A stretch of DNA of 64,000 nt from Lysobacteraceae bacterium (lineage in GTDB: Bacteria > Pseudomonadota > Gammaproteobacteria > Xanthomonadales > Xanthomonadaceae). A model generated the notes under the pieces. The model saw nothing but the letters and a program-made list of their open reading frames with translations, made no database searches and had not been told where the DNA came from. The position numbers and the translations under genes are program-made. The stretch's first letter is position 1, and each line of letters begins with the position of its first letter. This document shows positions 1 to 64,000 of this stretch, piece by piece. The DNA is taken from assembly GCA_008015095.1 (NCBI GenBank), contig SSEV01000021.1:28412-92411 (forward strand). The letters run 5' to 3'.

Positions 1-642
1 ACCACCGTCAACAATCTCGCCACGCAGAAGCCGTTATGGTGGTTCGAACAGAATCTGATCCACACGGTGCCGGCGAATCTGCCTGGGCGCGGCCGTCAGG
101 TCTATCCGGGATTCCTGCAGCACATGGGATTCATCGCGATGAATCCCGAACGCCATGTGGCCTCGCATTGGGATTTCTATCAGGATCTGGTCAAAGGCGA
201 TCTCGACGACGCCGAGGCGCATCGGCGCTTCTATGACGAGTACAACGCCGTACTCGATATGCCGGCGGAGTATTACCTCGATACCGTGCGCGTGGTCTTC
301 CAGGAGCATCTGCTGCCGCGCGGCCTTTGGAAAGTGGCTGGAGAAACGGTGAATCCCGCCGCGATCCGCGACACTGCGCTGCTGACCATCGAAGGCGAGC
401 TGGACGACATCTCGGGCGCCGGGCAGACCCGCGCCGCGCACAAACTCTGCACCGGTATTCCGCAGGGGCATCGCGCGCATCTCACCGCGGAGGGCGCTGG
501 CCATTACGGCATCTTCAGCGGCCGCCGCTGGCGCGACCAGGTCTACCCGCAGGTTCGGGAATTCATCGCCCGACATTCGACAGCACCGTCATCGAGCGCA
601 CGCAGACAACCGAGTGGTCGCGGGCGCCGCCGCAACGCCTGA
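1..642 (+). CDS. Intracellular polyhydroxyalkanoate depolymerase, C-terminal part (5' end outside window)
   Basis: The reading frame is open from base 1, so the gene starts upstream; the GTG at 67 shown in the ORF track is internal. The visible part matches the C-terminal domain of intracellular PHB/PHA depolymerases, which hydrolyse storage polyester in the cytoplasm. The alpha/beta-hydrolase acid and histidine are likely in 'EGELDDISG' and 'GAGHYGIFSG', the latter a hallmark of this family. The nucleophile serine lies outside the window. The last 25 or so residues are a low-complexity Ser/Arg tail. The family assignment is from recall of the conserved motifs; which depolymerase subtype it is cannot be decided here. 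Confidence 0.85.
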   Translation, partial: TTVNNLATQKPLWWFEQNLIHTVPANLPGRGRQVYPGFLQHMGFIAMNPERHVASHWDFYQDLVKGDLDDAEAHRRFYDEYNAVLDMPAEYYLDTVRVVFQEHLLPRGLWKVAGETVNPAAIRDTALLTIEGELDDISGAGQTRAAHKLCTGIPQGHRAHLTAEGAGHYGIFSGRRWRDQVYPQVREFIARHSTAPSSSARRQPSGRGRRRNA

Positions 643-883
643 GCGCCAATCCCTCTCAGCGTGTTTGCTCGCACTGAGGCAGGCCGGGTCACGTCTCGGC
701 CTCACGCGAGCCATGGGATGTGGCCCTGACCGTCCGATCAGCCGCTTTCGCGATCCCGATCGCCTGCGGCGAGCGGACCGCACCGCCGGTCGGCTGGACG
801 ACGGCCAAAGGGCTACCGGGCTTGACGCGGCGACAGCGACAAGGCGAAAGTCGGCCGATCAACCGATCGTGACGCCAACCCCC

Positions 884-1534
884 ATGGCTTCCCGCTTTTT
901 CCCGCTCGCAGCCTTGACGATGCTCACCGCCATGATGACCAGTTGCCAAAGCGCCACCTCTACAGGAGGCAGAATGGACCCCGTTCCGGACACCTTGCCC
1001 GTCCCGGAGATCAAAGTCAGCCCGAATCCCGCACCGAAGCGCTCCTATGCGCTCACGCTGCGCTTTGCCGGGCTTCCCGCCGCCATCAACCAAGTGACGG
1101 TGTACGCCGACTACGACGTCGAGAACATCGACTGCGTCCCGCTGGACTACACGAAAGCGGTCGGCGGCATACGGCTCCCGCCCGAGCATCGTCTCGAATT
1201 GAGCCTGCATCGCGTCGACGAGAACACCTACACCGCCACGGTGCATGAGGACGCGCTGCAGGACGAGGATTATTACGGCTTGGGCGTGTGCCAATGGGCG
1301 CTGGCCGGCGCAACCGTGCACTTCAGCTCGCCGACCACGCAGTTCATCAGCGGGATCAACGCTGACGAGCTTGCCGCCGAACAGGAAACCACCGACCACT
1401 ATCTGGCTCGGGACTTCAACCAGAAGCCCGCTTTGCTGGATTTCGTCTTCGGCAAGGACTCGGCTGATTACTATCTTGCGAACCTCGGTCCGCAGTTCAC
1501 TCTGAATATCAAGGCCAACAGGGAGGCCCAATGA
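884..1534 (+). CDS. Lipoprotein, probable immunity protein (X-Tfi type) for the adjacent lipase effector
   Basis: A 216-residue protein starting at the ATG giving 'MASRFFPLAAL'; the longer ORF start at 614 would bury the signal peptide. The N-terminus is a lipoprotein signal with lipobox-like 'MMTSC', placing the mature protein in the periplasm. The body is not a family I recognise. Its stop overlaps the start of the lipase gene by ATGA, so the two are translationally coupled. In Xanthomonadales, antibacterial type IV effectors with an XVIPCD are commonly paired with a small secreted or lipidated immunity protein encoded directly beside them. The immunity role is inferred from lipidation plus this gene order, not from similarity. 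Confidence 0.7.
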   Translation: MASRFFPLAALTMLTAMMTSCQSATSTGGRMDPVPDTLPVPEIKVSPNPAPKRSYALTLRFAGLPAAINQVTVYADYDVENIDCVPLDYTKAVGGIRLPPEHRLELSLHRVDENTYTATVHEDALQDEDYYGLGVCQWALAGATVHFSSPTTQFISGINADELAAEQETTDHYLARDFNQKPALLDFVFGKDSADYYLANLGPQFTLNIKANREAQ

Positions 1535-2814
1535 CGATCAGCAGTCGCGACTACGCCGCACTGAGCGAGCATTCGTACCGGCATCCGCAGACCCCGCCGC
1601 GTAACGAAGTCGAGATCAATGGCGTCTCCTACACGGTCCTTGCCAATAGCGATCGACCCAGCGGCTACCAGGGCACGATCTATCAGCGCAACGATACCGG
1701 CGAGATCATCGTCGCCCATCGTGGGACCGAGCCGAATCGCGGCCTGCGCGAGGCCTATCGCGACTTGGTCAGCACCGACGCCACCATGGTGACGCACCGG
1801 GTCAACCAGCAATCTGCCGACGCGATTGCCCTGACCCAGCGTGCGGTCGACATCGCACGCGAACAGGCCGCGGAGCGCGGTGGTCAGGCGCCGCAGGTCA
1901 CCGTGACCGGCCATTCGCTGGGCGGCACGCTGGCGCAGATCACCGCGAACCGGTTCGGCCTGCAAGGCGAAACCTTCAACGCTTACGGCGCCGCCTCGCT
2001 GCGCGGTAACGTGCCGGAAGGCGGCAACAGCGTCATCAACCATGTCCGCGCCACCGACGTCGTCAGCGCCGGCTCCGCGCATTTCGGCCAGGTTCGGGTC
2101 TACGCCACCCAGGAAGACATCACGGCGCTACAGAATGCCGGTTATCGCAATGACCGCTCCGGTTGGGATCTGCGTAATCCGCTCAGCGTCGCCGGCAGCC
2201 GTGGGCTGCCCGCGCACGAGCTGGGGCCGTTCATCCGCGAAGGCGGCGGCGGCCCGTTGATGACCCCGGAGAACCAGCGCCGTGCCGAACAGTTCGATCC
2301 GATGATCGACAAGTTCCGTAACGACGTCGAGGCCATCCGCACCGGCATCAGCGCCGGCAGCCAAGGTTTCCGCGATGGCATCAATATCATGCGCGGCCGT
2401 TGGGACCGCCTGTTCACCGACCGCATGGATCGGGCTGACATCGGTGACGGTTCGATCATCAGCGACAACCCGATGGTCGGACAGACCTATGCCGCGCTGG
2501 CGCGCAGCGGCAACACGGGCCTGCAGAATGCGGACGCGAAGACGGTGGCCGGAATCGTGTCCAGCGCGCAGCAGGGCGGTTTGAACGAAATCAACTTCAT
2601 CGCCGAGCGCAACGGCACCGCCTACGCGATACAAGGCCGCTCGCCGGATGATCCAGGCGCGCGGGTCGTGCCGGTCAATCTCGCCGCGGCCCAAGTACAG
2701 CCATTGGCCGAGAGCTCGCGCATGGCGATGGACACTCCGCAGGGGCAGCCCGAAGTCGCCATGGCCCGTCGCGAGCAGCAACCGGATCAGCAGACGGCAG
2801 GAATGTCCCGCTGA
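1531..2814 (+). CDS. Class 3 lipase with XVIPCD-like C-terminus, probable T4SS antibacterial effector (X-Tfe)
   Basis: 427 residues. The N-terminal half is an alpha/beta-hydrolase of the class 3 lipase type: 'AHRGTEPN' near residue 62, nucleophile elbow 'TVTGHSLGGT' with Ser129, and candidate acid Asp176 ('ATDVVS') and His229 ('LPAHELGPF'). No signal peptide is seen. Residues about 310-400 resemble the XVIPCD: 'GLNEINFIAERNGTAYAIQG' followed by 'DDPGARVVPVN' and 'QPLAESS', then a Gln-rich tail, the order seen in Xanthomonas VirD4-interacting effectors. The likely job is hydrolysis of target-cell membrane lipids after type IV delivery, with the upstream lipoprotein protecting the producer. The lipase call is strong; the effector call rests on the C-terminal motif and gene pair. 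Confidence 0.8.
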   Translation: MTISSRDYAALSEHSYRHPQTPPRNEVEINGVSYTVLANSDRPSGYQGTIYQRNDTGEIIVAHRGTEPNRGLREAYRDLVSTDATMVTHRVNQQSADAIALTQRAVDIAREQAAERGGQAPQVTVTGHSLGGTLAQITANRFGLQGETFNAYGAASLRGNVPEGGNSVINHVRATDVVSAGSAHFGQVRVYATQEDITALQNAGYRNDRSGWDLRNPLSVAGSRGLPAHELGPFIREGGGGPLMTPENQRRAEQFDPMIDKFRNDVEAIRTGISAGSQGFRDGINIMRGRWDRLFTDRMDRADIGDGSIISDNPMVGQTYAALARSGNTGLQNADAKTVAGIVSSAQQGGLNEINFIAERNGTAYAIQGRSPDDPGARVVPVNLAAAQVQPLAESSRMAMDTPQGQPEVAMARREQQPDQQTAGMSR

Positions 2815-2854
2815 CACAGCGACATCTCCGCAATCCGCGTTTCTCGAACGCCAA

Positions 2855-2887
2855 ACGCCGACGATCTCGCGATCGTCGGTGTTTTTT
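2855..2887 (+). terminator. Rho-independent terminator after the lipase gene
   Basis: Inverted repeat 'ccgacgatc'/'gatcgtcgg' with a 4-base loop, followed by 'tgtttttt', 41 bases after the lipase stop codon. Confidence 0.85.
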
Positions 2888-3101
2888 ATGGCCACGCTGA
2901 GCAAATCCGTCTTGTATTTGTTCAGTGATCGCAAGCTCGGCGCAAGCCCGAACTCGCTGCCGCCGAATCGAACACTTGCATATTCGATTCCCGAGCGGCG
3001 CATTCCCTGTGTCGCGGCAACGCCGACTTTTCAGCGTTGCCTTATGTGCGGTTACGTGCGGACCGTCATTGCTACCGGCATGGATTTCCCGCATGTACCG
3101 C

Positions 3102-4043
3102 TCAGGAATACTGCGCCGTCTTGACCAGCAGATGCTTCGCAAGCTGGCCGTGCAGATAACCGATGCCGCGAGCCAAGTGCAAGGTCGCGAAGAGCAATGC
3201 CACACCGAGCACGAAGATCAGCAGCAGCATGAGGGGCCCGCCGAAGGGCACATTCGATATGCCGTCGACGAGGCCCAGCCAGATCCACCCGTCGAAGTCC
3301 GAACTGATTTCGGCGATCCCCAGCGCCACCAGGAAGGGCGAGGCCACGAATGACAACGACACACTGAGCAGGGTCACCGCCAGAGTGAAATAGATCACGC
3401 CCAAGGGCAGCATCAGCAGCATGTAGACCATCGAACTCCAGTTGCGCGGGTCGGTGAACATCTCGCCGATACGGCTCAACAGCGGCTTGCCGCGGCTGCT
3501 GTACAACGGACGCCTGGGCATGCGTTCGCCGAGCATGGTCTCCACGATCCGGCCTTCGAGCAGCGAAAACATCCGCACCGAACCGAAGAACAGGATCACG
3601 AACGGAATGCCGATGATGAGGATGCCGAGCCCGAGCGAGAGCGAAATACCGGTCACCGCCCAGGTGAAATAGAACACCCCGGTCGCCAGCGACAGCAACA
3701 TATAGAACAGCGCCGCGTAGGTGCGCGGTTCGGCGATCACGCCGAAGAAACGACCGACTATCGAGCGTGACGACTTTGCCGGCGGCGTCCGTAGCGCGCT
3801 TTGCACCTTGGCCTCGGTGTCACGATAGATCTCGGCGACCTCGTCCGGCGCGCCGTAGCTCGTCGCCACCTGTGCGATGATCTCAGCCTCGTTTTTGCCC
3901 GGATTCTCGGCAAGTTCGGAACGCAGATATTCCTCTGCGTCATATAGCGCGTCCTGGATCAGCGCGGGATCTGCCCCGGCCAGCGAACGCCGCAGGTGTT
4001 CGAGGTATTCGGGAATATTGGTCGGCAAGGCGCGGTCGTTCAT
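3102..4043 (-). CDS. HAAS-type sensor/membrane protein (DUF1700-like) under PadR control
   Basis: The start at 4043 gives 'MNDRALPTNIPEYLEH' with a GAGGGG ribosome site eight bases upstream; the longer ORF start is not needed. Residues 1-75 are a soluble helical module with 'ALYDAEEYLRSELAENPG' typical of HAAS/DUF1700 domains. After that come two internally similar blocks, each with a membrane pair ('FYMLLSLATGVFYFTWAVTG' and 'VYMLLMLPLGVIYFTLAVTL'), so the membrane part looks duplicated. A last membrane helix lies near the C-terminus. The gene overlaps the PadR regulator gene by ATGA. In this widespread arrangement the regulator and the HAAS protein respond to envelope stress or ligands; the signal here is unknown. 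Confidence 0.8.
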   Translation of the reverse strand: MNDRALPTNIPEYLEHLRRSLAGADPALIQDALYDAEEYLRSELAENPGKNEAEIIAQVATSYGAPDEVAEIYRDTEAKVQSALRTPPAKSSRSIVGRFFGVIAEPRTYAALFYMLLSLATGVFYFTWAVTGISLSLGLGILIIGIPFVILFFGSVRMFSLLEGRIVETMLGERMPRRPLYSSRGKPLLSRIGEMFTDPRNWSSMVYMLLMLPLGVIYFTLAVTLLSVSLSFVASPFLVALGIAEISSDFDGWIWLGLVDGISNVPFGGPLMLLLIFVLGVALLFATLHLARGIGYLHGQLAKHLLVKTAQYS

Positions 4044-4426
4044 GGATGTTCCCCTCTCAAAACGGAATCGACGGAATCTCGTGTGGCGCACCAGGCGGTC
4101 GTCCAGGTCTGCAACGTGGTCCGTCCGGATGCGGTGATCTGGTAATAGCGGCGCGGTGGGCCGCTGATCGACGGTTCGATCTGGCTCTCCAACAATCCCG
4201 CGGCCTCCAGATTCCGTAGCACCGGATACAACGCACTCTGCTTGCCGCTGAGCACGCCGTCCCCATGGCGTTCGAGGCTCTTGGCGATCTGATAGCCGTA
4301 CATCGGCGCATCCGTCGCCCCTAACACGCCCATCAGCGCCAGTGAAACCGTGCCGGCGGAAAGCTCTTTCTGGAATTTCCGCAGTTGGCTCTCGACCACA
4401 TCGTCCGGGACAAGTGTCTCGTTCAT
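4040..4426 (-). CDS. PadR family transcriptional regulator
   Basis: 128 residues from the ATG at 4426, which has AAGGGG seven bases upstream; the GTG two codons earlier is less well placed. The winged-helix core is visible as 'MYGYQIAKSLE', 'QSALYPVLRNLEAAGLLES' and 'PPRRYYQITASGR', the standard PadR sequence. It probably represses its own operon, which includes the HAAS membrane protein, by binding the inverted repeats just upstream. The operon promoter must lie in the AT-rich stretch from about 4430 to 4510. The effector molecule is not known. Confidence 0.9.
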   Translation of the reverse strand: MNETLVPDDVVESQLRKFQKELSAGTVSLALMGVLGATDAPMYGYQIAKSLERHGDGVLSGKQSALYPVLRNLEAAGLLESQIEPSISGPPRRYYQITASGRTTLQTWTTAWCATRDSVDSVLRGEHP

Positions 4427-4453
4427 GGCCACCCCTTGTTTGATTTACAGGTT

Positions 4454-4485
4454 GATTGATCTACCGAATATCTTGAAGATCAATC
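4454..4485 (-). promoter_or_regulatory. Inverted repeat, candidate PadR operator 1
   Basis: Perfect 9-base arms GATTGATCT/AGATCAATC separated by 14 bases, 28-59 bases upstream of the padR-like start codon, in a locally AT-rich segment. Operator function is inferred from position and symmetry. Confidence 0.5.
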
Positions 4486-4489
4486 TATT

Positions 4490-4510
4490 ATCAACTTAAC
4501 TATAGTTGAT
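4490..4510 (-). promoter_or_regulatory. Inverted repeat, candidate PadR operator 2
   Basis: Perfect 7-base arms ATCAACT/AGTTGAT separated by 7 bases. It shares the ATCAA core with the neighbouring dyad, which suggests two sites for one protein. Confidence 0.45.
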
Positions 4511-4688
4511 GTGCCGATCGTCACGCCCTGTCATTGGTCATGCTGTCCGTGAGCCGATCCCGAGCGGCCCCTCCTGCGCCTGGCCTTCCGCCGAGGCGCT
4601 ACCTGATGGCGGCCGCAGACTGGCCCGGTATGGATATCTCCGCCAGAATTGAGACCATCTCCGAAAGATAAAGAAAAGGACACCCACC

Positions 4689-5651
4689 GTGAGCCTGTGC
4701 CAGCGCCCCTGCGCCATCCTGCTGATCACCGCCCTGCTCGCCGGCACCGTCGTGGCGAATGCGCAGACCCCTGAGCCCGCCGCTAAACCTCGGACCATGC
4801 AGGACATCCTCGATGCCTCCAAACCCGCCGATTGGCGCAATCTCGATCCCGCACGCACCCTGTACATGGATATCGAAGCCGGGCGGGTGGTCATCGAACT
4901 GGCCCCGGACTTCGCGCCGGCGCATGTAGCCAATATCAAGGCCCTCGCCAAAGGCAAATATTGGGATGGACTGAGCATCAACCGCTCGCACGACAACTTC
5001 GTCGTGCAATGGGGCGATCCCGCAGAAGAAGAGGGCGCGCGCAAGGCACTGCCGAAAGGCGTAAAGAGCAAACTGCCCGCGGAGTTCACTCGCAGCAACA
5101 AAAACATCCCGTTCACGCCGCTGCCCGACGCCGACGGCTGGGCGCGTCAGGTCGGTTTCAGCGATGGCTTCCCGATCGGCCTGGATACCAGTGACGGCAC
5201 CGCATGGCTGGCGCATTGCTACGGCACAATTGGCGCCGGGCGCGACATCGCCGCCGACTCCAGCACCGGCGCCGAACTTTACGTGGTCATCGGCCAATCG
5301 CCCCGGCAACTCGATCGCAACATCACCACCATCGGTCGCGTGGTGCAGGGGATGGAACTGCTCAGCGTGTTGCCGCGTGGAGCCGGCCCGCTGGGCTTCT
5401 ACGAAAAAGCCGAACAGCGCGTCGCGATCAAATCGATCCGCCTCGCCGCCGATCTCAAACCCGCCGAACGCCTGAAACTACAGGTGCTGCGCACCGATAC
5501 GCCCCTGTTCACCGAGCTGGTCGAGGCGCGCCGCAATCGTCGCGACGATTTTTACAAACGCCCGGCCGGCCACATCGATCTGTGCAATGTGCCGTTGCCG
5601 GTGCGTACCGCGCCCGAACCTGCGAAACCCGCCGCGAAGCCCAAACGCTGA
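4689..5651 (+). CDS. Periplasmic cyclophilin-type peptidyl-prolyl cis-trans isomerase
   Basis: 320 residues from a GTG with AAGGA nine bases upstream. The first 25 residues are a signal peptide ending 'VVANAQ'. The cyclophilin fold follows: '[26 protein letters not shown]', then '[15 protein letters not shown]', where canonical enzymes have 'FHRVI..FMIQGGD', and '[30 protein letters not shown]'. The catalytic-loop phenylalanine/arginine pattern is partly changed ([15 protein letters not shown]), so activity is likely but not certain. It would help fold exported proteins. It is a single gene; the divergent PadR operon shares its upstream region. Confidence 0.85.
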
Positions 5652-5821
5652 GGCTTGGACCAAAGCCGCGACGACCGGGAGGATTCCGACTCCCGGGCCC
5701 GTTCGCTCACTCTGCGCACTTCGCGGTGCGAGCGAACGAGCACTTACGACCAAAGGCGGATCGCGGCGTTCGCGCATGCCGACTACCATGACGTTTGCCG
5801 TCTGTTTTCCGGTCCGTCCGC

Positions 5822-6571
5822 ATGCGCCTGGCCCTGCTCGCCGATCTGCACGCCAATCGCGAAGCGACCGAAGCTTGCGTATCGAAACTGCGCAAACTCG
5901 GGTTCGACCGCATGGTGATTCTGGGCGATATCGTCGGCTATGGCGCGGACCCGGAGTGGACGGTCGATACCGCGCAGCGCATGGTCGCCGATGGCGCGAT
6001 CGCGGTGCACGGGAACCATGACGAGGCGATCTGGTCGCCTCGCGGCGACGACGCGCCGATGCACAGCCACGCCCAGGCCGCCGTGGCCTGGACACGGGAC
6101 CGCTTGTCCGCGTCGCAGGTGACGTTCCTATCGCAGCTGCCGGTATCGGTGGACGACGACGACCGCCTCTACGTGCACGCCAACGCATGGGCTCCGAAGC
6201 AATGGGGCTATGTCGCCAACGAACTGGCCGCGGCCAAAAGCATGGCCGCGACTGCTATGCGCGTCACTTTCTGCGGCCATGTCCACGAACCGGCGCTCTA
6301 TCACTCGCAATCCACCGGCGGCGCGCGTCATTTCTCGCCGACGCCGGGTATCGCCGTCCCGCTCATCGGAAGCAGACGCTGGCTCGCACTGCCGGGATCG
6401 GTTGGTCAGCCACGCGATGGCCATGCCGCCGCATGCTGCGCGCTGTACGACACGGCACGTCATGCGCTGACCCTGTTGCGCGTGGCCTACGACCACCATG
6501 CCGCAGCGCGCAAAATCACCCAAGCCGGTCTGCCGCAAGCGCTGGCGCAACGTCTGATCGAGGGCTGCTGA
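5822..6571 (+). CDS. Metallophosphoesterase, calcineurin-like
   Basis: The start at 5822 gives 'MRLALLADLHANREA'; the earlier TTG start in the track is unlikely. All metal-binding blocks are visible: 'ALLADLHAN', 'ILGDIVGYGADP', 'VHGNHDEAI' and 'FCGHVHEPALYH'. About 250 residues, no signal peptide, so cytoplasmic. Close relatives hydrolyse phosphoproteins, dinucleoside polyphosphates or phosphodiesters; the substrate cannot be read from sequence. Only one base separates its stop from the start of a Ser/Thr kinase fusion, so the two are cotranslated, which makes it a candidate phosphatase for kinase targets. Confidence 0.85.
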   Translation: MRLALLADLHANREATEACVSKLRKLGFDRMVILGDIVGYGADPEWTVDTAQRMVADGAIAVHGNHDEAIWSPRGDDAPMHSHAQAAVAWTRDRLSASQVTFLSQLPVSVDDDDRLYVHANAWAPKQWGYVANELAAAKSMAATAMRVTFCGHVHEPALYHSQSTGGARHFSPTPGIAVPLIGSRRWLALPGSVGQPRDGHAAACCALYDTARHALTLLRVAYDHHAAARKITQAGLPQALAQRLIEGC

Positions 6572-6572
6572 G

Positions 6573-7994
6573 ATGCCGGTCGCGCTTCGTCCCGGAATGA
6601 TGATCGACGGTTTTGAACTCATCGCGCCGCTGCATGAGGGCGGGATGGCCACGCTCTGGCGAGTCTCGCATCCGCAGCATGGCATGCCGCTGCTGATGAA
6701 GCTGGCGCGGATCGGTTACGGCGAAGCGGCGACCCAGATCGTCGGCTTCGAAGTCGAACGGATGATCCTGCCGCAGCTCACCGGCCCCTATGTCCCGAAA
6801 TTCATCGCTGCGGGCGACTACGAAGACCAGCCGTGGCTGGTGATGGAGCATCTTTCCGGAGAAACCTTGCGTCCGCTGCTTGAGCGCGCGCCCCTGCCGC
6901 CGACGCAGGTGGCCGAACTCGGCGCATTGGCCGCGGCCGCGATCCACCATCTGCACCAGCAGGACACGATTCACCTCGATATCAAGCCGAGCAATCTGCT
7001 GCGGAGGCCCGACGGCGAGATCGCCCTGATCGATTTCGGCCTGTCGCATCACGCGCATCTGCCAGATCTGCTGGCCGAACAGTTCCGCGTACCGATCGGC
7101 ACCGCGCCCTATATCGCACCGGAACAGGTGTTGGGACAGCGCGACGATCCACGCAGCGATCTGTTCGCGCTGGGCGTCACGCTCTATCACTTGGCGACCG
7201 GCGAGCGCCCGTTCGGCAATCCGGGCAGCCCCGCCGGCCTGCGCCGTCGCTTGTATCGCGACCCGGTGCCGCCACGCGCCATTCGGCCCGAGATCCCACG
7301 CTGGTTGCAGGAGGTGGTGCTGCGCTGCCTCGAAGTGGACCCGGATGCACGCCACGCCACAGCCGCCCAGCTCGCACACGACCTGCAGCATCCCGATCAG
7401 GTGATGCTGACCGATCGCGCGGAGCGCAGCCATCGCGACGGCAGATTCACGGTGCTGCAACGCTGGTGGCGCAGCCTGGGCCGCGACCGCAATCCCCAGG
7501 CGTCCAAGCCCGCGACGCATCTGGACGAAGCGCCGCTGTTGATGGTGGCGATCGACCTCAAGCACGAGGATCGCGCCCTGTGCGAAGCGCTGCGCGGCAA
7601 TCTTAAACGCATCGTTTCGACCTTCCCGAAATCGCGGCTGGCCTGCGTCACCGTCATGCGCACCGCACGCATCGGCATGGACAGCAATCTCGACGCCGAA
7701 GGCCGCAATCGCCACGTGAAACGATTGATCGCGTTGCGCGACTGGGTCCGCCGGCTCGATCTCGACGAACATCGCATCACCGTGCACGTGCTCGAACACA
7801 GCGACCCTGCCCATGCATTGATCGACTACGCACGCGACAACGGCGTGGACCACCTGATCATGGGCGCCCGCGGCGTGACCGGCGTGCGCCGCATCCTCGG
7901 CAGCGTCTCCGCCCGCGTGGTCGCGGAAGCGCCGTGCACCGTGACCGTGGTACGCGCAGCCGAAGCGCAGGCGGCGGACACCGAGACGCCATAG
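6573..7994 (+). CDS. Ser/Thr protein kinase fused to a universal stress protein domain
   Basis: 473 residues. The kinase part (about 10-275) shows a loose glycine loop 'LHEGGMATLW', Lys43 in 'PLLMKLA', catalytic loop 'HLDIKPSNLL' (HLD in place of HRD, so a non-RD kinase), 'IDFG' at 153-156 and 'YIAPEQ'. Residues about 315-465 form a universal stress protein domain ending in 'LIMGARGVTGVRRILGSVSARVVAEAPCTVTVV', with the Gly-rich ATP-binding motif typical of USPs. The protein is cytoplasmic with no membrane helix. It follows the metallophosphoesterase gene by one base. The fusion suggests stress-linked phosphorylation; targets are unknown. Confidence 0.9.
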   Translation: MPVALRPGMMIDGFELIAPLHEGGMATLWRVSHPQHGMPLLMKLARIGYGEAATQIVGFEVERMILPQLTGPYVPKFIAAGDYEDQPWLVMEHLSGETLRPLLERAPLPPTQVAELGALAAAAIHHLHQQDTIHLDIKPSNLLRRPDGEIALIDFGLSHHAHLPDLLAEQFRVPIGTAPYIAPEQVLGQRDDPRSDLFALGVTLYHLATGERPFGNPGSPAGLRRRLYRDPVPPRAIRPEIPRWLQEVVLRCLEVDPDARHATAAQLAHDLQHPDQVMLTDRAERSHRDGRFTVLQRWWRSLGRDRNPQASKPATHLDEAPLLMVAIDLKHEDRALCEALRGNLKRIVSTFPKSRLACVTVMRTARIGMDSNLDAEGRNRHVKRLIALRDWVRRLDLDEHRITVHVLEHSDPAHALIDYARDNGVDHLIMGARGVTGVRRILGSVSARVVAEAPCTVTVVRAAEAQAADTETP

Positions 7995-8162
7995 AGCGCG
8001 TCCGCTGCAAGCATCATCCGCCCGCGCCCCGGCCGACGCCACGAAGGCTTCATGTGAATCGATCAAGTCCCAGGGCCTTGGCGTTTTCGAACATCAAAAA
8101 CAGCCCGATCGCCCGGATGGCGGGCAGGGCCCCATCCTGCGCCTGGCTGCGAAGCATCCGCC

Positions 8163-8193
8163 AAACAACAGGCCGCCCGGAGGCGGCCTGTTG
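8163..8193 (-). terminator. Hairpin after the TonB-dependent receptor gene
   Basis: Perfect 12-base arms 'caacaggccgcc'/'ggcggcctgttg' around 'cgga'. Read on the minus strand the stem is followed only by TTT, so the U-tract is weak. It lies about 40 bases beyond the receptor stop codon. Confidence 0.65.
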
Positions 8194-8233
8194 TGGTTCA
8201 AGCGAACGATAACCCGTTCGATGATCTCGCCGA

Positions 8234-10678
8234 TCAGAACTCCTGACTGAACTTGATGCCGATCGTCCGCGGCTGGCCGCTGACGGTGTACACCTGCGCG
8301 GCGCAGACCGTTTCCGGGCACTGCACGTTGCGGCCGTACTGCGCGTTCTCGTCGAGCAGGTTCTTGATGTAGAGATCCACCGACCAGTTGTTCTTGCGCA
8401 CGCCGAACGCCATATCGACCAGACTGTACGACGGCAGGTCGCCGAGGATGTTGCGCTCGAGGATACGCAGATCCGAGGTGCGCCGGCCTTCGGTCATCAC
8501 CGAGCCCTGCCAATAGGCTTCGTAGTCGCGGATGTCGAAGGTGTAACGCGCGGTCAGGTTGCCCTTGTAGTCGGCGGTGACCGGCAGACGCGTGCCATCC
8601 GGCGCCTGCAGATCGGCCGGATCGCAGGTGGTGATCGGATTGCCGTTGGCATCGATCGCGCCGCAATAGTTCTCGGTCAGTTCCGCATCGTAGAAGCCCA
8701 CGCCCGCAGATAGCTTGAGGTTGTAGCTCGCCGCCCAGTTCACGTCCATTTCGAGACCCTGGATCCGGGCCTGGTTGGCGTTGCGGATTTCGGTCAGGCC
8801 GTTCTGACCCAAGACCGGGAACTGGAAGTCGTCCCAGATCTGATGGAAGGCCGCACCGTTGAAGGTCAGGCGGTTATCGAACCAGGACGTCTTCCAACCG
8901 ATCTCGTAATTGGTCAGGAACTCGGTGATGTACGGCGGCAAGGTGCCGCGACGGTTGATGCCGCCCGGGCGATACCCTTCCGACCAGGTGAAATACATCA
9001 TCTTGTCGGGGCGGAACTTGTACGAGAGATTGACCTTGCCGAGCGTGTCTTTTTCGCTCACATCCTTGTCGAACACGGTGCAGGGCGCGCCCTCGAACGA
9101 CGGCCAGTTCGCAGGATCCGGACCGTAGCGCACGATGCACGCGGCCTCGCCGTAGCGGTTCTGCGGCAGCTGGCCGCCCTGCGAGGCGTAGCCGTTGGCG
9201 AAGCCGAAGAAGCCCTTGAGGCTGTTGTCGGCGCGGAAGTGGCGGAACCCGACCGTGCCGGTCAGCTTGTCGGTGAAGTCGTAGGACAGTTCGCCGAAGA
9301 TCGCTTCGTCGTGATCCTTGCGCAACTGTTTGGTCAGCCAGATGGTGTCTTCCCAGCCGCGCACCGAGAGGATCGAGGCGAGGCCATCGACGCGATAGCG
9401 CTGCTGGATGTCGTGGCTCTGATCCATCCAGAACAGGCCCGCGACGAAGCGCAGGCGGTTTTCCTGAGGCGAGGCGATGCGCAGTTCGTGACTGGTCTTC
9501 TTATAGCCGTCTTTGCCTTGGATGTACTGCGCCGGATTCACCAGATCGCCGTTGTCGTCGTAGAAATACGCGCCGTAGCCGAATAGGGTGTCGTACCAGA
9601 AGCCGTAGTCGCTGTAGTCCGAATCGGTGTCGACATCGCGCTTGAGGTGGGCGAATGCGTAGGTCAGGTCGAAGTTGCCGATCTTGCCCTGCAAGGTCAG
9701 CGCCGCCTGAGCCCAGCGGTCGTCGGAGAATTCGCGATAGGCGTGGCTGATCTTGCCTTCGCCGAGCGTGTTGTCGTAGGCGAAGTTGCCGTTGACCTCC
9801 TGACGCTGCCCCATGATCGTGGGCGTGATCGTCCAGTTGTCGTTGAGGTCGACCTTCAACGCGATACGCGCGCCGGCGGTGTCGACATCGTTGTAGTCGT
9901 CCTCGACCCGGTCCGCGTTGTTCTGCGTGATGCCCGAGGTCGGGAAGGTGCGTTCGCCGTAAACGTTGTCGACCCAGCCGGCGTCGTGCTTCTGCCAACC
10001 GACCAGGCGCACCGCCGCGCGATCGCCCATCGGGATGTTGACGAAGCCTTCGGCGACATGGCCCCAACCGCCACCGGTGATGGTGCTGGCTTCAAGGCCG
10101 TAGCCCGCGGAGAAACCCGCGGTGTCCGGCTTGCGGGTCACCAGCTTGAGCGTGCCCGCTTCCGAACTCGCGCCATAGAGGGTGCCCTGCGGACCGGACA
10201 GCGCTTCGACACGCTCGATATCGTAGACGTGCAGATCCAGCGCGCCCTGGATCGTGGTGATCGGCTGCTCGTCGAGATAGATGCCGACGCTGGGCAGCGG
10301 GCCGGAATGGTTGCCGTCGCCGCCGCTGGCCACGCCGCGCATATAGACCTGGCCGAAGCCGGGGCCATTCGGCGTGATCGATACGCTGGGCAACAACTTG
10401 GCGTAATCCTCGAAGTCGTTGACCTGCAACTCGTCGAGCTGCTGTGCGCCAATCACGTTCAGGCTGATCGGCACGTCCTGCGCCTTCTCGGTGCGTTTCT
10501 GCGCAGTCACCGTGATGGTTTCGAGGGTCGGACTGCCGTCCTGCCCCTCGTCGCTGTCCTGGGCCATCGCCATCCCGGCGAAGGCCATGCTGCCGAAGGC
10601 GACGCAAATCGCCGCGGTCAGCGGCAAACGCCGCAACTCAACCGGTCGCGCCGGTCCGGTACCTCGTTTGTGTCGCAT
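8234..10678 (-). CDS. TonB-dependent outer-membrane receptor
   Basis: 814 residues. A signal peptide ends near 'MAMAQDSD', followed by a TonB box-like 'ETITVTAQKR', plug domain motifs ('SLNVIGAQQL', 'YMRGVASGG', 'VEALSGPQGTLYG', 'GTLKLVTRKP') and a 22-strand type barrel ending 'TIGIKFSQEF' with the terminal Phe needed for assembly. It lies 57 bases downstream of a TPR-sulfotransferase gene on the same strand, so both are probably one transcript. This pairing recurs in sphingomonads and xanthomonads. The ligand is unknown; nothing nearby points to iron. Confidence 0.92.
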   Translation of the reverse strand: MRHKRGTGPARPVELRRLPLTAAICVAFGSMAFAGMAMAQDSDEGQDGSPTLETITVTAQKRTEKAQDVPISLNVIGAQQLDELQVNDFEDYAKLLPSVSITPNGPGFGQVYMRGVASGGDGNHSGPLPSVGIYLDEQPITTIQGALDLHVYDIERVEALSGPQGTLYGASSEAGTLKLVTRKPDTAGFSAGYGLEASTITGGGWGHVAEGFVNIPMGDRAAVRLVGWQKHDAGWVDNVYGERTFPTSGITQNNADRVEDDYNDVDTAGARIALKVDLNDNWTITPTIMGQRQEVNGNFAYDNTLGEGKISHAYREFSDDRWAQAALTLQGKIGNFDLTYAFAHLKRDVDTDSDYSDYGFWYDTLFGYGAYFYDDNGDLVNPAQYIQGKDGYKKTSHELRIASPQENRLRFVAGLFWMDQSHDIQQRYRVDGLASILSVRGWEDTIWLTKQLRKDHDEAIFGELSYDFTDKLTGTVGFRHFRADNSLKGFFGFANGYASQGGQLPQNRYGEAACIVRYGPDPANWPSFEGAPCTVFDKDVSEKDTLGKVNLSYKFRPDKMMYFTWSEGYRPGGINRRGTLPPYITEFLTNYEIGWKTSWFDNRLTFNGAAFHQIWDDFQFPVLGQNGLTEIRNANQARIQGLEMDVNWAASYNLKLSAGVGFYDAELTENYCGAIDANGNPITTCDPADLQAPDGTRLPVTADYKGNLTARYTFDIRDYEAYWQGSVMTEGRRTSDLRILERNILGDLPSYSLVDMAFGVRKNNWSVDLYIKNLLDENAQYGRNVQCPETVCAAQVYTVSGQPRTIGIKFSQEF

Positions 10679-10735
10679 TTCAGTCTCCCCGGTTATTGAA
10701 CATCGGAACGCAAGGTGGAACGGTTGGAACAGCTC

Positions 10736-12784
10736 TCATGCGGCGCCCCTGGCGAGATCGGGCGTCGCGAATTCCGGAACATCGGGATAGGCGTCGAGCA
10801 CCGGCCCGAGCGCCGCCTTTAACGGGTCGAGCCAAGGCTCGTAGTGCCGCCATTGGTCAATGCCGTCGCGGTTGATCGGCCGGCGCACCTGCTCCGAACT
10901 CGCGGTGCGCACCGGGCGGTCGTTCTCGTAGAAGCGCAGGCACGCGTCTTCGAACGGCAGACCGCAATAATCGAGCAGGCGTCTGACCTCGGCTTCGGTG
11001 TCGTCGACCATGCGCTCGTGAATCACGCGATGCACGCGATGCGGCAGCCCGCAGTCGGCGAACACCGTATCGAAATGCGCCATCAGTTCGACGTAATCGC
11101 GATAGTAGCGGCCAAGGTCTTCCAGACCGTAGCTGAACTTCTGGCCGCGCGCGAAATGCTGTTTGAACCCGGAGAAGCAACAGGCCATCGGGTGCCGGCG
11201 CGCATCGACAATCTTCGCGTTCGGCAGCATCAGATGAATCAGGCCCAGATGCAGGAAATTATTCGGCATCTTGTCGATGAACAGCGGCGCGGCGCTCTTG
11301 CGCTGCACACGGGTGCGTTCCAGGTACTGGCGGCCGAGTTCGCGGAATTGCGCCGGGTCGAGTGTCGCGACCGCTTCATGGTAGTTGGTTGAATTTCCCG
11401 CGTCGCGCCGCAGCGCCCGGGTCATCGAGATGATCTCCGGCAATTCCATCGTGCCTTCGACCGCCGAATGACTGGACAGGATCTGTTCGAGCAGGGTCGA
11501 GCCTGACCGCGGCAGGCCGACGATGAAGATCGGGTCCGCCGCGGGGTCGCCGCAACCGGCGCGTGCGGCGAAGAACCCGCAGGTATACACCTGTCTGGCG
11601 CGGGCGACGCGCGCCGTGGTGTCGCCCGCGCGATACGGCACCTGCTCCAGACGGATGCGGTTGGCGGCGCGGTAATGTTCGAAGGATTCGGCATAGTCGG
11701 CGCGGTCTTCCAAGGCCTTGCCCAGGGTGAACCCGAAATGCAGGCGGTGCTCGGCGTCGAGATCCGCGCGCGCCAGTTGCGCGCGCATGCGCGCGACATC
11801 GTCGTCGTCGAAACGGAAGGTCTTGAGATTGGCCAGGCTCCACCACGCCTCACCGAATCCGGGATCCTCTTCGGTGCAGCGCCGGTACGCGGCGATCGCC
11901 TCGGCCTGACGGCCCTCGGTTTTCAGCGCGTGGCCGTAGCTCATCCAGACGCGCGCGTTGTGCGGGTAGTCGCGCAGCAGTTCCTCGTACAGCGCGATGC
12001 CGCGCGCGTATTCGCCGAGCCTGCACAAGACGGCCGCCTTGAGCGTGCGTGCGCCTGGGTTCGTGGGGTCGTCGACGAGCAACAGATCCAACTGTTCCAG
12101 CGCCTTCGCCGACTGCTGGTCGCGGTGCAACACCAGCGCGTAGTGCTGGCGCGCTTCGCGGAATCCTGGCGCGAGTTCCAGACAGCGCGCGAACAGGCGC
12201 AGGGCCTCGGCGTTGCGGCCGACACGCACAGCCAGTTCGCCCAGCATCCGGATCGCGACCACATCGGTGGGATGTTCCTTGAGCCATGCGCGCAACGCGG
12301 CCTCCGCCTCGGGAAGGCGGTCGGCTGCCAAGGCTTCGGCCGCATGCAGCAAGGCGGGATCGCGCACGGAATGCCGGATGTAGGCCGCATAGGCCGCGTC
12401 GGCGCGATCGAGTCGGCCGACCGCGCGTTCGTAGTCGGCGAGCGCAAGCCACACTTGGGGCAATGCCGGATTAGTCGCGATCGCGCGATGGAGGGCCTCG
12501 ATCGCCTCTTCGGTGCGGCCGGCGCGGGCCACGGCCAGCGCATATTCGTATTGCCCGCGCGGCATCCCCGGTTGCGACCGCGTCAACGGCGCCAGCAACT
12601 CGATCGCGCGCTCCAGCCGGCCGCACATCCGGTGAGAGATCCCGAGAATCATCTGCGCGACCGGATGGTCGCGGACCACGCTCAGGATTTCGTCGGCTTG
12701 GCGACCGGCCAGTTCCGGATCGCTCGCGAGCAATTGCGCGGCGTGTTGCAATGCGACATCGACACTGGCTGTGGCTGCGGTCAA
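10736..12784 (-). CDS. TPR-repeat sulfotransferase
   Basis: 682 residues. Residues 1-370 are a run of tetratricopeptide repeats ('AIELLAPLTRSQPGMPRGQYEYALAVARAGR' is one). The C-terminal sulfotransferase domain begins with the PAPS 5'-phosphosulfate loop 'IFIVGLPRSGSTLLEQILSSH' (about 420) and has the 3'-phosphate site 'IVDARRHPMACCFSGFKQ'. It would transfer sulfate from PAPS to a protein or small molecule, with the TPR part choosing the partner. The start shown is TTG; no ATG or GTG fits better and no good ribosome site is seen, so the start is uncertain. It precedes the TonB-dependent receptor gene. Confidence 0.88.
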   Translation of the reverse strand: MTAATASVDVALQHAAQLLASDPELAGRQADEILSVVRDHPVAQMILGISHRMCGRLERAIELLAPLTRSQPGMPRGQYEYALAVARAGRTEEAIEALHRAIATNPALPQVWLALADYERAVGRLDRADAAYAAYIRHSVRDPALLHAAEALAADRLPEAEAALRAWLKEHPTDVVAIRMLGELAVRVGRNAEALRLFARCLELAPGFREARQHYALVLHRDQQSAKALEQLDLLLVDDPTNPGARTLKAAVLCRLGEYARGIALYEELLRDYPHNARVWMSYGHALKTEGRQAEAIAAYRRCTEEDPGFGEAWWSLANLKTFRFDDDDVARMRAQLARADLDAEHRLHFGFTLGKALEDRADYAESFEHYRAANRIRLEQVPYRAGDTTARVARARQVYTCGFFAARAGCGDPAADPIFIVGLPRSGSTLLEQILSSHSAVEGTMELPEIISMTRALRRDAGNSTNYHEAVATLDPAQFRELGRQYLERTRVQRKSAAPLFIDKMPNNFLHLGLIHLMLPNAKIVDARRHPMACCFSGFKQHFARGQKFSYGLEDLGRYYRDYVELMAHFDTVFADCGLPHRVHRVIHERMVDDTEAEVRRLLDYCGLPFEDACLRFYENDRPVRTASSEQVRRPINRDGIDQWRHYEPWLDPLKAALGPVLDAYPDVPEFATPDLARGAA

Positions 12785-12864
12785 GAGGGGTCTGCTTGAG
12801 TAGTTCCGGTCGTTCGTCCTAGGCAGGTCGCCTACTGGGCCTGACCGCCCGCAGGCCGTCTCGC

Positions 12865-12884
12865 TTGCCGACGATCATCGGCAA
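12865..12884. promoter_or_regulatory. 20-base near-perfect palindrome between divergent genes
   Basis: TTGCCGACGATCATCGGCAA, with one mismatched pair, between the divergent TPR-sulfotransferase and FdhF-like genes. It is well placed for an operator serving either promoter; the binding protein is unknown. Confidence 0.4.
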
Positions 12885-12958
12885 TCTTCGCCGATGGCAG
12901 GTAGGCCGTCCAGCATCGACGGCCGCTGCGACCGCGCCGGCTGCGCTAGCATGCGGGC

Positions 12959-15403
12959 ATGACGCGACATCGGAACGAGCAGGAGAACGGACGGGACGAA
13001 GGGTCTGATCCGTCCGGCGAGAGCGGGTCCATTGGGATCAGACTTTACGATAAGCCCGCCGGCGGCTGGGATGCGCTGCGGGCATCGTGGCAGGCACTGC
13101 GCGACCAACAAGCGCTGCGCCAAGGCGCGACCAGCCTGCTGCGGGCCAATCAGCCCGGCGGGTTCGATTGCCCGGGCTGCGCATGGCCGGATCGCAACCC
13201 GCACTCGACCTTCGAATTCTGCGAAAACGGCGTCAAAGCGGTCGCGAACGAATCGACGTCGAAGCGAGTCGGACGCGCGTTCTTCGCCGAACATCCGGTG
13301 TCGTGGCTGGCGCAACAGAGCGATGAGTTCCTCGAAGCCCAGGGGCGCCTGATCGAACCGATGGCCTACGACGCCGTCAGCGACCGCTACGTGCCGATCG
13401 AATGGGACGCCGCGTTCGCGCGGATCGCCGCCGCGCTCCGCGCTCTGGGTTCGCCCGATGAAGCGATCTTCTACACCTCGGGCCGGACGTCGAACGAGGC
13501 TGCATTCCTGTACCAGTTGTTCGTGCGCGCCTACGGCACCAACAACCTCCCGGACTGTTCGAACATGTGCCACGAGGCGTCCGGCGTGGCCCTGACTGAA
13601 CAGATCGGCAGCGGCAAGGGGTCGGTGACGCTGGAGGATTTCGAACGCGCCGACGCGATCTTCGTGTTCGGACAGAACCCGGGCACCAATCATCCGCGCA
13701 TGCTCGGCGAGTTGCGCAATGCGGCTCGTCGCGGCTGCAGGATCGTGGTCTTCAATCCCCTGCGCGAGCGCGGACTGGAGCGTTTCGTCGATCCGCAGTC
13801 GCCGCGCGAAATGCTCGGCGGCGACGCGACCGCGATCGCTTCGCATTATTTCCAGCCAAGGATCGGCGGCGATCTCGCGGTCGCCGCCGGGATCGCCAAA
13901 ACCGTGCTCGCGCGCGCGCGGCCCGGCAACGATGCTGTAGATACCGCGTTTATCGCCATGCACACGCTCGGTTTCGAGTGCTTCGCCGAAACGCTGGAAA
14001 GGATCTCCTGGGACGAGATCGAACGCGAATCCGGACTGGCCCGGGCGCAACTGGAACAGGCCGCGCAGGTCTACCTCGACAGTCATGCCACGATCTTTTG
14101 CTGGGGCATGGGCATCACCCAGCACCGACGCAGCGTGGCCACGATCCAGATGCTGATCAACCTGATGCTGCTGCGCGGGAACATCGGCAGGCCCGGCGCC
14201 GGCCCCTGCCCGGTGCGCGGCCACTCCAACGTGCAGGGCGACCGCACGATGGGCATCTACGAGAAACCTTCCGCGGCCTTCCTCGACCGCCTCGGCGCCG
14301 AATTCGGATTCGAACCGCCGCGCGCGCACGGCTTCGACACCATCGCCGCGATCGAGGCGATGCGCGATGGCCGCGGCAAAGTCTTCTTCGCGATGGGCGG
14401 CAATTTCGCCGCGGCGACGCCCGACACCGCGATCACCCACGCGGCGTTGCGCAACTGCGCGCTCACCGTGCAGGTCAGCACCAAACTCAACCGTTCCCAT
14501 GTCATCCACGGCCGCGAAGCGCTGATCCTGCCCTGCCTCGGCCGCACTGAGATCGATGCCCAGCGCGAAGGCGCGCAAGCGGTCAGCGTCGAGGATTCGA
14601 TGAGTATGGTGCATCTGTCTTCCGGCATGAACCCGCCCGCTTCGGACCGGCTGATGTCCGAACCGGCGATCGTGGCCCGGCTCGCGGCCGCGACTCTGCC
14701 GGACAGCGCGATCCCGTGGCTGGCGCTGATCGCGCATTACGACCGTATCCGCGAACGCATCGCGCGCGTGGTGCCCGGCTTCGAAGATTTCAATGCGCGC
14801 GTGCGGAAGCCCGGTGGTTTCCATCTGCGTCATCCCTGCCGCGAACGCGAATTCCCGAATCCGCAGGGCAAGGCGCGCTTCATCGCGCATGCCTTGGGCG
14901 ACGCCGACGCGCCTCACGCGGCAGAGGCCTCAAGCATGACTGCGGCGGCGGCCGCGCCGGAAGCGGTTTCGGAAGCGGCATCAGGAGGGGCGCCGGGCCC
15001 GACGCCCCTTCTGCACAAGCCGCTGCTGCATATGATGACGATTCGCGCGCACGACCAATACAACACCACGGTCTACAGCGCCAACGACCGTTACCGCGGC
15101 GTGCACGGGTTGCGCCGGGTCTGCTTCATCTCGCGCGCTGATCTCGACGCCTTGGGTTTCGCCGACGGCGACCATGTCGACCTGATCTCGGTCTGGCGGG
15201 ACGAAGAACGCATCGCCCGCGATTTCCGTCTCGTCGAATACGATATCCCACCGGGTTGCGTGGCCGGATATTTTCCTGAAACCAATGTGCTGGTGCCTTT
15301 GGATCACCATGCCGAACACGCGCGCACGCCTGCGTCGAAATCGATTCCGGTGCGGCTGCGGCGGACGGCTAACGCGACGGCGACGGGGGGAGCGACGGCA
15401 TGA
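12959..15403 (+). CDS. FdhF/YdeP family molybdopterin oxidoreductase
   Basis: 814 residues. A conserved N-terminal cysteine pair appears as 'FDCPGCAWPD', as in YdeP-type proteins rather than the usual 4Fe-4S pattern. The molybdopterin domain starts near 'EPMAYDAVSDRYVPIEWDAA', with 'SGRTSNEAAFLYQLF', the Mo-ligand region 'CSNMCHEASGVAL', 'FVFGQNPGTNHPRM' and 'LRGNIGRPGAGPCPVRGHSNVQGDRTMG'. The C-terminal dinucleotide-binding domain includes 'RAHDQYNTTVYSANDRYRG'. No Tat signal is seen, so it is cytoplasmic. The substrate is unproven; E. coli YdeP is linked to acid resistance. The gene overlaps the next by ATGA and is two genes from fdhD, needed for cofactor sulfuration. Confidence 0.88.
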   Translation: MTRHRNEQENGRDEGSDPSGESGSIGIRLYDKPAGGWDALRASWQALRDQQALRQGATSLLRANQPGGFDCPGCAWPDRNPHSTFEFCENGVKAVANESTSKRVGRAFFAEHPVSWLAQQSDEFLEAQGRLIEPMAYDAVSDRYVPIEWDAAFARIAAALRALGSPDEAIFYTSGRTSNEAAFLYQLFVRAYGTNNLPDCSNMCHEASGVALTEQIGSGKGSVTLEDFERADAIFVFGQNPGTNHPRMLGELRNAARRGCRIVVFNPLRERGLERFVDPQSPREMLGGDATAIASHYFQPRIGGDLAVAAGIAKTVLARARPGNDAVDTAFIAMHTLGFECFAETLERISWDEIERESGLARAQLEQAAQVYLDSHATIFCWGMGITQHRRSVATIQMLINLMLLRGNIGRPGAGPCPVRGHSNVQGDRTMGIYEKPSAAFLDRLGAEFGFEPPRAHGFDTIAAIEAMRDGRGKVFFAMGGNFAAATPDTAITHAALRNCALTVQVSTKLNRSHVIHGREALILPCLGRTEIDAQREGAQAVSVEDSMSMVHLSSGMNPPASDRLMSEPAIVARLAAATLPDSAIPWLALIAHYDRIRERIARVVPGFEDFNARVRKPGGFHLRHPCREREFPNPQGKARFIAHALGDADAPHAAEASSMTAAAAAPEAVSEAASGGAPGPTPLLHKPLLHMMTIRAHDQYNTTVYSANDRYRGVHGLRRVCFISRADLDALGFADGDHVDLISVWRDEERIARDFRLVEYDIPPGCVAGYFPETNVLVPLDHHAEHARTPASKSIPVRLRRTANATATGGATA

Positions 15404-15654
15404 GCGAAGAGCATGCGCTCGCCCTGCTCGGTCTGCTTGCGCAGGAAGACGGGCAGTCGTTGCCGCGGCTCGCGAAACGACTCGGTCTTGGCGCCAGCGA
15501 ATTGCGCCGTTTGCTGGCCGCGCTGGGACATGATGCGCGCTATGACGGCCTCGGCCTTGTCGAACAGCGCCAAGACGGCGAACGCACCCTACTGTGGCTG
15601 ACCGCGCGCGGGCGCACGTTGTGCGCAACCGGCAACCGCGAGAACGCGCCATGA
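15400..15654 (+). CDS. Small winged-helix-like protein between the oxidoreductase and fdhD
   Basis: 84 residues, with ATGA overlaps on both sides, so translation is tied to both neighbours. 'LPRLAKRLGLGASELRRLLAALG' looks like a helix-turn-helix and 'GLVEQRQDGERTLLWLTARGRTL' like a wing, so it resembles a MarR/IclR-type winged helix reduced to its core. It may act as a regulator or as an assembly factor for the molybdoenzyme. I do not recognise a named family. Confidence 0.75.
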   Translation: MSEEHALALLGLLAQEDGQSLPRLAKRLGLGASELRRLLAALGHDARYDGLGLVEQRQDGERTLLWLTARGRTLCATGNRENAP

Positions 15655-16469
15655 CCACGACAATTGTCGATGGATTGCGTGCGCACCTGGTCACGCATCA
15701 TGGCGACGGGACACCGTTGCGGCGCGAAGAGCGCGTCATCGAGGAAACGCCGATCGCCCTGCTCTACAATGGCCGCTCGTTCGCGGTGATGATGGCCACG
15801 CCCTGCGACCTTGCTGACTTCGCGCTGGGTTTCGCGCTCAGCGAGGGCATCGTCGGCTCGCCCGCCGAGTTCGAACTGGTCGATATCGTGCGCGCGGAGA
15901 ACGGCATCGCGCTGCATGCGGCGATTCCGCAGTCGCGATTCGAGGCTTTGGACTCGCGGCAGCGCACGCTCGAAGGTCGCAGCGGATGCGGGCTCTGCGG
16001 CATCTCCCATCTGGAGGCCGCGCTGCGCCCCCACCCTGTGGCCGCTGACGGCCCGCATGTGCCGGCGTCGCGCATCCGCGAAGGTCTGGACCTGCTCGCG
16101 CGACACCAGCCGCTCAACGCCCGCAGCGGCGGCGTGCACGCCGCCGGCTTTGTCCACGGCGACGGTAAGACCATGGAGATTCTCGTGCGCGAAGACGTCG
16201 GACGCCATAACGCCCTGGACAAACTGGTTGGCGCAATGCGCCGCTGCGAACCGGCGATCGATCCCCATGGCGGATTTCTCACGATCACATCGCGCGCCTC
16301 TTACGAAATCGTGCATAAGGCGGCGTGCGTCGGCATCTCGATCGTGGTCGCGATCTCTGCGCCGACCAGCCTCGCGATCCGCTGCGCCCGCGACGCCGAT
16401 CTGACCCTGATCGGATTCGCGCGCGACGGCCGGATGAATGTCTACCACGGCGACGACCGGATTCGCTGA
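15651..16469 (+). CDS. fdhD: Formate dehydrogenase accessory sulfurtransferase FdhD
   Basis: 272 residues from the ATG at 15651, which overlaps the previous stop. FdhD passes sulfur from a cysteine desulfurase to the molybdenum cofactor of formate dehydrogenase-type enzymes. The sulfur-carrying CxxC is clear in 'RSGCGLCGISH', as are 'ALGFALSEGIV', 'SGGVHAAGFV', 'REDVGRHNALDKLVG' and 'TSRASYEIVHKAA'. Its place at the end of this operon supports the idea that the upstream protein is a true molybdoenzyme needing a sulfurated cofactor. Confidence 0.96.
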   Translation: MTTTIVDGLRAHLVTHHGDGTPLRREERVIEETPIALLYNGRSFAVMMATPCDLADFALGFALSEGIVGSPAEFELVDIVRAENGIALHAAIPQSRFEALDSRQRTLEGRSGCGLCGISHLEAALRPHPVAADGPHVPASRIREGLDLLARHQPLNARSGGVHAAGFVHGDGKTMEILVREDVGRHNALDKLVGAMRRCEPAIDPHGGFLTITSRASYEIVHKAACVGISIVVAISAPTSLAIRCARDADLTLIGFARDGRMNVYHGDDRIR

Positions 16470-16522
16470 GCGCAATCCGCGCCTCTCTTGTTTCGGCCTG
16501 CGCGCGAAACGCGCGGCGGCGC

Positions 16523-17491
16523 TCAGGGCAGCGCTTGCAGCGCTGCGAGCAAGGCGGGGCGTAATTTGGCGATAGCTGCGCCTTCGGAGCGGGATACTTC
16601 GATGTGCAACGCCGAAAGCAGCATCCACAGGTCATGCCTGCGCGCCAGCCATGCCGTATCCCGATATGCGAGGCCGGGCTCGCCGAGACGGCCACGCAGG
16701 TCTTCGAACCATGCGCCCCACTCCGCCTCCTCGTGCAATCCGCGCATGGCCACGAACAACAGCGGTCGCGCCAGCCGTTCGGATTCGCCGAACACATAGG
16801 CATGCGCATCGCGGGGCACGGCCTGCTCCGCGATGGCGCGGATGATCCGATCCAATTCTGGTTTGCCGATGTTCGGATTCAGCGCCAACTGCATCAACCA
16901 GTCGGCGCCGTGCGCGACGCCGTGCCGCCAACCGACATCGCGATCGAAGCCGCGATAGTCGCGCACGCTTTCCAGATAGGCCGCAGCGCGCTCGACCATC
17001 GCCGCACGCTCCTCCGCCGTCATCCATGGCGAAACGCGATCGGTACGCGCGATCTCGGCCAACACCAGGGCCGCGAACGGACGGGCCACGCCATGGCGGT
17101 CGCGGCCATCGAGCATCGTGCGCAAACGCTTTTCCAGCATGCGCAACCGCTCGGGGCCGAATGCGCCGGCCCGCATCCAGTGCTGCAGCGCTTCGTAGGC
17201 GACGCCATCGCGCAATTCCGCGGACGGAGAGGACAGACAACCGATCAGCGCCTCGGCGAGCGCAAAGCGCGCGGTCGGGTCTTCGATCGCGAAAGACCGC
17301 TCCTTCAATTCCTGCAAGGCCGTACGAGTCCAACTCGCAGGCGGACATGCCGCACGCGCGACCTCGACCATCGGGCACAAAAAAAGAAGCAACGCTACCG
17401 ATATCCACGCTCTGCTTCCCCGCTTTAAACGACGACAGCGCTGCCATGCCGCATCTGCGCGCGATCGCGCGACTGTTATCGACCGATGCAT
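16523..17491 (-). CDS. Secreted DUF2785-domain protein
   Basis: 322 residues from the ATG at 17491, which has GAGAGGGG seven bases upstream; the ORF track start at 17542 lacks this. A long basic N-region is followed by a hydrophobic stretch 'WISVALLLFLCPMVEVARA' that reads as a signal peptide. The rest is all-helical, with 'FDRDVGWRHGVAHGADWLMQLALNP' characteristic of DUF2785. The biochemical role of the family is not established. It is convergent with fdhD. Confidence 0.75.
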   Translation of the reverse strand: MHRSITVARSRADAAWQRCRRLKRGSRAWISVALLLFLCPMVEVARAACPPASWTRTALQELKERSFAIEDPTARFALAEALIGCLSSPSAELRDGVAYEALQHWMRAGAFGPERLRMLEKRLRTMLDGRDRHGVARPFAALVLAEIARTDRVSPWMTAEERAAMVERAAAYLESVRDYRGFDRDVGWRHGVAHGADWLMQLALNPNIGKPELDRIIRAIAEQAVPRDAHAYVFGESERLARPLLFVAMRGLHEEAEWGAWFEDLRGRLGEPGLAYRDTAWLARRHDLWMLLSALHIEVSRSEGAAIAKLRPALLAALQALP

Positions 17492-17601
17492 CTGCGCACC
17501 CCTCTCAAATCGCATGATCGCCACGATACGTCGATGCGGCACATGCGCCTAGTGCGTCGACGCCCTATGCTTGCCCCACCTCCGCTCGATTCAACAATGT
17601 C

Positions 17602-19413
17602 ATGCGCACGTCTCTGCTCGCTATCGCCATGCTTGCCGCCACACTGGCCGCTTGCAACGGCCAAAATCAGAACACCTCCGACGCACCCACCGCCACGATG
17701 GCCGCCAAACCCGATCCCGCCGCGGAAGCGACATTCGCCGAGTTATCGAAACGCTGGCTGGACGGCTGGCTACGTCTGAACCCGGTCAGCGCCACTCAGC
17801 AAGGCGATCATCGCTTCGATTCTGAACTCGACGATCTCGGCGTCGGTGCGCGCAAAAGCTATGTGGAATTCTCCAAGGCCATGCTGGCCGAACTCGATGC
17901 GATCGATGCGGCCAAGCTTTCGCGCGAAAATCAGATCGACGCCGCGATCCTGCGCAACCAGATCATGTCCGACATCTGGGGCATGGACACTTTGCAGGCC
18001 TGGGCTTGGGATCCGCAGCTCTACAGCGGCTTGGCCGGGGGCGCGATCTACAACCTGATGGCGCGCGAATTCGCGCCGATGCCGGACCGGCTCAAGTCCG
18101 CGACCGCACGGATGGAAAAGCTTCCTCGCCTGTTCGCGCAAATGCGCGAAAACCTCGATCCGGCGCGCGTGCCGAAAATCCATGCCGAAACCGTCGCCAA
18201 GCAGAACAGCGGCGTGATTTCGCTGATCGACCAGTTCATCGCGCCCAATGCCGGTCAGTTGCAGGGCGAGGATCGCACACGCCTGGATGCGGCGATCGCC
18301 GGTCTGCGCAAAGCGGTGGAGGAACATCAGCAGTGGCTGGACAAGACCTTGGTGCCGAATGCGAAGGGCGATTTCCGCATCGGCGCGAAGCTGTACGACG
18401 AGAAGCTCAAGTTCGCGCTGATGTCCTCGCTCTCGCGCGCCGACATCAAGCAACGCGCCGAGGCCGAACTGAGCCGCGTTCGCGGCGAAATGTACAAGGT
18501 TGCGCAACAAGTGCTGAAGGATCGCCCCGGCGCGCCGGAGTTGCCCGAACAGGCCGATGAAGCGCAGCAACAGAAGGCGATCGAAGCGGCGTTGGAACTG
18601 GCCTATGCCGAGAAACCGAAGCGCAGCGACGTGGTCGACACCGCCAAACAGACTCTCGCGCAGGCCTCCGAATTCGTGCGCGCCAAGGATCTGGTGACGA
18701 TGCCGGACGATCCGGTCGAAATCATCCTGATGCCGGAGTTCCAGCGCGGCGTCGCCGTGGCCTACTGCGATGCGCCCGGGCCGCTCGACAAGGGATTGAA
18801 GACCTATTACGCGATCTCGCCGATCCCCGAGGATTGGAGCGACGAACAGACCGATTCGTTCCTGCGCGAATACAACACCAGGATGATCCATCTGCTCTCG
18901 ATCCACGAAGCCATGCCCGGCCATTACCTCGAAGGCGCGCATTCGGCGCGTCACCCCTCGGTGCTGCGCGGCGTGCTGCGATCGGGCATGTTCGCGGAGG
19001 GCTGGGCGGTGTACACCGAGAGCGTGATGATGGACGCGGGCTACCTCGACAACGACCCGCTGTTCCGGTTGATGCGCTACAAGTTCTATCTGCGCGCAAT
19101 CGCCAACGCGATCCTCGACCAGGGCGTGCACGTCGACGGCTGGACCCGCGAACAGGCGATGGAACTCATGGTCAGGCGCACCTTCCAACAAGAACGCGAG
19201 GCCGCGGGCAAATGGAACCGGGTCAACCTGACCAGTGCGCAGTTGCCGACCTACTTCGTGGGCGTGCAGGAGCATTTCGATCTGCGTAGCGCGATGGAGA
19301 AAAAGCTCGGCAAAGACTTCAAACTCAAGCCCTATCACGATCAGGTCTTGTCCTACGGCGCCCCACCGGTGCGGCTGGTGCGCGCGATGATGCTTGATGA
19401 ACCGATCCGTTGA
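17602..19413 (+). CDS. DUF885 lipoprotein, putative zinc peptidase
   Basis: 603 residues with a lipoprotein signal 'MRTSLLAIAMLAATLAAC' (lipobox LAAC). The DUF885 body carries the putative metal site 'SIHEAMPGHYLEGAHS' (HExxxxH-like) with a later 'VYTESVMMDAGY' helix that may give a third ligand. Members are often annotated as M32-like carboxypeptidases, but activity is rarely shown. It probably faces the periplasm. Its stop codon lies within a 13-base tandem duplication. Confidence 0.85.
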   Translation: MRTSLLAIAMLAATLAACNGQNQNTSDAPTATMAAKPDPAAEATFAELSKRWLDGWLRLNPVSATQQGDHRFDSELDDLGVGARKSYVEFSKAMLAELDAIDAAKLSRENQIDAAILRNQIMSDIWGMDTLQAWAWDPQLYSGLAGGAIYNLMAREFAPMPDRLKSATARMEKLPRLFAQMRENLDPARVPKIHAETVAKQNSGVISLIDQFIAPNAGQLQGEDRTRLDAAIAGLRKAVEEHQQWLDKTLVPNAKGDFRIGAKLYDEKLKFALMSSLSRADIKQRAEAELSRVRGEMYKVAQQVLKDRPGAPELPEQADEAQQQKAIEAALELAYAEKPKRSDVVDTAKQTLAQASEFVRAKDLVTMPDDPVEIILMPEFQRGVAVAYCDAPGPLDKGLKTYYAISPIPEDWSDEQTDSFLREYNTRMIHLLSIHEAMPGHYLEGAHSARHPSVLRGVLRSGMFAEGWAVYTESVMMDAGYLDNDPLFRLMRYKFYLRAIANAILDQGVHVDGWTREQAMELMVRRTFQQEREAAGKWNRVNLTSAQLPTYFVGVQEHFDLRSAMEKKLGKDFKLKPYHDQVLSYGAPPVRLVRAMMLDEPIR

Positions 19414-19433
19414 ACCGACGCGTTGAACCGACG
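19408..19433 (+). repeat. 13-base perfect tandem duplication over a stop codon
   Basis: Two copies of cgttgaaccgacg; the stop codon of the DUF885 gene is in the first copy. Confidence 0.9.
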
Positions 19434-19890
19434 CGTCAAAGCGGCGCCGCATAGATCATGCCGCCTTCGGCCGGCCCATTGAGTTACAGGGCCGGTTTCG
19501 CGGGCTGATCCATGGCGTGGACACCGATCGCCGCCGGCGCCCGGCCCCCCAGGACACCGGCGGTCTCATGGAATCCGGTTGGATCGGACGCAGAAGGCGA
19601 CGCCGAGACCCAATACACGCTATCGGGTTCGATGACCCGATGCTCGAGCCGGTGTTCCGTCGTGAATTCGCGCCATTGGGGCGACATCGCCCATCCGGGG
19701 CGGGTATGCTTGCCACCAGCGTGTCATGCCATCGGCATGGATGCGAGCGCCCGACCGGGGGCGTGGGCCGGTAGGCCTGCGCAGGGTGGTTCACACCGGG
19801 GGCGAGCACGCTTCGAGTCCGCTTCTGGTCGGGATCGCCGTTGGGACAGCGGGGTTCCGATCCATAAGGCCGAAACGTGGAGACGTCGGG
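19414..19890. other. Gene-less stretch before the response regulator gene
   Basis: No convincing gene. A hairpin 'ccggccc'/'gggccgg' at 19471-19495 followed by TTT may end the DUF885 transcript. ORFs here run into the regulator gene on the opposite strand and lack recognisable content. Confidence 0.4.
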
Positions 19891-20628
19891 GTGAGCATTT
19901 TCGATTCCGTCAAACGCTGGCGCGCAGCACTGCAGACCGCGACGCAACGCGATGAGGCCGCCACGGCGCAGGCGGGGCCGTCGCGGTCCGCGGACCTGAC
20001 GCATGCGACAGGCGCCATGGCGCGCGGCCTCGAAACGAGCGCCATGGAACACACCGACGCCGGGCGGTCCAGCACACCATCGACGTCCTTGCGTCATGGC
20101 GATCTCCGCCAAGAAGAACAGGTTCCGCACGATCTCTACCCCGTAGAGGCCGTCTACGACGGCCCGGAGCGCCGATTGAAACCACGCACGCCACCGCGCC
20201 GCGGCACCCGGGTGCTGGTGGTCGACGACTCGACCACGATCGTCGCGGTGTTGCGGAAAATGCTGCAACAGAACGGTTACGACACCATCGAGGCCTACAG
20301 CGCGGAAGATGCGCTTGAACTGGCCAAGCGCGAACGCCCGGACCTGATCTTCCTCGATATCGTGCTGCCTGGCATGGATGGTTTTTCGGCGCTGCGCACT
20401 TTACGCCGCGATCCGGAGACCAAGCCTATCCCGGTGATTATGATCAGCGGCAACGCACAGGCCACCGAACAGTTTTACGTGCAGCGGATCGGCGCCGACG
20501 ATTTCATGAAGAAGCCCTTCTCCCGCGCAGAAGTGTTCGCGCGGGTCGAACGCCTGCTCGACGAAGAGGGCGTGCCGCGGCGCGCCAGCAATATCAATCC
20601 GGTCTCGGTGGTGCCGGTCGCGGGCTGA
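19891..20628 (+). CDS. Response regulator with long N-terminal extension
   Basis: 245 residues from a GTG giving 'MSIFDSVKRWR'; upstream in-frame starts give no recognisable sequence. Residues 1-105 look disordered and polar. The receiver domain (about 108-230) shows 'RVLVVDDSTTIVAVLRKML', phospho-acceptor Asp in 'LIFLDIVLPGMDG', Ser in 'VIMISGNA' and Lys in 'DDFMKKPFSRAE'. There is no DNA-binding output domain. It most resembles the PilG/PilH and CheY-like single-domain regulators of twitching or Chp-type systems. No histidine kinase is adjacent, so the partner is elsewhere. Confidence 0.85.
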   Translation: MSIFDSVKRWRAALQTATQRDEAATAQAGPSRSADLTHATGAMARGLETSAMEHTDAGRSSTPSTSLRHGDLRQEEQVPHDLYPVEAVYDGPERRLKPRTPPRRGTRVLVVDDSTTIVAVLRKMLQQNGYDTIEAYSAEDALELAKRERPDLIFLDIVLPGMDGFSALRTLRRDPETKPIPVIMISGNAQATEQFYVQRIGADDFMKKPFSRAEVFARVERLLDEEGVPRRASNINPVSVVPVAG

Positions 20629-20640
20629 GTCGGCTGAGTC
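20623..20640 (+). repeat. 9-base tandem duplication over a stop codon
   Basis: Two copies of ggctgagtc. Because the unit is a multiple of three, the stop TGA is repeated in frame. Confidence 0.85.
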
Positions 20641-20746
20641 GGTCGAATGGGGTGGGCCGGTTGAATTGACGCATTGCGCGACACGCCGAATCGTCGGCAC
20701 GCGCGCCTCTGCGCGCTTGGTCTTCATGGCGTCGTCAGACGCAATT

Positions 20747-21644
20747 TCATTGGTTCCCGCGCTGGCTGATGATGACGCCGCCGAGGATCAATGCGCCGGC
20801 GATCGCCATCGTGAACGTCAACGGCTCATCCAGCAGCAGCCAGGCCCAACCGACTCCAAACAATGGCACCAAATAGGTCGTGGTCGCGGCGCGCGAAGCG
20901 CCGATTCGGGCGATCAAGCGGTAATACACCACGAACGCGATGCCGGTGCAGAATATGCCGAGCGCCGATGCCGCCAGCCACGCGTTGGTCGAGACAGGGC
21001 GCACAGGCCATTGCAAGAATGCGAACGGCGCTGTGAGCAGAGCCGCGCATCCCAGCGTGGCCGCAGCGACAGCCGTCGTCGGCAGACCGAGCAGATGGCG
21101 CTTCACCAGATTGGCGCCGACGCCGTACAGAAACGCGGCGCATGTGCCTGCGGCGGCGGCCATGCCGACGCTCTGGCCTGAGACCTTGCCGCTGGCCAGG
21201 ACCGCCACTCCGACGAATCCTGTGAACAGGGCGAGCGCGCGACGCCGGCCTATCCGCTCGCCGTAGAACAAGAAGGCGACCAGTGCGGTGAACAGCACGG
21301 CCATCGCATTGGTGATCGCGCCGATACCCGCTGGCGCGCGCTGCGCTGCCCAGGCGAACAGGATGAAAGGGATCGCAGCATTGATCGCGCCGATCAGCGC
21401 CAGACGAGGCCACAGACGGGGACTGAAAGAAGCCCGGGCCCGCCATAGGGAACGGCAGCAGGATCAGGGCTCCGAGCCCCAGCCGCACCGAGACGAGCGG
21501 CGCCGCGCCGAAATCGGCCGCAGAGATCCGCATGAACATGAAGGACGCGCCCCAGACCGCAGCGAGCGCGGTCAATTCCAGCGGCGTGCGCCAAGCGGAG
21601 ACATCGCTTTGCGAGGACATCGAAGGTGAAGGAATGCTGTTCAT
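20747..21644 (-). pseudogene. EamA/DMT family transporter, frameshifted
   Basis: The N-terminal part starts at 21644 ('MNSIPSPSMSSQ') and reads 'LTALAAVWGASFMFMRISAADFG', a DMT first helix, up to 'LLPFPMAGPG'. Near 21420-21450 the frame changes, and the rest continues in the other frame as 'LWPRLALIGAINAAIPFILFAW' through 'ALILGGVIISQRG'. Joined, the two halves give one 10-helix EamA exporter of normal length. A single-base loss or a two-base change around the GC-rich 'gcgggcccgggc' explains it. It may be a real null allele or a sequencing error. An intact paralogue lies 1.4 kb away. Confidence 0.85.
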
Positions 21645-22097
21645 GCGCGGCCCCAGATGAGAAAAATCATTTTTGGAACAACCCGAGAGAGGGAAAACCG
21701 ACACGCGCAAAGAAAGCGGGCATCGATGGTTCCAGCCTCTGCTACCGCGACAGCGCGGCATGCGCCGAACACGCATCCTGTCCACGAGCCGTGTCGCCGG
21801 CCATCGGCAGCGGCCCGGGAGCGGCTCGCCACCGCAGCGCCACCGATGTGAATCCCAGCGTGGCCATCGGCATCGATGTTCACGCGCAACAGACTCGGAC
21901 GCCCCATGCCTCTCCCTGCACGATCGTCACCTGCGCCGGAAGCCCGGCCGGATCGAGTACGCGCATGAAATCTGGTTTGTGCCTCGGGTAAGGCCATATC
22001 GTCGGCGATCATCCGGCCTACGACTATTATGTTGTTCTGCGTAACTCCGACAAGCGCATACTTTGGAGGCCAGGCACAAATTAAATTTGAGGCTGAT
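21645..22097. other. Intergenic region between the broken transporter and the LysR gene
   Basis: About 450 bases with no supported gene. It must hold the promoters for the divergent transporter and LysR genes. A 9-base motif tttgtgcct at 21976 recurs inverted as aggcacaaa at 22072. Confidence 0.5.
21976..22080. promoter_or_regulatory. Inverted half-sites upstream of the LysR gene
   Basis: TTTGTGCCT (21976-21984) and AGGCACAAA (22072-22080) form a perfect 9-base inverted pair with an 87-base gap. LysR proteins often bridge distant sites, but function here is a guess. Confidence 0.25.
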
Positions 22098-23051
22098 ATG
22101 AACATTCGTCCGGAGCTGCTGCCGGCATTGGCCGCATTCGAGGCGGCCGCACGCCACCAGAATTTCGCTCACGCCGCGGAAGAGCTGCATCTGACCGCCA
22201 GCGCGATCAGCCATCATGTGCGCAGGCTCGAAAGCCGACTCGGGATCAGCCTGTTCCGACGCCATGCGCGCGGCGTGATTCTCACCGCCCAAGGCCGGAT
22301 GCTCGCCGACGCTACCGGCAGCGCGCTCGCGGATCTGGAGAGCACCTTGCGCAGCCTGCGCGACGGGCGCGATGAGCATGTCCGGGTACGGATCACCACC
22401 CTGCATTCGCTGCTCAACGCCTGGTTGCTGCCGAGGCTCGCGGAGTTCTCGACACGCCATCCGCAGGTGCGCTTGGAATTCGACAACTCGATCGCGCTTA
22501 CCCGCTTCGACGACAGCGGCCCCGACCTGGGGATTCGCTATGGTCCCGGCCACTGGCCCGGCCTCAGCGCGCATCTGATGATGGGCGACGAACTGATCCC
22601 GGCGGCGGCCCCGCAATTCGTCAAACGCGCGAAAACGCCTGATGCGATCGCCGGCCTGCCACTCGTATCGGATCTGGCCCGTCAGGGGTGGCCCGACTGG
22701 TTTCGCGCCGCCGGCGTACATGGCGCGCAACCGAATATCCGGCATACCTTCAGCGATAGCACCGACGCATTGGAGGCCTCCGCACGAGGTCTGGGCGCGG
22801 TGTTGGCGCGCACGAAGATCGTCATGCCCTGGCTTGCCGCAGGGCGCCTGCAGCGCTTACCCGGACCGGCATTGCCTACCCGCTGGAGCTACTACATCGT
22901 CCATCCTTCGCATCGGCGCTTGCATCCCGCCGCGAAGCGATTCGCGGATTGGTTGCTGGAAGCCGCCGCACGGGACACGACTGCATCGGAGGTCTCCGCC
23001 GTGGCTGCGAACGCCCATAATGCTCGGCCCCGCCCCCCGAGCCGCCGATGA
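22098..23051 (+). CDS. LysR family transcriptional regulator, GcvA-like
   Basis: 317 residues from the ATG at 22098; the longer ORF start adds non-homologous residues. The N-terminal helix-turn-helix is clear: 'LAAFEAAARHQNFAHAAEELHLTASAISHHVRRLESRLGISLFRR'. The effector-binding domain has 'PDLGIRYGPGHWPGLSAHLMM' and the GcvA-group ending. It overlaps the following EamA exporter gene by ATGA, so it probably regulates that gene and perhaps the divergent, now broken, transporter. The ligand is unknown; exporters in this setting often move amino acids or metabolites. Confidence 0.92.
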   Translation: MNIRPELLPALAAFEAAARHQNFAHAAEELHLTASAISHHVRRLESRLGISLFRRHARGVILTAQGRMLADATGSALADLESTLRSLRDGRDEHVRVRITTLHSLLNAWLLPRLAEFSTRHPQVRLEFDNSIALTRFDDSGPDLGIRYGPGHWPGLSAHLMMGDELIPAAAPQFVKRAKTPDAIAGLPLVSDLARQGWPDWFRAAGVHGAQPNIRHTFSDSTDALEASARGLGAVLARTKIVMPWLAAGRLQRLPGPALPTRWSYYIVHPSHRRLHPAAKRFADWLLEAAARDTTASEVSAVAANAHNARPRPPSRR

Positions 23052-24013
23052 GTACGTCCGCGATGAGTACGCCCACCGCAACCCGCGCCGCCTGGCTGCA
23101 GATCCACTTCTGTGTGCTGCTGTGGGGATTCACCGCCATTCTCGGCAAACTGATCAGCCTGCCGTCGCTGCCTCTGGTGTGGTGGCGAATGCTGATCGTC
23201 GTCGTGCTCTTGCTGATGTTGCCGAGGGTCTGGCGCGGGCTGCGCCTGATGACGCCGCGGCTGCGCTGGAGCTATGCCGGCGTCGGCGCACTGGTGGCCT
23301 TGCACTGGCTGACCTTCTACGCGTCGATCAAGCTGTCGAACGCATCGGTGGGCGCGACCTGCATGGCCTTGAGCTCGGTATTTACGGCGCTGGTCGAACC
23401 GCTGCTCACCGGCAGACGCATTTCCAAGCGCGAGCTGCTGTTGGGTATGGCCGTATTGCCAGGCGTTGCGCTGGTGGTCGGCGGTGTGCCCGATGGCATG
23501 CACGCCGGGATCATCGTCGGCGCATGCTCAGCGCTGTTTGTCGCATTCTTCAGCACGCTCAACAAACGATTAAGCGACCATGGCGACGCGCTGGCGGTCA
23601 CCGCGATCGAACTCGGCGGCGGGACGCTGCTATTGAGCATGTTGGCGCCGGTCACCGCCCTGCTCTCGCCTGCATTCGGCGACAGCCCGTTCGTCCTGCC
23701 CGATCTGCGCGACGCGCTGTACCTGCTGACCTTGGCCGTGGCCTGTACTCTGGTGCCGTTCGCACTGTCGCTGGTCGCGATGCGGCCACTGAGCGCCTTC
23801 GGGATCAATCTGGCGGTATCGCTGGAGCCGGTCTACGCGATCGTGCTCGCGATCGTGCTGCTGGGGGAACAACGTGAACTGAGTCCGCAGTTCTACTTCG
23901 GGGTCGCGATCATCCTCGCTTCTGTGCTGATCTATCCGTTTCTGATGCGCCCGAGCAGAGTGGCGCATCCGGAACTTCTGGCCACCAGCGAGTCCAAGCA
24001 AGTGGGCGAATGA
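23048..24013 (+). CDS. EamA/DMT family inner-membrane exporter
   Basis: 321 residues with ten predicted membrane helices in two EamA repeats: the first starts 'IHFCVLLWGFTAILGKLISLP', the second near 'ACSALFVAFFSTLNKRLSDHGD'. The last helices include 'SLEPVYAIVLAIVLLGE', a strong EamA signature. It is translationally coupled to the LysR gene upstream. It probably exports a small metabolite; the substrate is unknown. The short basic N-terminus and cytoplasmic polar C-tail are ordinary for the family. Confidence 0.9.
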   Translation: MSTSAMSTPTATRAAWLQIHFCVLLWGFTAILGKLISLPSLPLVWWRMLIVVVLLLMLPRVWRGLRLMTPRLRWSYAGVGALVALHWLTFYASIKLSNASVGATCMALSSVFTALVEPLLTGRRISKRELLLGMAVLPGVALVVGGVPDGMHAGIIVGACSALFVAFFSTLNKRLSDHGDALAVTAIELGGGTLLLSMLAPVTALLSPAFGDSPFVLPDLRDALYLLTLAVACTLVPFALSLVAMRPLSAFGINLAVSLEPVYAIVLAIVLLGEQRELSPQFYFGVAIILASVLIYPFLMRPSRVAHPELLATSESKQVGE

Positions 24014-24078
24014 ACGGTCGCAGCGGGGCTGTGGCAGTCTAGACGTCCGCTCCCCCGCACGCCCTTAGCCCGGATCTC

Positions 24079-25815
24079 ATGTACCTGGAGTACTACGGCC
24101 TCGAACAGGCGCCGTTCTCGATCACCCCGGACCCGCATTACGTGTTCCTCAGCGAACACCATCGGGACGCGCTGGCGCATCTGCTCTATGGGATCCGCCA
24201 GGGCGGCGGCGGCGGTTTCGTGCAACTCACCGGGGAAGTCGGCACCGGCAAGACCACGCTCAGCCGGCTGCTGCTGAGCCAACTGCCGGAGAACACCCAA
24301 GCGGCGCTGGTGCTCAATCCGAGGTTGGAGCCGCTGGAGTTGCTCGAAACCATCTGCGAAGAACTTCGCATCCCGCTCGACGGCGCGACGGCGCCGCCCG
24401 CGGCAAGCGCCAAAACGTCCGCCGCAGCGCGCAAACGCAAACCCACGAACGCCAAGCGCAGCGGGAAAGCGCTTTTCGACGCGCTCAGCGCGTATCTGCT
24501 CGATGCCTACGCCAAGGGCGACCGCGTGGTGCTGATCATCGACGAGGCGCAGAATCTCTCCGCCGACGCATTGGAGCAGGTGCGCCTGCTGACCAATCTC
24601 GAAACCGAAACCCAGAAGCTGTTGCAGATCATCCTGATCGGCCAACCCGAACTGCGCGATGCGCTGGCCCGCCCGGATCTGCGCCAACTCGCGCAGCGGA
24701 TCACCGCGCGTTATCACCTGAGCCCGCTCGACGAAATGGAGACGGGCGATTATCTGCGCCATCGCATGACCGCGGCGGGCGCGGCCCGCTTCCCGTTCGC
24801 GCCCGGTGCGGTGCGCCGCATCTACCGGCGCAGCGGCGGCGTGCCGCGCTTGATCAACGTGATCGCCGAACGCGCGCTGCTCGGCGGTTACGCGCGCGAC
24901 CTGCTCACGATCGATGCGGCGACGGTCGAGCGCGCTGCCGACGAGGCGCTGATGCCGGCGGCGGCGGCGTCCGCCTATGCGCGCGCGCATCGCGCAGCCT
25001 TGCGCAACGCGGCTATCCTGACCCTGCTTGTCGGCGGTATCGTCGCGTGGCTGTCGTGGGCGGCGCGTGATGACGCCGACGATCTCAAGATGGCGGGGCA
25101 AGGGCCTGCGCGAACCGGTGCCGTTACCGCGCGCACGAATGATTCAGCCGCTGTGCGAGCGCCCACCGCAACGAATGCCGCTCCGCCTACGACCGACGAT
25201 ATTCCGAAACTCGACGCGACCGTGGTCGCCGCGCTGGCGGCAAACGCGCCGGATCGTGGCTCCGCCGCTTTCCGCGCACTGCGCGCACTGTGGGCGGCGC
25301 CTGCCGCGTTGGATGCGATTGCGCCGGAAACCTGCCCCGAATTTCCGGTGCCGGGCTGGCGCTGCCTGCGCGCACAGGCCACGCTCGACCGCCTGCATGC
25401 GCTGAATCGTCCGGTGCTATTGCGACTGCATCACGGCGACGGCCATGGCTGGGTGCTGCTGGCCGGCATCGACGCGCGTTACGCGCGGCTGGAGCAACAG
25501 GGACAGCGTTTCGATCTGGATCGGGTCAGCCTGTCCTCCGTCTGGCGCGGCGAGTATCTCGCGCTTTGGCCGGCGCAGGCGGATCTGGAGCCGGCCATCG
25601 CCCATGCGGACGCTTCGGCGATGGCATGGCTGCGTCAACGGCTCGTCCGCGACGCGAACGCCGCAGGTCTCGCGATCAGCGCCGACACCGCAACCGCGAT
25701 CCGTGCGTTTCAGGCGCGCCACGGCCTGCGCAACGACGGTATCGTCGGCCCCGAAACCCTGTTCGCGCTGACGGGCCATGATCCCGGGCCGCGCTTGCAG
25801 ACGACGGAACGCTAA
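24079..25815 (+). CDS. gspA: GspA/ExeA-type ATPase with peptidoglycan-binding domain
   Basis: 578 residues. The AAA+ ATPase part has Walker A 'LTGEVGTGKTTLSRLLL' and Walker B 'VVLIIDEAQNLS', with an unusual Ala/Lys-rich insert near residue 115. A single membrane helix 'AAILTLLVGGIVAWLSWAA' follows near 315. The periplasmic part contains a C39-like or inhibitor-like segment, and at the C-terminus a PG_binding_1 domain 'TAIRAFQARHGLRNDGIVGPETLFALTG'. With GspB it is thought to open the cell wall for assembly of the type II secretin. The gspB gene follows by 3 bases. Confidence 0.9.
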   Translation: MYLEYYGLEQAPFSITPDPHYVFLSEHHRDALAHLLYGIRQGGGGGFVQLTGEVGTGKTTLSRLLLSQLPENTQAALVLNPRLEPLELLETICEELRIPLDGATAPPAASAKTSAAARKRKPTNAKRSGKALFDALSAYLLDAYAKGDRVVLIIDEAQNLSADALEQVRLLTNLETETQKLLQIILIGQPELRDALARPDLRQLAQRITARYHLSPLDEMETGDYLRHRMTAAGAARFPFAPGAVRRIYRRSGGVPRLINVIAERALLGGYARDLLTIDAATVERAADEALMPAAAASAYARAHRAALRNAAILTLLVGGIVAWLSWAARDDADDLKMAGQGPARTGAVTARTNDSAAVRAPTATNAAPPTTDDIPKLDATVVAALAANAPDRGSAAFRALRALWAAPAALDAIAPETCPEFPVPGWRCLRAQATLDRLHALNRPVLLRLHHGDGHGWVLLAGIDARYARLEQQGQRFDLDRVSLSSVWRGEYLALWPAQADLEPAIAHADASAMAWLRQRLVRDANAAGLAISADTATAIRAFQARHGLRNDGIVGPETLFALTGHDPGPRLQTTER

Positions 25816-25818
25816 GCC

Positions 25819-26613
25819 ATGTCGATCATCCTCGAAGCGCTGCGCAAATCCGAAGCCGCACGTCGACGCAGCGAAGCGCCCGATGTTTTCGCGACGATGC
25901 CGTCCACGGCAGCGCGCCCACACGAGCGACGCCGCCCGCCTGTCTGGGGTTTCGCCATCGCGGCTTCGCTGGCGGCGCTCGTGAGCGTGATCGCGATCTG
26001 GTCGCTACGCGGAGAACCGAAGACAGACATCGCGCCCCCGCACGATCGACAGGCGCAGAACGACGGTTCCGGCGCGCGCATCATGCCGTCGACGCCCACC
26101 ATGCAGGCGCCGACTCCGATCACGCCCGCGGACGCGCCGACCACGCCTGCCTCGATGCGGCCCCCCATCGCTGTCACGCCTTCGCCGCCGACCGCGGTTC
26201 CCGCGCCTACGCTTGCCGTGAAAGAGCCCCCGGCTGCGCCCCGAGCTGTGATCGCATCCGATCCCGTGCCTTCGCCGCCCGCATCCGAACCCGCCGTCAT
26301 ATCGCCTCCTGCGCCGACGACGACTCCGACGCAAACGCCGGCCTTGTCCGATCATGCCTCACCGCCTCGATCCGACTCGAATGAACAGCCGGTGCGCGTG
26401 TCCGATCTCGACCCGGGCACGCGCCGGCAACTGCCTCCACTGAAACTCAGCATGCATCTGTGGGACGAAACGCCCTCACGGCGCTTTCTCATCATCGACG
26501 GACAACGGCTGAAAGAAGGCGATCTGCACGGCGAGGTCGTGATCGAACGGATCGAGCGCGAAGGCGCGATCGTGGTCTGGCGCGGCGTGCGGATGCGAAT
26601 CGGCGTGCGCTGA
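25819..26613 (+). CDS. gspB: GspB/ExeB general secretion protein B
   Basis: 264 residues. The N-terminus 'MSIILEALRKSEAARRR' is the family signature. A single membrane helix 'VWGFAIAASLAALVSVIAIWSL' follows, then a Pro/Ala/Thr-rich linker of about 120 residues. The C-terminal GspB domain is 'LPPLKLSMHLWDETPSRRFLIIDGQRLKEGD...'. It pairs with GspA and helps place the secretin GspD in the outer membrane. The long low-complexity linker probably spans the periplasm. The rest of the type II apparatus is outside the window. Confidence 0.92.
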   Translation: MSIILEALRKSEAARRRSEAPDVFATMPSTAARPHERRRPPVWGFAIAASLAALVSVIAIWSLRGEPKTDIAPPHDRQAQNDGSGARIMPSTPTMQAPTPITPADAPTTPASMRPPIAVTPSPPTAVPAPTLAVKEPPAAPRAVIASDPVPSPPASEPAVISPPAPTTTPTQTPALSDHASPPRSDSNEQPVRVSDLDPGTRRQLPPLKLSMHLWDETPSRRFLIIDGQRLKEGDLHGEVVIERIEREGAIVVWRGVRMRIGVR

Positions 26614-26727
26614 GACGGCGATCCGCTACGGTTCTTGACCTCCGCATTCAACCCGCATGCTGCTCCGGCAGGCATCTCGACACGGCGCTGGCGCCTGCGT
26701 TTTTCGACCGCTTCGCCGACCCGCGTC

Positions 26728-27417
26728 TCAACCGGGCTCTTCGCAGTCGTAGGCGCGCAGCAGATCGGCGAGGGTCTTGCCCGACTCGTCGCGAAACCGC
26801 TCGGTAGTGACATCGACGCGGCTCAGGCGATCGACCCGGAAATTGCGGAAATCGGACCGCGATTCGCACCAGGCCGCGAGGGTCCACACTTCGCCCCAGA
26901 AAAAGCAACCGAGCGGACGCACGACCCGCGCGCTGATCCGCCCGCCCAGGTCGACATAGTCGATGTCCAGCTTGCATCTGCCATCGATGGCCTCGCGCAC
27001 ACGCAGCAGCCGCGCGCGGGTTTCGACGTCGGGCCCCACCGGCGGCGCGAAGATCGAAAGACTGTCCGCGGCCGCGCGTTCGACCGCAGGCAACACGCCC
27101 AGGATTTTCGACAATGCGTCTTCCGCGCTCGCGGCGAGCGCTTGATCGATCCGCGGTTGCGCGACCCTGACGCTGGCCACGAGCGCCTGGGCTTCCTGCG
27201 CGGTGAACATCAGCGGCGGCAGATCGAATCCCTGACGCATGCGGTAGCCCACGCCCGCCTCACCTTCGATCGGCACGCCCTGGGCCTGCAACACGGAGAT
27301 ATCGCGATAAACCGAACGCAGCGACACGCCGAATCGCTGCGAGATGAAAGCGGCCGTCGTCAAGCGACGGCCGCGGATGAGTTGCACGAGACGGAACAGG
27401 CGATCGGCGCGGCGCAT
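26728..27417 (-). CDS. YafY-type HTH/WYL transcriptional regulator
   Basis: 229 residues. The N-terminal helix-turn-helix ('RRADRLFRLVQLIRGRRLTTAAFISQRFGVSLRSVYRDI') is of the HTH_11 type. The middle is a WYL domain ending 'VVRPLGCFFWGEVWTLAAWCESRSDFRNFRVDRL'. WYL domains bind nucleic acid or ligands and control DNA damage, defence or metabolic genes. No operon partner is obvious; the next gene on this strand upstream is a VOC protein. It is a typical-length member with no sign of damage. Confidence 0.93.
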   Translation of the reverse strand: MRRADRLFRLVQLIRGRRLTTAAFISQRFGVSLRSVYRDISVLQAQGVPIEGEAGVGYRMRQGFDLPPLMFTAQEAQALVASVRVAQPRIDQALAASAEDALSKILGVLPAVERAAADSLSIFAPPVGPDVETRARLLRVREAIDGRCKLDIDYVDLGGRISARVVRPLGCFFWGEVWTLAAWCESRSDFRNFRVDRLSRVDVTTERFRDESGKTLADLLRAYDCEEPG

Positions 27418-27456
27418 GTGCGTGGGTTTGGAGCGGCCAGTGTGGCCCTGACTACA

Positions 27457-27492
27457 CGGCTCGACTAAGCGGCTCGACTAAGTGGCTCGATT
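27457..27492 (-). repeat. 13-base tandem repeat upstream of the WYL gene
   Basis: Two perfect copies of cggctcgactaag plus a partial third (tggctcgatt), between the VOC and WYL genes. Confidence 0.85.
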
Positions 27493-27578
27493 CCACTGCC
27501 CGAACCAACGGAACGACCCGATCGGCCGAATCGGCGGCTGTCAGCCATGGTTCGCCCATGCGGTTCGGCGCTTTGGAA

Positions 27579-27953
27579 TCAGTCGCCCATGTAGCAGCAG
27601 TTGAGTTTGTTGCCGTCGAGATCGCGGAAATAGGCCGCGTAGAAACCCGGATAACGCTGACCCGGCGCACCTTCGTCGGTACCGCCGAGCTCGATCGCCT
27701 TGGCGTAGAGACGATCGACCTGTTCGCGATTGCTCGCGGCCAAGGCCACCATTGTGCCGTTGCCGACCGTCGCCGCTTCCTTGTTGAAGGGATAGGTGAT
27801 ACCAAGCCCCGCGCCCGCTTCCGAATTGCCCCAGGCGATGAAGTAATCGGGTTCTTCCATGAAGCGTTTGGCCCCGATTTCGGCGAGGACGGCATCGTAG
27901 AAAGCGGCGGCGCGGGCAAGATCTTTGGTTCCGAGCGTGGCGTAAGCGAGCAT
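27579..27953 (-). CDS. VOC (glyoxalase-fold) family protein
   Basis: 124 residues from the ATG at 27953 ('MLAYATLGTKDLARAAAFYD'); the ORF track start is too far upstream. The beta-alpha-beta-beta-beta repeats of the VOC fold are visible, with 'YAAYFRDLDGNKLNCCYMGD' at the end supplying a typical metal-ligand position 'DLDGNKL'. Members are dioxygenases, isomerases or resistance proteins, often acting as dimers; the substrate here is unknown. The gene stands alone between the WYL regulator and an S4-domain gene. Confidence 0.88.
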   Translation of the reverse strand: MLAYATLGTKDLARAAAFYDAVLAEIGAKRFMEEPDYFIAWGNSEAGAGLGITYPFNKEAATVGNGTMVALAASNREQVDRLYAKAIELGGTDEGAPGQRYPGFYAAYFRDLDGNKLNCCYMGD

Positions 27954-28096
27954 GGTGGTATCCGGTTGGTTGGCTGATTGGTTGGGCAGATTGTCCGCGA
28001 CCGCTGCTGACACCCTTATGTCAGCAGCGTCGCGGCGACAGGAGTATCCTACGCCCGCTTCCACCGCAGACGATACCGTTCATCCGCCAGGAACCG

Positions 28097-28318
28097 ATGA
28101 TGCCGACGCTTCATTTCCGACTCGATCGCGATCATGTCGAACTGAATCAGTTGCTGAAACTCAACGGCGTCTGCGACAGCGGCGGCGCGGGCAAGCATCT
28201 GGTCGCGAGCGGGGCGGTCCGCGTCGACGGCGACGTCGAACTCCGCAAGACTTGCAAAATCCGCGCCGGCCAGACGGTCGAGGTCGGCGCGACCGTCATT
28301 CACGTCGTCGCGGACTGA
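28097..28318 (+). CDS. Small S4-domain RNA-binding protein, YbcJ-like
   Basis: 73 residues, of which nearly all is an S4 domain: 'VELNQLLKLNGVCDSGGAGKHLVASGAVRVDGDVELRKTCKIRAGQTVEV'. Stand-alone S4 proteins of this type bind structured RNA. The ATG start at 28097 has 'gaaccgatg' context and no strong ribosome site. A 15-base tandem duplication follows 23 bases after the stop. It fits the YbcJ family in length and motif. Confidence 0.9.
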   Translation: MMPTLHFRLDRDHVELNQLLKLNGVCDSGGAGKHLVASGAVRVDGDVELRKTCKIRAGQTVEVGATVIHVVAD

Positions 28319-28341
28319 CCTGCCGCGACGGACACGCTCGG

Positions 28342-28371
28342 TAGGCGTCCAATCCCTAGGCGTCCAATCCG
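28342..28371 (+). repeat. 15-base tandem duplication after the S4 gene
   Basis: taggcgtccaatccc followed by taggcgtccaatccg; one mismatch, in the last base. Confidence 0.9.
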
Positions 28372-28391
28372 TTCGCTTCCCGCGTCTTCGA

Positions 28392-28888
28392 TCATTCATC
28401 CTGCCACATGCGATCCGGCCGCACGATATTTGCTCGTGTTTCAGTCCACCCGACAGATTCCGATCCAGCCTGATGCCCGCGAAAGTCCATGTGAACGCGC
28501 GCTATGGTCATCGCCGGGTTCGTGAACGAAGCGCTGGCGGTGAACCGGCACGAGGCGAAGTGTATGCGGCGGCCTGGGCGGGCGTCGCCTGCAGACGATG
28601 GCGGACGCCAGGCGGAATGGGCAGCAGCAGGCCGAAGGTCGCCACGCCCTTGCTGAACCACTGCGCTGCGCCGGTACGGATGCGATCTCCGGGTCGCCAA
28701 ATCGCCTCGCCGAACATCGCATGCGCCACGCAGACGCCGACGAGCGCGCCAGCAACGCCAGCGCATCGATCCCTTGCGACAAACGTTGGCCCATGATGCC
28801 GCTGCCCACCACGATCGCGAGCAGGATCAGGCTGCCGAGAAACTCGGCTGAGAAACTCGGCCGATAACGCGCGCGTAGCGGGCCTCAT
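28392..28888 (-). pseudogene. Arsenic-operon aquaporin (AqpS-like), degenerate
   Basis: The start overlaps the arsC remnant by ATGA, preserving the old operon. The frame breaks at once in a 13-base tandem duplication, after which another frame reads 'AIVVGSGIMGQRLSQGIDALALLA', the first helix of arsenic-linked MIP channels. Then, without the first NPA box, comes 'VCVAHAMFGEAIW' and 'RTGAAQWFSKGVATFGLLLPI', meaning that about 80-100 codons are missing. A last frame carries the second NPA box 'TASASFTNPAMTIAR'. So there is one duplication, one internal deletion and at least one more frameshift. No function can remain. Confidence 0.8.
28836..28861 (-). repeat. 13-base tandem duplication inside the aquaporin remnant
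   Basis: Plus-strand copies cgagaaactcggc and tgagaaactcggc; the insertion shifts the aquaporin reading frame. Confidence 0.85.
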
Positions 28889-29391
28889 CCGGAACTCCTG
28901 CCGATCTCGCAGACCTCTCGTTCGGCTGTCAGCCTGTCGAGCTTCTCCAGTGGCAGCGCCGCCAACCATTCGATGCGCCTGCGCAACTCGGCGAAGGCCT
29001 TGAGATAAGCGTGCCTGCGCGTGCCCTCGTCGCCCTCGACCGCGGCGGGGCCGTCGACGCCCGGTGCGCGAGCATCGGCGCACCAAGCCATATCGGGCAG
29101 ATCTCTCCCGTGGCCTGATCGCAGTCCGTGATCACCGGATCCATTCGCGGCGCATCGGCAGTCGCAAACTCATCCCAGCCAGGACTTGCTGCGCGAACGC
29201 GTGATGTCGTATCCGATCTTCGCCGCCGGTTCGGCGACCATCGGCTGCACGTTCCCGCGCGGTCTGCTGCCGGCGCCTCAGGCGCGAAAGCGCCCTTCGC
29301 CGGGCACATTGAGCAAGGCTTCCGCCATCACGCTGCGCACGGAATTCCCGGTGCACAGCACCAGGATGGCGCTTATGACACCCATCGTCAT
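28885..29391 (-). pseudogene. Arsenate reductase (LMW-phosphatase type ArsC), degenerate
   Basis: Reading the minus strand, the P-loop 'ILVLCTGNSVRSVMAEALLN' is intact and starts from the ATG at 29391. An in-frame TGA follows 'GRFRA', after which the same frame continues as 'GAGSRPRGNVQPMVAE'. Near 'SKSWLG' the frame shifts to 'DEFATADAPRMDPVITDCDQ' with 'CPIWLGAPM', and shifts again to 'PAAVEGDEGTRRHAYLKAF' up to 'CEIG'. One stop and two frameshifts in 165 codons make sequencing error unlikely as the only cause. An intact enzyme would reduce arsenate using thioredoxin. Confidence 0.85.
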
Positions 29392-29617
29392 TGTCGGAAT
29401 CCGGATCTCAAGAGTGATTAGAGCCCAGGTGATCTCAACATCCAAGTGGCCGCGAATCTGATTTCGCTCGACGAACGGTCAGCGCAACTCAGCGTACGAA
29501 AGCGGGAGATAACGATGAGGTGTGCTCGGCGCCACAGCAGCGGCGCGTCATCCGGGCTGTCTGTGACGGCAAACCCACGACGCTGATCCCGTACGGCCAG
29601 AGCGTGGGCGAGGGTGC

Positions 29618-30604
29618 TCAGGCCAGCGGCAGCGACTGCTCCGCCTGGCAGAGTTCATCATGCCAGCGCTGCAGAATTTCGATCTGCGGATCGGTCTTGC
29701 CTTCCCCCAGAGTCTCCACATAGCGGCAGGAAGCGTAATCGCGCGCCTGATGCTCGTAGCGCTCGATCCAGTCGCGCCGCGACGACATCTCAGCGTGTTC
29801 GGGCCGCCAAGCGGCCGAATACGGCGGCCGCAGGCGTTGCATGCCGATCCGCCAAGGCTTGGGGCTGACCCGTGCGCGGAAGCACTGCTGGTGACGGCAC
29901 ATCCGCGCATAAAGCGCATCTACGCCCCATGCCCCGAAACAGGCGTCGACTTGTGGGTCGTTCGGATCGAAACGACGATGCACGGCGAGCAGGCGCAGAC
30001 CCGCAGGCGTGCGATAGATGCGCAGCCGCCATTCCGGCTTCTCGCGCAAAAAAGCCCGAATGCGCCGACGTGCGATCTGTTCGGCGCCGCCTCGGATGGC
30101 GATGAACGCCCCGTCCAATTTTTTTGCCAATGCGCCACTGAAGGTCAATGCCGCGAACACCGCGATGATGGCCGCCGGCACCGGTCGCCAATGCAGCAGC
30201 CCTTGCATCGTGGCCGCGACCGTCAGCGCCACAAGAAGCCCGGCGAGCAAGATTGACCGCAATCCGACAGGGCGCTCGAAATCGATATCCGCGAACAACA
30301 CGTCCGGCGTATTCAGGCATAAGGCGCCATATGCGTTGCGGGTGATCACCGTTTCGCCATCGCGGTCCACGATCTCCTCGCGGATCGGCACGCCATCGGC
30401 GCCATTGTAGGCAACGCGGCGCTCGTAACGCGCGAGATTTTCGCCAGCGAGGATGCGGTCGAAGGCTTCGCGCACGCGGCTCTGGGCATGCGCCTGCGCG
30501 TCCGCCTCGCTGATGTCCGACCAGCCGAAGCGACGCACCGTGACCTGGCGCTTGCGATCGCGGTGCTGCAAGCGGGCCTCGGACCAATAGCGGGGAATGA
30601 TCAT
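29618..30604 (-). CDS. Uncharacterised membrane protein
   Basis: 328 residues from the ATG at 30604 ('MIIPRYWSEARLQHRDRKRQV'). A soluble N-terminal part with 'QVTVRRFGWSDISEADAQAHAQSR' is followed by a hydrophobic pair, 'SILLAGLLVALTVAATM' and 'AAIIAVFAALTFSGALA', near residues 120-165. A basic, Arg-rich C-terminal part with 'RIYRTPAGLRLLAVHRRFDP' and 'WRPEHAEMSSRRDWIERYE' completes it. Similar proteins occur in other proteobacteria as hypotheticals. I can assign no function. The start of the ORF track at 30697 adds an unrelated leader. Confidence 0.8.
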   Translation of the reverse strand: MIIPRYWSEARLQHRDRKRQVTVRRFGWSDISEADAQAHAQSRVREAFDRILAGENLARYERRVAYNGADGVPIREEIVDRDGETVITRNAYGALCLNTPDVLFADIDFERPVGLRSILLAGLLVALTVAATMQGLLHWRPVPAAIIAVFAALTFSGALAKKLDGAFIAIRGGAEQIARRRIRAFLREKPEWRLRIYRTPAGLRLLAVHRRFDPNDPQVDACFGAWGVDALYARMCRHQQCFRARVSPKPWRIGMQRLRPPYSAAWRPEHAEMSSRRDWIERYEHQARDYASCRYVETLGEGKTDPQIEILQRWHDELCQAEQSLPLA

Positions 30605-30729
30605 GCGCGCTCCTTCCGGATTCCATGGGCGCTGCGGCCGAGCAGCGCCCTGTCCCGAGCATATCAGGCAATACCGCAGCGTTCCGCGGAGGCGCATCGA
30701 GTGCTGTCATCGCGGAACCCGGTCGAAGC

Positions 30730-31392
30730 TCAGCGCCCCGCATCAGCGCCTCCGCGTACGGCCTCTACGCCGGCCGCGCCATCGCCCAGATGCCGACGCA
30801 GGAAGGCCAGCACCCGGTTGTAATACTTCAACTGATTCTCGTGCCCGTAGACGCCATGGCTTTCGTCGGCGAAATACCGAGTCTCCAGCGGTTTACCGGC
30901 TTTTTCATCGCCTCTTCCATCGCGCGCGCGCGCTCGAACGAAACCCGATGATCGTGATGGCCGTGAACCAACAGCACGCCGGCGCGGATTCTCGCGACAG
31001 GCTTCACCGGCGATTGCTCGTACAACGCGGCTTCATCGTCACCAACCGCCTCGTCAAGATAACGCCTGCCCCAGCGAGTGCGATGGGTATCGCCCCATTT
31101 GCGGGTCAGCACGAGGTTGCTGGCGCCTGCAGCCGAGATCGCGCATTTGAACAGGTCAGGCTCGCGGGCGGCGCTCATCAGCGCGGCATAACCGCCGAAA
31201 CTGGTTCCCCAGATGCACATCCGCTTCGGATCGATCCGACCGCCCTCCATCACCCACCGCGCGCCGTCGACGATATCGTCGATGATCTTGCCGCCCCATT
31301 CGCGATAGCCCGAACGTTCGAAACTCCTTCCGAAGCCTGCGGAACCGCGCAAATTCACTCGCAAAACGCCATGGCCCTGAGGCGGCGTCGTG
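30730..31392 (-). pseudogene. Prolyl oligopeptidase (S9) family peptidase, 3' remnant
   Basis: Only the C-terminal alpha/beta-hydrolase part survives, beginning 'GHGVLRVNLRGSAGFG' directly after the helicase stop codon. Ser of 'IWGTSFGGYAALMSA' and Asp of 'VHGHHDHRVSF' are present. After 'AMEEAMK' a one-base loss shifts the frame; the rest continues elsewhere as 'GKPLETRYFADESHGVYGHENQLKYYNRVL', holding the catalytic His. The whole propeller domain and start are missing, so the gene is dead whichever way the frameshift is read. An upstream deletion probably joined it to the helicase gene. Confidence 0.88.
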
Positions 31393-31395
31393 GGC

Positions 31396-33312
31396 TCAGC
31401 CCTTGCGCGGGCCCTTGCGTGGGCCCTTGTGCGAAGTTTTGCCGTCGCGCGATGGCTTGGGCGCACGCGGCTTCGGCGCATGCGACTTAGGCAAATGCGC
31501 CTTCGACGCGTGTTGCTTCGAAGCATGCGGCTTGGTTTCATGCGGCTTGGAGGTGTGCGTCGCGGGTTTATGCGATTTTGCAGTGTGCCGATGGGCCGCT
31601 CCGGTCCCGCCGTCCGCATCGGTCTCGTCGAGGCGATGCAAGCGCAACATCTGTCCGGAGACTCGCACTTTCTTCAGATGCATCAACAGCGGGCGCGGCA
31701 TGCCCTCCGGCAGGTCCAGGATGGAATGATCGTCATGGATATCGATCCTACCGATGTATCTGCTGTCGAGTTCGGCCTCGTTGGCGATCGCGCCAACGAT
31801 ATTGGCCGGCTTGACCCCATGAATACGCCCGACCTCGATGCGATAGGTTTCCATGCCCGGCTCGGGCGCCGCGCGCGGAGCGATGTCCTTGCGTCGCGGC
31901 GGGGAGGCGTCGTCCCGCACCGCCGAGGGCATGCGATCCGGCCTTGGCGGCTCTGCTCGCTCGCGTTTGCGTTCTGGGGCGAGCAGCAACGGCGCATCGC
32001 CTTGCAACAGTTTCGCCAATGCCGCGGCGATCTCCACGGCGGGCACGTCGTGCTCGCGTTCGTAGCGTTCAATCAGCTCGCGGAAAAACCCCAGCTCGCC
32101 CGCACCCGCGGATTCGCGCGCGAGCGTATCGGCGATGCGTCCCAGGAACTTACCGACTCTCGCATCGTTGACCTGCTCCACGCTGGGCAGCGCCATTTCC
32201 GCAATCGGCTGCCGAGTCGCGCGCTCGATCGCGCGCAACATGCCTTTTTCCCGCGGGCTCACGAACAGGATCGCTTCGCCGCTGCGCCCGGCGCGACCGG
32301 TACGGCCGATACGATGAACGTAGCTCTCGGTGTCGTAGGGAATGTCGTAGTTGAGCACGTGGCTGATCCGCTCGACATCGAGACCGCGCGCGGCGACATC
32401 AGTCGCGACCAGAATATCGAGCTTGCCGTCTTTGAGTTGCTGGATGGTCTTCTCGCGTTGCGCCTGCGCGATGTCGCCATTGATCGCGGCTGCGGCCAGA
32501 CCGCGCGCTTGTAATTTCTCGGCCAGTTCCTCGGTCGCAGACTTGGTGCGCGCGAACACGATCATCGCGTCGTAGGGTTCTGCTTCGAGGATGCGGGTGA
32601 GGGCGTCGAGTTTGTGCACACCGCCGACGAACCAGTAGCGCTGGCGGATATTGGCCGCCGTCGTGGTCTTCGCGGCGATGGTGACTTCGACCGGGTCGCG
32701 CAGATAGGTCTGGGCGATGCGCCGGATCTGCGCCGGCATGGTCGCCGAGAACAGCGCAACCTGACGCGATTCCGGCGTCTTCTTCAGCACCGATTCGACG
32801 TCCTCGATGAACCCCATCCGCAGCATCTCGTCGGCCTCGTCGAGCACCAGCGCATGCAGCGCGGAAAGGTCGAGCGTGCCGCGCTCGAGGTGATCGATCA
32901 CCCGGCCCGGGGTGCCGACGACGACGTGCACACCGCGTTTGAGCGATTGCAACTGCGGGTAGTAGCTCTGTCCCCCGTAGATCGGCAGAACATGGAAGCC
33001 CGGCAATTTGGCCGCGTAACGCTGGAACGCTTCGGCGACCTGGATCGCCAATTCGCGGGTCGGCGCCAACACCAGCACCTGAGGCACGGCGCGGGCGAGA
33101 TCCAGACGCGCGAGCAAGGGGAGGGCGAACGCGGCGGTCTTGCCGGTCCCGGTCTGCGCCTGGCCGAGGACATCGCGCCCCGAGAGCAAAGCCGGAATGG
33201 TCGCGGCCTGGATCGGCGATGGCGATTCATAGCCGACCTCGCTCACCGCAGCCATGAGGGCATCGGGCAGGCCTAGATCGGAAAAGCGCGGCGTCTGGGG
33301 TTCGGTCGACAT
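31396..33312 (-). CDS. DEAD-box RNA helicase, DeaD/CsdA type, with His/Lys-rich repeat tail
   Basis: 638 residues. All helicase motifs are present: Q motif 'SPIQAATIPALL', 'AQTGTGKTAAFAL', 'APTRELAIQ', 'LVLDEADEMLRMGF', 'FSATMP', 'ATDVAARGLDVERI' and 'YVHRIGRTGRAGRSG'. Residues about 490-560 form the DbpA-type RNA-binding fold ('GAIANEAELDSRYIGRIDIHDDHSILDLPEGMP'). The last 70 residues are a low-complexity tail of repeated 'KPHASK'-like units ending 'KGPRKGPRKG'. It unwinds RNA in ribosome assembly or mRNA decay, often in the cold. The start at 33312 fits the family N-terminus. Confidence 0.93.
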   Translation of the reverse strand: MSTEPQTPRFSDLGLPDALMAAVSEVGYESPSPIQAATIPALLSGRDVLGQAQTGTGKTAAFALPLLARLDLARAVPQVLVLAPTRELAIQVAEAFQRYAAKLPGFHVLPIYGGQSYYPQLQSLKRGVHVVVGTPGRVIDHLERGTLDLSALHALVLDEADEMLRMGFIEDVESVLKKTPESRQVALFSATMPAQIRRIAQTYLRDPVEVTIAAKTTTAANIRQRYWFVGGVHKLDALTRILEAEPYDAMIVFARTKSATEELAEKLQARGLAAAAINGDIAQAQREKTIQQLKDGKLDILVATDVAARGLDVERISHVLNYDIPYDTESYVHRIGRTGRAGRSGEAILFVSPREKGMLRAIERATRQPIAEMALPSVEQVNDARVGKFLGRIADTLARESAGAGELGFFRELIERYEREHDVPAVEIAAALAKLLQGDAPLLLAPERKRERAEPPRPDRMPSAVRDDASPPRRKDIAPRAAPEPGMETYRIEVGRIHGVKPANIVGAIANEAELDSRYIGRIDIHDDHSILDLPEGMPRPLLMHLKKVRVSGQMLRLHRLDETDADGGTGAAHRHTAKSHKPATHTSKPHETKPHASKQHASKAHLPKSHAPKPRAPKPSRDGKTSHKGPRKGPRKG

Positions 33313-33472
33313 GAACGCTCTGTTGGTTCTGGGGAAGATATGACGGACCGGGTCGTGGTCCAGCGAAAGGGAGCAACCATCATCGTGCGAGACGCAAGCA
33401 TCGCATCCCGCATTCTGTCCCCTCGTCCTGGGGTGCTTGCTCCAATCCTACGTTGACGACGGTCGGCCTAAC

Positions 33473-33500
33473 GACAGCGGGGCGATGACAGCGGGGCGAT
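33473..33500. repeat. 14-base perfect tandem duplication
   Basis: Two copies of gacagcggggcgat in the gap between the helicase and Rossmann-protein genes. Confidence 0.9.
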
Positions 33501-33533
33501 AACGGCAGGTCATTGACAACAGGTCAACCATCA

Positions 33534-34262
33534 TCAGGCCGGCAGCAATTGTTCGGATTCGATGCAATGGCAACCGGGTTCGGCGGTGATCGCCGCTTCG
33601 AGCAAGGCCTGCGCGATCGCTTCCGCCGGCACAACCCGATAACGGCGAGGGATCAGCGGCCCGACCGCCCGCAACAAACGCATGCTCGCATGTTCCAGCG
33701 GCCTGCGCCGTTCGCGCTGTCCGTCGATCACCGACGGCCTGACGATGGTCAGCGAAAGAAAACCGAGCTTGCGCAGGACCTGTTCGGTCTCGCCCTTGAT
33801 GCGCAGATAGTACGAAGCCCGCGATCGATGGTCGGCGCCGAGCGACGAGTTCAGGGCAAACGCATAAGCGCCGTGACGTTGCGCGCACTCCGCCGCCATC
33901 TGCACATAATCCAGATCAACGCGACGGAACGCCGCCCGCGAGCCAGCCTGCCGCATGGTCGTTCCCAGCGTGCAAATCACCGCATCCACCTCCCACCAAG
34001 GCGCGTCGGCCGGCAAGCGCTCGTAGTCGACGATCGGAGTCTCTAATTTCGAAGCGGCGAATCCGGATATTTCAGGCATGGAATCACCGGGCGACGAATT
34101 GATCATCGCGGCGTTCTTCGGTATGCCATCCAACGCCGATTCGACCTTGATCGGACGTCGAACCGGCGCGATCACCCGCTCGATACGCCCATCGGCGAGC
34201 GCCAGTTCCAGCGCATGGCGGCCGACCAATCCGCTGGCGCCGACGATCAAGAGTCGAATCAT
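33534..34262 (-). CDS. NAD(P)-binding Rossmann protein, atypical SDR family
   Basis: 242 residues from the ATG at 34262 ('MIRLLIVGASGLVGRHALELAL'). The dinucleotide site is 'VGASGLVG'. 'VDAVICTLGTTMRQAGSRAAFRRVDLDYV' and 'SSLGADHRSRASYYLRIKGETEQVL' match the NAD-dependent epimerase/HTATIP2-like group, with the YxxxK motif as 'YYLRIKGE'. It probably acts as a reductase or redox-sensing protein. It is a single gene. The substrate is unknown. Family length is normal. Confidence 0.88.
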   Translation of the reverse strand: MIRLLIVGASGLVGRHALELALADGRIERVIAPVRRPIKVESALDGIPKNAAMINSSPGDSMPEISGFAASKLETPIVDYERLPADAPWWEVDAVICTLGTTMRQAGSRAAFRRVDLDYVQMAAECAQRHGAYAFALNSSLGADHRSRASYYLRIKGETEQVLRKLGFLSLTIVRPSVIDGQRERRRPLEHASMRLLRAVGPLIPRRYRVVPAEAIAQALLEAAITAEPGCHCIESEQLLPA

Positions 34263-34329
34263 CGAGGAAGGGTACGCCATTTACGGCCGCACTTGCCTAT
34301 TGCTCCTGATCGGCCGGATGATCGGGCCT

Positions 34330-34370
34330 GCTCCAACCAAGCTTGCTCCAGCCAGGCTCGCTCCAATCCA
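34330..34370 (+). repeat. 15-base imperfect tandem repeat upstream of the DUF1428 gene
   Basis: gctccaaccaagctt, gctccagccaggctc and a partial gctccaatcca. A related 'gcttgctccaatccta' occurs at 33435 on the other side of the Rossmann gene. Confidence 0.75.
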
Positions 34371-34393
34371 TACACGGCCACGTGGAGGTTGCC

Positions 34394-34753
34394 ATGTCCT
34401 ATGTCGATGGTTTCGTTGTGCCAGTCCCCCACGGCAAACTCGCCGAATACAGAAAAATCGCCCGTATGGCCGGCAAGGTCTGGCGCGATCATGGCGCCCT
34501 GGAATACGTGGAGACCGTGGCCGACGACGTGAAACCGGGCAAGCTGACGTCCTTTCCCCAGGCGGTCAAGCTCAAACCGGACGAAGTGGTGGTGTTTTCC
34601 TGGATCGTCTACAAATCGCGCCGCGACCGCGACCGGATCAACAAACTGGTGATGGCCGACCCGCGTCTAGCCGCGATGATGGATCCGAAGTCGATGCCGT
34701 TCGACGCCAGACGGATGTTCTGGGGCGGCTTCAAAACAATGGTGCGACTGTAA
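34394..34753 (+). CDS. DUF1428 domain protein
   Basis: 119 residues from the ATG at 34394, which has GGAGG seven bases upstream. 'MSYVDGFVVPVPHGKLAEYRKIARMAGKVWRDHGALEYVETVADD' and 'VVVFSWIVYKSRRDRDRINKLVMADPRL' are typical of the family, a small dimeric alpha-beta barrel fold (ferredoxin-like, as in antibiotic-biosynthesis monooxygenases). The role of the family is not settled. The protein is cytoplasmic and full length. It stands alone between a divergent Rossmann gene and a convergent TrbM-like gene. Confidence 0.92.
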   Translation: MSYVDGFVVPVPHGKLAEYRKIARMAGKVWRDHGALEYVETVADDVKPGKLTSFPQAVKLKPDEVVVFSWIVYKSRRDRDRINKLVMADPRLAAMMDPKSMPFDARRMFWGGFKTMVRL

Positions 34754-34817
34754 TCAACGGAAGGCTGCCGCCACGACTCCAGATCCCAGGTTCGGATACG
34801 GACGAATACGGCAGACA

Positions 34818-34849
34818 TAAAAAACAAGGCGGGGTCTCCCCCGCCTTGT
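34818..34849 (-). terminator. Rho-independent terminator of the TrbM-like gene
   Basis: Arms acaaggcgggg/ccccgccttgt around a 4-base loop; on the minus strand the stem runs into TTTTTTATG. It starts 55 bases past the gene's stop. Confidence 0.9.
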
Positions 34850-34904
34850 CGTGCTATCCAGCGCTGACTCCGGCTTGCGGAGCGCGCGCCGCGATTGGAG
34901 CAGA

Positions 34905-35636
34905 TCACCAGCCGCCGACGTACTCGCGCTGGCGCTGCAGTTCTTCCATACGCGCCTCATAAGCGGCCTGTGCAGCGGCATACTCGGCCGGCTCGACCCA
35001 GTAACCACCGGTTTCCGGCGTACCGACATACTTCGGCTCGTTGGCGTCGATATCGGTGTACTCGTGATTGACGTATGCCGCGCAGTAATCCGGCATCTGG
35101 TTGCTGATGTAGCTCTCGCCCGAATCACCGCCCCACCACACGCGCAGCGTAGCGGTCAAGGTGGCTGCGTCGCAACGGCCTGCGCCGTGCGCGATGGCGT
35201 TGACCAGCGTCCCCATTTGCGGGGTCTCGTTCGAACTCGGGCACAGTTGCAGGAAGTTCAGACGGGCCTGGATGGTTTTCCACGGCTTGCTGAGGTTGAT
35301 GCTGAAGTAACGCGCCAGCGAGGCGGCGCACTCGCCCGGACGTGTGCCGCTGGACAAGCAGATGATCGCTTCGCATGCCAGACCGGTATCGCCGGTGAGC
35401 ATGTTCGAGGTCTGGCCCTTGGTGAGCTGATCGACCTGCGACTGCATGTCGCTCGAAACCGTGGACGACGACTGCAGCTGACTGGCGCGCTGATCCCGTT
35501 GGGTCTCATCGTAGTCGTTCAGCAGCGTGGAGGAATCGGGTCCAGTGCTCTGCGCATTCGCGGACGGCGCGGCAACCAGCAGCCCGACAGAGAGAGCGGA
35601 AGCAAGGATTGCCGAAGCGAGGTAGGTGTGCTTCAT
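34905..35636 (-). CDS. TrbM/KikA/MpfK-like secreted protein, orphan
   Basis: 243 residues. The signal peptide 'MKHTYLASAILASALSVGLLVAAPSANAQ' is clear. The core 'MLTGDTGLACEAIICLSSGTRPGECAASLARYFSINL...' and 'ARLNFLQLCP' match the TrbM/KikA/MpfK family, periplasmic proteins of conjugative and related type IV systems. Cysteines in these motifs may form disulfides. The C-terminal part is rich in Tyr, Glu and Ala, ending in an amphipathic helix. No other transfer gene is within the window, so it may serve a type IV system encoded elsewhere, perhaps the one implied by the XVIPCD lipase. Confidence 0.8.
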   Translation of the reverse strand: MKHTYLASAILASALSVGLLVAAPSANAQSTGPDSSTLLNDYDETQRDQRASQLQSSSTVSSDMQSQVDQLTKGQTSNMLTGDTGLACEAIICLSSGTRPGECAASLARYFSINLSKPWKTIQARLNFLQLCPSSNETPQMGTLVNAIAHGAGRCDAATLTATLRVWWGGDSGESYISNQMPDYCAAYVNHEYTDIDANEPKYVGTPETGGYWVEPAEYAAAQAAYEARMEELQRQREYVGGW

Positions 35637-36655
35637 CGAGACGTCTCCTTCGTGATTGTGTCAATACGCTAAAGGGCATGTACCGATGTCTTCGGCAAAC
35701 GGCTGTCCTTTGATCGCCGCCCGACACCGCCAAGTCCTATGTACCTTAAGCGCCCCTGCCTTCGATTACACGCAGACCCGACCACGACCCGCAGCAGAAG
35801 CCCTGGGACAGATTAGCTGACTTTTCCGCGCTTTTGTAAAGCCAACGGACAGTTCCCGCTAAAAAAGCCGGATTCCTCACAATGCGCCGACAAAGCATTG
35901 CTAACCCACTGATTCATATGCCCCGTCTCCTATGAAAATGGGGCTTTGCGCGACTATGAGACCGATCGCCCTGTGCGAGTGGACAAGCCGTATCCCGGAC
36001 GGAAGCTCTGAAACATCAGATCGTCGGCATGGCGGCGGCCCTCAATTGAGAGCATCGTCACAGAACTTGGCGTCTCCGATACATCGAGTCTGGGATCGGC
36101 AATGACGATCGAATGCGCCGATCGAAGCGCCACCGCCCCACACGGGCTTGGCACCAAGGATGCGTTGACGCAATGGAATCGCACGCCCCGCTAGGTGCAC
36201 CGCCGCGCAGACGGAGGATGCCGACTGTCGGTCAACAGGGCGCGCGCCATGACCCCATAGCGCTCGGGACAGCCGACGACAGTGCCTCCCTGTTCGCTCG
36301 ATGTTTTCAACGCCGCTTTTTTCAGCCGCCTGGCCGGCGTAGGGATGTGCGTCGCGTATCCATGCACCGACGTACAGACGTTGTCCGGGTCCGGCGCAGA
36401 GTCTTGTTGCACGACAACAAACACCGCTGCGACACCTGCATCCGAAACCATGCAATGCCTCGATCGAGGCACGGTTCGCGCCTGGATTGCAGGCGTTTGT
36501 CACAAATATCGAAAGATTTATATGCGCGAAGCGCCGGATCTGGGCAGGGTGTCGTCGGCCCGGACACCGGAACCACTGGGGCGGCATGTCGATGCTGGGG
36601 CATCGCGTAGTCAACCCATGTCATTGAAGACCCTCAATCCACATTAGGAGATCAC
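35637..36655. other. 1-kb stretch without a recognisable gene
   Basis: Several short ORFs exist on both strands, the longest being 190 codons on the minus strand, but none has a signal peptide, domain or ribosome site that I can support. It holds the promoters of the divergent TrbM-like and M14 genes. Base use at 35820-35960 is lower in GC than the neighbours. It may be decayed coding sequence. Confidence 0.4.
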
Positions 36656-38977
36656 ATGCGCAGGCATCATGCACACAGGCGTTTCGCGATTCCCCTGGCG
36701 GCCCTGGCCGCCATGCTGTTGTTGTTCGCAAACCCAGGATGGTCGGCGCCGCCCACCGCGCCGACGAACGATCAGGATGCAACCTCGTTCGTCACGATCC
36801 GCTACCGTGACCGGGCGCAGCTGCAATCGCTGGCGTCGCAGTTTCAGCATCTGATCGTCGATCGCACGGCGCGGACGGTCCGAACCGAGGCGACCAATGC
36901 GCAAATCGCTGAATTCCGTCGTCAGGGCATGGCGGTCACGATCGATCAGACCGCCAGCGATCACATCCGCAAGGTCCAGGCCGCACTCTCCGGCGATGTC
37001 GGAATCGAAAGTATTCCCGGCTACGCCTGCTATCGCACCGTGGAAGAAACCTACACCTCGATCGACCAGATGGTCGCCAGCAAACCCGCGCTGGCCAGTG
37101 TCTCGGTCATCGGTCCGAGCTGGCTGAAATCACGCAACACCGGCGGCTACGACATGAAGGTGCTGCGGCTGACCAATTCGGCCACCAACGCCAGTCGTCC
37201 GAACAAGCCGGTGATGGCGGTGCTCAGTTCGATCCATGCGCGCGAGTACACGCCTGCTGAGCTGGTGACCCGTTTCGCGGAATGGCTAGTCAACGGCCAT
37301 GGCACCGATCCGGAAGCGACCTGGCTGCTCGATAATTTCACCTTCTATCTGGTATTGCAGGCCAACCCCGACGGACGTAAAAAAGCCGAGGCCGGCCAAT
37401 CCTGGCGCAAAAACGTCAACAACACTAACGGCACGTGCTCGGCAAGCACTTACGGCATCGATCTCAACCGTAACTTCCCCTTCCACTGGGCGGGCACCAC
37501 CGGCGGCTCCAGCGGCAACGCCTGCGCCGAAACCTATCGCGGCCCGACGGCCGCATCCGAACCCGAAACCCAGAATCTCGTACGTCTGGTCGCAGGCACA
37601 CGCAACACCAGCGGCGTGTACACCGGCGGACTGTTCCCGGATCGTCGGGGCGACGCCGTCACCAGTGCAGCCCCTGACGACTACCAGGGCATCTTTTTCG
37701 ACATCCATAGCTATTCCCAACTCGTACTGTGGTCCTGGGGCGACACCACTAGCCCGGCCCCCAACAGCGCGGCTCTGCGCACGCTGGGACGTCGAATGGC
37801 CTATTTCAACAGCTATCGGCCGCAGCAATCCAATGAACTCTACGCCACCGACGGCACCACCGACGACACCATGTATGGCCTGCTCGGCGTGCCGAGCTAC
37901 ACCATCGAGCTAGGCGTTGCGTTCTTCGAGAGCTGCACGACGTTCCAGAACACCACCTTGCCGAGAAATCTCTCTGCGCTGAAATGCGCCGCACGCAACC
38001 TGTATGCGCCGTATCGCCTTCCATCCGGACCCGATACCGTCAGCGTCAGCGCCTCATCGACCACCGTACCCGCCGGCACGCAAGTGACCATCACCGCCAT
38101 TGTCGACGATGGCACGTTCAACCAGACCAATGGCGTTGAAGCGACGCAGAACATCGCCTCGGCCATGATCTATCTGGACAAAGCGCCATGGGAAACCGGT
38201 GCGGTCGGCGCCGCGATGACCGCGAGCGACGGCAGCTTCAACAGCACGCGCGAAACCGTCACCACGGTTCTGAACACCACCGGCTTGAGCGCCGGTCGCC
38301 ATCTGGTCTATGTACAAGGCACCGACGCTTCCGGCAAACCCGGCACGCCCAACGCAGTGATCGTCAATGTCACCACGGGAGGCAATGTTCCGCCGACCGC
38401 GAATTTCAGCTTCACCACCAGCGGGCTGACCGCCAACTTCACCGACACCTCCACCGACAGCGACGGCACCATCGCATCGCGCAGTTGGAACTTCGGCGAC
38501 GGCACCACCTCGACCACGGCCAACCCGAGCAAGACCTACGCCGCGGCCGGCACCTACACCGTCACGCTCACGGTCACCGACAACGCCGGCGCGACCAACA
38601 GCAAGTCCTCGTCGGTAACGGTCTCCGCCGCAGGCACGCAGACCTACACCAACACCACGGACTACACGATCAGCGACTTCGCCACGGCGAACAGCCCGAT
38701 CACGGTGTCCGGCCGTACCGGCAACGGTCAGGCCAGCACGCCGGTGGCGGTGAACATCGTGCACACCTACATTGGCGATCTGGTGGTGAGCCTGATCGCG
38801 CCGGACGGCAGCGCCTACGTGCTGCACAACCGCACCGGCGCGGGCACCGACAATATCAATCGAACCTATACCGTGAATCTGTCGAGCGAAGTATTGAACG
38901 GCACGTGGAATCTGCGCGTCGCCGATCAGGCCAGCGGAGATGTCGGCCGAATCGACAGTTGGAGCATCACGTTCTGA
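36656..38977 (+). CDS. Secreted M14 zinc carboxypeptidase with PKD and P domains
   Basis: 773 residues from the ATG at 36656 with GGAG seven bases upstream. A signal peptide ends about residue 30 ('NPGWSA'). The M14 domain (about 125-460) has zinc ligands in 'SSIHAREYTP' (His194, Glu197) and 'FFDIHSYSQLVLW', and catalytic Glu in 'PSYTIELG'. Residues about 580-660 are a PKD domain ('SWNFGDGTTSTTANPSKTYAAAGTYTVTLTV'). The last 110 are a P/proprotein-convertase domain ('VVSLIAPDGSAYVLHNRTG...WNLRVADQASGDVGRIDSWSI'). It cuts C-terminal residues from external proteins; the added domains probably aid folding or substrate binding. Confidence 0.95.
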   Translation: MRRHHAHRRFAIPLAALAAMLLLFANPGWSAPPTAPTNDQDATSFVTIRYRDRAQLQSLASQFQHLIVDRTARTVRTEATNAQIAEFRRQGMAVTIDQTASDHIRKVQAALSGDVGIESIPGYACYRTVEETYTSIDQMVASKPALASVSVIGPSWLKSRNTGGYDMKVLRLTNSATNASRPNKPVMAVLSSIHAREYTPAELVTRFAEWLVNGHGTDPEATWLLDNFTFYLVLQANPDGRKKAEAGQSWRKNVNNTNGTCSASTYGIDLNRNFPFHWAGTTGGSSGNACAETYRGPTAASEPETQNLVRLVAGTRNTSGVYTGGLFPDRRGDAVTSAAPDDYQGIFFDIHSYSQLVLWSWGDTTSPAPNSAALRTLGRRMAYFNSYRPQQSNELYATDGTTDDTMYGLLGVPSYTIELGVAFFESCTTFQNTTLPRNLSALKCAARNLYAPYRLPSGPDTVSVSASSTTVPAGTQVTITAIVDDGTFNQTNGVEATQNIASAMIYLDKAPWETGAVGAAMTASDGSFNSTRETVTTVLNTTGLSAGRHLVYVQGTDASGKPGTPNAVIVNVTTGGNVPPTANFSFTTSGLTANFTDTSTDSDGTIASRSWNFGDGTTSTTANPSKTYAAAGTYTVTLTVTDNAGATNSKSSSVTVSAAGTQTYTNTTDYTISDFATANSPITVSGRTGNGQASTPVAVNIVHTYIGDLVVSLIAPDGSAYVLHNRTGAGTDNINRTYTVNLSSEVLNGTWNLRVADQASGDVGRIDSWSITF

Positions 38978-39581
38978 TTGCCTTTAGCCTGCCACATCAG
39001 ATTTCGACGGACATAATGCGGTGTGATCAAGCCTGGCAGCCCCTATGACCACAGGGGCTGCCCATTTGCATGCTCGTGTCTGAAACCACGTAGGGTTTCT
39101 GGGAGCCGGGGTTCGCAGAATCGCGGGAAGTATGGCTGTGCGCGGGCGCAGATCGTGTGCTGGATGTTGCAGTGCGTAATTTTGGTCAGATCCATCCAAG
39201 CATCCAATAGATTTTTTCTGATGAGAGGATGTTTCTGACAAGTGGTCGTTGGTGTGTAAAAAAAGCATGAAAATGCCAAATTGATAGCGTTGTCAATTTG
39301 AGCATATTTGCATTCCTGATGAGTTGCATTGCGCAGACTTGAAAGGATTGCGACTGATTTGCAAGACAAGCGGTGCAAGGTGGCGATGAGACATCGTGCA
39401 AATGTTGCATCGCCGCTTGTAGGTATTGGTCGTAGTAGCTAGGTTGCCCGCCGCCGATACGGTGCGGTTGAGGGGGCAGTCGGCATGTAAAGCAAAACGG
39501 TGATATGTAGCCCGTGCTTGCTATCGGCAGTCGTGCTACATCGTGTCGCCATCACAATCCAAACTCGAAGGGATTTGTCAA
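38978..39581. other. AT-richer gap before the subtilase gene
   Basis: About 600 bases without a supported gene. The part from 39180 to 39340 is clearly lower in GC than flanking genes. A 111-codon minus-strand ORF across it shows no known features. It should contain the subtilase promoter. Confidence 0.4.
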
Positions 39582-40826
39582 ATGAAAAATGCAAAGCACG
39601 TCCTGGCTGTCGCCATCGCGTTCTGCTGTTTCAGCGCATCCGCCGCTGATTTTCGCACGAATGCGAATCCAGTCGTTGGTCAATACATCGTTGTTTTGAA
39701 GAAGAGTGCGGCAGCAACGGTCAATGAGATCAGCCCGCTGGCCCGTACCGCGTCGGTTGCCAATGATATGGTGATCACCCACCGCGCCCGCTTGGTGCGG
39801 ACTTATCAGAACGTGTTGCGCGGCTTTGTCGTGAAGGCGGACGACGAGGCGTTGGCAAGGCTGTTGGCCGATCCGAGAGTCGACTACGTCGAGGAAGATG
39901 GTGTGGTTTCGATGAATCCCGCCTATCAGCAACCACCGAGTTGGGGTGTCGATCGCGTCGATCAGCGCAATTTACCGCTGGACGGCTGGTATGTCTTCTT
40001 CCCGATCGGAATCGGCGTCCATGCGTATGTCATCGACACAGGTGTGCGTCCGACGCATAATCAATTCAACTGGTGGACTGGCGCGCCGCCGTCGCGGGTA
40101 AGCAATGGATTCAGCGCGTTCACGGATACGATTGGCACCAATGATTGCCATGGCCATGGTACGCATGTGGCGGGAACGATGGCTGGAGGCAGTGCGGGTA
40201 TCGCCAAGGGTGCGACCATCCATCCGGTACGCGTGCTGGATTGCGGGGGCTCCGGAACTTGGGCCGGAGTCATCGCTGGCATGGACTGGGTTCGTACCAA
40301 TCACGTCAAGCCGGCCGTGGCCAATATGAGCCTGGGTGGTGGCGCCAACGCTTCAGTCGATGCAGCGGTAGCGAATCTGACCGCTGCCGGCGTCACTGTG
40401 GTGGTTGCTGCGGGCAATGGTTACGGCGCCAACGCATGCAATTACTCGCCGGCGCGCGCGCCTTCGGCAATCACGGTCGGTTCCACCGATATTAACGATG
40501 TGCGTTCCGATTACTCCAATATCGGCACCTGCATCGACATATTCGCCCCGGGCCGGAACATTATTTCCGCCAGCAACCTCGACAATACTTCTCTGCGTAC
40601 GCTGAGTGGCACGTCGATGGCTTCGCCGCATGTCGCCGGTTTCGCTGCGTTGATTCTCGGGCAGAAACCTACTGCGACGCCCGCCGAAGTGACGGCTCGC
40701 GTTCTTACGAACGCGACCCCGAACATCGTGACGAATCCGGGAGCCGGCTCGCCGAACCGGATGTTGTATGTGCTGCCCACGAATGGAGAATATGGAACTT
40801 ATTCCTCACCGGGCATCGTGAAATAA
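39582..40826 (+). CDS. Secreted S8 subtilisin-like serine protease
   Basis: 414 residues from the ATG at 39582, after AAGGGA; the earlier in-frame start lacks a signal. A signal peptide ends at 'SASAAD' and an inhibitor_I9 propeptide runs to about 112 ('GQYIVVLKK...VDYVEEDGVVSM'). The catalytic residues are Asp152 in 'YVIDTGVR', His192 in 'DCHGHGTHVAGT' and Ser345 in 'LSGTSMASPHVAG'. It falls in the proteinase K group. The mature enzyme is about 300 residues, with no C-terminal P domain. It degrades external proteins after type II secretion. Confidence 0.96.
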   Translation: MKNAKHVLAVAIAFCCFSASAADFRTNANPVVGQYIVVLKKSAAATVNEISPLARTASVANDMVITHRARLVRTYQNVLRGFVVKADDEALARLLADPRVDYVEEDGVVSMNPAYQQPPSWGVDRVDQRNLPLDGWYVFFPIGIGVHAYVIDTGVRPTHNQFNWWTGAPPSRVSNGFSAFTDTIGTNDCHGHGTHVAGTMAGGSAGIAKGATIHPVRVLDCGGSGTWAGVIAGMDWVRTNHVKPAVANMSLGGGANASVDAAVANLTAAGVTVVVAAGNGYGANACNYSPARAPSAITVGSTDINDVRSDYSNIGTCIDIFAPGRNIISASNLDNTSLRTLSGTSMASPHVAGFAALILGQKPTATPAEVTARVLTNATPNIVTNPGAGSPNRMLYVLPTNGEYGTYSSPGIVK

Positions 40827-40873
40827 TCCGGTCCTGGAATCGCGTTGCCTTATCGATCGACGCACCGATAGAG

Positions 40874-40906
40874 AGCCCCGGATTCTCCGGGGTTCTTTTT
40901 TGTTTT
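40874..40906 (+). terminator. Rho-independent terminator of the subtilase gene
   Basis: Arms ccccgga/tccgggg with a 3-base loop, followed by 'ttcttttttgttttc'. Confidence 0.9.
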
Positions 40907-40980
40907 CTTCCAGTGGATCATTGCGACGCCAGAAGACTCAAGCCTTTGGCGTTGTCCATGGGATCGTCGGTCCTTCATAA

Positions 40981-41405
40981 CACCCGGTCGATTCGGGTGT
41001 GCGCTGGTTCGAACTTCGCCGCGTCGGCAGCGGCAACTGGGCCCTGCATCAGGAGGGCACCTTCAGCCCGGGCGATACCAGCACCCATCATCTGCTGGGC
41101 GTCGCGGCGATGGACAAGTTCGGCAACATCGGCATGGCTACAACGTCACCAAGACCACCACGCCGACCGTGTTCGCCTCGTTGCGCTACACCGGCCGCAC
41201 CGCGGCCGACCCGCTCGGTGTGATGTCGCTGCCCGAAACCACGGTCGCGGCGGGCGCCGCGGTGGAGACGTCCGGTCGCTGGGGCGATTACTACCAGATG
41301 ACGGTCGACCCGGTCGATGACTGCACTTTCTGGTTCGTGGGCATGTATCGTCCGGCGGGCAGTTGGCAGACCCGCATCCAGGATTTCAAATTCCCGGGGT
41401 GCTGA
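40981..41405 (+). pseudogene. C-terminal remnant of a large secreted protein
   Basis: Just after a stop, the frame reads 'HPVDSGVRWFELRRVGSGNWALHQEGTFSPGDTSTHHLLGV' and 'AAMDKFGNIGM'. A one-base loss then moves it to another frame: 'YNVTKTTTPTVFASLRYTGRTAADPLGVMSLPETT', ending 'RWGDYYQMTVDPVDDCTFWFVGMY' and 'RIQDFKFPGC'. This is the typical end of very long secreted proteins in this group of bacteria, several hundred residues shorter here. Its strong terminator is still in place. The remainder was probably removed by deletion up to the subtilase terminator region. Confidence 0.8.
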
Positions 41406-41437
41406 GAATCCTCGGTCTGTGATGGGTTGTGATTTCG

Positions 41438-41472
41438 CGAGGCCCCGGAGACATCCGGGGCCTCGTTTTTTT
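41438..41472 (+). terminator. Strong Rho-independent terminator after the remnant
   Basis: Arms cgaggccccgg/ccggggcctcg with a 6-base loop, then seven T. Confidence 0.95.
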
Positions 41473-43497
<2,025 letters not shown>

Positions 43498-43584
43498 CCC
43501 GTCAGGAAAACCGGGGCAACGCGCGACATGGCGCATGCAAACGCTGCGTGGTTCAGCGTTTCCCCGGCCGCCTTGAGCGATATC

Positions 43585-43614
43585 GAAACCCCGGCTTCGG
43601 CCGGGGTTTCTTTT
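43585..43614 (+). terminator. Rho-independent terminator of the M4 protease gene
   Basis: Perfect arms gaaaccccggc/gccggggtttc around TTCG, then TTTT. Confidence 0.92.
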
Positions 43615-43757
43615 GCCCGCGCGACGCCATGTCGCGCGCCTGCCGCAGACCCTGGGTGAACGGCGCTGTTGCGGTGGCGGAGGGGTATGATGTGCCGCGA
43701 TGGGCGAGGCGAGCGAGATGCGCGGCCCCAACGCCCATAAACAACGGAGAAGCGATC

Positions 43758-45104
43758 ATGCCGGTGAACAATCAGCGTTTCTCCCTGGCGATCTGCGCCG
43801 TTCTGCTCGTGGTGTCGTCCGCGGCGCAGTCCGGACGGCGGCAGGACGTCGATTCTCCGGCCGCAGCGCATGCACGGCGGCATGCGGACAACGAATTGGC
43901 CTCGTTGCGTCTCGAACGCGATCCGCAAGCTCCGGTGCATCTGGTGATGTCGCGCAGAACCTACGAGGGCATGCCCGATCTGGTCAGGGGCGGGGTGGCC
44001 AAAGCCGACAGCCTCGGCACGCCGTTGGTGATCGTTGAAATTCCGTCGCGCAAACTCAGCAGCGTCTCAGAACGCATTCATCAGCGCGAACGGCGCTGCG
44101 GCGGTTATTTCGCTTTCGCCTCCCGCGCCGAAGCCGAAGCCTTCCTGCAGGCGGATCGTTCGCTGCTCGGCAAGAGATCGCCTGCGGTGCCGGTCGAATA
44201 CCGGATCGACAACGCCACGACGGTGACGTCGTGGCTCGATCAGGTCCAGCACACCAACATCCACGACACGATCAGTCTGTTGTCGACCTTCCAGAATCGC
44301 TACTACGCCAGCACCTACGGCCGGCAGGCGGCGGAGTGGATCCAGTCGACCTGGATGGGTCTCGCCGCGGGCCGCGCCGATGTGAGTTCGGAGCTTTTCG
44401 CTTGCGCGACCTGTTCGACCCAGCCTTCGGTGATCCTCACCATCCGCGGTCGCGAGATCCCCAACGAGATCGTGGTGCTGGGCGGGCATCTGGATTCGAT
44501 CAACATCAACGGCGGCGGCGCCAGCCAGCGCGCGCCGGGTGCGGACGACGACGCTTCCGGCATCGCCACGCTCACCGAAATCCTGCGCGTGGCCATGGCC
44601 AACGGCTGGAAGCCGAAGCGCACGGTGAAATTCATGGCCTACGCCGCGGAAGAGGTGGGGCTGCGCGGCTCGAATGCGATCGCGCAAGCCCATCGTGCGG
44701 CGAACGCGAGGGTTGTGGCCGTGCTGCAGTTGGACATGACCAACTACAAGGGCGCGACCAATGTCGACATGCGACTGGTCACCGATTACTCCAACACCCA
44801 ATTGCAGTTGTTCCTGAACACGCTGTTCGACACGTATCTGATGCCGCGTGGCCTCACGCGTGGTTTCGATACCTGCGGTTACGCGTGTTCCGATCACGCC
44901 TCATGGACCGCGGCCGGGTATCCGGCGGGCTTTTTCTTCGAGGCAGGCGCCGCTTCGGGAGCGTATTTCCCGTATATCCACACCACCAACGACACACTCG
45001 CCAATATGGGCAATTCGGCGCAGAACAGCGCTAAGTTCGCGATGATGGGGCTGGCTTTTCTTGGCGAGACCGCCAAGACCTCCGAGACCAGCATCCTGCC
45101 GTAG
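43758..45104 (+). CDS. Secreted M28 zinc aminopeptidase
   Basis: 448 residues from the ATG at 43758, after GGAG; the long upstream extension in the ORF track runs through the M4 terminator and is not real. A short signal 'FSLAICAVLLVVSSAAQS' precedes a propeptide. Zinc ligands are visible in 'VVLGGHLDS', 'GADDDASG', 'YAAEEVG', 'LQLDMTN' and 'PYIHTTNDT'. Similar to leucine aminopeptidases of Vibrio and Lysobacter. It would free N-terminal residues from peptides made by the M4 and S8 enzymes. The 'TCGYACSDH' pair is the conserved disulfide. Confidence 0.95.
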   Translation: MPVNNQRFSLAICAVLLVVSSAAQSGRRQDVDSPAAAHARRHADNELASLRLERDPQAPVHLVMSRRTYEGMPDLVRGGVAKADSLGTPLVIVEIPSRKLSSVSERIHQRERRCGGYFAFASRAEAEAFLQADRSLLGKRSPAVPVEYRIDNATTVTSWLDQVQHTNIHDTISLLSTFQNRYYASTYGRQAAEWIQSTWMGLAAGRADVSSELFACATCSTQPSVILTIRGREIPNEIVVLGGHLDSININGGGASQRAPGADDDASGIATLTEILRVAMANGWKPKRTVKFMAYAAEEVGLRGSNAIAQAHRAANARVVAVLQLDMTNYKGATNVDMRLVTDYSNTQLQLFLNTLFDTYLMPRGLTRGFDTCGYACSDHASWTAAGYPAGFFFEAGAASGAYFPYIHTTNDTLANMGNSAQNSAKFAMMGLAFLGETAKTSETSILP

Positions 45105-45112
45105 CGCTGTCC

Positions 45113-45604
45113 TCAACCCGCCGCTTCGAAACGATTCGCGGAGACGTTCTTGCGCACTTTCATCGGATCCCAGATCCGGCCATTCATCGCGATATAGACC
45201 CCGGGCGGCAGCGATTGCACCGCGCCGACCGCGGTGCCGATATTGAATTCGGCGTCGGACCCGCGGAAACGCGCCGGGTTGAGCGCGCCGGTCAACACGA
45301 TCGTTTTGTCCGCGATCGTGCTCAACACTTTCGCGGTGTCGACCATGGTGTCGGTGCCGTGGGTGAGCAGTACATGACGCACCGGTTGCGCGGTGATCGT
45401 CGCGCGGATCAGTTCGCGGTCTTCGTCGGTGATATGCAGCGAGTCCTTGCGGATGATCGGGATCACGCTGAAGCGGAAGCCCACGCCGAGCTCTTCCAGA
45501 ATGCGGCCGATCTGCGGTTCGCCGACCTGAAAGTCCGATTTGTCATCGAAATAGACCTTGTCGATGGTGCCGCCGGTGGTGACGATCAGCAATTGTTCGA
45601 TCAT
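45113..45604 (-). CDS. Asparaginase N-terminal domain protein, stand-alone
   Basis: 163 residues corresponding only to the N-terminal catalytic domain of type I/II L-asparaginases. Both threonine motifs are present: 'IVTTGGTIDKVYF' and 'LTHGTDTMVDTAKVL'. The usual C-terminal domain is missing, yet the frame ends cleanly and the protein is compact, so this is probably a normal short family member rather than a fragment. Whether it deamidates asparagine is unknown. It is single on this strand and convergent with the M28 gene, 8 bases apart. Confidence 0.85.
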   Translation of the reverse strand: MIEQLLIVTTGGTIDKVYFDDKSDFQVGEPQIGRILEELGVGFRFSVIPIIRKDSLHITDEDRELIRATITAQPVRHVLLTHGTDTMVDTAKVLSTIADKTIVLTGALNPARFRGSDAEFNIGTAVGAVQSLPPGVYIAMNGRIWDPMKVRKNVSANRFEAAG

Positions 45605-45757
45605 GGCGAGTCCTGCGATGTGCGGCGTAGGCGGGATGCGGCCCCGCGCGGAATCTGCGAATTATCGCCGCGAAGCGCGGCCGATGCACGGCCGGTCGGA
45701 ACAGCGTCGTTCGGGGCAGGCTATTCGGGGCGGCGCCGTCCGGAGCGGCGCCTGCGG

Positions 45758-46102
45758 TCACTTCGACGGCTTGGCGAAGCGTGCGCGCAGGCCGGGCGCG
45801 CTGGAGGCGTAGATCACGACCAGCGACAGCAGCAGTGCGGCCAGCGCGTAGTGGCGTTCGCCATGTCGCGACCAGATCACCATCACCGCATGCGCGAACC
45901 AGAACAGCGCCAATACGCCCGACCAGAAGCCGGCACGGCCTCGGCCGAAATGACATCGCCAGGCCAACAACGATGGCGGCAGCGCGAACACGAGCCACGC
46001 CGCGATGCGGTCGCTGCCGTCATGGAACCAGACCAGATACAGCAAGGCCAGACCGATCAGCGCGGCCGTCAGCAGACGCTGACCATGCATGTTGGTGCTC
46101 AT
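45758..46102 (-). CDS. DUF2069 inner-membrane protein
   Basis: 114 residues with four hydrophobic helices ('LLTAALIGLALLYLVWF', 'RIAAWLVFALPPSLLAW', 'FWSGVLALFWFAHAVMVIW', 'YALAALLLSLVVIYASSA'). The layout and length match DUF2069, small membrane proteins found next to wrbA in many gammaproteobacteria. It overlaps wrbA by ATGA. The role is unknown, but the fixed partnership suggests a link to quinone redox balance. Confidence 0.88.
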   Translation of the reverse strand: MSTNMHGQRLLTAALIGLALLYLVWFHDGSDRIAAWLVFALPPSLLAWRCHFGRGRAGFWSGVLALFWFAHAVMVIWSRHGERHYALAALLLSLVVIYASSAPGLRARFAKPSK

Positions 46103-46689
46103 CCCAAACGCTGCGCAAGCATAGCGATACGTCGCCCCAGCGCTCGCGCGAGTACGGCTTCCTCATCGCTGGGGTGCGGATCGTCCTTCGCGCCTGCGAG
46201 ATGCGTGGCGCCGTAGGGACTGCCGCCGCTGCGAGTCGTGCTCAACAGCGGTTCGGTGAACGGGATGCCGGCGATCACGCAGCCGTGGTGCAGCAGCGGC
46301 AGCATCATGGTCAGCAGCGTCGATTCCTGCCCGCCGTGCATGCTCGCGGTGGACGTGAATACCGCGGCGGGTTTGCCGACCAGGACGCCGCTGGCCCATT
46401 CCGCACCCAAGCCATCGATGAAATGCTTCATCGGCGCGGCCATATTGCCGAAACGGGTGGGGCTGCCGAGGATCAGCCCCGCGCACTCGGCCAGATCTCG
46501 CTTCTCGACGTAGGGCGCTCCTTCATCGGGGTCCGGCGGTGCGGCCTGCTGCGTGACCGGCGCGACGGGCGGCACCGTACGCAATCGCGCTTGCGCGCCT
46601 TCGATCTCGCCGACGCCGCGCGCGATCAGCCGGGCCAGACGCGCGACCGATCCGCCGCGGCTGTAGTACAGGATCAGGATTTCGGACAT
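46099..46689 (-). CDS. wrbA: NAD(P)H:quinone oxidoreductase WrbA
   Basis: 196 residues. The flavodoxin-like FMN site is clear: 'ILILYYSRGGSVARLARLIARGV', 'LILGSPTRFGNMAAPMKHFIDGLG' and 'FTSTASMHGGQESTLLTMMLPLLHHG', ending 'GGSPYGATHLAG'. WrbA reduces quinones by two electrons, protecting from oxidative stress. GAGGAGG precedes the start. It is followed by the DUF2069 gene in one operon. Confidence 0.95.
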   Translation of the reverse strand: MSEILILYYSRGGSVARLARLIARGVGEIEGAQARLRTVPPVAPVTQQAAPPDPDEGAPYVEKRDLAECAGLILGSPTRFGNMAAPMKHFIDGLGAEWASGVLVGKPAAVFTSTASMHGGQESTLLTMMLPLLHHGCVIAGIPFTEPLLSTTRSGGSPYGATHLAGAKDDPHPSDEEAVLARALGRRIAMLAQRLG

Positions 46690-46841
46690 GGGGCCTCCTC
46701 ACTCGTCAGGATAGAGCTCCGGCATCCGTTTTTATATCCTGGAGATGCCGGGCGGGCGACGCGTCCTGCGCAAGCCATGATCCAGACCATGATCCTGCCC
46801 CGGAAGCAGATGATCGTCCGGCCCTGCTACTCTGTGCGGCC

Positions 46842-48110
46842 ATGGAGCCGCTGACCACCCTCCGACGCTGGCGCGCACGATCATGGGATCGCGCGCGGGC
46901 CGGCACCTTCTTCCGCTTCCTGTGGCGACGTTTTCTCGACGACCGTCTGTTCGAAGCCGCAGGTGCGCTGTCCTTCACCACCGCGTTCGCGCTGGTGCCG
47001 TTGAGCATGGTCGTCTTCGGGGTGTTGTCGGCGTTCCCGGTCTACGAGAAGTGGAGCGATCAGCTTAGTCATTACATCTTCGCCAATTTCGTTCCGTCCT
47101 CGGCGCGCGCGGTCGAGGCTTATCTGCGCGAGTTCTCCAAGAACACCGGCCAGCTCACCGCGGTCGGCGTCGTCGCGTTGGTGCTGTCGTTGCTGGTCAC
47201 CCTGATCGGCATCGAGGCCACTTTCAACCGGATTTGGCGAGTGCCCACGGCCCGGCCCAGATTCGGGCGGATCATGGTGTACTGGACCGTGTTGACGCTC
47301 GGCGCGCTCATCGCCGCCGCCAGTCTGGCGCTGTCTGCCCGGGTCTTCGCGATGGCGATTTTCGAAACCGACTCCGGACGCATCCTGGAAGGCTGGTTGT
47401 TGCGCTGGACGCCGCTGCTGATCGAACTGGTCGGCGTCGCGCTGGTCTATCGCGTCGTGCCGCACCGCACGATCCAATGGCGCTTCGCTTTTCTCGGTGC
47501 GCTGCTCGCGGTGATGCTGGTCGAGTTGGTCAAGATCGGTATCGGCATGTATCTCGGCAGTTTCGGCACTTACCAGAAAGTCTATGGGCCGCTGGCTTTC
47601 GTGCCGATTTTTCTGGGCTGGATCTATTTCGGTTGGGTCGCGATCCTGCTCGGCGCTTCGCTGGCCTCGTCGCTGTCGGCTTTCCGCTACCAGCCGGCGG
47701 CCATGCGACTGCCGATCGGTTACGAGTTCTACGGCCTGCTCCGCCTGATTGGCCGCTTTGCCGAATATCGCGCGCGCGGCAAGGGTCTGCATTTGGACGA
47801 GATTCGCAGGATCGAACCGATCCTGACCGATGCGCTGGTGCAGCAGATGTTGCGGCAACTGGCGGCGATCGGATTGCTCAGCCGCGCCGAATCCGGCGAA
47901 TGGCTGTTGGCGCGCGACCTCGACGATCTCAGCCTGGGCGAGCTGTACGAAGCCTGCCAACTGCGTATTGCCACTGCGGAAGCGCATCTGCCCGCGCGCG
48001 AGGACGCGCTGGGCGAGGCCGCGATCGCGGCGCTCGACGAACTGCGCATCCCGTTGCGCGATCTGCTGCGGCGGCCGCTGGCCGAGATTTTCCATAAGGA
48101 TGCCGAATGA
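46842..48110 (+). CDS. YihY family inner-membrane protein
   Basis: 422 residues. The membrane domain (about 35-285) has six helices with family motifs 'EAAGALSFTTAFALVPLSMV', 'IEATFNRIWRVP' and 'YLGSFGTYQKVYGPLAFVPIFLGWIYFGWVAILLGA'. The C-terminal 130 residues are a cytoplasmic extension with a winged-helix look ('DALVQQMLRQLAAIGLLSRAESGEWLL'), present in the Xanthomonadales and Pseudomonas versions. Once called RNase BN by mistake, the family has no settled role. It overlaps a TlpA-like gene by ATGA. Confidence 0.93.
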   Translation: MEPLTTLRRWRARSWDRARAGTFFRFLWRRFLDDRLFEAAGALSFTTAFALVPLSMVVFGVLSAFPVYEKWSDQLSHYIFANFVPSSARAVEAYLREFSKNTGQLTAVGVVALVLSLLVTLIGIEATFNRIWRVPTARPRFGRIMVYWTVLTLGALIAAASLALSARVFAMAIFETDSGRILEGWLLRWTPLLIELVGVALVYRVVPHRTIQWRFAFLGALLAVMLVELVKIGIGMYLGSFGTYQKVYGPLAFVPIFLGWIYFGWVAILLGASLASSLSAFRYQPAAMRLPIGYEFYGLLRLIGRFAEYRARGKGLHLDEIRRIEPILTDALVQQMLRQLAAIGLLSRAESGEWLLARDLDDLSLGELYEACQLRIATAEAHLPAREDALGEAAIAALDELRIPLRDLLRRPLAEIFHKDAE

Positions 48111-48724
48111 CTCTCGCATACCGTGCCATCGCCATCATCGTGTTGTTGGGCATGCTGTGCGCATGCGAACGTTCCCGCGCTCCGGAACCGTCCGCTCCGA
48201 CCGCTGACGGGAATGCGCAAAGCGCACCGGCGCAGGCATCGAAGGATCTGCCCGAGGGAGGACAGTCGTCGCCGCACACGGAGACCGTTTCGGAAATGCC
48301 AGCCTTGAAGATCCAGACGCTCGACGGCGCGCTCTACGATCTCGCGGCCAAACGCGATCGTTGGGTCGTAGTCAATTTCTGGGCGACATGGTGCTCGCCT
48401 TGCCTGAAAGAAATGCCCGAACTCGACGCCTTCGACGCCGCCCGCGAGGATGTCGAGATCATCGGCTTGGCCTACGAGGAAATCGCAATCGAGGAGATGC
48501 GCGCATTCCTGCGCGAACACCCGGTGCGCTACCCGATCGCATTGGTCGACACTTACGATCCGCCCGCTGATTTCCCGACGCCCCGTGGGCTGCCGATGAC
48601 TTATGTGATCGCGCCCGGCGGCAAGGTCGAGAAGCAATTCATGGGGCCGGTGACCCGTACCGAACTCGAAGCATTGACGGCCCGTTCGCCCGAAGCGCAG
48701 GCCGCGCAGAAAGCGCACGGATGA
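48107..48724 (+). CDS. TlpA-like thioredoxin-fold lipoprotein
   Basis: 205 residues. Lipoprotein signal 'IIVLLGMLCAC' with lipobox LCAC. After a low-complexity linker, the thioredoxin fold starts at about 65, with active site 'WATWCSPCLKEMPELDAF' (CSPC) and cis-proline loop 'GLPMTYVIAPGG'. It probably reduces disulfides in the periplasm, for example in cytochrome maturation. It is coupled by ATGA to the YihY gene upstream and the acylphosphatase gene downstream. Confidence 0.92.
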   Translation: MTLAYRAIAIIVLLGMLCACERSRAPEPSAPTADGNAQSAPAQASKDLPEGGQSSPHTETVSEMPALKIQTLDGALYDLAAKRDRWVVVNFWATWCSPCLKEMPELDAFDAAREDVEIIGLAYEEIAIEEMRAFLREHPVRYPIALVDTYDPPADFPTPRGLPMTYVIAPGGKVEKQFMGPVTRTELEALTARSPEAQAAQKAHG

Positions 48725-49026
48725 GCGCCGCAGAGGCCCGTTTTCTGATCTCCGGCCGCGTGCAGGGCGTGGCTTTTCGCGCCTATGCACGCCAGCGGGC
48801 GCTCGCGCTGGGGCTGCGAGGATACGCGCGCAATCTCGACGATGGCCGTGTGGAGGTGTTCGCTGCCGGTGCGGCCGACGCCATTGATCGTCTGGAGAGC
48901 TGGCTGCATCGCGGTTCGCCGATGGCCCGCGTGGATATGGTGTTGCGTGAGCTGGCGGGACGTGAAGCGCAGGCGTGCACGCCTGCGCGTCTGGATCACG
49001 TCGCGGATGATTTCATCATCTGCTGA
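48721..49026 (+). CDS. acyP: Acylphosphatase
   Basis: 101 residues. The phosphate loop 'ISGRVQGVAFRAYARQRA' with its Arg, and the catalytic Asn in 'GYARNLDDGRVEVFAAG', define the family. It hydrolyses acyl phosphates such as carbamoyl phosphate or 1,3-bisphosphoglycerate in the cytoplasm. It is the last gene of a three-gene ATGA-linked operon. Its stop codon is inside the first copy of a 15-base tandem repeat. Confidence 0.95.
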   Translation: MSAAEARFLISGRVQGVAFRAYARQRALALGLRGYARNLDDGRVEVFAAGAADAIDRLESWLHRGSPMARVDMVLRELAGREAQACTPARLDHVADDFIIC

Positions 49027-49065
49027 TCCTGCCACTGCTGATCCTGCCACTGCTGATCCTGCCCC
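49021..49065 (+). repeat. 15-base tandem repeat over a stop codon
   Basis: Three copies of tgctgatcctgccac (third with one change), plus a degenerate fourth to 49080. The unit repeats the stop TGA in frame. Confidence 0.92.
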
Positions 49066-49158
49066 GGCTGGTCCTTTCCATCTTCATTGAACCGGTGCGC
49101 GGCGTCGGAGGTGTGCCGTGAGTATGCCGTTGCCGCGCGTTGTGAATTGCGGGAAGGC

Positions 49159-50034
49159 TCAGCCGGGGCCAGGTCTCTCGGACCAGACGCCCATCCGTCG
49201 TTCGAGTTCCTGTTGTGCAAAGCCCGATGCGCCCAGCCAGCGTAAGATCGATCTCACGGTGATCACCGGGTAATCGCCCGACAGACGCGTCGCGATCGAG
49301 TGATCGGTGAATGACATGTTTTTGGCGAACAGTCCGCCCATGATCCGTTTGCGGTAGGGAATATGGATGCGGTCTGGAACGAAGCCATGGGCCTGCGCCA
49401 GGCGATAGGCTTGCGCGCGCGAACCGGTGTCGCGATCGGACGCCGCTGCGGCGATATGCTCCAGCACCCAGGCCGTGGAGTTCTGATAGTCAGGACTGCC
49501 GGGGCGTGCGATGAGGTTGTAGCGCGGTGTGTAGAGCGGATCGTGTTCGAGCATGGTCAGCCGTCGCGCCAATTGCTCCGCGATCTTCGGTCGTAGCCAG
49601 GTGATCCGCGCGTCTTGACGGACCAGATCATCCGCGAAGAAATTCACTAGGCCCTCTGCATACAGGCCGGAACCTTCTGCGCTGCAATCGCTGAGCATAT
49701 GCACGACGGTCCAGCGCCCATCGGGGTGATCACGCACGGCGAACCCGGCATGGCTGTAGACCAGGCCGTGTTTGGACAGGTCGGTGCCGACGCGCGAGAC
49801 CAGGGCGACCGGCGCGTCGCGCTTGTCCAGCTCGGCGGCGACCAACAAGCCGGTTTGGGCGGCATCGGCAAGACGCGCGGGCGCGAGCGGACGCGCGTCG
49901 CAGTCGTTGCCAGCGCGCGCCGTGGGAATATCCAGCACGAACAACGCGACCAGGGCGCAGAGCATCGATGCGAGCAATGCGCCTGCAACCGTCATTCTTG
50001 CCTTGACGCTTCGCTCGGGCGGCACTCGGCTCAT
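49159..50034 (-). CDS. DUF2145 secreted or membrane-anchored protein
   Basis: 291 residues. The N-terminus has a signal or anchor 'MTVAGALLASMLCALVALFVLDIPTARA'. The DUF2145 core shows 'GLVYSHAGFAVRDHPDGRWTVVHML' and 'YTPRYNLIARPGSPDYQNSTAWVLEHIAAA', with Cys/His residues that recall an NlpC/P60-like cysteine peptidase layout ('NSTAWVLEH'), though I cannot prove catalysis. It overlaps the upstream small membrane protein gene by ATGA. Confidence 0.85.
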   Translation of the reverse strand: MSRVPPERSVKARMTVAGALLASMLCALVALFVLDIPTARAGNDCDARPLAPARLADAAQTGLLVAAELDKRDAPVALVSRVGTDLSKHGLVYSHAGFAVRDHPDGRWTVVHMLSDCSAEGSGLYAEGLVNFFADDLVRQDARITWLRPKIAEQLARRLTMLEHDPLYTPRYNLIARPGSPDYQNSTAWVLEHIAAAASDRDTGSRAQAYRLAQAHGFVPDRIHIPYRKRIMGGLFAKNMSFTDHSIATRLSGDYPVITVRSILRWLGASGFAQQELERRMGVWSERPGPG

Positions 50035-50468
50035 ACGCCGAGTTCTCGCGAATGCAGATGCGGCCGGGTCTGTTCGTTAGCGACGAAGCAGAGAGCTTCG
50101 CCTCCGGCGCTGAGCAGCCAGCCGGTGCCGACGGCGATGACTTCGACCGCCATACCGGCGGCGATCGCGAGGCCAGCCGCCGTTTCCGCGGCGAGATAGA
50201 CGACGAAGGACGCGCCTACCCCGACCGCGGAAACGGTGACCGCCACCGCACCACCGCTGAGTTGCACACCGGACACCATGAATTTCGCGCCTTCGGCCAG
50301 CGCGCCGACCACCACGACCGGCACTTCGACCGAAGCGGCGAGACTGGCCTGCGATTGCCGACCGAGGGCCTCGGACTGCGCCTGCGCAGGAGGCAGCAGC
50401 AGGACGGCGAGCAACGTGACCATTGTGGTGAAGCGCCAAGCCAGCGAAAGCGGTCGGGGAGTGCGCAT
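50031..50468 (-). CDS. Small hydrophobic secreted protein paired with DUF2145
   Basis: 145 residues from the ATG at 50468 ('MRTPRPLSLAWRF'). A signal peptide ends 'LPPAQAQ'. The mature part is rich in Ala, Val and Gly, with long hydrophobic stretches: 'VPVVVVGALAEGAKFMVSG' and 'AVAVTVSAVGVGASFVVYLAAETAAGLAIAAGMAVEVIAVGTGWLLSAGG'. It is probably membrane-inserted or forms an oligomer in the envelope. It shares an operon with the DUF2145 gene. The family is not one I can name. It is divergent from an XRE regulator. Confidence 0.78.
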   Translation of the reverse strand: MRTPRPLSLAWRFTTMVTLLAVLLLPPAQAQSEALGRQSQASLAASVEVPVVVVGALAEGAKFMVSGVQLSGGAVAVTVSAVGVGASFVVYLAAETAAGLAIAAGMAVEVIAVGTGWLLSAGGEALCFVANEQTRPHLHSRELGV

Positions 50469-50580
50469 GGGGCCGATCCGATATTGAATGCAGCGAAGAA
50501 ACACTGCTCTTGGGGTGCATTGCAATCGGAATCGACCGAGTGTAGATAGGGCGGACATCAGGTATAGGAATCCGATACCC

Positions 50581-51327
50581 ATGGCCGTTTCCGTTGAACT
50601 GGTCGAAGGACTCAAACGTCTCTTGCGCGGTCAGGGCATGACCTATCGCGAACTGGCCGGGCGCCTGAAGATGAGCGAGGCGGCCGTGAAGCGGATGTTT
50701 TCCTTACGCGCGATGAGCCTGCAGCGGCTGGAACAGATCTGCGACGTCCTGGACGTCGGTCTGGCCGAGTTGGCGGCAGAATCGGCCCGAGGCCGTGAAA
50801 GCATGGCCCGGCTCAGCGAAGCGCAGGAGCATGCGCTGGTGTCCGACCCGGTCCTGTTGTTGGCGCTGTTCCTGAGTCTCAATCGCTGGCGGCAAGAGGA
50901 TGTGCTGGCGCAATTCGCGTTCACCGAAGCGCAGTGGACCGGATTGCTCGTCAAGCTGGACCGGCTCGGCATCATCGAACTGTTGCCCGGCAACCGCGCC
51001 CGCGCGCTGACCGCGCGCAATTTCCGCTGGCGTCGCGATGGGCCGATGGAGCGTTACTTCCGCGAGCGGTTACTCACCGATTATTTCGCCGATCCGTTCG
51101 ATGGCGAGCAGGACGGGTTGTTCCTGCTTAGCGGCAGCTTGGGGATCGAGGGCGTGAAACAAATGCGCCAGCGACTGGAGGAGGTCGTGCGCGAATTCGA
51201 TGCGTTGCTGGTGCGCGATGCGACGCTGCCGGCCAAGGAACGCATCGGCATGAGTCTGGTGCTCGCGCAAAAACCGTGGCTGCTGCAATTGTTCCAGCAG
51301 TATCGTCGCGCCTTGGATAGAACCTGA
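50581..51327 (+). CDS. XRE-family regulator with large C-terminal sensor part
   Basis: 248 residues from the ATG at 50581. The N-terminal helix-turn-helix is 'LKRLLRGQGMTYRELAGRLKMSEAAVKRMFSLRAMSLQRLEQICDVL'. The remaining 180 residues include a winged-helix-like block ('VLAQFAFTEAQWTGLLVKLDRLGIIELLPGNRARAL') and an all-helical end. Divergent from the DUF2145 operon with a 112-base gap, so it probably controls that operon and itself. The signal is unknown. Confidence 0.88.
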   Translation: MAVSVELVEGLKRLLRGQGMTYRELAGRLKMSEAAVKRMFSLRAMSLQRLEQICDVLDVGLAELAAESARGRESMARLSEAQEHALVSDPVLLLALFLSLNRWRQEDVLAQFAFTEAQWTGLLVKLDRLGIIELLPGNRARALTARNFRWRRDGPMERYFRERLLTDYFADPFDGEQDGLFLLSGSLGIEGVKQMRQRLEEVVREFDALLVRDATLPAKERIGMSLVLAQKPWLLQLFQQYRRALDRT

Positions 51328-51575
51328 TCGGCGCGCGACTCGTCGTGGGGCAAGCGATGCGGTGCGCGTATGAGAGGATCATCTCCGATGAAGAGGGCGA
51401 GACCGAATATGACGCCCGGATCAGGCGGGCGTTCCCGCGAGGGGTATGATCCGGCGGAATAGAGCCGAACTCATGGCGCGCAGAGGCTTGAGCAGGAAGT
51501 TCAAACATCTGCGCGCCAGGGTGGTTATGTGATCAGAGCGTCTCGCGTTGGCGCGCGCGATGGCGGCCCCCCGAT

Positions 51576-52463
51576 TCAGCCGAGCGTGAACAGGCCATCG
51601 ATTTCTCGGGCGAAATAGCGCGACAGGCGATGGAACGTGGCGCCGGTCGGGTGCATTTCGTCGAACCAGTCCTGTTCGAATTGGGCTTCGTCGCGAAGAT
51701 CCAGATAACGGAAGTTCCTCCGGAACCTGATGTCGGCGGCGAGCGGAGCCAGCACGCGATCGACGAAGCCGTCGATGAGCATGCGTGCGAACAGTCGCTG
51801 GTTGTCGACGTCGGGCAGGGTCTTGTGCACGTAGGGCCTGATCCATGGGCCGACGTTTTTCTTCATCAGCGCGGCGACGCCGAGATTGGCCACGGTGAGG
51901 TCGGCGCCGACGCCCATTTTCATCGGATGGCAATAGCTATGGGCGAATATCGGTGTTTTGGGGTGCAGCGCCACCATCCGCAACAGCACGCGTTCGTACG
52001 CACGGTAGACCTCTTCGTAGCGGCCAGTGTTGACCACGCAGTCGTAGGCTTGTCCCGGCGTCATCGACCTGCGGTCGGCAAAGGTAGTCTTGAGGAATGT
52101 GCCCACGAAATCGTTGCCACCCGCGCTGAGCAGGGCGATATCGAACTGATGACCGCCATACCAGCGCATCAGATCGCGCAATCGTTTTGGCGAGAACATA
52201 TCGGTGGCGAGATCGCCGCTTTCTTCCGCGCGGAAGAACAATCCGCCGCGGCCATAGATGGGAACGCCGCGCGCTTCGTCGGCGGGGACCGGAAAGACCA
52301 GCCAGTCCAGAATATTCATGCTCAATGGGGTGGAAAACCAAGAATCTCCTTCGCAAAACACAACCGGAGTTCGTTTTCGTAGTTCCTTGTTGCGGGACAG
52401 CGCCCGATAGATCTCCCTGAATTCGCCTCGTCGTGTGGTGTAAACAGATTGACTCAATGCCAT
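51576..52463 (-). CDS. SGNH/GDSL-like hydrolase
   Basis: 295 residues from the ATG at 52463 with GGGGG nine bases upstream; the track start at 52604 has no such site. SGNH blocks are visible: 'VVFCEGDSWFSTPL' (block I Ser), 'LLSAGGNDFVGTFL' (block III Asn) and 'DWFDEMHPTGATFHRLS' (block V Asp/His). No signal peptide, so cytoplasmic or exported by another route. Such enzymes cleave esters of lipids or sugars. It is a single gene. The substrate is unknown. Confidence 0.85.
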   Translation of the reverse strand: MALSQSVYTTRRGEFREIYRALSRNKELRKRTPVVFCEGDSWFSTPLSMNILDWLVFPVPADEARGVPIYGRGGLFFRAEESGDLATDMFSPKRLRDLMRWYGGHQFDIALLSAGGNDFVGTFLKTTFADRRSMTPGQAYDCVVNTGRYEEVYRAYERVLLRMVALHPKTPIFAHSYCHPMKMGVGADLTVANLGVAALMKKNVGPWIRPYVHKTLPDVDNQRLFARMLIDGFVDRVLAPLAADIRFRRNFRYLDLRDEAQFEQDWFDEMHPTGATFHRLSRYFAREIDGLFTLG

Positions 52464-52683
52464 GCTCACGATCCCCCTGGTATCGATGTGCGGTCCCGGC
52501 GCAGCAAAGGCACGCGCCGGGTGAGTGATATAACGCCGGATCGTCTGCGATGTGGCCATGCGTCGCGGCGTGATATCGGGCCGACGGAAAAGCACGCCGG
52601 CCATTCGCGGAACGACCGGATTGCAGGATGCCGCATCTTTGGGCGCCGTGTCTGCGTCGTATCGGCGCTCCGTTGCCCGCGAG

Positions 52684-53463
52684 TCAGCCCTTGAAGCCGT
52701 CGATCGGTTTCACTACGCCGTATTTTTCTTTTTTCGGCTTGCCTTCCAGCGGTGGGAAGTCGATCGGTTTGTCGACGATCGCCGTATCAGGCAGACGATC
52801 GAGGAAGTCGCGTATCAGGCTGAGACGGCCGCGTTTCTGATCGTTGAAGTCGACCAGGGTCCACGGTGCGTGCTTGGTATGCGTGGCTTTGAGCATCGCT
52901 TCGCGGGCGCGGGTGTAATCACCATATCGGGTCCGCGCTTCCAGGTCGATCGGGGAGAGCTTCCAGCCCTTGAGCGGGTCTTCGCGGCGTTCGGCGAATC
53001 GTTTTTCCTGTTCGGCCTGATCGCAGCAAAGCCAATACTTGAATAACAGGATGCCGTCGTCGACCAGCATGTTCTCGAATACTGGCGCATGGGTCAGGAA
53101 GGCTTTGACCTGCGTGTCGTTAGCGAATCCCATGACCTTCTCGACCCCCGCGCGGTTGTACCAGCTGCGATCGAAAAGCACGACCTCGCCCGCCGCGGGC
53201 AAATGGGCGATATAGCGCTGAAAATACCACTGCGTACGCTCGCGCTCGCTTGGCTTGGGCAAGGCGACTGTGCGGCACTGGCGTGGATTGATATGCGCGG
53301 AGATGGCATCGATGACGCCACCCTTGCCGGCCGTGTCCCGGCCTTCGATCAGTACCAGGATGCGCTGACCGGTGCTGGATGCCCAGCGCGCCATCTGCGC
53401 CAGTTCGCGTTGCATCGGCTCCAGCAGTTCTTCGTACTCTTTGCGTTTGAGCTTGCTCATCAT
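52684..53463 (-). CDS. ppk2: Polyphosphate kinase 2
   Basis: 259 residues. Walker A 'LVLIEGRDTAGKGGVIDAI', Walker B 'VVLFDRSWYNRAGVEKVMGF' and the lid 'QEKRFAERREDPLKGWKLSPIDLEARTRYGDYT' mark a PPK2 of the single-domain class I type, which makes NTPs from polyphosphate or the reverse. 'NPRQCRTVALPKPSERERTQWYFQRY' is also family-specific. Two ATG codons overlap at the start; the first overlaps the stop of the small HTH gene upstream, so the two are coupled. Confidence 0.96.
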   Translation of the reverse strand: MMSKLKRKEYEELLEPMQRELAQMARWASSTGQRILVLIEGRDTAGKGGVIDAISAHINPRQCRTVALPKPSERERTQWYFQRYIAHLPAAGEVVLFDRSWYNRAGVEKVMGFANDTQVKAFLTHAPVFENMLVDDGILLFKYWLCCDQAEQEKRFAERREDPLKGWKLSPIDLEARTRYGDYTRAREAMLKATHTKHAPWTLVDFNDQKRGRLSLIRDFLDRLPDTAIVDKPIDFPPLEGKPKKEKYGVVKPIDGFKG

Positions 53464-53864
53464 GGACTCCTGCGACCGCGCTTGGCCAGAGCGCGTTTGC
53501 GCGCGGGCCGGGGCGGAGGCGCTGATGCGCCGTTCTCATGGTGCGCGCCGACGGCCATCGTGCGTGCGACCTCCAATAATGCCCCCTGCTGTTTGCTGTT
53601 CAGCGCGCGATAGGCCGCGAGTAACGCATGTTCGCCTTTGGTGCGGGCCGGGTCCAAGGTGCTGGCCAGTTCGGACAGTAGCGCCCCCGCGGGGACGCCG
53701 AAGGTACGGGCGAGCGCATCGACCTGGTCGCGCCCCGGGATCTTGTCGCCTTTGAGCCAGGCGCTGACCGTTTCGACGCCGGCGCGTGGGATGGCCGTGG
53801 CCAGATCCGTCGGACTCAGGCCGGTGGCCTTGGTCAACAGGCGAAGGGTGGTGGCGATAGACAT
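53460..53864 (-). CDS. Small helix-turn-helix protein coupled to ppk2
   Basis: 134 residues. An XRE-like helix-turn-helix fits residues 5-60 ('LLTKATGLSPTDLATAIPRAGVETVSAWLKGDKIPGRDQVDALARTFGV'), followed by a helical region and a basic Pro/Arg/Lys-rich tail 'PPPRPARKRALAKRGRRSP'. It overlaps ppk2 by its stop codon and sits 4 bases after moaB on the complementary reading, so the order moaB, HTH, ppk2 is a compact operon. It may regulate ppk2 expression in response to phosphate or nucleotide state; this is inference. Confidence 0.85.
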   Translation of the reverse strand: MSIATTLRLLTKATGLSPTDLATAIPRAGVETVSAWLKGDKIPGRDQVDALARTFGVPAGALLSELASTLDPARTKGEHALLAAYRALNSKQQGALLEVARTMAVGAHHENGASAPPPRPARKRALAKRGRRSP

Positions 53865-53868
53865 CGGC

Positions 53869-54387
53869 TTATTCCTTCAGTCGTGGACGCAGCGTGGCGA
53901 GATTGCATGGCCGCGTACGCGCGTCGAGTTGGGCGCGGATGATCTTGTCCCATGCGGTGCGACAGGCGGACGTCGAACCGGGTAGGGCGAACAGGAAAGT
54001 GCCATTGGCCAGGCCGGCGAAGGCGCGCGATTGCAGCGTGGACGTGCCGATCTCATCGAAGCTCATGGCGCGGAACAATTCGCCGAAACCCGGCATCTCC
54101 TTGTCGAGAAGCGGCAGTAACGCTTCCGGCGTGGAGTCGCGGCCGGTGAATCCGGTCCCGCCGGTCACCAGGATTCCGTCGGTCGCAGGGTCGGCGATCC
54201 ACTGCGATACCTGGGCGCGCAGCCGATAGCGGTCATCGGGCAGGAGCGCGCGCGCGTACAGTCGATGGCCGGCTTCGGTCAATGCGGTGGCGAGATAATC
54301 GCCGGAGCTGTCCTCGCCGAGCGTGCGCGTGTCCGAGACGGTCAGCACGCAGAGCGACAACGGGATGAAATCGGCCTGGGCGGTCAT
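53869..54387 (-). CDS. moaB: Molybdenum cofactor biosynthesis protein MoaB
   Basis: 172 residues from the ATG at 54387; the longer ORF start adds unrelated sequence. Family motifs: 'LCVLTVSDTRTLGEDSSGDYLATALTEAGH', 'GILVTGGTGFTGRDSTPEALLPLLDKEMPGFGELFR' and 'LFALPGSTSACRTAWDKII'. MoaB/MogA-type proteins adenylate molybdopterin before molybdenum insertion. It fits with the molybdoenzyme and FdhD encoded 40 kb away. It is followed at 4 bases by the small HTH gene. Confidence 0.94.
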   Translation of the reverse strand: MTAQADFIPLSLCVLTVSDTRTLGEDSSGDYLATALTEAGHRLYARALLPDDRYRLRAQVSQWIADPATDGILVTGGTGFTGRDSTPEALLPLLDKEMPGFGELFRAMSFDEIGTSTLQSRAFAGLANGTFLFALPGSTSACRTAWDKIIRAQLDARTRPCNLATLRPRLKE

Positions 54388-54775
54388 GCGAGCTAGAGTA
54401 GCGGGAAACCCTCGGAGTGAGAAATGATGCGCGGCATTGGCCCCGATACGCGCATCACCTTCATCCGGAGCCATGCGGGGTCCGTCAGGACGTCGGGCGG
54501 ACATCTGCGCCGCACATCAGCCGAGAGCCTGCGACATCTCCCCGCGGAGTATGGGGGCGCGTCGAATCAATAGTTCGGCGTTGCCATAGACAATCTCTGA
54601 CATGCGGATACTGGGCGCGGTCCGGTGCGGAGGCGCCGATGTCCCGGCTGAGACGGCAAGCAGGCGGCCCTCCCCACGCCATCGGCCGGAAAGCCATCCA
54701 CATCACGATTCCGGATCCGCGGTTCGCGCTATCTTTTCATGCGCAGGGGCCACGCCTTTCAAGGAGGATCGTTTC
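54388..54775. other. Gap between moaB and the secreted orphan
   Basis: About 390 bases with divergent promoters for moaB and the 54776 gene. No gene is supported; ORFs crossing it have no family or signal features. Confidence 0.4.
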
Positions 54776-55474
54776 ATGCAATTCAAGCATGTCGTTATCG
54801 CATTGTGCGTGGCAGTGGCTTGCGTGGTTTACGCTCCAACCGCCCGAGCGCAGGAAACCTGGGCCGAGTATTCGATGATGGGACAGCGACGCGCAGCCCA
54901 GATCTGGTCGGGAGGCGCTGCGGTTTCGCAGTTCGCCTGGGCGCCGCAAAGCGCGACCGAATCGCATGTCTACTGGGGCGATCCCCAAGCATGGCCACCG
55001 ACCTATCACGAGCGTTTTATCGTCAGCGGCGACTGGGTGCTGCTCGATGGCTGGTGGGGCAACGGCACCTACTACACGTTGCGCGTGACCAACGAGCGCT
55101 ATTGCGATATCAGTTGCAATCAATGCGCCACCATCGCCACCAGCGGCCCGCAGCATTACGTCAGACGGCAGATCCCCACCGCCGCCTATTGCCTCAAGGC
55201 CGATGGCGTCATCACCGAACTATCCTCGGGTAAGAGGTTGCGGTTTGGCCATACCCAGGTCTACTGGCCGCCGGCTTCATGCAGCAACGCCTACATCAGT
55301 GGACAACGCTGCATCCGGCAATGGGAGTCGTGGTGGGACGATAACGGCACGTCTTACCAGCGCAAGATCGATCGCGATCAATATCTCGCGAAAGGTCTCG
55401 GCAACGGTTTCATCATCCAGACTTATTACCCGGCGCCGTGGCGGGCGGATATGCGCTATTTCTGGAATTACTGA
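54776..55474 (+). CDS. Secreted protein of unknown function, Trp/Tyr-rich
   Basis: 232 residues from the ATG at 54776, preceded by a perfect AAGGAGGA. A signal peptide 'HVVIALCVAVACVVYAPTARAQ' is clear. The mature part is unusually rich in Trp, Tyr and Cys ('YWGDPQAWPPTYHERF', 'LLDGWWGNGTYYTLRV', 'CDISCNQCATIATSG', 'RQWESWWDDNGTSYQRK'). Six cysteines probably make disulfides. This composition is common in cell-surface or carbohydrate-binding proteins. I recognise no family. Confidence 0.85.
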   Translation: MQFKHVVIALCVAVACVVYAPTARAQETWAEYSMMGQRRAAQIWSGGAAVSQFAWAPQSATESHVYWGDPQAWPPTYHERFIVSGDWVLLDGWWGNGTYYTLRVTNERYCDISCNQCATIATSGPQHYVRRQIPTAAYCLKADGVITELSSGKRLRFGHTQVYWPPASCSNAYISGQRCIRQWESWWDDNGTSYQRKIDRDQYLAKGLGNGFIIQTYYPAPWRADMRYFWNY

Positions 55475-55514
55475 GCCAGGCGCCGCCGCTCGCCATCGTG
55501 CGGGCGGCGGCGAA

Positions 55515-55961
55515 TCAAGCCAGAGCCAGCGAATACCATTGGGTGGAATCCTCTTCCCAGCCGGCCTCGCGGTAGAGCGACCTGGCCGGAGCGTTGTCGC
55601 GGGTGGTTTCCAATACGATCCGCAGCGCTCCGCGATCGCGCGCATGCTGCGCCGCCGCATCGAGCAGGTTGCGGGCGACGCCCTGTCGGCGCGCTTCCTC
55701 GGCGACGAACAGGTCGTTGAGGATATAGATCCGCCCCGTACGGACCGACGAAAACATCGGATACAACTGGACGAAACCGCGGCCCTCGCCATCTTGCTCA
55801 GCCAACAGTACGACCGACTCGCCACGGGTCATGCGTTCGCACAGGAAATCGCGGGCGCGCCGGATGTCGCCAGGTTGTGCGTAAAAACGACGATACGCGT
55901 CGAACAGCGCGGCGAGCGTGTCGAGATCGTGGGTCGTCGCGAGGCGGATGGCGATGGGCAT
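55515..55961 (-). CDS. GNAT family N-acetyltransferase
   Basis: 148 residues. The acetyl-CoA pyrophosphate loop is 'LFVAEEARRQGVARNLLDAAAQHA', preceded by strand 'GRIYILNDLFV' and followed by 'RIVLETTRDNAPARSLYREAGWEEDSTQWYSLAL'. It transfers an acetyl group to an amine; the substrate is unknown. Convergent with the secreted orphan over a GC-rich inverted repeat (cgccgccgc at 55481, gcggcggcg at 55504). Confidence 0.93.
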   Translation of the reverse strand: MPIAIRLATTHDLDTLAALFDAYRRFYAQPGDIRRARDFLCERMTRGESVVLLAEQDGEGRGFVQLYPMFSSVRTGRIYILNDLFVAEEARRQGVARNLLDAAAQHARDRGALRIVLETTRDNAPARSLYREAGWEEDSTQWYSLALA

Positions 55962-56071
55962 GGCTGCGGTCTGATGCGGATCGGATCCTGGTTCGGATCC
56001 GGAACGGGCGTGGATGGATGCGGATCTGATCGGTATCGGACGAAGAGGGGCGGGCTAAGGTCTCGGGCTGA

Positions 56072-56093
56072 GATCGGATGAGGATCGGATGAG
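56072..56093. repeat. 11-base tandem duplication upstream of the SIR2 gene
   Basis: Two perfect copies of gatcggatgag, in a stretch (55975-56130) full of related ggatc/cggat words. Confidence 0.8.
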
Positions 56094-56142
56094 GGTCAGG
56101 CTAAGAGTGGGCCGAGACCAGGTCAGAATCAAGTCAAGATCA

Positions 56143-56159
56143 ATGCGCTGAGAGCGCAT
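56143..56159. promoter_or_regulatory. Short palindrome upstream of the SIR2 gene
   Basis: ATGCGCT/AGCGCAT with a 3-base centre, about 75 bases upstream of the start codon. It may be an operator; no regulator gene is adjacent. Confidence 0.3.
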
Positions 56160-56234
56160 GCCAGCGGATTGGGCACGAGTGCGGCTTCCGAAAGCGCTGA
56201 GTATGATGATGCCGTTCGGACAAGGAGGGGGCGA

Positions 56235-57911
56235 ATGACCAGGACGATCCAGGATATTTCCGAGGATCTGCGTCGGAGCAAGGGGCGCGACCGGCGCTGC
56301 ACGTTGTTGGTCGGCGCGGGCTGCTCGAAGACCGCGGGGATCCCGCTGGCGTCCCAGATCGTCGACGACATTCGCAAGGACCACCCGATGGTGTTCCAGC
56401 GTGCGCTGCGACGTGCGCAGCGCAATGATTCCTCGATCGGGGTGCCTGGCTATGGCGATTGCATGGCCGAACTCGATCCGGGCCCGCAACGCGATCTGAT
56501 CCGCGGTTATATCGATCGCGCGCGACTGAACTGGGCCCATGTCGGCATCGCAGCACTGATCCATCACGGCTATGTCGATCGTGTGCTGACCACCAATTTC
56601 GATCCGCTGATCGCGCAGGGTTGCGCGGTATTCAATGAATTTCCGGCGGTCTACGATCTGACGATGACGCAGAAATTGCGTTTCGAGGATCTTCCGGAGA
56701 AAGCGGTCTTCCACCTGCACGGACAGCGTAACGGGTTCTCGCTGCTCAACGACCCGGGCGAACTGCGTCAACACCGTGAAATCGTCGAGCCGCTGTTCGA
56801 GCACGCGCGCGAGGGCAGGGTTTGGGTCGTGTGCGGCTACAGCGGCCAGAACGACCCGCTGTTCGAGTTGATTCAGCAATGCCGACGTTACGAATACGCA
56901 CTGTATTGGATCGGTTACGACAAGACGCCGCCGTCGCATCTGTTGCCGTTGATGGCCGAGCCGGATCGCAGTCGTTGTCATTACCTGCATTACGATGGCG
57001 CCGACAAGTTCTTCCTGCATCTGATGCACGAGTTGGGGCATTTCCCGCCGGTATTCATGGAACGGCCGTTGGATCACATGCAGAGTCTGCTCGAGCGTTT
57101 CGCCGAATTTCCGATCGAGGCGACCGAACGCAAAGTCGATCTGTTGACCGACGCAAAACAGCGGATCCGCGATTATCAGGCCCAGATCGACGACAGCGTG
57201 CAGGCGAAATCGGCGGATCAGGCCGTCGTCGAGGCGCTGGCGACGCGGTCGCCGAGCCAGGTCGAGGAGGCGCGCACGCACGCCGAACTCCAGGGCGGCA
57301 GCCTTTCGCCGATGGTCGAATCCCAGTTGTCATTCCTGCAAGGCTTGAATTTCTACAACCGGGCAGAGTCCGAGGATGAGGACAAGAAAGCCACCTCGCT
57401 GTTGCTCCAGGCTCACGAGGCCTACGAAAAAGCCTTTGAGCTTGACCCCACCGACTCATGGGTGCTGAATAATTGGGGGATCACGCTCGACGCGTTGGCG
57501 AAGAGGAGCAAAGGCAAGAAGTCGCGCGAGTACGTCATGGAGGCGATGAAAAAATTCGAGGCCGCACTTGAGCTGACTCCGGATGATCACGAGCTCGTCA
57601 ATAACCGGGCCGGCAATCTGATCCTACTCGCCAATTTCACGCCGGAAGGAAAAGAAAGGCAGTCGCTGCTTGAGCGCGCGCACGGCTATACGATGCTCGC
57701 CGAAAGCTTGCATCCTGGCGAGGGAGCGTACAACACCGCCTGCATTCACGCGCTGCGCAACGAATTGGATCTGATGGCGGAGTGGCTCGACCGATCGCAT
57801 GCGCACGGGCAGCTGCCCAAGAAGGAAGATATCGAGACCGACCCCGACTTCGATGGCGTGCGCAGTACGCCCCAGTTCCGCGCATGGTGGAGAAAGATGG
57901 GGTGGGAGTGA
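56235..57911 (+). CDS. SIR2-like protein with C-terminal TPR region, candidate defence NADase
   Basis: 558 residues from the ATG at 56235, after a strong AAGGAGGGG. Residues 20-290 are a SIR2-type Rossmann domain: 'LLVGAGCSKTAGIP' (27-37), 'VLTTNFDPLI' with Asn121, 'AVFHLHGQ' with the catalytic-type His162, and 'VVCGYSGQND'. There is no zinc-binding cysteine set, so it is not a CobB deacetylase. Residues about 345-545 hold TPR-like helices and a TPR end-of-group pattern ('YNTACIHALRNELDLMAEWL...DPDFDGVRSTPQFRAWW'). SIR2 domains in phage defence degrade NAD+; that role here is inference from domain type. It is convergent with prfA, 13 bases apart. Confidence 0.85.
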   Translation: MTRTIQDISEDLRRSKGRDRRCTLLVGAGCSKTAGIPLASQIVDDIRKDHPMVFQRALRRAQRNDSSIGVPGYGDCMAELDPGPQRDLIRGYIDRARLNWAHVGIAALIHHGYVDRVLTTNFDPLIAQGCAVFNEFPAVYDLTMTQKLRFEDLPEKAVFHLHGQRNGFSLLNDPGELRQHREIVEPLFEHAREGRVWVVCGYSGQNDPLFELIQQCRRYEYALYWIGYDKTPPSHLLPLMAEPDRSRCHYLHYDGADKFFLHLMHELGHFPPVFMERPLDHMQSLLERFAEFPIEATERKVDLLTDAKQRIRDYQAQIDDSVQAKSADQAVVEALATRSPSQVEEARTHAELQGGSLSPMVESQLSFLQGLNFYNRAESEDEDKKATSLLLQAHEAYEKAFELDPTDSWVLNNWGITLDALAKRSKGKKSREYVMEAMKKFEAALELTPDDHELVNNRAGNLILLANFTPEGKERQSLLERAHGYTMLAESLHPGEGAYNTACIHALRNELDLMAEWLDRSHAHGQLPKKEDIETDPDFDGVRSTPQFRAWWRKMGWE

Positions 57912-57924
57912 CGAGGCTCCGGGA

Positions 57925-59010
57925 TCAGCCCGCTTGCGTCAGTCGCGCCAGTTCATCGGCCTGGTGCTCGCGCGCCAAGCGCTCGATCAACGGCTCGATG
58001 TGCCCTTCGATAACGTTCGGCAGATCGTACAAGGTCAGTCCCTCGATACGGTGATCGGTGACCCGGCCTTGCGGAAAGTTATAGGTGCGGATGCGCTGGC
58101 TTCGGTCGCCGCTGCCGACTTGCAGTTTTCTTTCCTGCGCTTGGGCGGCTTCGCGCTTGGCGGTTTCTGCTTCGATCAGCATCGCCTTCAGCCGCTTCAT
58201 CGCCTTGTCGCGGTTGGCGTGCTGGCTGCGCTCGGTTTGCGATTCCACGACCACGCCGCTCGGCACGTGGGTGATACGGATCGCCGATTCGGTTTTGTTC
58301 ACGTGTTGCCCGCCGGCGCCGCTGGAACGGAACGTGTCGATCTTCAGGTCCGCGGGATTGATCCCGATTCCGATCTCGCCGGCATCCTCGGCGATGATCG
58401 CCACCGTCGCCGCGGAAGTGTGGATTCGTCCCTGCGCTTCGGTTTCGGGTACGCGTTGCACGCGATGGGTGCCCGACTCGAATTTCAGTTTGGAGTAGGC
58501 GCCGCGGCCGTCGATGCGGGCGATGATTTCCCTGAAGCCGCCGTGTTCGCCGGGGTTGGCCGATTCCACTTCGACCTTCCAACCCTGGCGCTCGGCATAG
58601 CGGCTGTACATCCGGAACAGATCGCCGGCGAAGATCGCCGCTTCGTCGCCGCCGGTGCCGGCGCGTACTTCCAGATAGAGACCGCCTTCATCGCGCGCAT
58701 CCTTCGGCACTAATTGCGCCATCAGCGCCTGATCGAGTTCGGCCAGACGCATCTGCGCGGCGACGATTTCTTCCTCGGCCAATTCCGCCAGTTCCGGGTC
58801 TTGACGCATGGCTTCGGCGGCGGCGAGATCGGCGCGCGCCTTGCGTTCGGCGGCGAGTCCGACCGCGATCGGTTCGAGCTGCGCGAACTCGCGCATCAGC
58901 GTGCGATAGCGCCCTGCATCTTCCACCGTCGTCGGATCGGCGAGCAGATGCTGGATTTCCTCGCGGCGTTCGGCCAGCGCTTCGAGTTTACGGCGCAGCG
59001 TCGGGATCAT
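57925..59010 (-). CDS. prfA: Peptide chain release factor 1
   Basis: 361 residues, full length. The peptidyl-tRNA hydrolysis motif is '[20 protein letters not shown]' (GGQ) and the stop-codon recognition loop lies in '[32 protein letters not shown]'. It ends translation at UAA and UAG. The gene overlaps the end of hemA by 23 bases. In E. coli prmC follows; here a convergent SIR2-TPR gene occupies that position. Confidence 0.98.
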
Positions 59011-60352
59011 CGCGATCGATTCGCAGGCTGTTGCCGGGGCCGGGGTGGAGTTCGCGCTCGAGCGCTTCGGTCAGCGGCCTGTGCGGGAACAGGCGATCGG
59101 CCGCGCGGACGATATCGGTATCGCCGTTGAGCGCGGCGTCGCGCAGCGCTGCGGTTGGCGCGTGCAGCAGTCGGTTAGTAAGCGAGTGCGCAAGTTGCTG
59201 TAGAACCTGATCGGGGGCGTGCCCTGCGGCGAGCATTTGTTTCGCCTTGGCCAGCGAGTCGTCGCGGACCGACTCGCCGTGCGCCCGCAAGCGCTTCAGG
59301 GCGCCGTGATGCGCGCTGGCGGCGATGATGTCGGCGTAACGCGCGACTTGTAGTTCGACGATCGCTTCCGCCTCTTCGGCGGCTTCGCGCCGGCCGCGTC
59401 GGTTGTCCTCGATAACCCGTTCGAGATCGTCCACGCCGTACAGATAGGCGTCCTCAAGTTCGGCGACGTCGGCGTCGATATCGCGCGGTACGGCCAAATC
59501 CATCAACAGCATCGGGCGACGGCGGCGTTGCGCCAATGCCGCGGCGACCTGCGCACGGCGCAGGATCGGCTCGCGGCTGGCGGTGGCGGAGAACACCATG
59601 TCCGCCTCTGCCAGATGGCGGTCGAGCTCGGTCAGCGGTAGGGCCACGCCGCCGTGGCGGGTCGCCAGTTCCTGGGCGTGGGCGAGCGTACGGTTAGCGA
59701 ACAACAGGCGCTTGGTCTTGGCCTGCACGAGATGCAGCGCGGTCAGTTCGATGGTTTCGCCCGCCCCGATCAACAAGACGCAGCAATCGGCTGGCCGCGC
59801 GAAACTGGTTTCGGCCATCCGCACCGCGGTGGAGGCCACGGAGACCGGGTTGGCGCCGATCCGGGTATCGGTGCGCGCGCGTTTGGCGGTGACGAAGGCG
59901 TGCTGGAACAGACGATCAAGCCGGTTGCCCAGGCTGCCGGCCCCGCGTGCGATCGTCCATGCTTGTTTGACCTGGCCAAGAATCTGCGGCTCGCCCAGAA
60001 CAAGGGAATCCAGCCCGGTCGCGACCCGGAACAAATGCCGCGCCGCGGCTTCGTCGCGATGGCAATACAAATACTCTTCCAGCGCCAACCATGGCGCGCC
60101 CGTGGCGCTAGGTCCGTTACGGTCTTGCGGATGCGCGGCCAGCCACTGCGCGAGCACACCGCCATCATCGTCGGTCATCGCGTAGATCTCGGTGCGGTTG
60201 CAAGTGGACAACAACGCCACCTCTTCCACGCCAGGCAGGGTACGCAAAGCATCCAGGGTGTCAGGCAAGGCTTCATCCGCGAACGCCACACGCTCGCGCA
60301 AGGCGACCGGCGCGGTCTGGTGATTGATACCGAGGGCGATCAGACGGGACAT
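58988..60352 (-). CDS. hemA: Glutamyl-tRNA reductase
   Basis: 454 residues. Catalytic Cys lies in '[15 protein letters not shown]'. '[27 protein letters not shown]' and the NADPH site '[19 protein letters not shown]' confirm the family; the dimerisation helix ends the protein. It makes glutamate-1-semialdehyde, the first committed step of haem synthesis. The start at 60352 gives '[22 protein letters not shown]', the usual N-terminus. It is first in the hemA-prfA operon, divergent from the TPR protein. Confidence 0.98.
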
Positions 60353-60428
60353 GACGATCGGCGCAGGTGCGTTCAGTCGGTTCGGGTAAGCTGGATGGGT
60401 GTCCTTATTTTACGGCCCGGTGCCGCAG

Positions 60429-62168
60429 ATGCTCGCATTTCGATCTTTCCGAGTCCTGTGTCTGTTCGCGGGATTGGCCCTGGCCGACTCCGCCGCCTGG
60501 GCGGAATCTCCGGCGAATGGGGCCGAAGACGGTCCCATGGCGGCGACTCTCGCTGGCGAATATGCCCTTCAGGCCGGCAAGCTTGACGAGGCGGCGCGCT
60601 GGTATCTGGATGCGGCCAAAGCAGCCGATGGCGATGCGGATTTGGCCGAGCGTGCGGCCCGGATCGCCCTGTTGGCCAAGGACGACGTCCGCGCCCGTAT
60701 GGCTTTGTCGCTCTGGCGCGCGCGCGCGGAGGTGTCGCCTGCGATGCGCGGCGCCGAAGCGAGTCTGGCCCTGAGGCGCAAGGATGAGGGCGCCGCACGC
60801 AGGGAACTCAAAGCCCTGCTGCGTGAGCCGGGCGATGCCGATGCCGATGATGCCGGATGGCGTTATGCCCTGGCCGCGCTCGACGTCGGCTCCGGCGATC
60901 CGCGGCTGACCGGGCGCATGCTCGCGTATCTGGTCGACTCGGGTGCGATTCCAGAGGCTCTGATCCCCTGGTTGGCGTTCGGTGAATTTGCCCAGCAGCT
61001 GCAGCGCAAAGATCTCACCGAAAAGATCGTCGCCCAGGTGATCAGGCGCTTTCCAAAGGAGCCGGCGGCGGGGCTGTTGCAGGTGAGCCAGCTGCGAGAT
61101 GCGGGCAAGTCCGATCAAGCGAGGCAAGTTCTCGGCGAACTGGAGATCATCGCCGAGTCGCGGCCCGAGCTGAGTCTTTCCATCGCACGCGAGTACAGCG
61201 CTTTGGGCGATCACGCCAAGGCCGCCAGTGTGCTCGCGCGCGGCCCGCAGAATGACCGCATCTATTCGATTCGCGCGGCCTTTCTGGCGCAGGCCGAGGA
61301 CAAGCAAGGGATCGGCCAACTCTACGACGAACTCAAGCGCGATTCCTCATCTCCCGATCCGACGCGTCGTCTGATGCTGGGCCAGATCGCCGAATACATC
61401 GAACGTCATGCCGAGGCCCTGGACTGGTACGCGGGCGTGCCGGGCGGCCCGCAGCGCTGGCAGGCGCGGCTGCGCTCTGCGCCTGTATTGCACAAACTCA
61501 AGCGGCCAAGCGAAGCCTACGCGCAACTGCGCGAATTGCAGTCCGACGCCACGGTCGACGACGAAACGCGGCGCGACGCGTACCTGCTCGAAGCGGAATT
61601 GCGCAAGGACGACAAAGATCCGGCGGCTGAACTCGATGCTTACGCGCGCGGTCTCGCGGCTTTTCCGGACGAGCCCGAGTTGCTGTATGGGCGTGCGCTG
61701 ATGTGGGAACGACGAGACGATATCCCGCGTGCAGAAGCCGACCTGCGCAAGATCCTTGTGGCCGACGCCGATGACGTGAACGCGCTCAATGCGCTCGGTT
61801 ATACCCTGGCCGACCGCACCGACCGCTATCAGGAAGCCTTGGAACTGATTGCCCGGGCCATCGCCGCCGAGCCCGACAACGCCGCGATCATCGACAGCTA
61901 TGGTTGGGTACTGTATCGGCTCGGCCGCAATCGCGAAGCGTTGGTCGAACTGCGCCGCGCGTTCACCAAGCAGAAGGACGCCGAAATCGCCGCGCATCTC
62001 GCCGAAGTCCTGTGGATGCTCGGAAACAAAGACGAAGCCCGCAAGTATTTCGATGAGTCGCGCAAGCTCGATCCTGAGAACCGCTCGCTCAAGCGCGCAT
62101 TGGAGAAAACCGGGGTGCTCCTTCCCCCGGCGATCAAGGGCAAGGACAAGGGGCCAGAATCAGAATGA
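60429..62168 (+). CDS. Secreted TPR-repeat protein upstream of lolB
   Basis: 579 residues from the ATG at 60429 ('MLAFRSFRVLCLFAGLALADSAAWAES'), which gives a clean signal peptide; GTG codons at 60399 and 60420 are alternatives. The mature protein is almost entirely tetratricopeptide repeats, for example 'EYALQAGKLDEAARWYLDAAKAADG' and 'ALNALGYTLADRTDRYQEALELIARAIAAEPDN'. It is a well-known neighbour of hemA and lolB in gammaproteobacteria, sometimes proposed to act in envelope assembly. Its stop overlaps the region upstream of lolB. Confidence 0.92.
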   Translation: MLAFRSFRVLCLFAGLALADSAAWAESPANGAEDGPMAATLAGEYALQAGKLDEAARWYLDAAKAADGDADLAERAARIALLAKDDVRARMALSLWRARAEVSPAMRGAEASLALRRKDEGAARRELKALLREPGDADADDAGWRYALAALDVGSGDPRLTGRMLAYLVDSGAIPEALIPWLAFGEFAQQLQRKDLTEKIVAQVIRRFPKEPAAGLLQVSQLRDAGKSDQARQVLGELEIIAESRPELSLSIAREYSALGDHAKAASVLARGPQNDRIYSIRAAFLAQAEDKQGIGQLYDELKRDSSSPDPTRRLMLGQIAEYIERHAEALDWYAGVPGGPQRWQARLRSAPVLHKLKRPSEAYAQLRELQSDATVDDETRRDAYLLEAELRKDDKDPAAELDAYARGLAAFPDEPELLYGRALMWERRDDIPRAEADLRKILVADADDVNALNALGYTLADRTDRYQEALELIARAIAAEPDNAAIIDSYGWVLYRLGRNREALVELRRAFTKQKDAEIAAHLAEVLWMLGNKDEARKYFDESRKLDPENRSLKRALEKTGVLLPPAIKGKDKGPESE

Positions 62169-62356
62169 AGTTGAATAGAGTATTGAGAAGCGCGCATCTC
62201 GCGCGTTTCCCACGCGACCGCCTAGGCGCCTGTCCGGAAGTGCTCGCGACGAACCGGCCGCTTCCGCGTTTGCCTCGTCGGAGCGGCCATCCCTGGCTGC
62301 GCTGCCAGGCCACCCCTCAACAGCCAGGCAGACCCGACAGGCAAACTTTTCGGCAC

Positions 62357-62995
62357 GTGGCGACGCGCATCATGGTCTTGGCGATGGCAGCTTTGCTGGG
62401 GGCGTGTGCGACGACGTCGCACACGCCGGCCGCATCGCCTTTGTCTCCTGAAGAAATCGCCGACCATGTGCGCCAGCGAGAAACTTGGGCGTCAAACTAC
62501 GTCACCTGGTCGTTTTCCGGGCGTGCGGCGATCAGCAAGGAAGGTGTTGGCGGCGGCAGTGGGCGGATCGAATGGCAACAACACGACCATGCACGCTACA
62601 CGATCGCACTCAGCGCGCCGGTCACGCGTCAGAGTTGGCGACTGATCGGCGATCTGCATTCCGAGTCGGGCCGCATCGAGGGCCTGCAGGGCGGGCCGCG
62701 AGAGGGCGAGTTCGCCGAGGATCTCCTGCTTGAGACGACCGGGTGGCATGTGCCATTGCAGCAATTGGGCAGTTGGGTGCGGGGCATGCCTGCAGCCGCT
62801 TACCCCGTCGAGTCGATCGAATACGACGCTCAAGGGCGGTTGTCGCGTCTGCGTCAGGCGGGATGGACGGTCGATTACACGGCGTGGCGTTCCGGAGCCC
62901 CGGGACAGCCGGATCTGCCGCAACAAATCGAAGCAGCGTCCGAAGGCGCGCGGGTTCGGCTGGTCATCGAAGACTGGATGTTCGCCACCCCATGA
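62357..62995 (+). CDS. lolB: Outer-membrane lipoprotein localisation protein LolB
   Basis: 212 residues from the GTG at 62357; the ATG at 62372 is an alternative and the track start at 62165 buries the signal. Lipobox 'MAALLGAC'. LolB features follow: '[28 protein letters not shown]', 'LTYxL'-like '[10 protein letters not shown]', and '[22 protein letters not shown]'. It accepts lipoproteins from LolA and inserts them in the outer membrane. It overlaps ispE by ATGA. The long leader between the TPR gene and lolB (62169-62356) has no gene of its own. Confidence 0.93.
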
Positions 62996-63897
62996 TCGCG
63001 CGGACCATGGCCGATGGCTGGTCGGTCTGGCCGGCGCCCGCCAAGCTGAACCTGTTTCTCCGCATCCTTGGTCGCAGGGACGACGGCTACCATGCATTGC
63101 AGACCGTGTTCAGAATCTTGGAGTGGGGGGATACCATTTCCATCCGACTCCGAGACGATGGGCGAATCGTCCGTCACGGAGATTCCGCGCCTGGCCTCGC
63201 GGAGGCCGATGACCTTGCGATACGTGCCGCCAAGTTGCTGCAAACCACAGCTAATGTATTGAAAGGCGCTGACATCATCGTCGAAAAGCGAATTCCAACC
63301 GGTGGCGGTTTCGGTGGCGGTTCCAGCGATGCGGCCACCGTCCTGCGCGCCCTGGATCTGCTCTGGGAGTGTGATCTGGGGGTTGAGGCTCTGGCCGGGC
63401 TGGGACTGCGCCTGGGAGCGGATGTGCCGGTTTTCGTCCACGGACACAACGCCTGGGCTGAGGGTCTCGGAGAAAGGCTCCAACCTTTGGATCTGCCTCC
63501 AGCCTGGTATCTGCTGGTCGATCCCGAGGTGCATGCGGCTACCGCCGAATTATTCCAAGCCCCTGAATTGACGCGAAATGCGCCACCCGCGACAATATCC
63601 GACTTCGTTTCCGGGACTGCGCTCGGCAATGCCTTCGAGCCGGTGCTGCGTTGTCGCAATCAGGGCGTCGATGCTGCTTTCGTCGCTTTGTCGAAAACAT
63701 GCACTGACACAGCGCGCGCGCCGCGACTGACAGGGTCGGGCAGCGGGTGTTTCGTCGAGTTCGCAGACCGCGAATCCGCCGAAAACGCACGCGCCAAGTT
63801 GCCGGCGGGCCTCAAGGCCTGGGTGGTGGCGGGCGCGGGGCGGTCGCCTTTGCTTAAGGCACTGGAAACGACTTTCGCCTCATCGGCGGTGAGGTAA
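62992..63897 (+). CDS. ispE: 4-diphosphocytidyl-2-C-methyl-D-erythritol kinase
   Basis: 301 residues from the ATG at 62992, overlapping the lolB stop. GHMP kinase motifs: '[28 protein letters not shown]' at the start, ATP loop '[23 protein letters not shown]' and '[14 protein letters not shown]'. It phosphorylates CDP-methylerythritol in the non-mevalonate isoprenoid pathway. The lolB-ispE order is conserved in gammaproteobacteria, where prs usually follows. Confidence 0.97.
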
Positions 63898-63917
63898 CGC
63901 CCCGGTGTTCGGGGGCA

Positions 63918-63939
63918 GCCAAGTCCGTGAGGACTTGGC
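63918..63939 (+). other. Perfect hairpin after ispE
   Basis: Arms gccaagtcc/ggacttggc around gtga, 20 bases past the ispE stop, without a T-run. It might be a processing or attenuation element before the next gene. The window ends soon after. Confidence 0.4.
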
Positions 63940-64000
63940 GGGGGTTCGGGAGTACGGCGGGACGTTTTCGAAGAGACGTCTCCTCGGATACGCCGACCTC

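What the first reader, a model, noticed from the sequence alone, without database searches (positions are those of the whole stretch)
884..2814. Lipoprotein plus XVIPCD-lipase: a candidate type IV antibacterial effector/immunity pair
Seen: ATGA-coupled lipoprotein and class 3 lipase genes; lipase C-terminus with 'GTAYAIQG...DDPGARVVPVN...PLAES' and a Gln-rich tail, no signal peptide. Known: XVIPCD effectors of Xanthomonas, Stenotrophomonas and Lysobacter carry such tails and sit beside lipidated immunity proteins. Inference: a lipase-type X-Tfe delivered into rivals, blocked at home by the upstream lipoprotein.
Basis: partly seen in the sequence, partly recalled or inferred. Interest (0 to 1): 0.75.

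Follow-up and report, generated by a model that had tools for sequence, protein, structure and literature searches.

The report
Antibacterial lipase with its lipoprotein antidote
Two overlapping genes in an uncultured Lysobacter-like bacterium very probably encode a fat-splitting toxin that a type IV secretion system injects into rival bacteria, together with the membrane-anchored antidote that protects the producer; this is a new member of a pair already proven in Stenotrophomonas (TfcA and its immunity protein).

Summary
Lipoprotein CDS 884-1534 overlaps lipase CDS 1531-2814 by ATGA. The lipase passes Pfam cut-offs for Lipase_3 and for XVIPCD (PF20410, residues 312-397), keeps an invariant Ser/Asp/His, and its modelled tail matches the solved XVIPCD of X. 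citri XAC2609. The genome (75% complete MAG) has 18 XVIPCD matches and X-T4SS genes virB7 (with N0-type domain), virB8-11 and a contig-edge virD4 fragment; VirB4 is not in the assembly, but 8 of 8 near-complete congeners encode it. A homologous lipoprotein lies directly upstream of the lipase in all 79 testable named-genome loci. One of these is S. maltophilia TfcA (next to TfcB): published work shows TfcA is T4SS-delivered, lethal in the periplasm and countered by its immunity lipoprotein. Hence: new member of a known kind. Two additions: the lipoprotein family has no Pfam, NCBIfam or solved-fold match; and it carries an ATG within 10 codons of the lipobox, often with a Shine-Dalgarno (51/72 versus 1/102 control lipoproteins), suggesting a second, cytosolic antidote form. 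The window copy has a very strong such site (AGGAGG), although its closest relatives lack it. Binding, secretion and toxicity of this pair remain untested.

The parts
884..1534 (+). X-Tfi-like immunity lipoprotein gene (216 aa)
   Evidence: ORF; no Pfam, NCBIfam or PHROG family; homologous to the lipoprotein gene upstream of S. maltophilia TfcA (31% over 144 aa, E 2e-20); AlphaFold2 mean pLDDT 84, beta-rich, no PDB fold match at E<=0.001
884..946 (+). signal peptide and lipobox MTSC (Cys21)
   Evidence: sequence; Cys21 invariant in 17 homologues
964..976 (+). AGGAGG (964-969), 4-nt spacer, and internal ATG (974-976): candidate second start giving a cytosolic form
   Evidence: anti-SD energy -10.3 kcal/mol against +0.6 at the annotated ATG 884; family-wide enrichment
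1133..1297 (+). conserved core of the lipoprotein: Cys84, Cys136 (possible disulphide) and the D123...DEDYYG...GVC-W138 motif
   Evidence: C84, D123, G134 and C136 conserved in essentially all of 81 aligned homologues
1522..1526 (+). GGAGG Shine-Dalgarno of the lipase gene, inside the lipoprotein gene
   Evidence: sequence
1531..2814 (+). lipase effector gene (427 aa), start overlapping the lipoprotein stop (ATGA)
   Evidence: ORF; Lipase_3 + XVIPCD; 39% identical to the TfcA homologue
1711..1965 (+). Lipase_3 domain core (residues 61-145)
   Evidence: PF01764, 24.2 bits, cut-off 22
1915..2217 (+). span of presumed catalytic triad: Ser129 (1915-1917, GHSLGG), Asp176 (2056-2058), His229 (2215-2217)
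   Evidence: all three invariant in 17 sequences; S129 and D176 invariant and H229 over 90% in 82
2464..2721 (+). XVIPCD, the presumed VirD4-recognition/secretion signal (residues 312-397)
   Evidence: PF20410, 26.2 bits, cut-off 24.9; Foldseek match to 7mu9
2722..2811 (+). disordered Gln-rich C-terminal tail (residues 398-427)
   Evidence: sequence; pLDDT below 50 from residue 405
2853..2890 (+). hairpin with T-rich end, likely intrinsic terminator of the two-gene operon
   Evidence: -22.4 kcal/mol, z -4.75; the simple terminator scan did not list it, perhaps because the stem pairs into the T-run

Best explanation
The two genes are an antibacterial effector/immunity pair of the Xanthomonadales-type bactericidal T4SS. 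The lipase (X-Tfe) is made in the cytoplasm without a signal peptide. VirD4 recognises its C-terminal XVIPCD, and the X-T4SS injects it into the periplasm of a touching Gram-negative rival, where a Ser129/Asp176/His229 hydrolase attacks membrane lipids. The co-translated lipoprotein (X-Tfi) is lipidated at Cys21, held in the producer's periplasm, and binds the lipase to stop self-damage by leaked or injected enzyme. Shown here by sequence: domains, triad, operon, pairing across the family, machinery in the genome, homology to TfcA/RS14240. Inferred: delivery, lipid target, binding and neutralisation in this organism. A second, cytosolic antidote form from the internal ATG at 974 is plausible but less certain.
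For: XVIPCD and Lipase_3 above cut-off. 18 XVIPCD matches in the same genome, including an M23 peptidase effector. VirB7(N0)-VirB8-VirB9-VirB10-VirB11 cluster and VirD4 fragment. VirB4 in all 8 near-complete congeners. All 20 homologous places in relatives, and 79 of 79 named-genome loci with upstream sequence, have the homologous lipoprotein gene directly upstream. One is TfcA, identified by its neighbour TfcB (7r6s, 636 bits). Published: TfcA is a T4SS substrate, kills E. coli when sent to the periplasm, and its immunity protein RS14240 largely reverses this (PMC8262851). The lipase model resembles the E. cloacae T6SS lipase effector solved with its immunity protein (9cys) and fungal lipases.
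Against: VirB4 (hence an intact T4SS) is not in this assembly and VirD4 is truncated at a contig edge. The XVIPCD score is barely above cut-off. TfcA itself gave no VirD4 signal in a two-hybrid test (PMC11253643), so XVIPCD-VirD4 binding is not shown for this family. Lipoprotein identity to the tested homologue is low (31% over 144 aa). No complex was modelled, and no measured enzyme activity was found for a family member in the papers read.
Confidence: 0.87

Rival explanations
1. Effector delivered by a type VI secretion system (a Tle-type phospholipase with its Tli), with the XVIPCD match being incidental.
For: The lipase fold is close to the E. cloacae T6SS lipase Tle (7ubz by sequence profile, 9cys by fold), which also has a lipoprotein antidote.
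Against: No VipB/TssC in the genome, which instead has a large XVIPCD repertoire; a homologue (TfcA) is an experimentally shown T4SS substrate (PMC8262851).
Confidence: 0.03
2. A remnant: the pair (or the whole X-T4SS) is no longer functional in this organism, and the genes persist as immunity or decay products.
For: VirB4 not found. Some homologues are broken: split lipase genes in two relatives and an XVIPCD-less lipase in G002.
Against: Both window ORFs are intact with the full triad and XVIPCD; virB7-11 are intact. The genome is only 75% complete and every near-complete congener has VirB4.
Confidence: 0.06
3. An ordinary housekeeping or secreted lipase with an accessory lipoprotein (for example a lipase-specific foldase or a lipid/PHB metabolism gene next to the upstream PHB depolymerase).
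For: A PHB depolymerase gene lies directly upstream (67-642).
Against: No signal peptide; XVIPCD tail; homologues sit in other neighbourhoods (next to TfcB in S. maltophilia); what is conserved is the pairing with the lipoprotein.
Confidence: 0.03

Closest known systems
TfcA (Smlt2990, SMLT_RS14245) and immunity protein SMLT_RS14240 of Stenotrophomonas maltophilia (PMC8262851)
   Same: Same lipase family (39% identity, E 1e-76 to the D457 homologue; 50% in the lipase domain), same upstream lipoprotein family, same gene overlap
   Different: Lipoprotein only 31% identical over 144 aa; C-terminal part about 21% identical; TfcA lies near the vir locus with a second lipoprotein copy upstream, the window pair is elsewhere and single; the window copy is untested
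X-Tfe XAC0574 / X-Tfi XAC0573 of Xanthomonas citri
   Same: Listed X-Tfe/X-Tfi pair; the X. cissicola homologue of the window lipase (42% identity, 440 aa) has the length implied by the XAC0574 XVIPCD residues 317-440 (PMC6759196)
   Different: Identity with XAC0574 itself was inferred from length and species group, not checked against the accession
Tle/Tli of Enterobacter cloacae T6SS (PDB 9cys; PMC11470151, PMC10294624)
   Same: Lipase fold; lipoprotein antidote; alternative starts downstream of the signal sequence giving a cytosolic antidote
   Different: Delivered by T6SS; Tli is an ankyrin-repeat protein, whereas the window lipoprotein is predicted beta-rich and matches no solved fold
X-Tfe XAC2609 / X-Tfi XAC2610 of X. 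citri
   Same: XVIPCD (7mu9) and periplasmic lipoprotein antidote
   Different: XAC2609 is a lysozyme-like peptidoglycan hydrolase and XAC2610 resembles PliI-type lysozyme inhibitors (PMC6536674, PMC10933484)

Membership tests
X-Tfe (XVIPCD effectors of the X-T4SS) | C-terminal XVIPCD | tested here: met
   PF20410 residues 312-397, 26.2 bits vs 24.9; fold match 7mu9
X-Tfe (XVIPCD effectors of the X-T4SS) | Gln-rich tail and no signal peptide | tested here: met
   sequence read directly; tail disordered
X-Tfe (XVIPCD effectors of the X-T4SS) | genome encodes an X-T4SS (VirB1-11, VirD4, VirB7 with C-terminal N0 domain) | tested here: inconclusive
   VirB7 with N0-type (TcpQ) domain, VirB8-11, VirD4 fragment; VirB4 absent from a 75% complete MAG, present in 8 of 8 near-complete congeners
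X-Tfe (XVIPCD effectors of the X-T4SS) | VirD4 binding and T4SS-dependent secretion | not testable with these tools
   T4SS dependence published for homologue TfcA (PMC8262851); its VirD4 two-hybrid test was negative (PMC11253643)
X-Tfi (immunity proteins) | gene upstream of, and coupled to, the X-Tfe gene | tested here: met
   ATGA overlap; 79/79 homologous loci
X-Tfi (immunity proteins) | signal peptide and lipobox when the effector acts in the periplasm | tested here: met
   MTS-C21; Cys invariant in 17 homologues
X-Tfi (immunity proteins) | binds and neutralises the cognate effector | not testable with these tools
   published for homologue RS14240 in E. coli (neutralisation only; PMC8262851)
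Class 3 lipase (Lipase_3) | alpha/beta hydrolase fold with GxSxG Ser, Asp, His | tested here: met
   PF01764; S129, D176, H229 conserved; fold matches 1uza, 9cys
T6SS Tle lipase effectors | T6SS in the genome | tested here: not met
   no VipB/TssC in G000, with the caveat of 75% completeness
TfcA subfamily | sequence homology in both partners | tested here: met
   TfcA identified by neighbour TfcB

The most novel reading that the evidence does not exclude
The antidote of this lipase family is made in two forms from one gene: a periplasmic lipoprotein and, from a start just after the lipobox, a cytosolic protein that holds the new lipase until VirD4 takes it (a guard against leakage, or a chaperone). 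This would be a convergent counterpart, in an unrelated protein fold and another secretion system, of the dual-role Tli of E. cloacae. Support: an ATG within 10 codons of the lipobox in 63 of 72 family members versus 8 of 102 control lipoproteins; with Shine-Dalgarno 51 versus 1. Limits: related sequences are not independent (12 of 15 clusters at 50% identity mostly have the ATG, only 6 of 15 mostly have the Shine-Dalgarno too), the window's closest orthologues lack the site, and TfcA kills without any antidote present (PMC8262851), so activation as in Tle is unlikely.
Probability: 0.3. Interest if true: 0.55.

Novelty: new member of a known kind. Interest (0 to 1): 0.35.

Why it matters
It places an X-T4SS arsenal with a TfcA-type lipase in an uncultured Lysobacter-like genus known from MAGs. 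It also shows that one lipase/lipoprotein pairing is kept without exception across the Xanthomonadaceae and Rhodanobacteraceae genomes sampled. The lipoprotein family has no Pfam or NCBIfam entry and no solved structure, although one member (RS14240) has a published protection phenotype. The enriched internal start turns the 2019 proposal that X-Tfis exist in periplasmic and cytosolic forms (PMC6536674) into a family-wide, directly testable prediction.

Tried and rejected
No solved structure or fold was found for the lipoprotein (PDB profile search; Foldseek, best E 0.07) and no family name. A complex prediction was not possible: only single proteins can be folded. PF03135 (VirB4) in the own genome gave nothing; I first read this as a possible refutation, then found virB7-11 and the congeners' VirB4. 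The internal-start idea was checked for generality in the own genome: among 14 other X-Tfe genes only two had an upstream lipoprotein by my rule, and neither had a Shine-Dalgarno-preceded ATG, so no claim is made beyond the lipase family. Co-divergence of the modules showed lipoprotein identity tracking lipase-domain identity slightly better than the C-terminus does (Spearman 0.62 vs 0.51), with some apparently swapped C-termini, but species relatedness confounds it. A Tle-like activation by the antidote was considered and thought unlikely because TfcA kills E. coli without its antidote. T6SS delivery rejected.

Full report
Observation. The window carries, at 884-1534 and 1531-2814 on the + strand, a 216-aa lipoprotein gene and a 427-aa lipase gene that overlap by ATGA. 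A GGAGG Shine-Dalgarno for the lipase lies inside the lipoprotein gene (1522-1526). A strong hairpin ending in a T-run (2853-2890; -22.4 kcal/mol, z -4.75) closes the operon. The gene upstream is the end of a PHB depolymerase and looks unrelated.

Lipase. Pfam places Lipase_3 at residues 61-145 and X-Tfes_XVIPCD at residues 312-397, both above their curated cut-offs. Ser129 (GHSLGG), Asp176 and His229 are invariant in 17 homologues; over 82 sequences S129 and D176 stay invariant and H229 exceeds 90%. AlphaFold2 gives mean pLDDT 81. Foldseek finds fungal lipases/feruloyl esterase, the E. cloacae T6SS lipase effector solved with its immunity protein (9cys), TfcB (7r6s) and the NMR XVIPCD of X. 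citri XAC2609 (7mu9, probability 1.00). A profile search of PDB sequences independently finds 7r6s, 7mu9 and 9p3h through the C-terminus and the T6SS lipase 7ubz through the lipase domain. Lipase_3 is found in 82 of 82 relatives and XVIPCD in 46 of 82 at E 0.01; the rest may have diverged tails, and one relative (G002) is truncated.

Machinery. The window lies in a 3.5-Mb, 75% complete MAG. This genome has 18 XVIPCD matches, none of the 14 control genomes has any, and one effector carries M23 peptidase and peptidoglycan-binding domains. VirB4 is not in the assembly, but VirB7 (lipoprotein with a TcpQ/N0-type domain), VirB8, VirB9, VirB10 and VirB11 form a cluster beside mfd on contig C175, and a VirD4 C-terminus starts contig C74. 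A VirB7 with an N0 domain is a stated criterion for an X-T4SS (PMC6536674). In the complete congener G004, virB4 and virB6 sit in a separate cluster, about 160 kb from virB10 if the single contig is circular, which explains how an assembly can hold one half only. All 8 near-complete congeners encode VirB4; the genomes without it in the genus are the three incomplete ones. No T6SS sheath gene was found.

Pairing. The lipase family was traced in relatives and in named GTDB genomes: Xanthomonas, Stenotrophomonas, Lysobacter, Luteimonas, Pseudoxanthomonas, Vulcaniibacterium, Luteibacter, Dyella, Rhodanobacter, and one MAG labelled Erythrobacter. In all 20 places in relatives and 79 of 79 named loci with upstream sequence (some are the same genomes), a homologous lipoprotein gene ends at or within about a dozen bases of the lipase start. 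Several loci hold a second lipoprotein copy further upstream.

Link to an experiment. In S. maltophilia D457 (L140) the lipase neighbours a protein matching the TfcB structure 7r6s over its full length (636 bits), so it is TfcA (smlt2990; TfcB is smlt2992). It is 39% identical to the window lipase and its lipoprotein is 31% identical over 144 aa. Published work (PMC8262851) shows TfcA is a T4SS substrate needed for killing, lethal to E. coli when sent to the periplasm and harmless in the cytoplasm, and that immunity protein RS14240 protects E. coli and P. aeruginosa and largely reverses PelB-TfcA killing. TfcA was negative for VirD4 binding in a two-hybrid assay (PMC11253643). X. citri XAC0574/XAC0573 is probably the same type (length match only).

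The lipoprotein. It has no Pfam, NCBIfam or PHROG match. The model is confident (pLDDT above 90 for 137 residues), beta-rich, and matches no solved fold. C84, D123, G134 and C136 are conserved in essentially all of 81 sequences; the two cysteines could form a periplasmic disulphide (inference).

A second start. In the window, ATG974 (residue 31, ten codons after Cys21) is preceded by AGGAGG (-10.3 kcal/mol to the anti-SD, spacer only 4 nt), whereas the annotated start has none (+0.6). Across 72 family members with a recognisable lipobox, 63 have an ATG within 10 codons of the Cys and 51 have it with a Shine-Dalgarno of -4 kcal/mol or better; among 102 other lipoproteins from two related genomes and the window the numbers are 8 and 1. 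By clusters at 50% identity, 12 of 15 mostly have the ATG and 6 of 15 mostly have both. The position varies (Cys+3, +4, +6, +7, +8, +10), which fits selection for a start rather than for a methionine at one place. The window's nearest orthologues (G003, G005-G008) lack it. Sgro et al. 2019 proposed such alternative starts for X. citri X-Tfis (PMC6536674); a 2024 study found that a cytosolic XAC2610 protects against its effector (PMC10933484); and E. cloacae Tli is made in periplasmic and cytosolic forms, the latter activating its lipase (PMC10294624, PMC11470151). Since TfcA kills without its antidote, a guard or chaperone role is more likely here than activation.

Verdict. The pair is a new member of the TfcA-type lipase X-Tfe/X-Tfi. 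What remains unproven is binding, enzyme activity, secretion by this organism, and whether its T4SS is complete.

Noticed in passing
L065 (G000:C175:10000-29999) 13838-18661 and L061 (G004:C1:4098000-4117999) 7811-14561: The X-T4SS of this genus appears split in two loci: virB7-8-9-10-11 beside mfd, and a cluster with virB4, virB6 and an SLT transglycosylase (virB1-like) beside PHA genes, about 160 kb apart in the complete congener if its contig is circular; in X. citri the genes form one locus.
   Followed up: partly
L010 837-2984 (G000:C232, - strand) and L007 3-1040 (G000:C183, + strand): Two effectors carry two XVIPCDs in tandem (a HExxH-type protein of 716 aa and a truncated 346-aa frame); tandem secretion domains may be unusual.
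   Followed up: partly
L140 1423-2307; L101, L102, L128, L130, L132, L136, L144, L145; L038: A second copy of the immunity lipoprotein lies about 700 bases upstream of the pair in Stenotrophomonas and in one congener: possible spare or orphan immunity gene.
   Followed up: no
L039/L046 (G010:C31) and L040/L047 (G030:C36): Lipase genes split in two frames while the upstream lipoprotein stays intact: decayed effector with retained antidote.
   Followed up: no
L034 (G002:C23): A lipase homologue of 389 aa with lipoprotein but no recognisable XVIPCD, resembling the 'atypical T4E' idea (PMC10989847).
   Followed up: no
L001 (G000:C193:21118-21498): A second Lipase_3 protein in the genome (420-aa frame, best Lipase_3 score) was not among the XVIPCD matches.
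   Followed up: no
window 3102-4432, - strand: Neighbours on the other strand: a 'Sensor'-domain (Pfam) membrane protein and an ORF that looks like a PadR-type regulator by eye; the sensor protein lies next to the pair in several congeners too (L023, L026, L027).
   Followed up: partly
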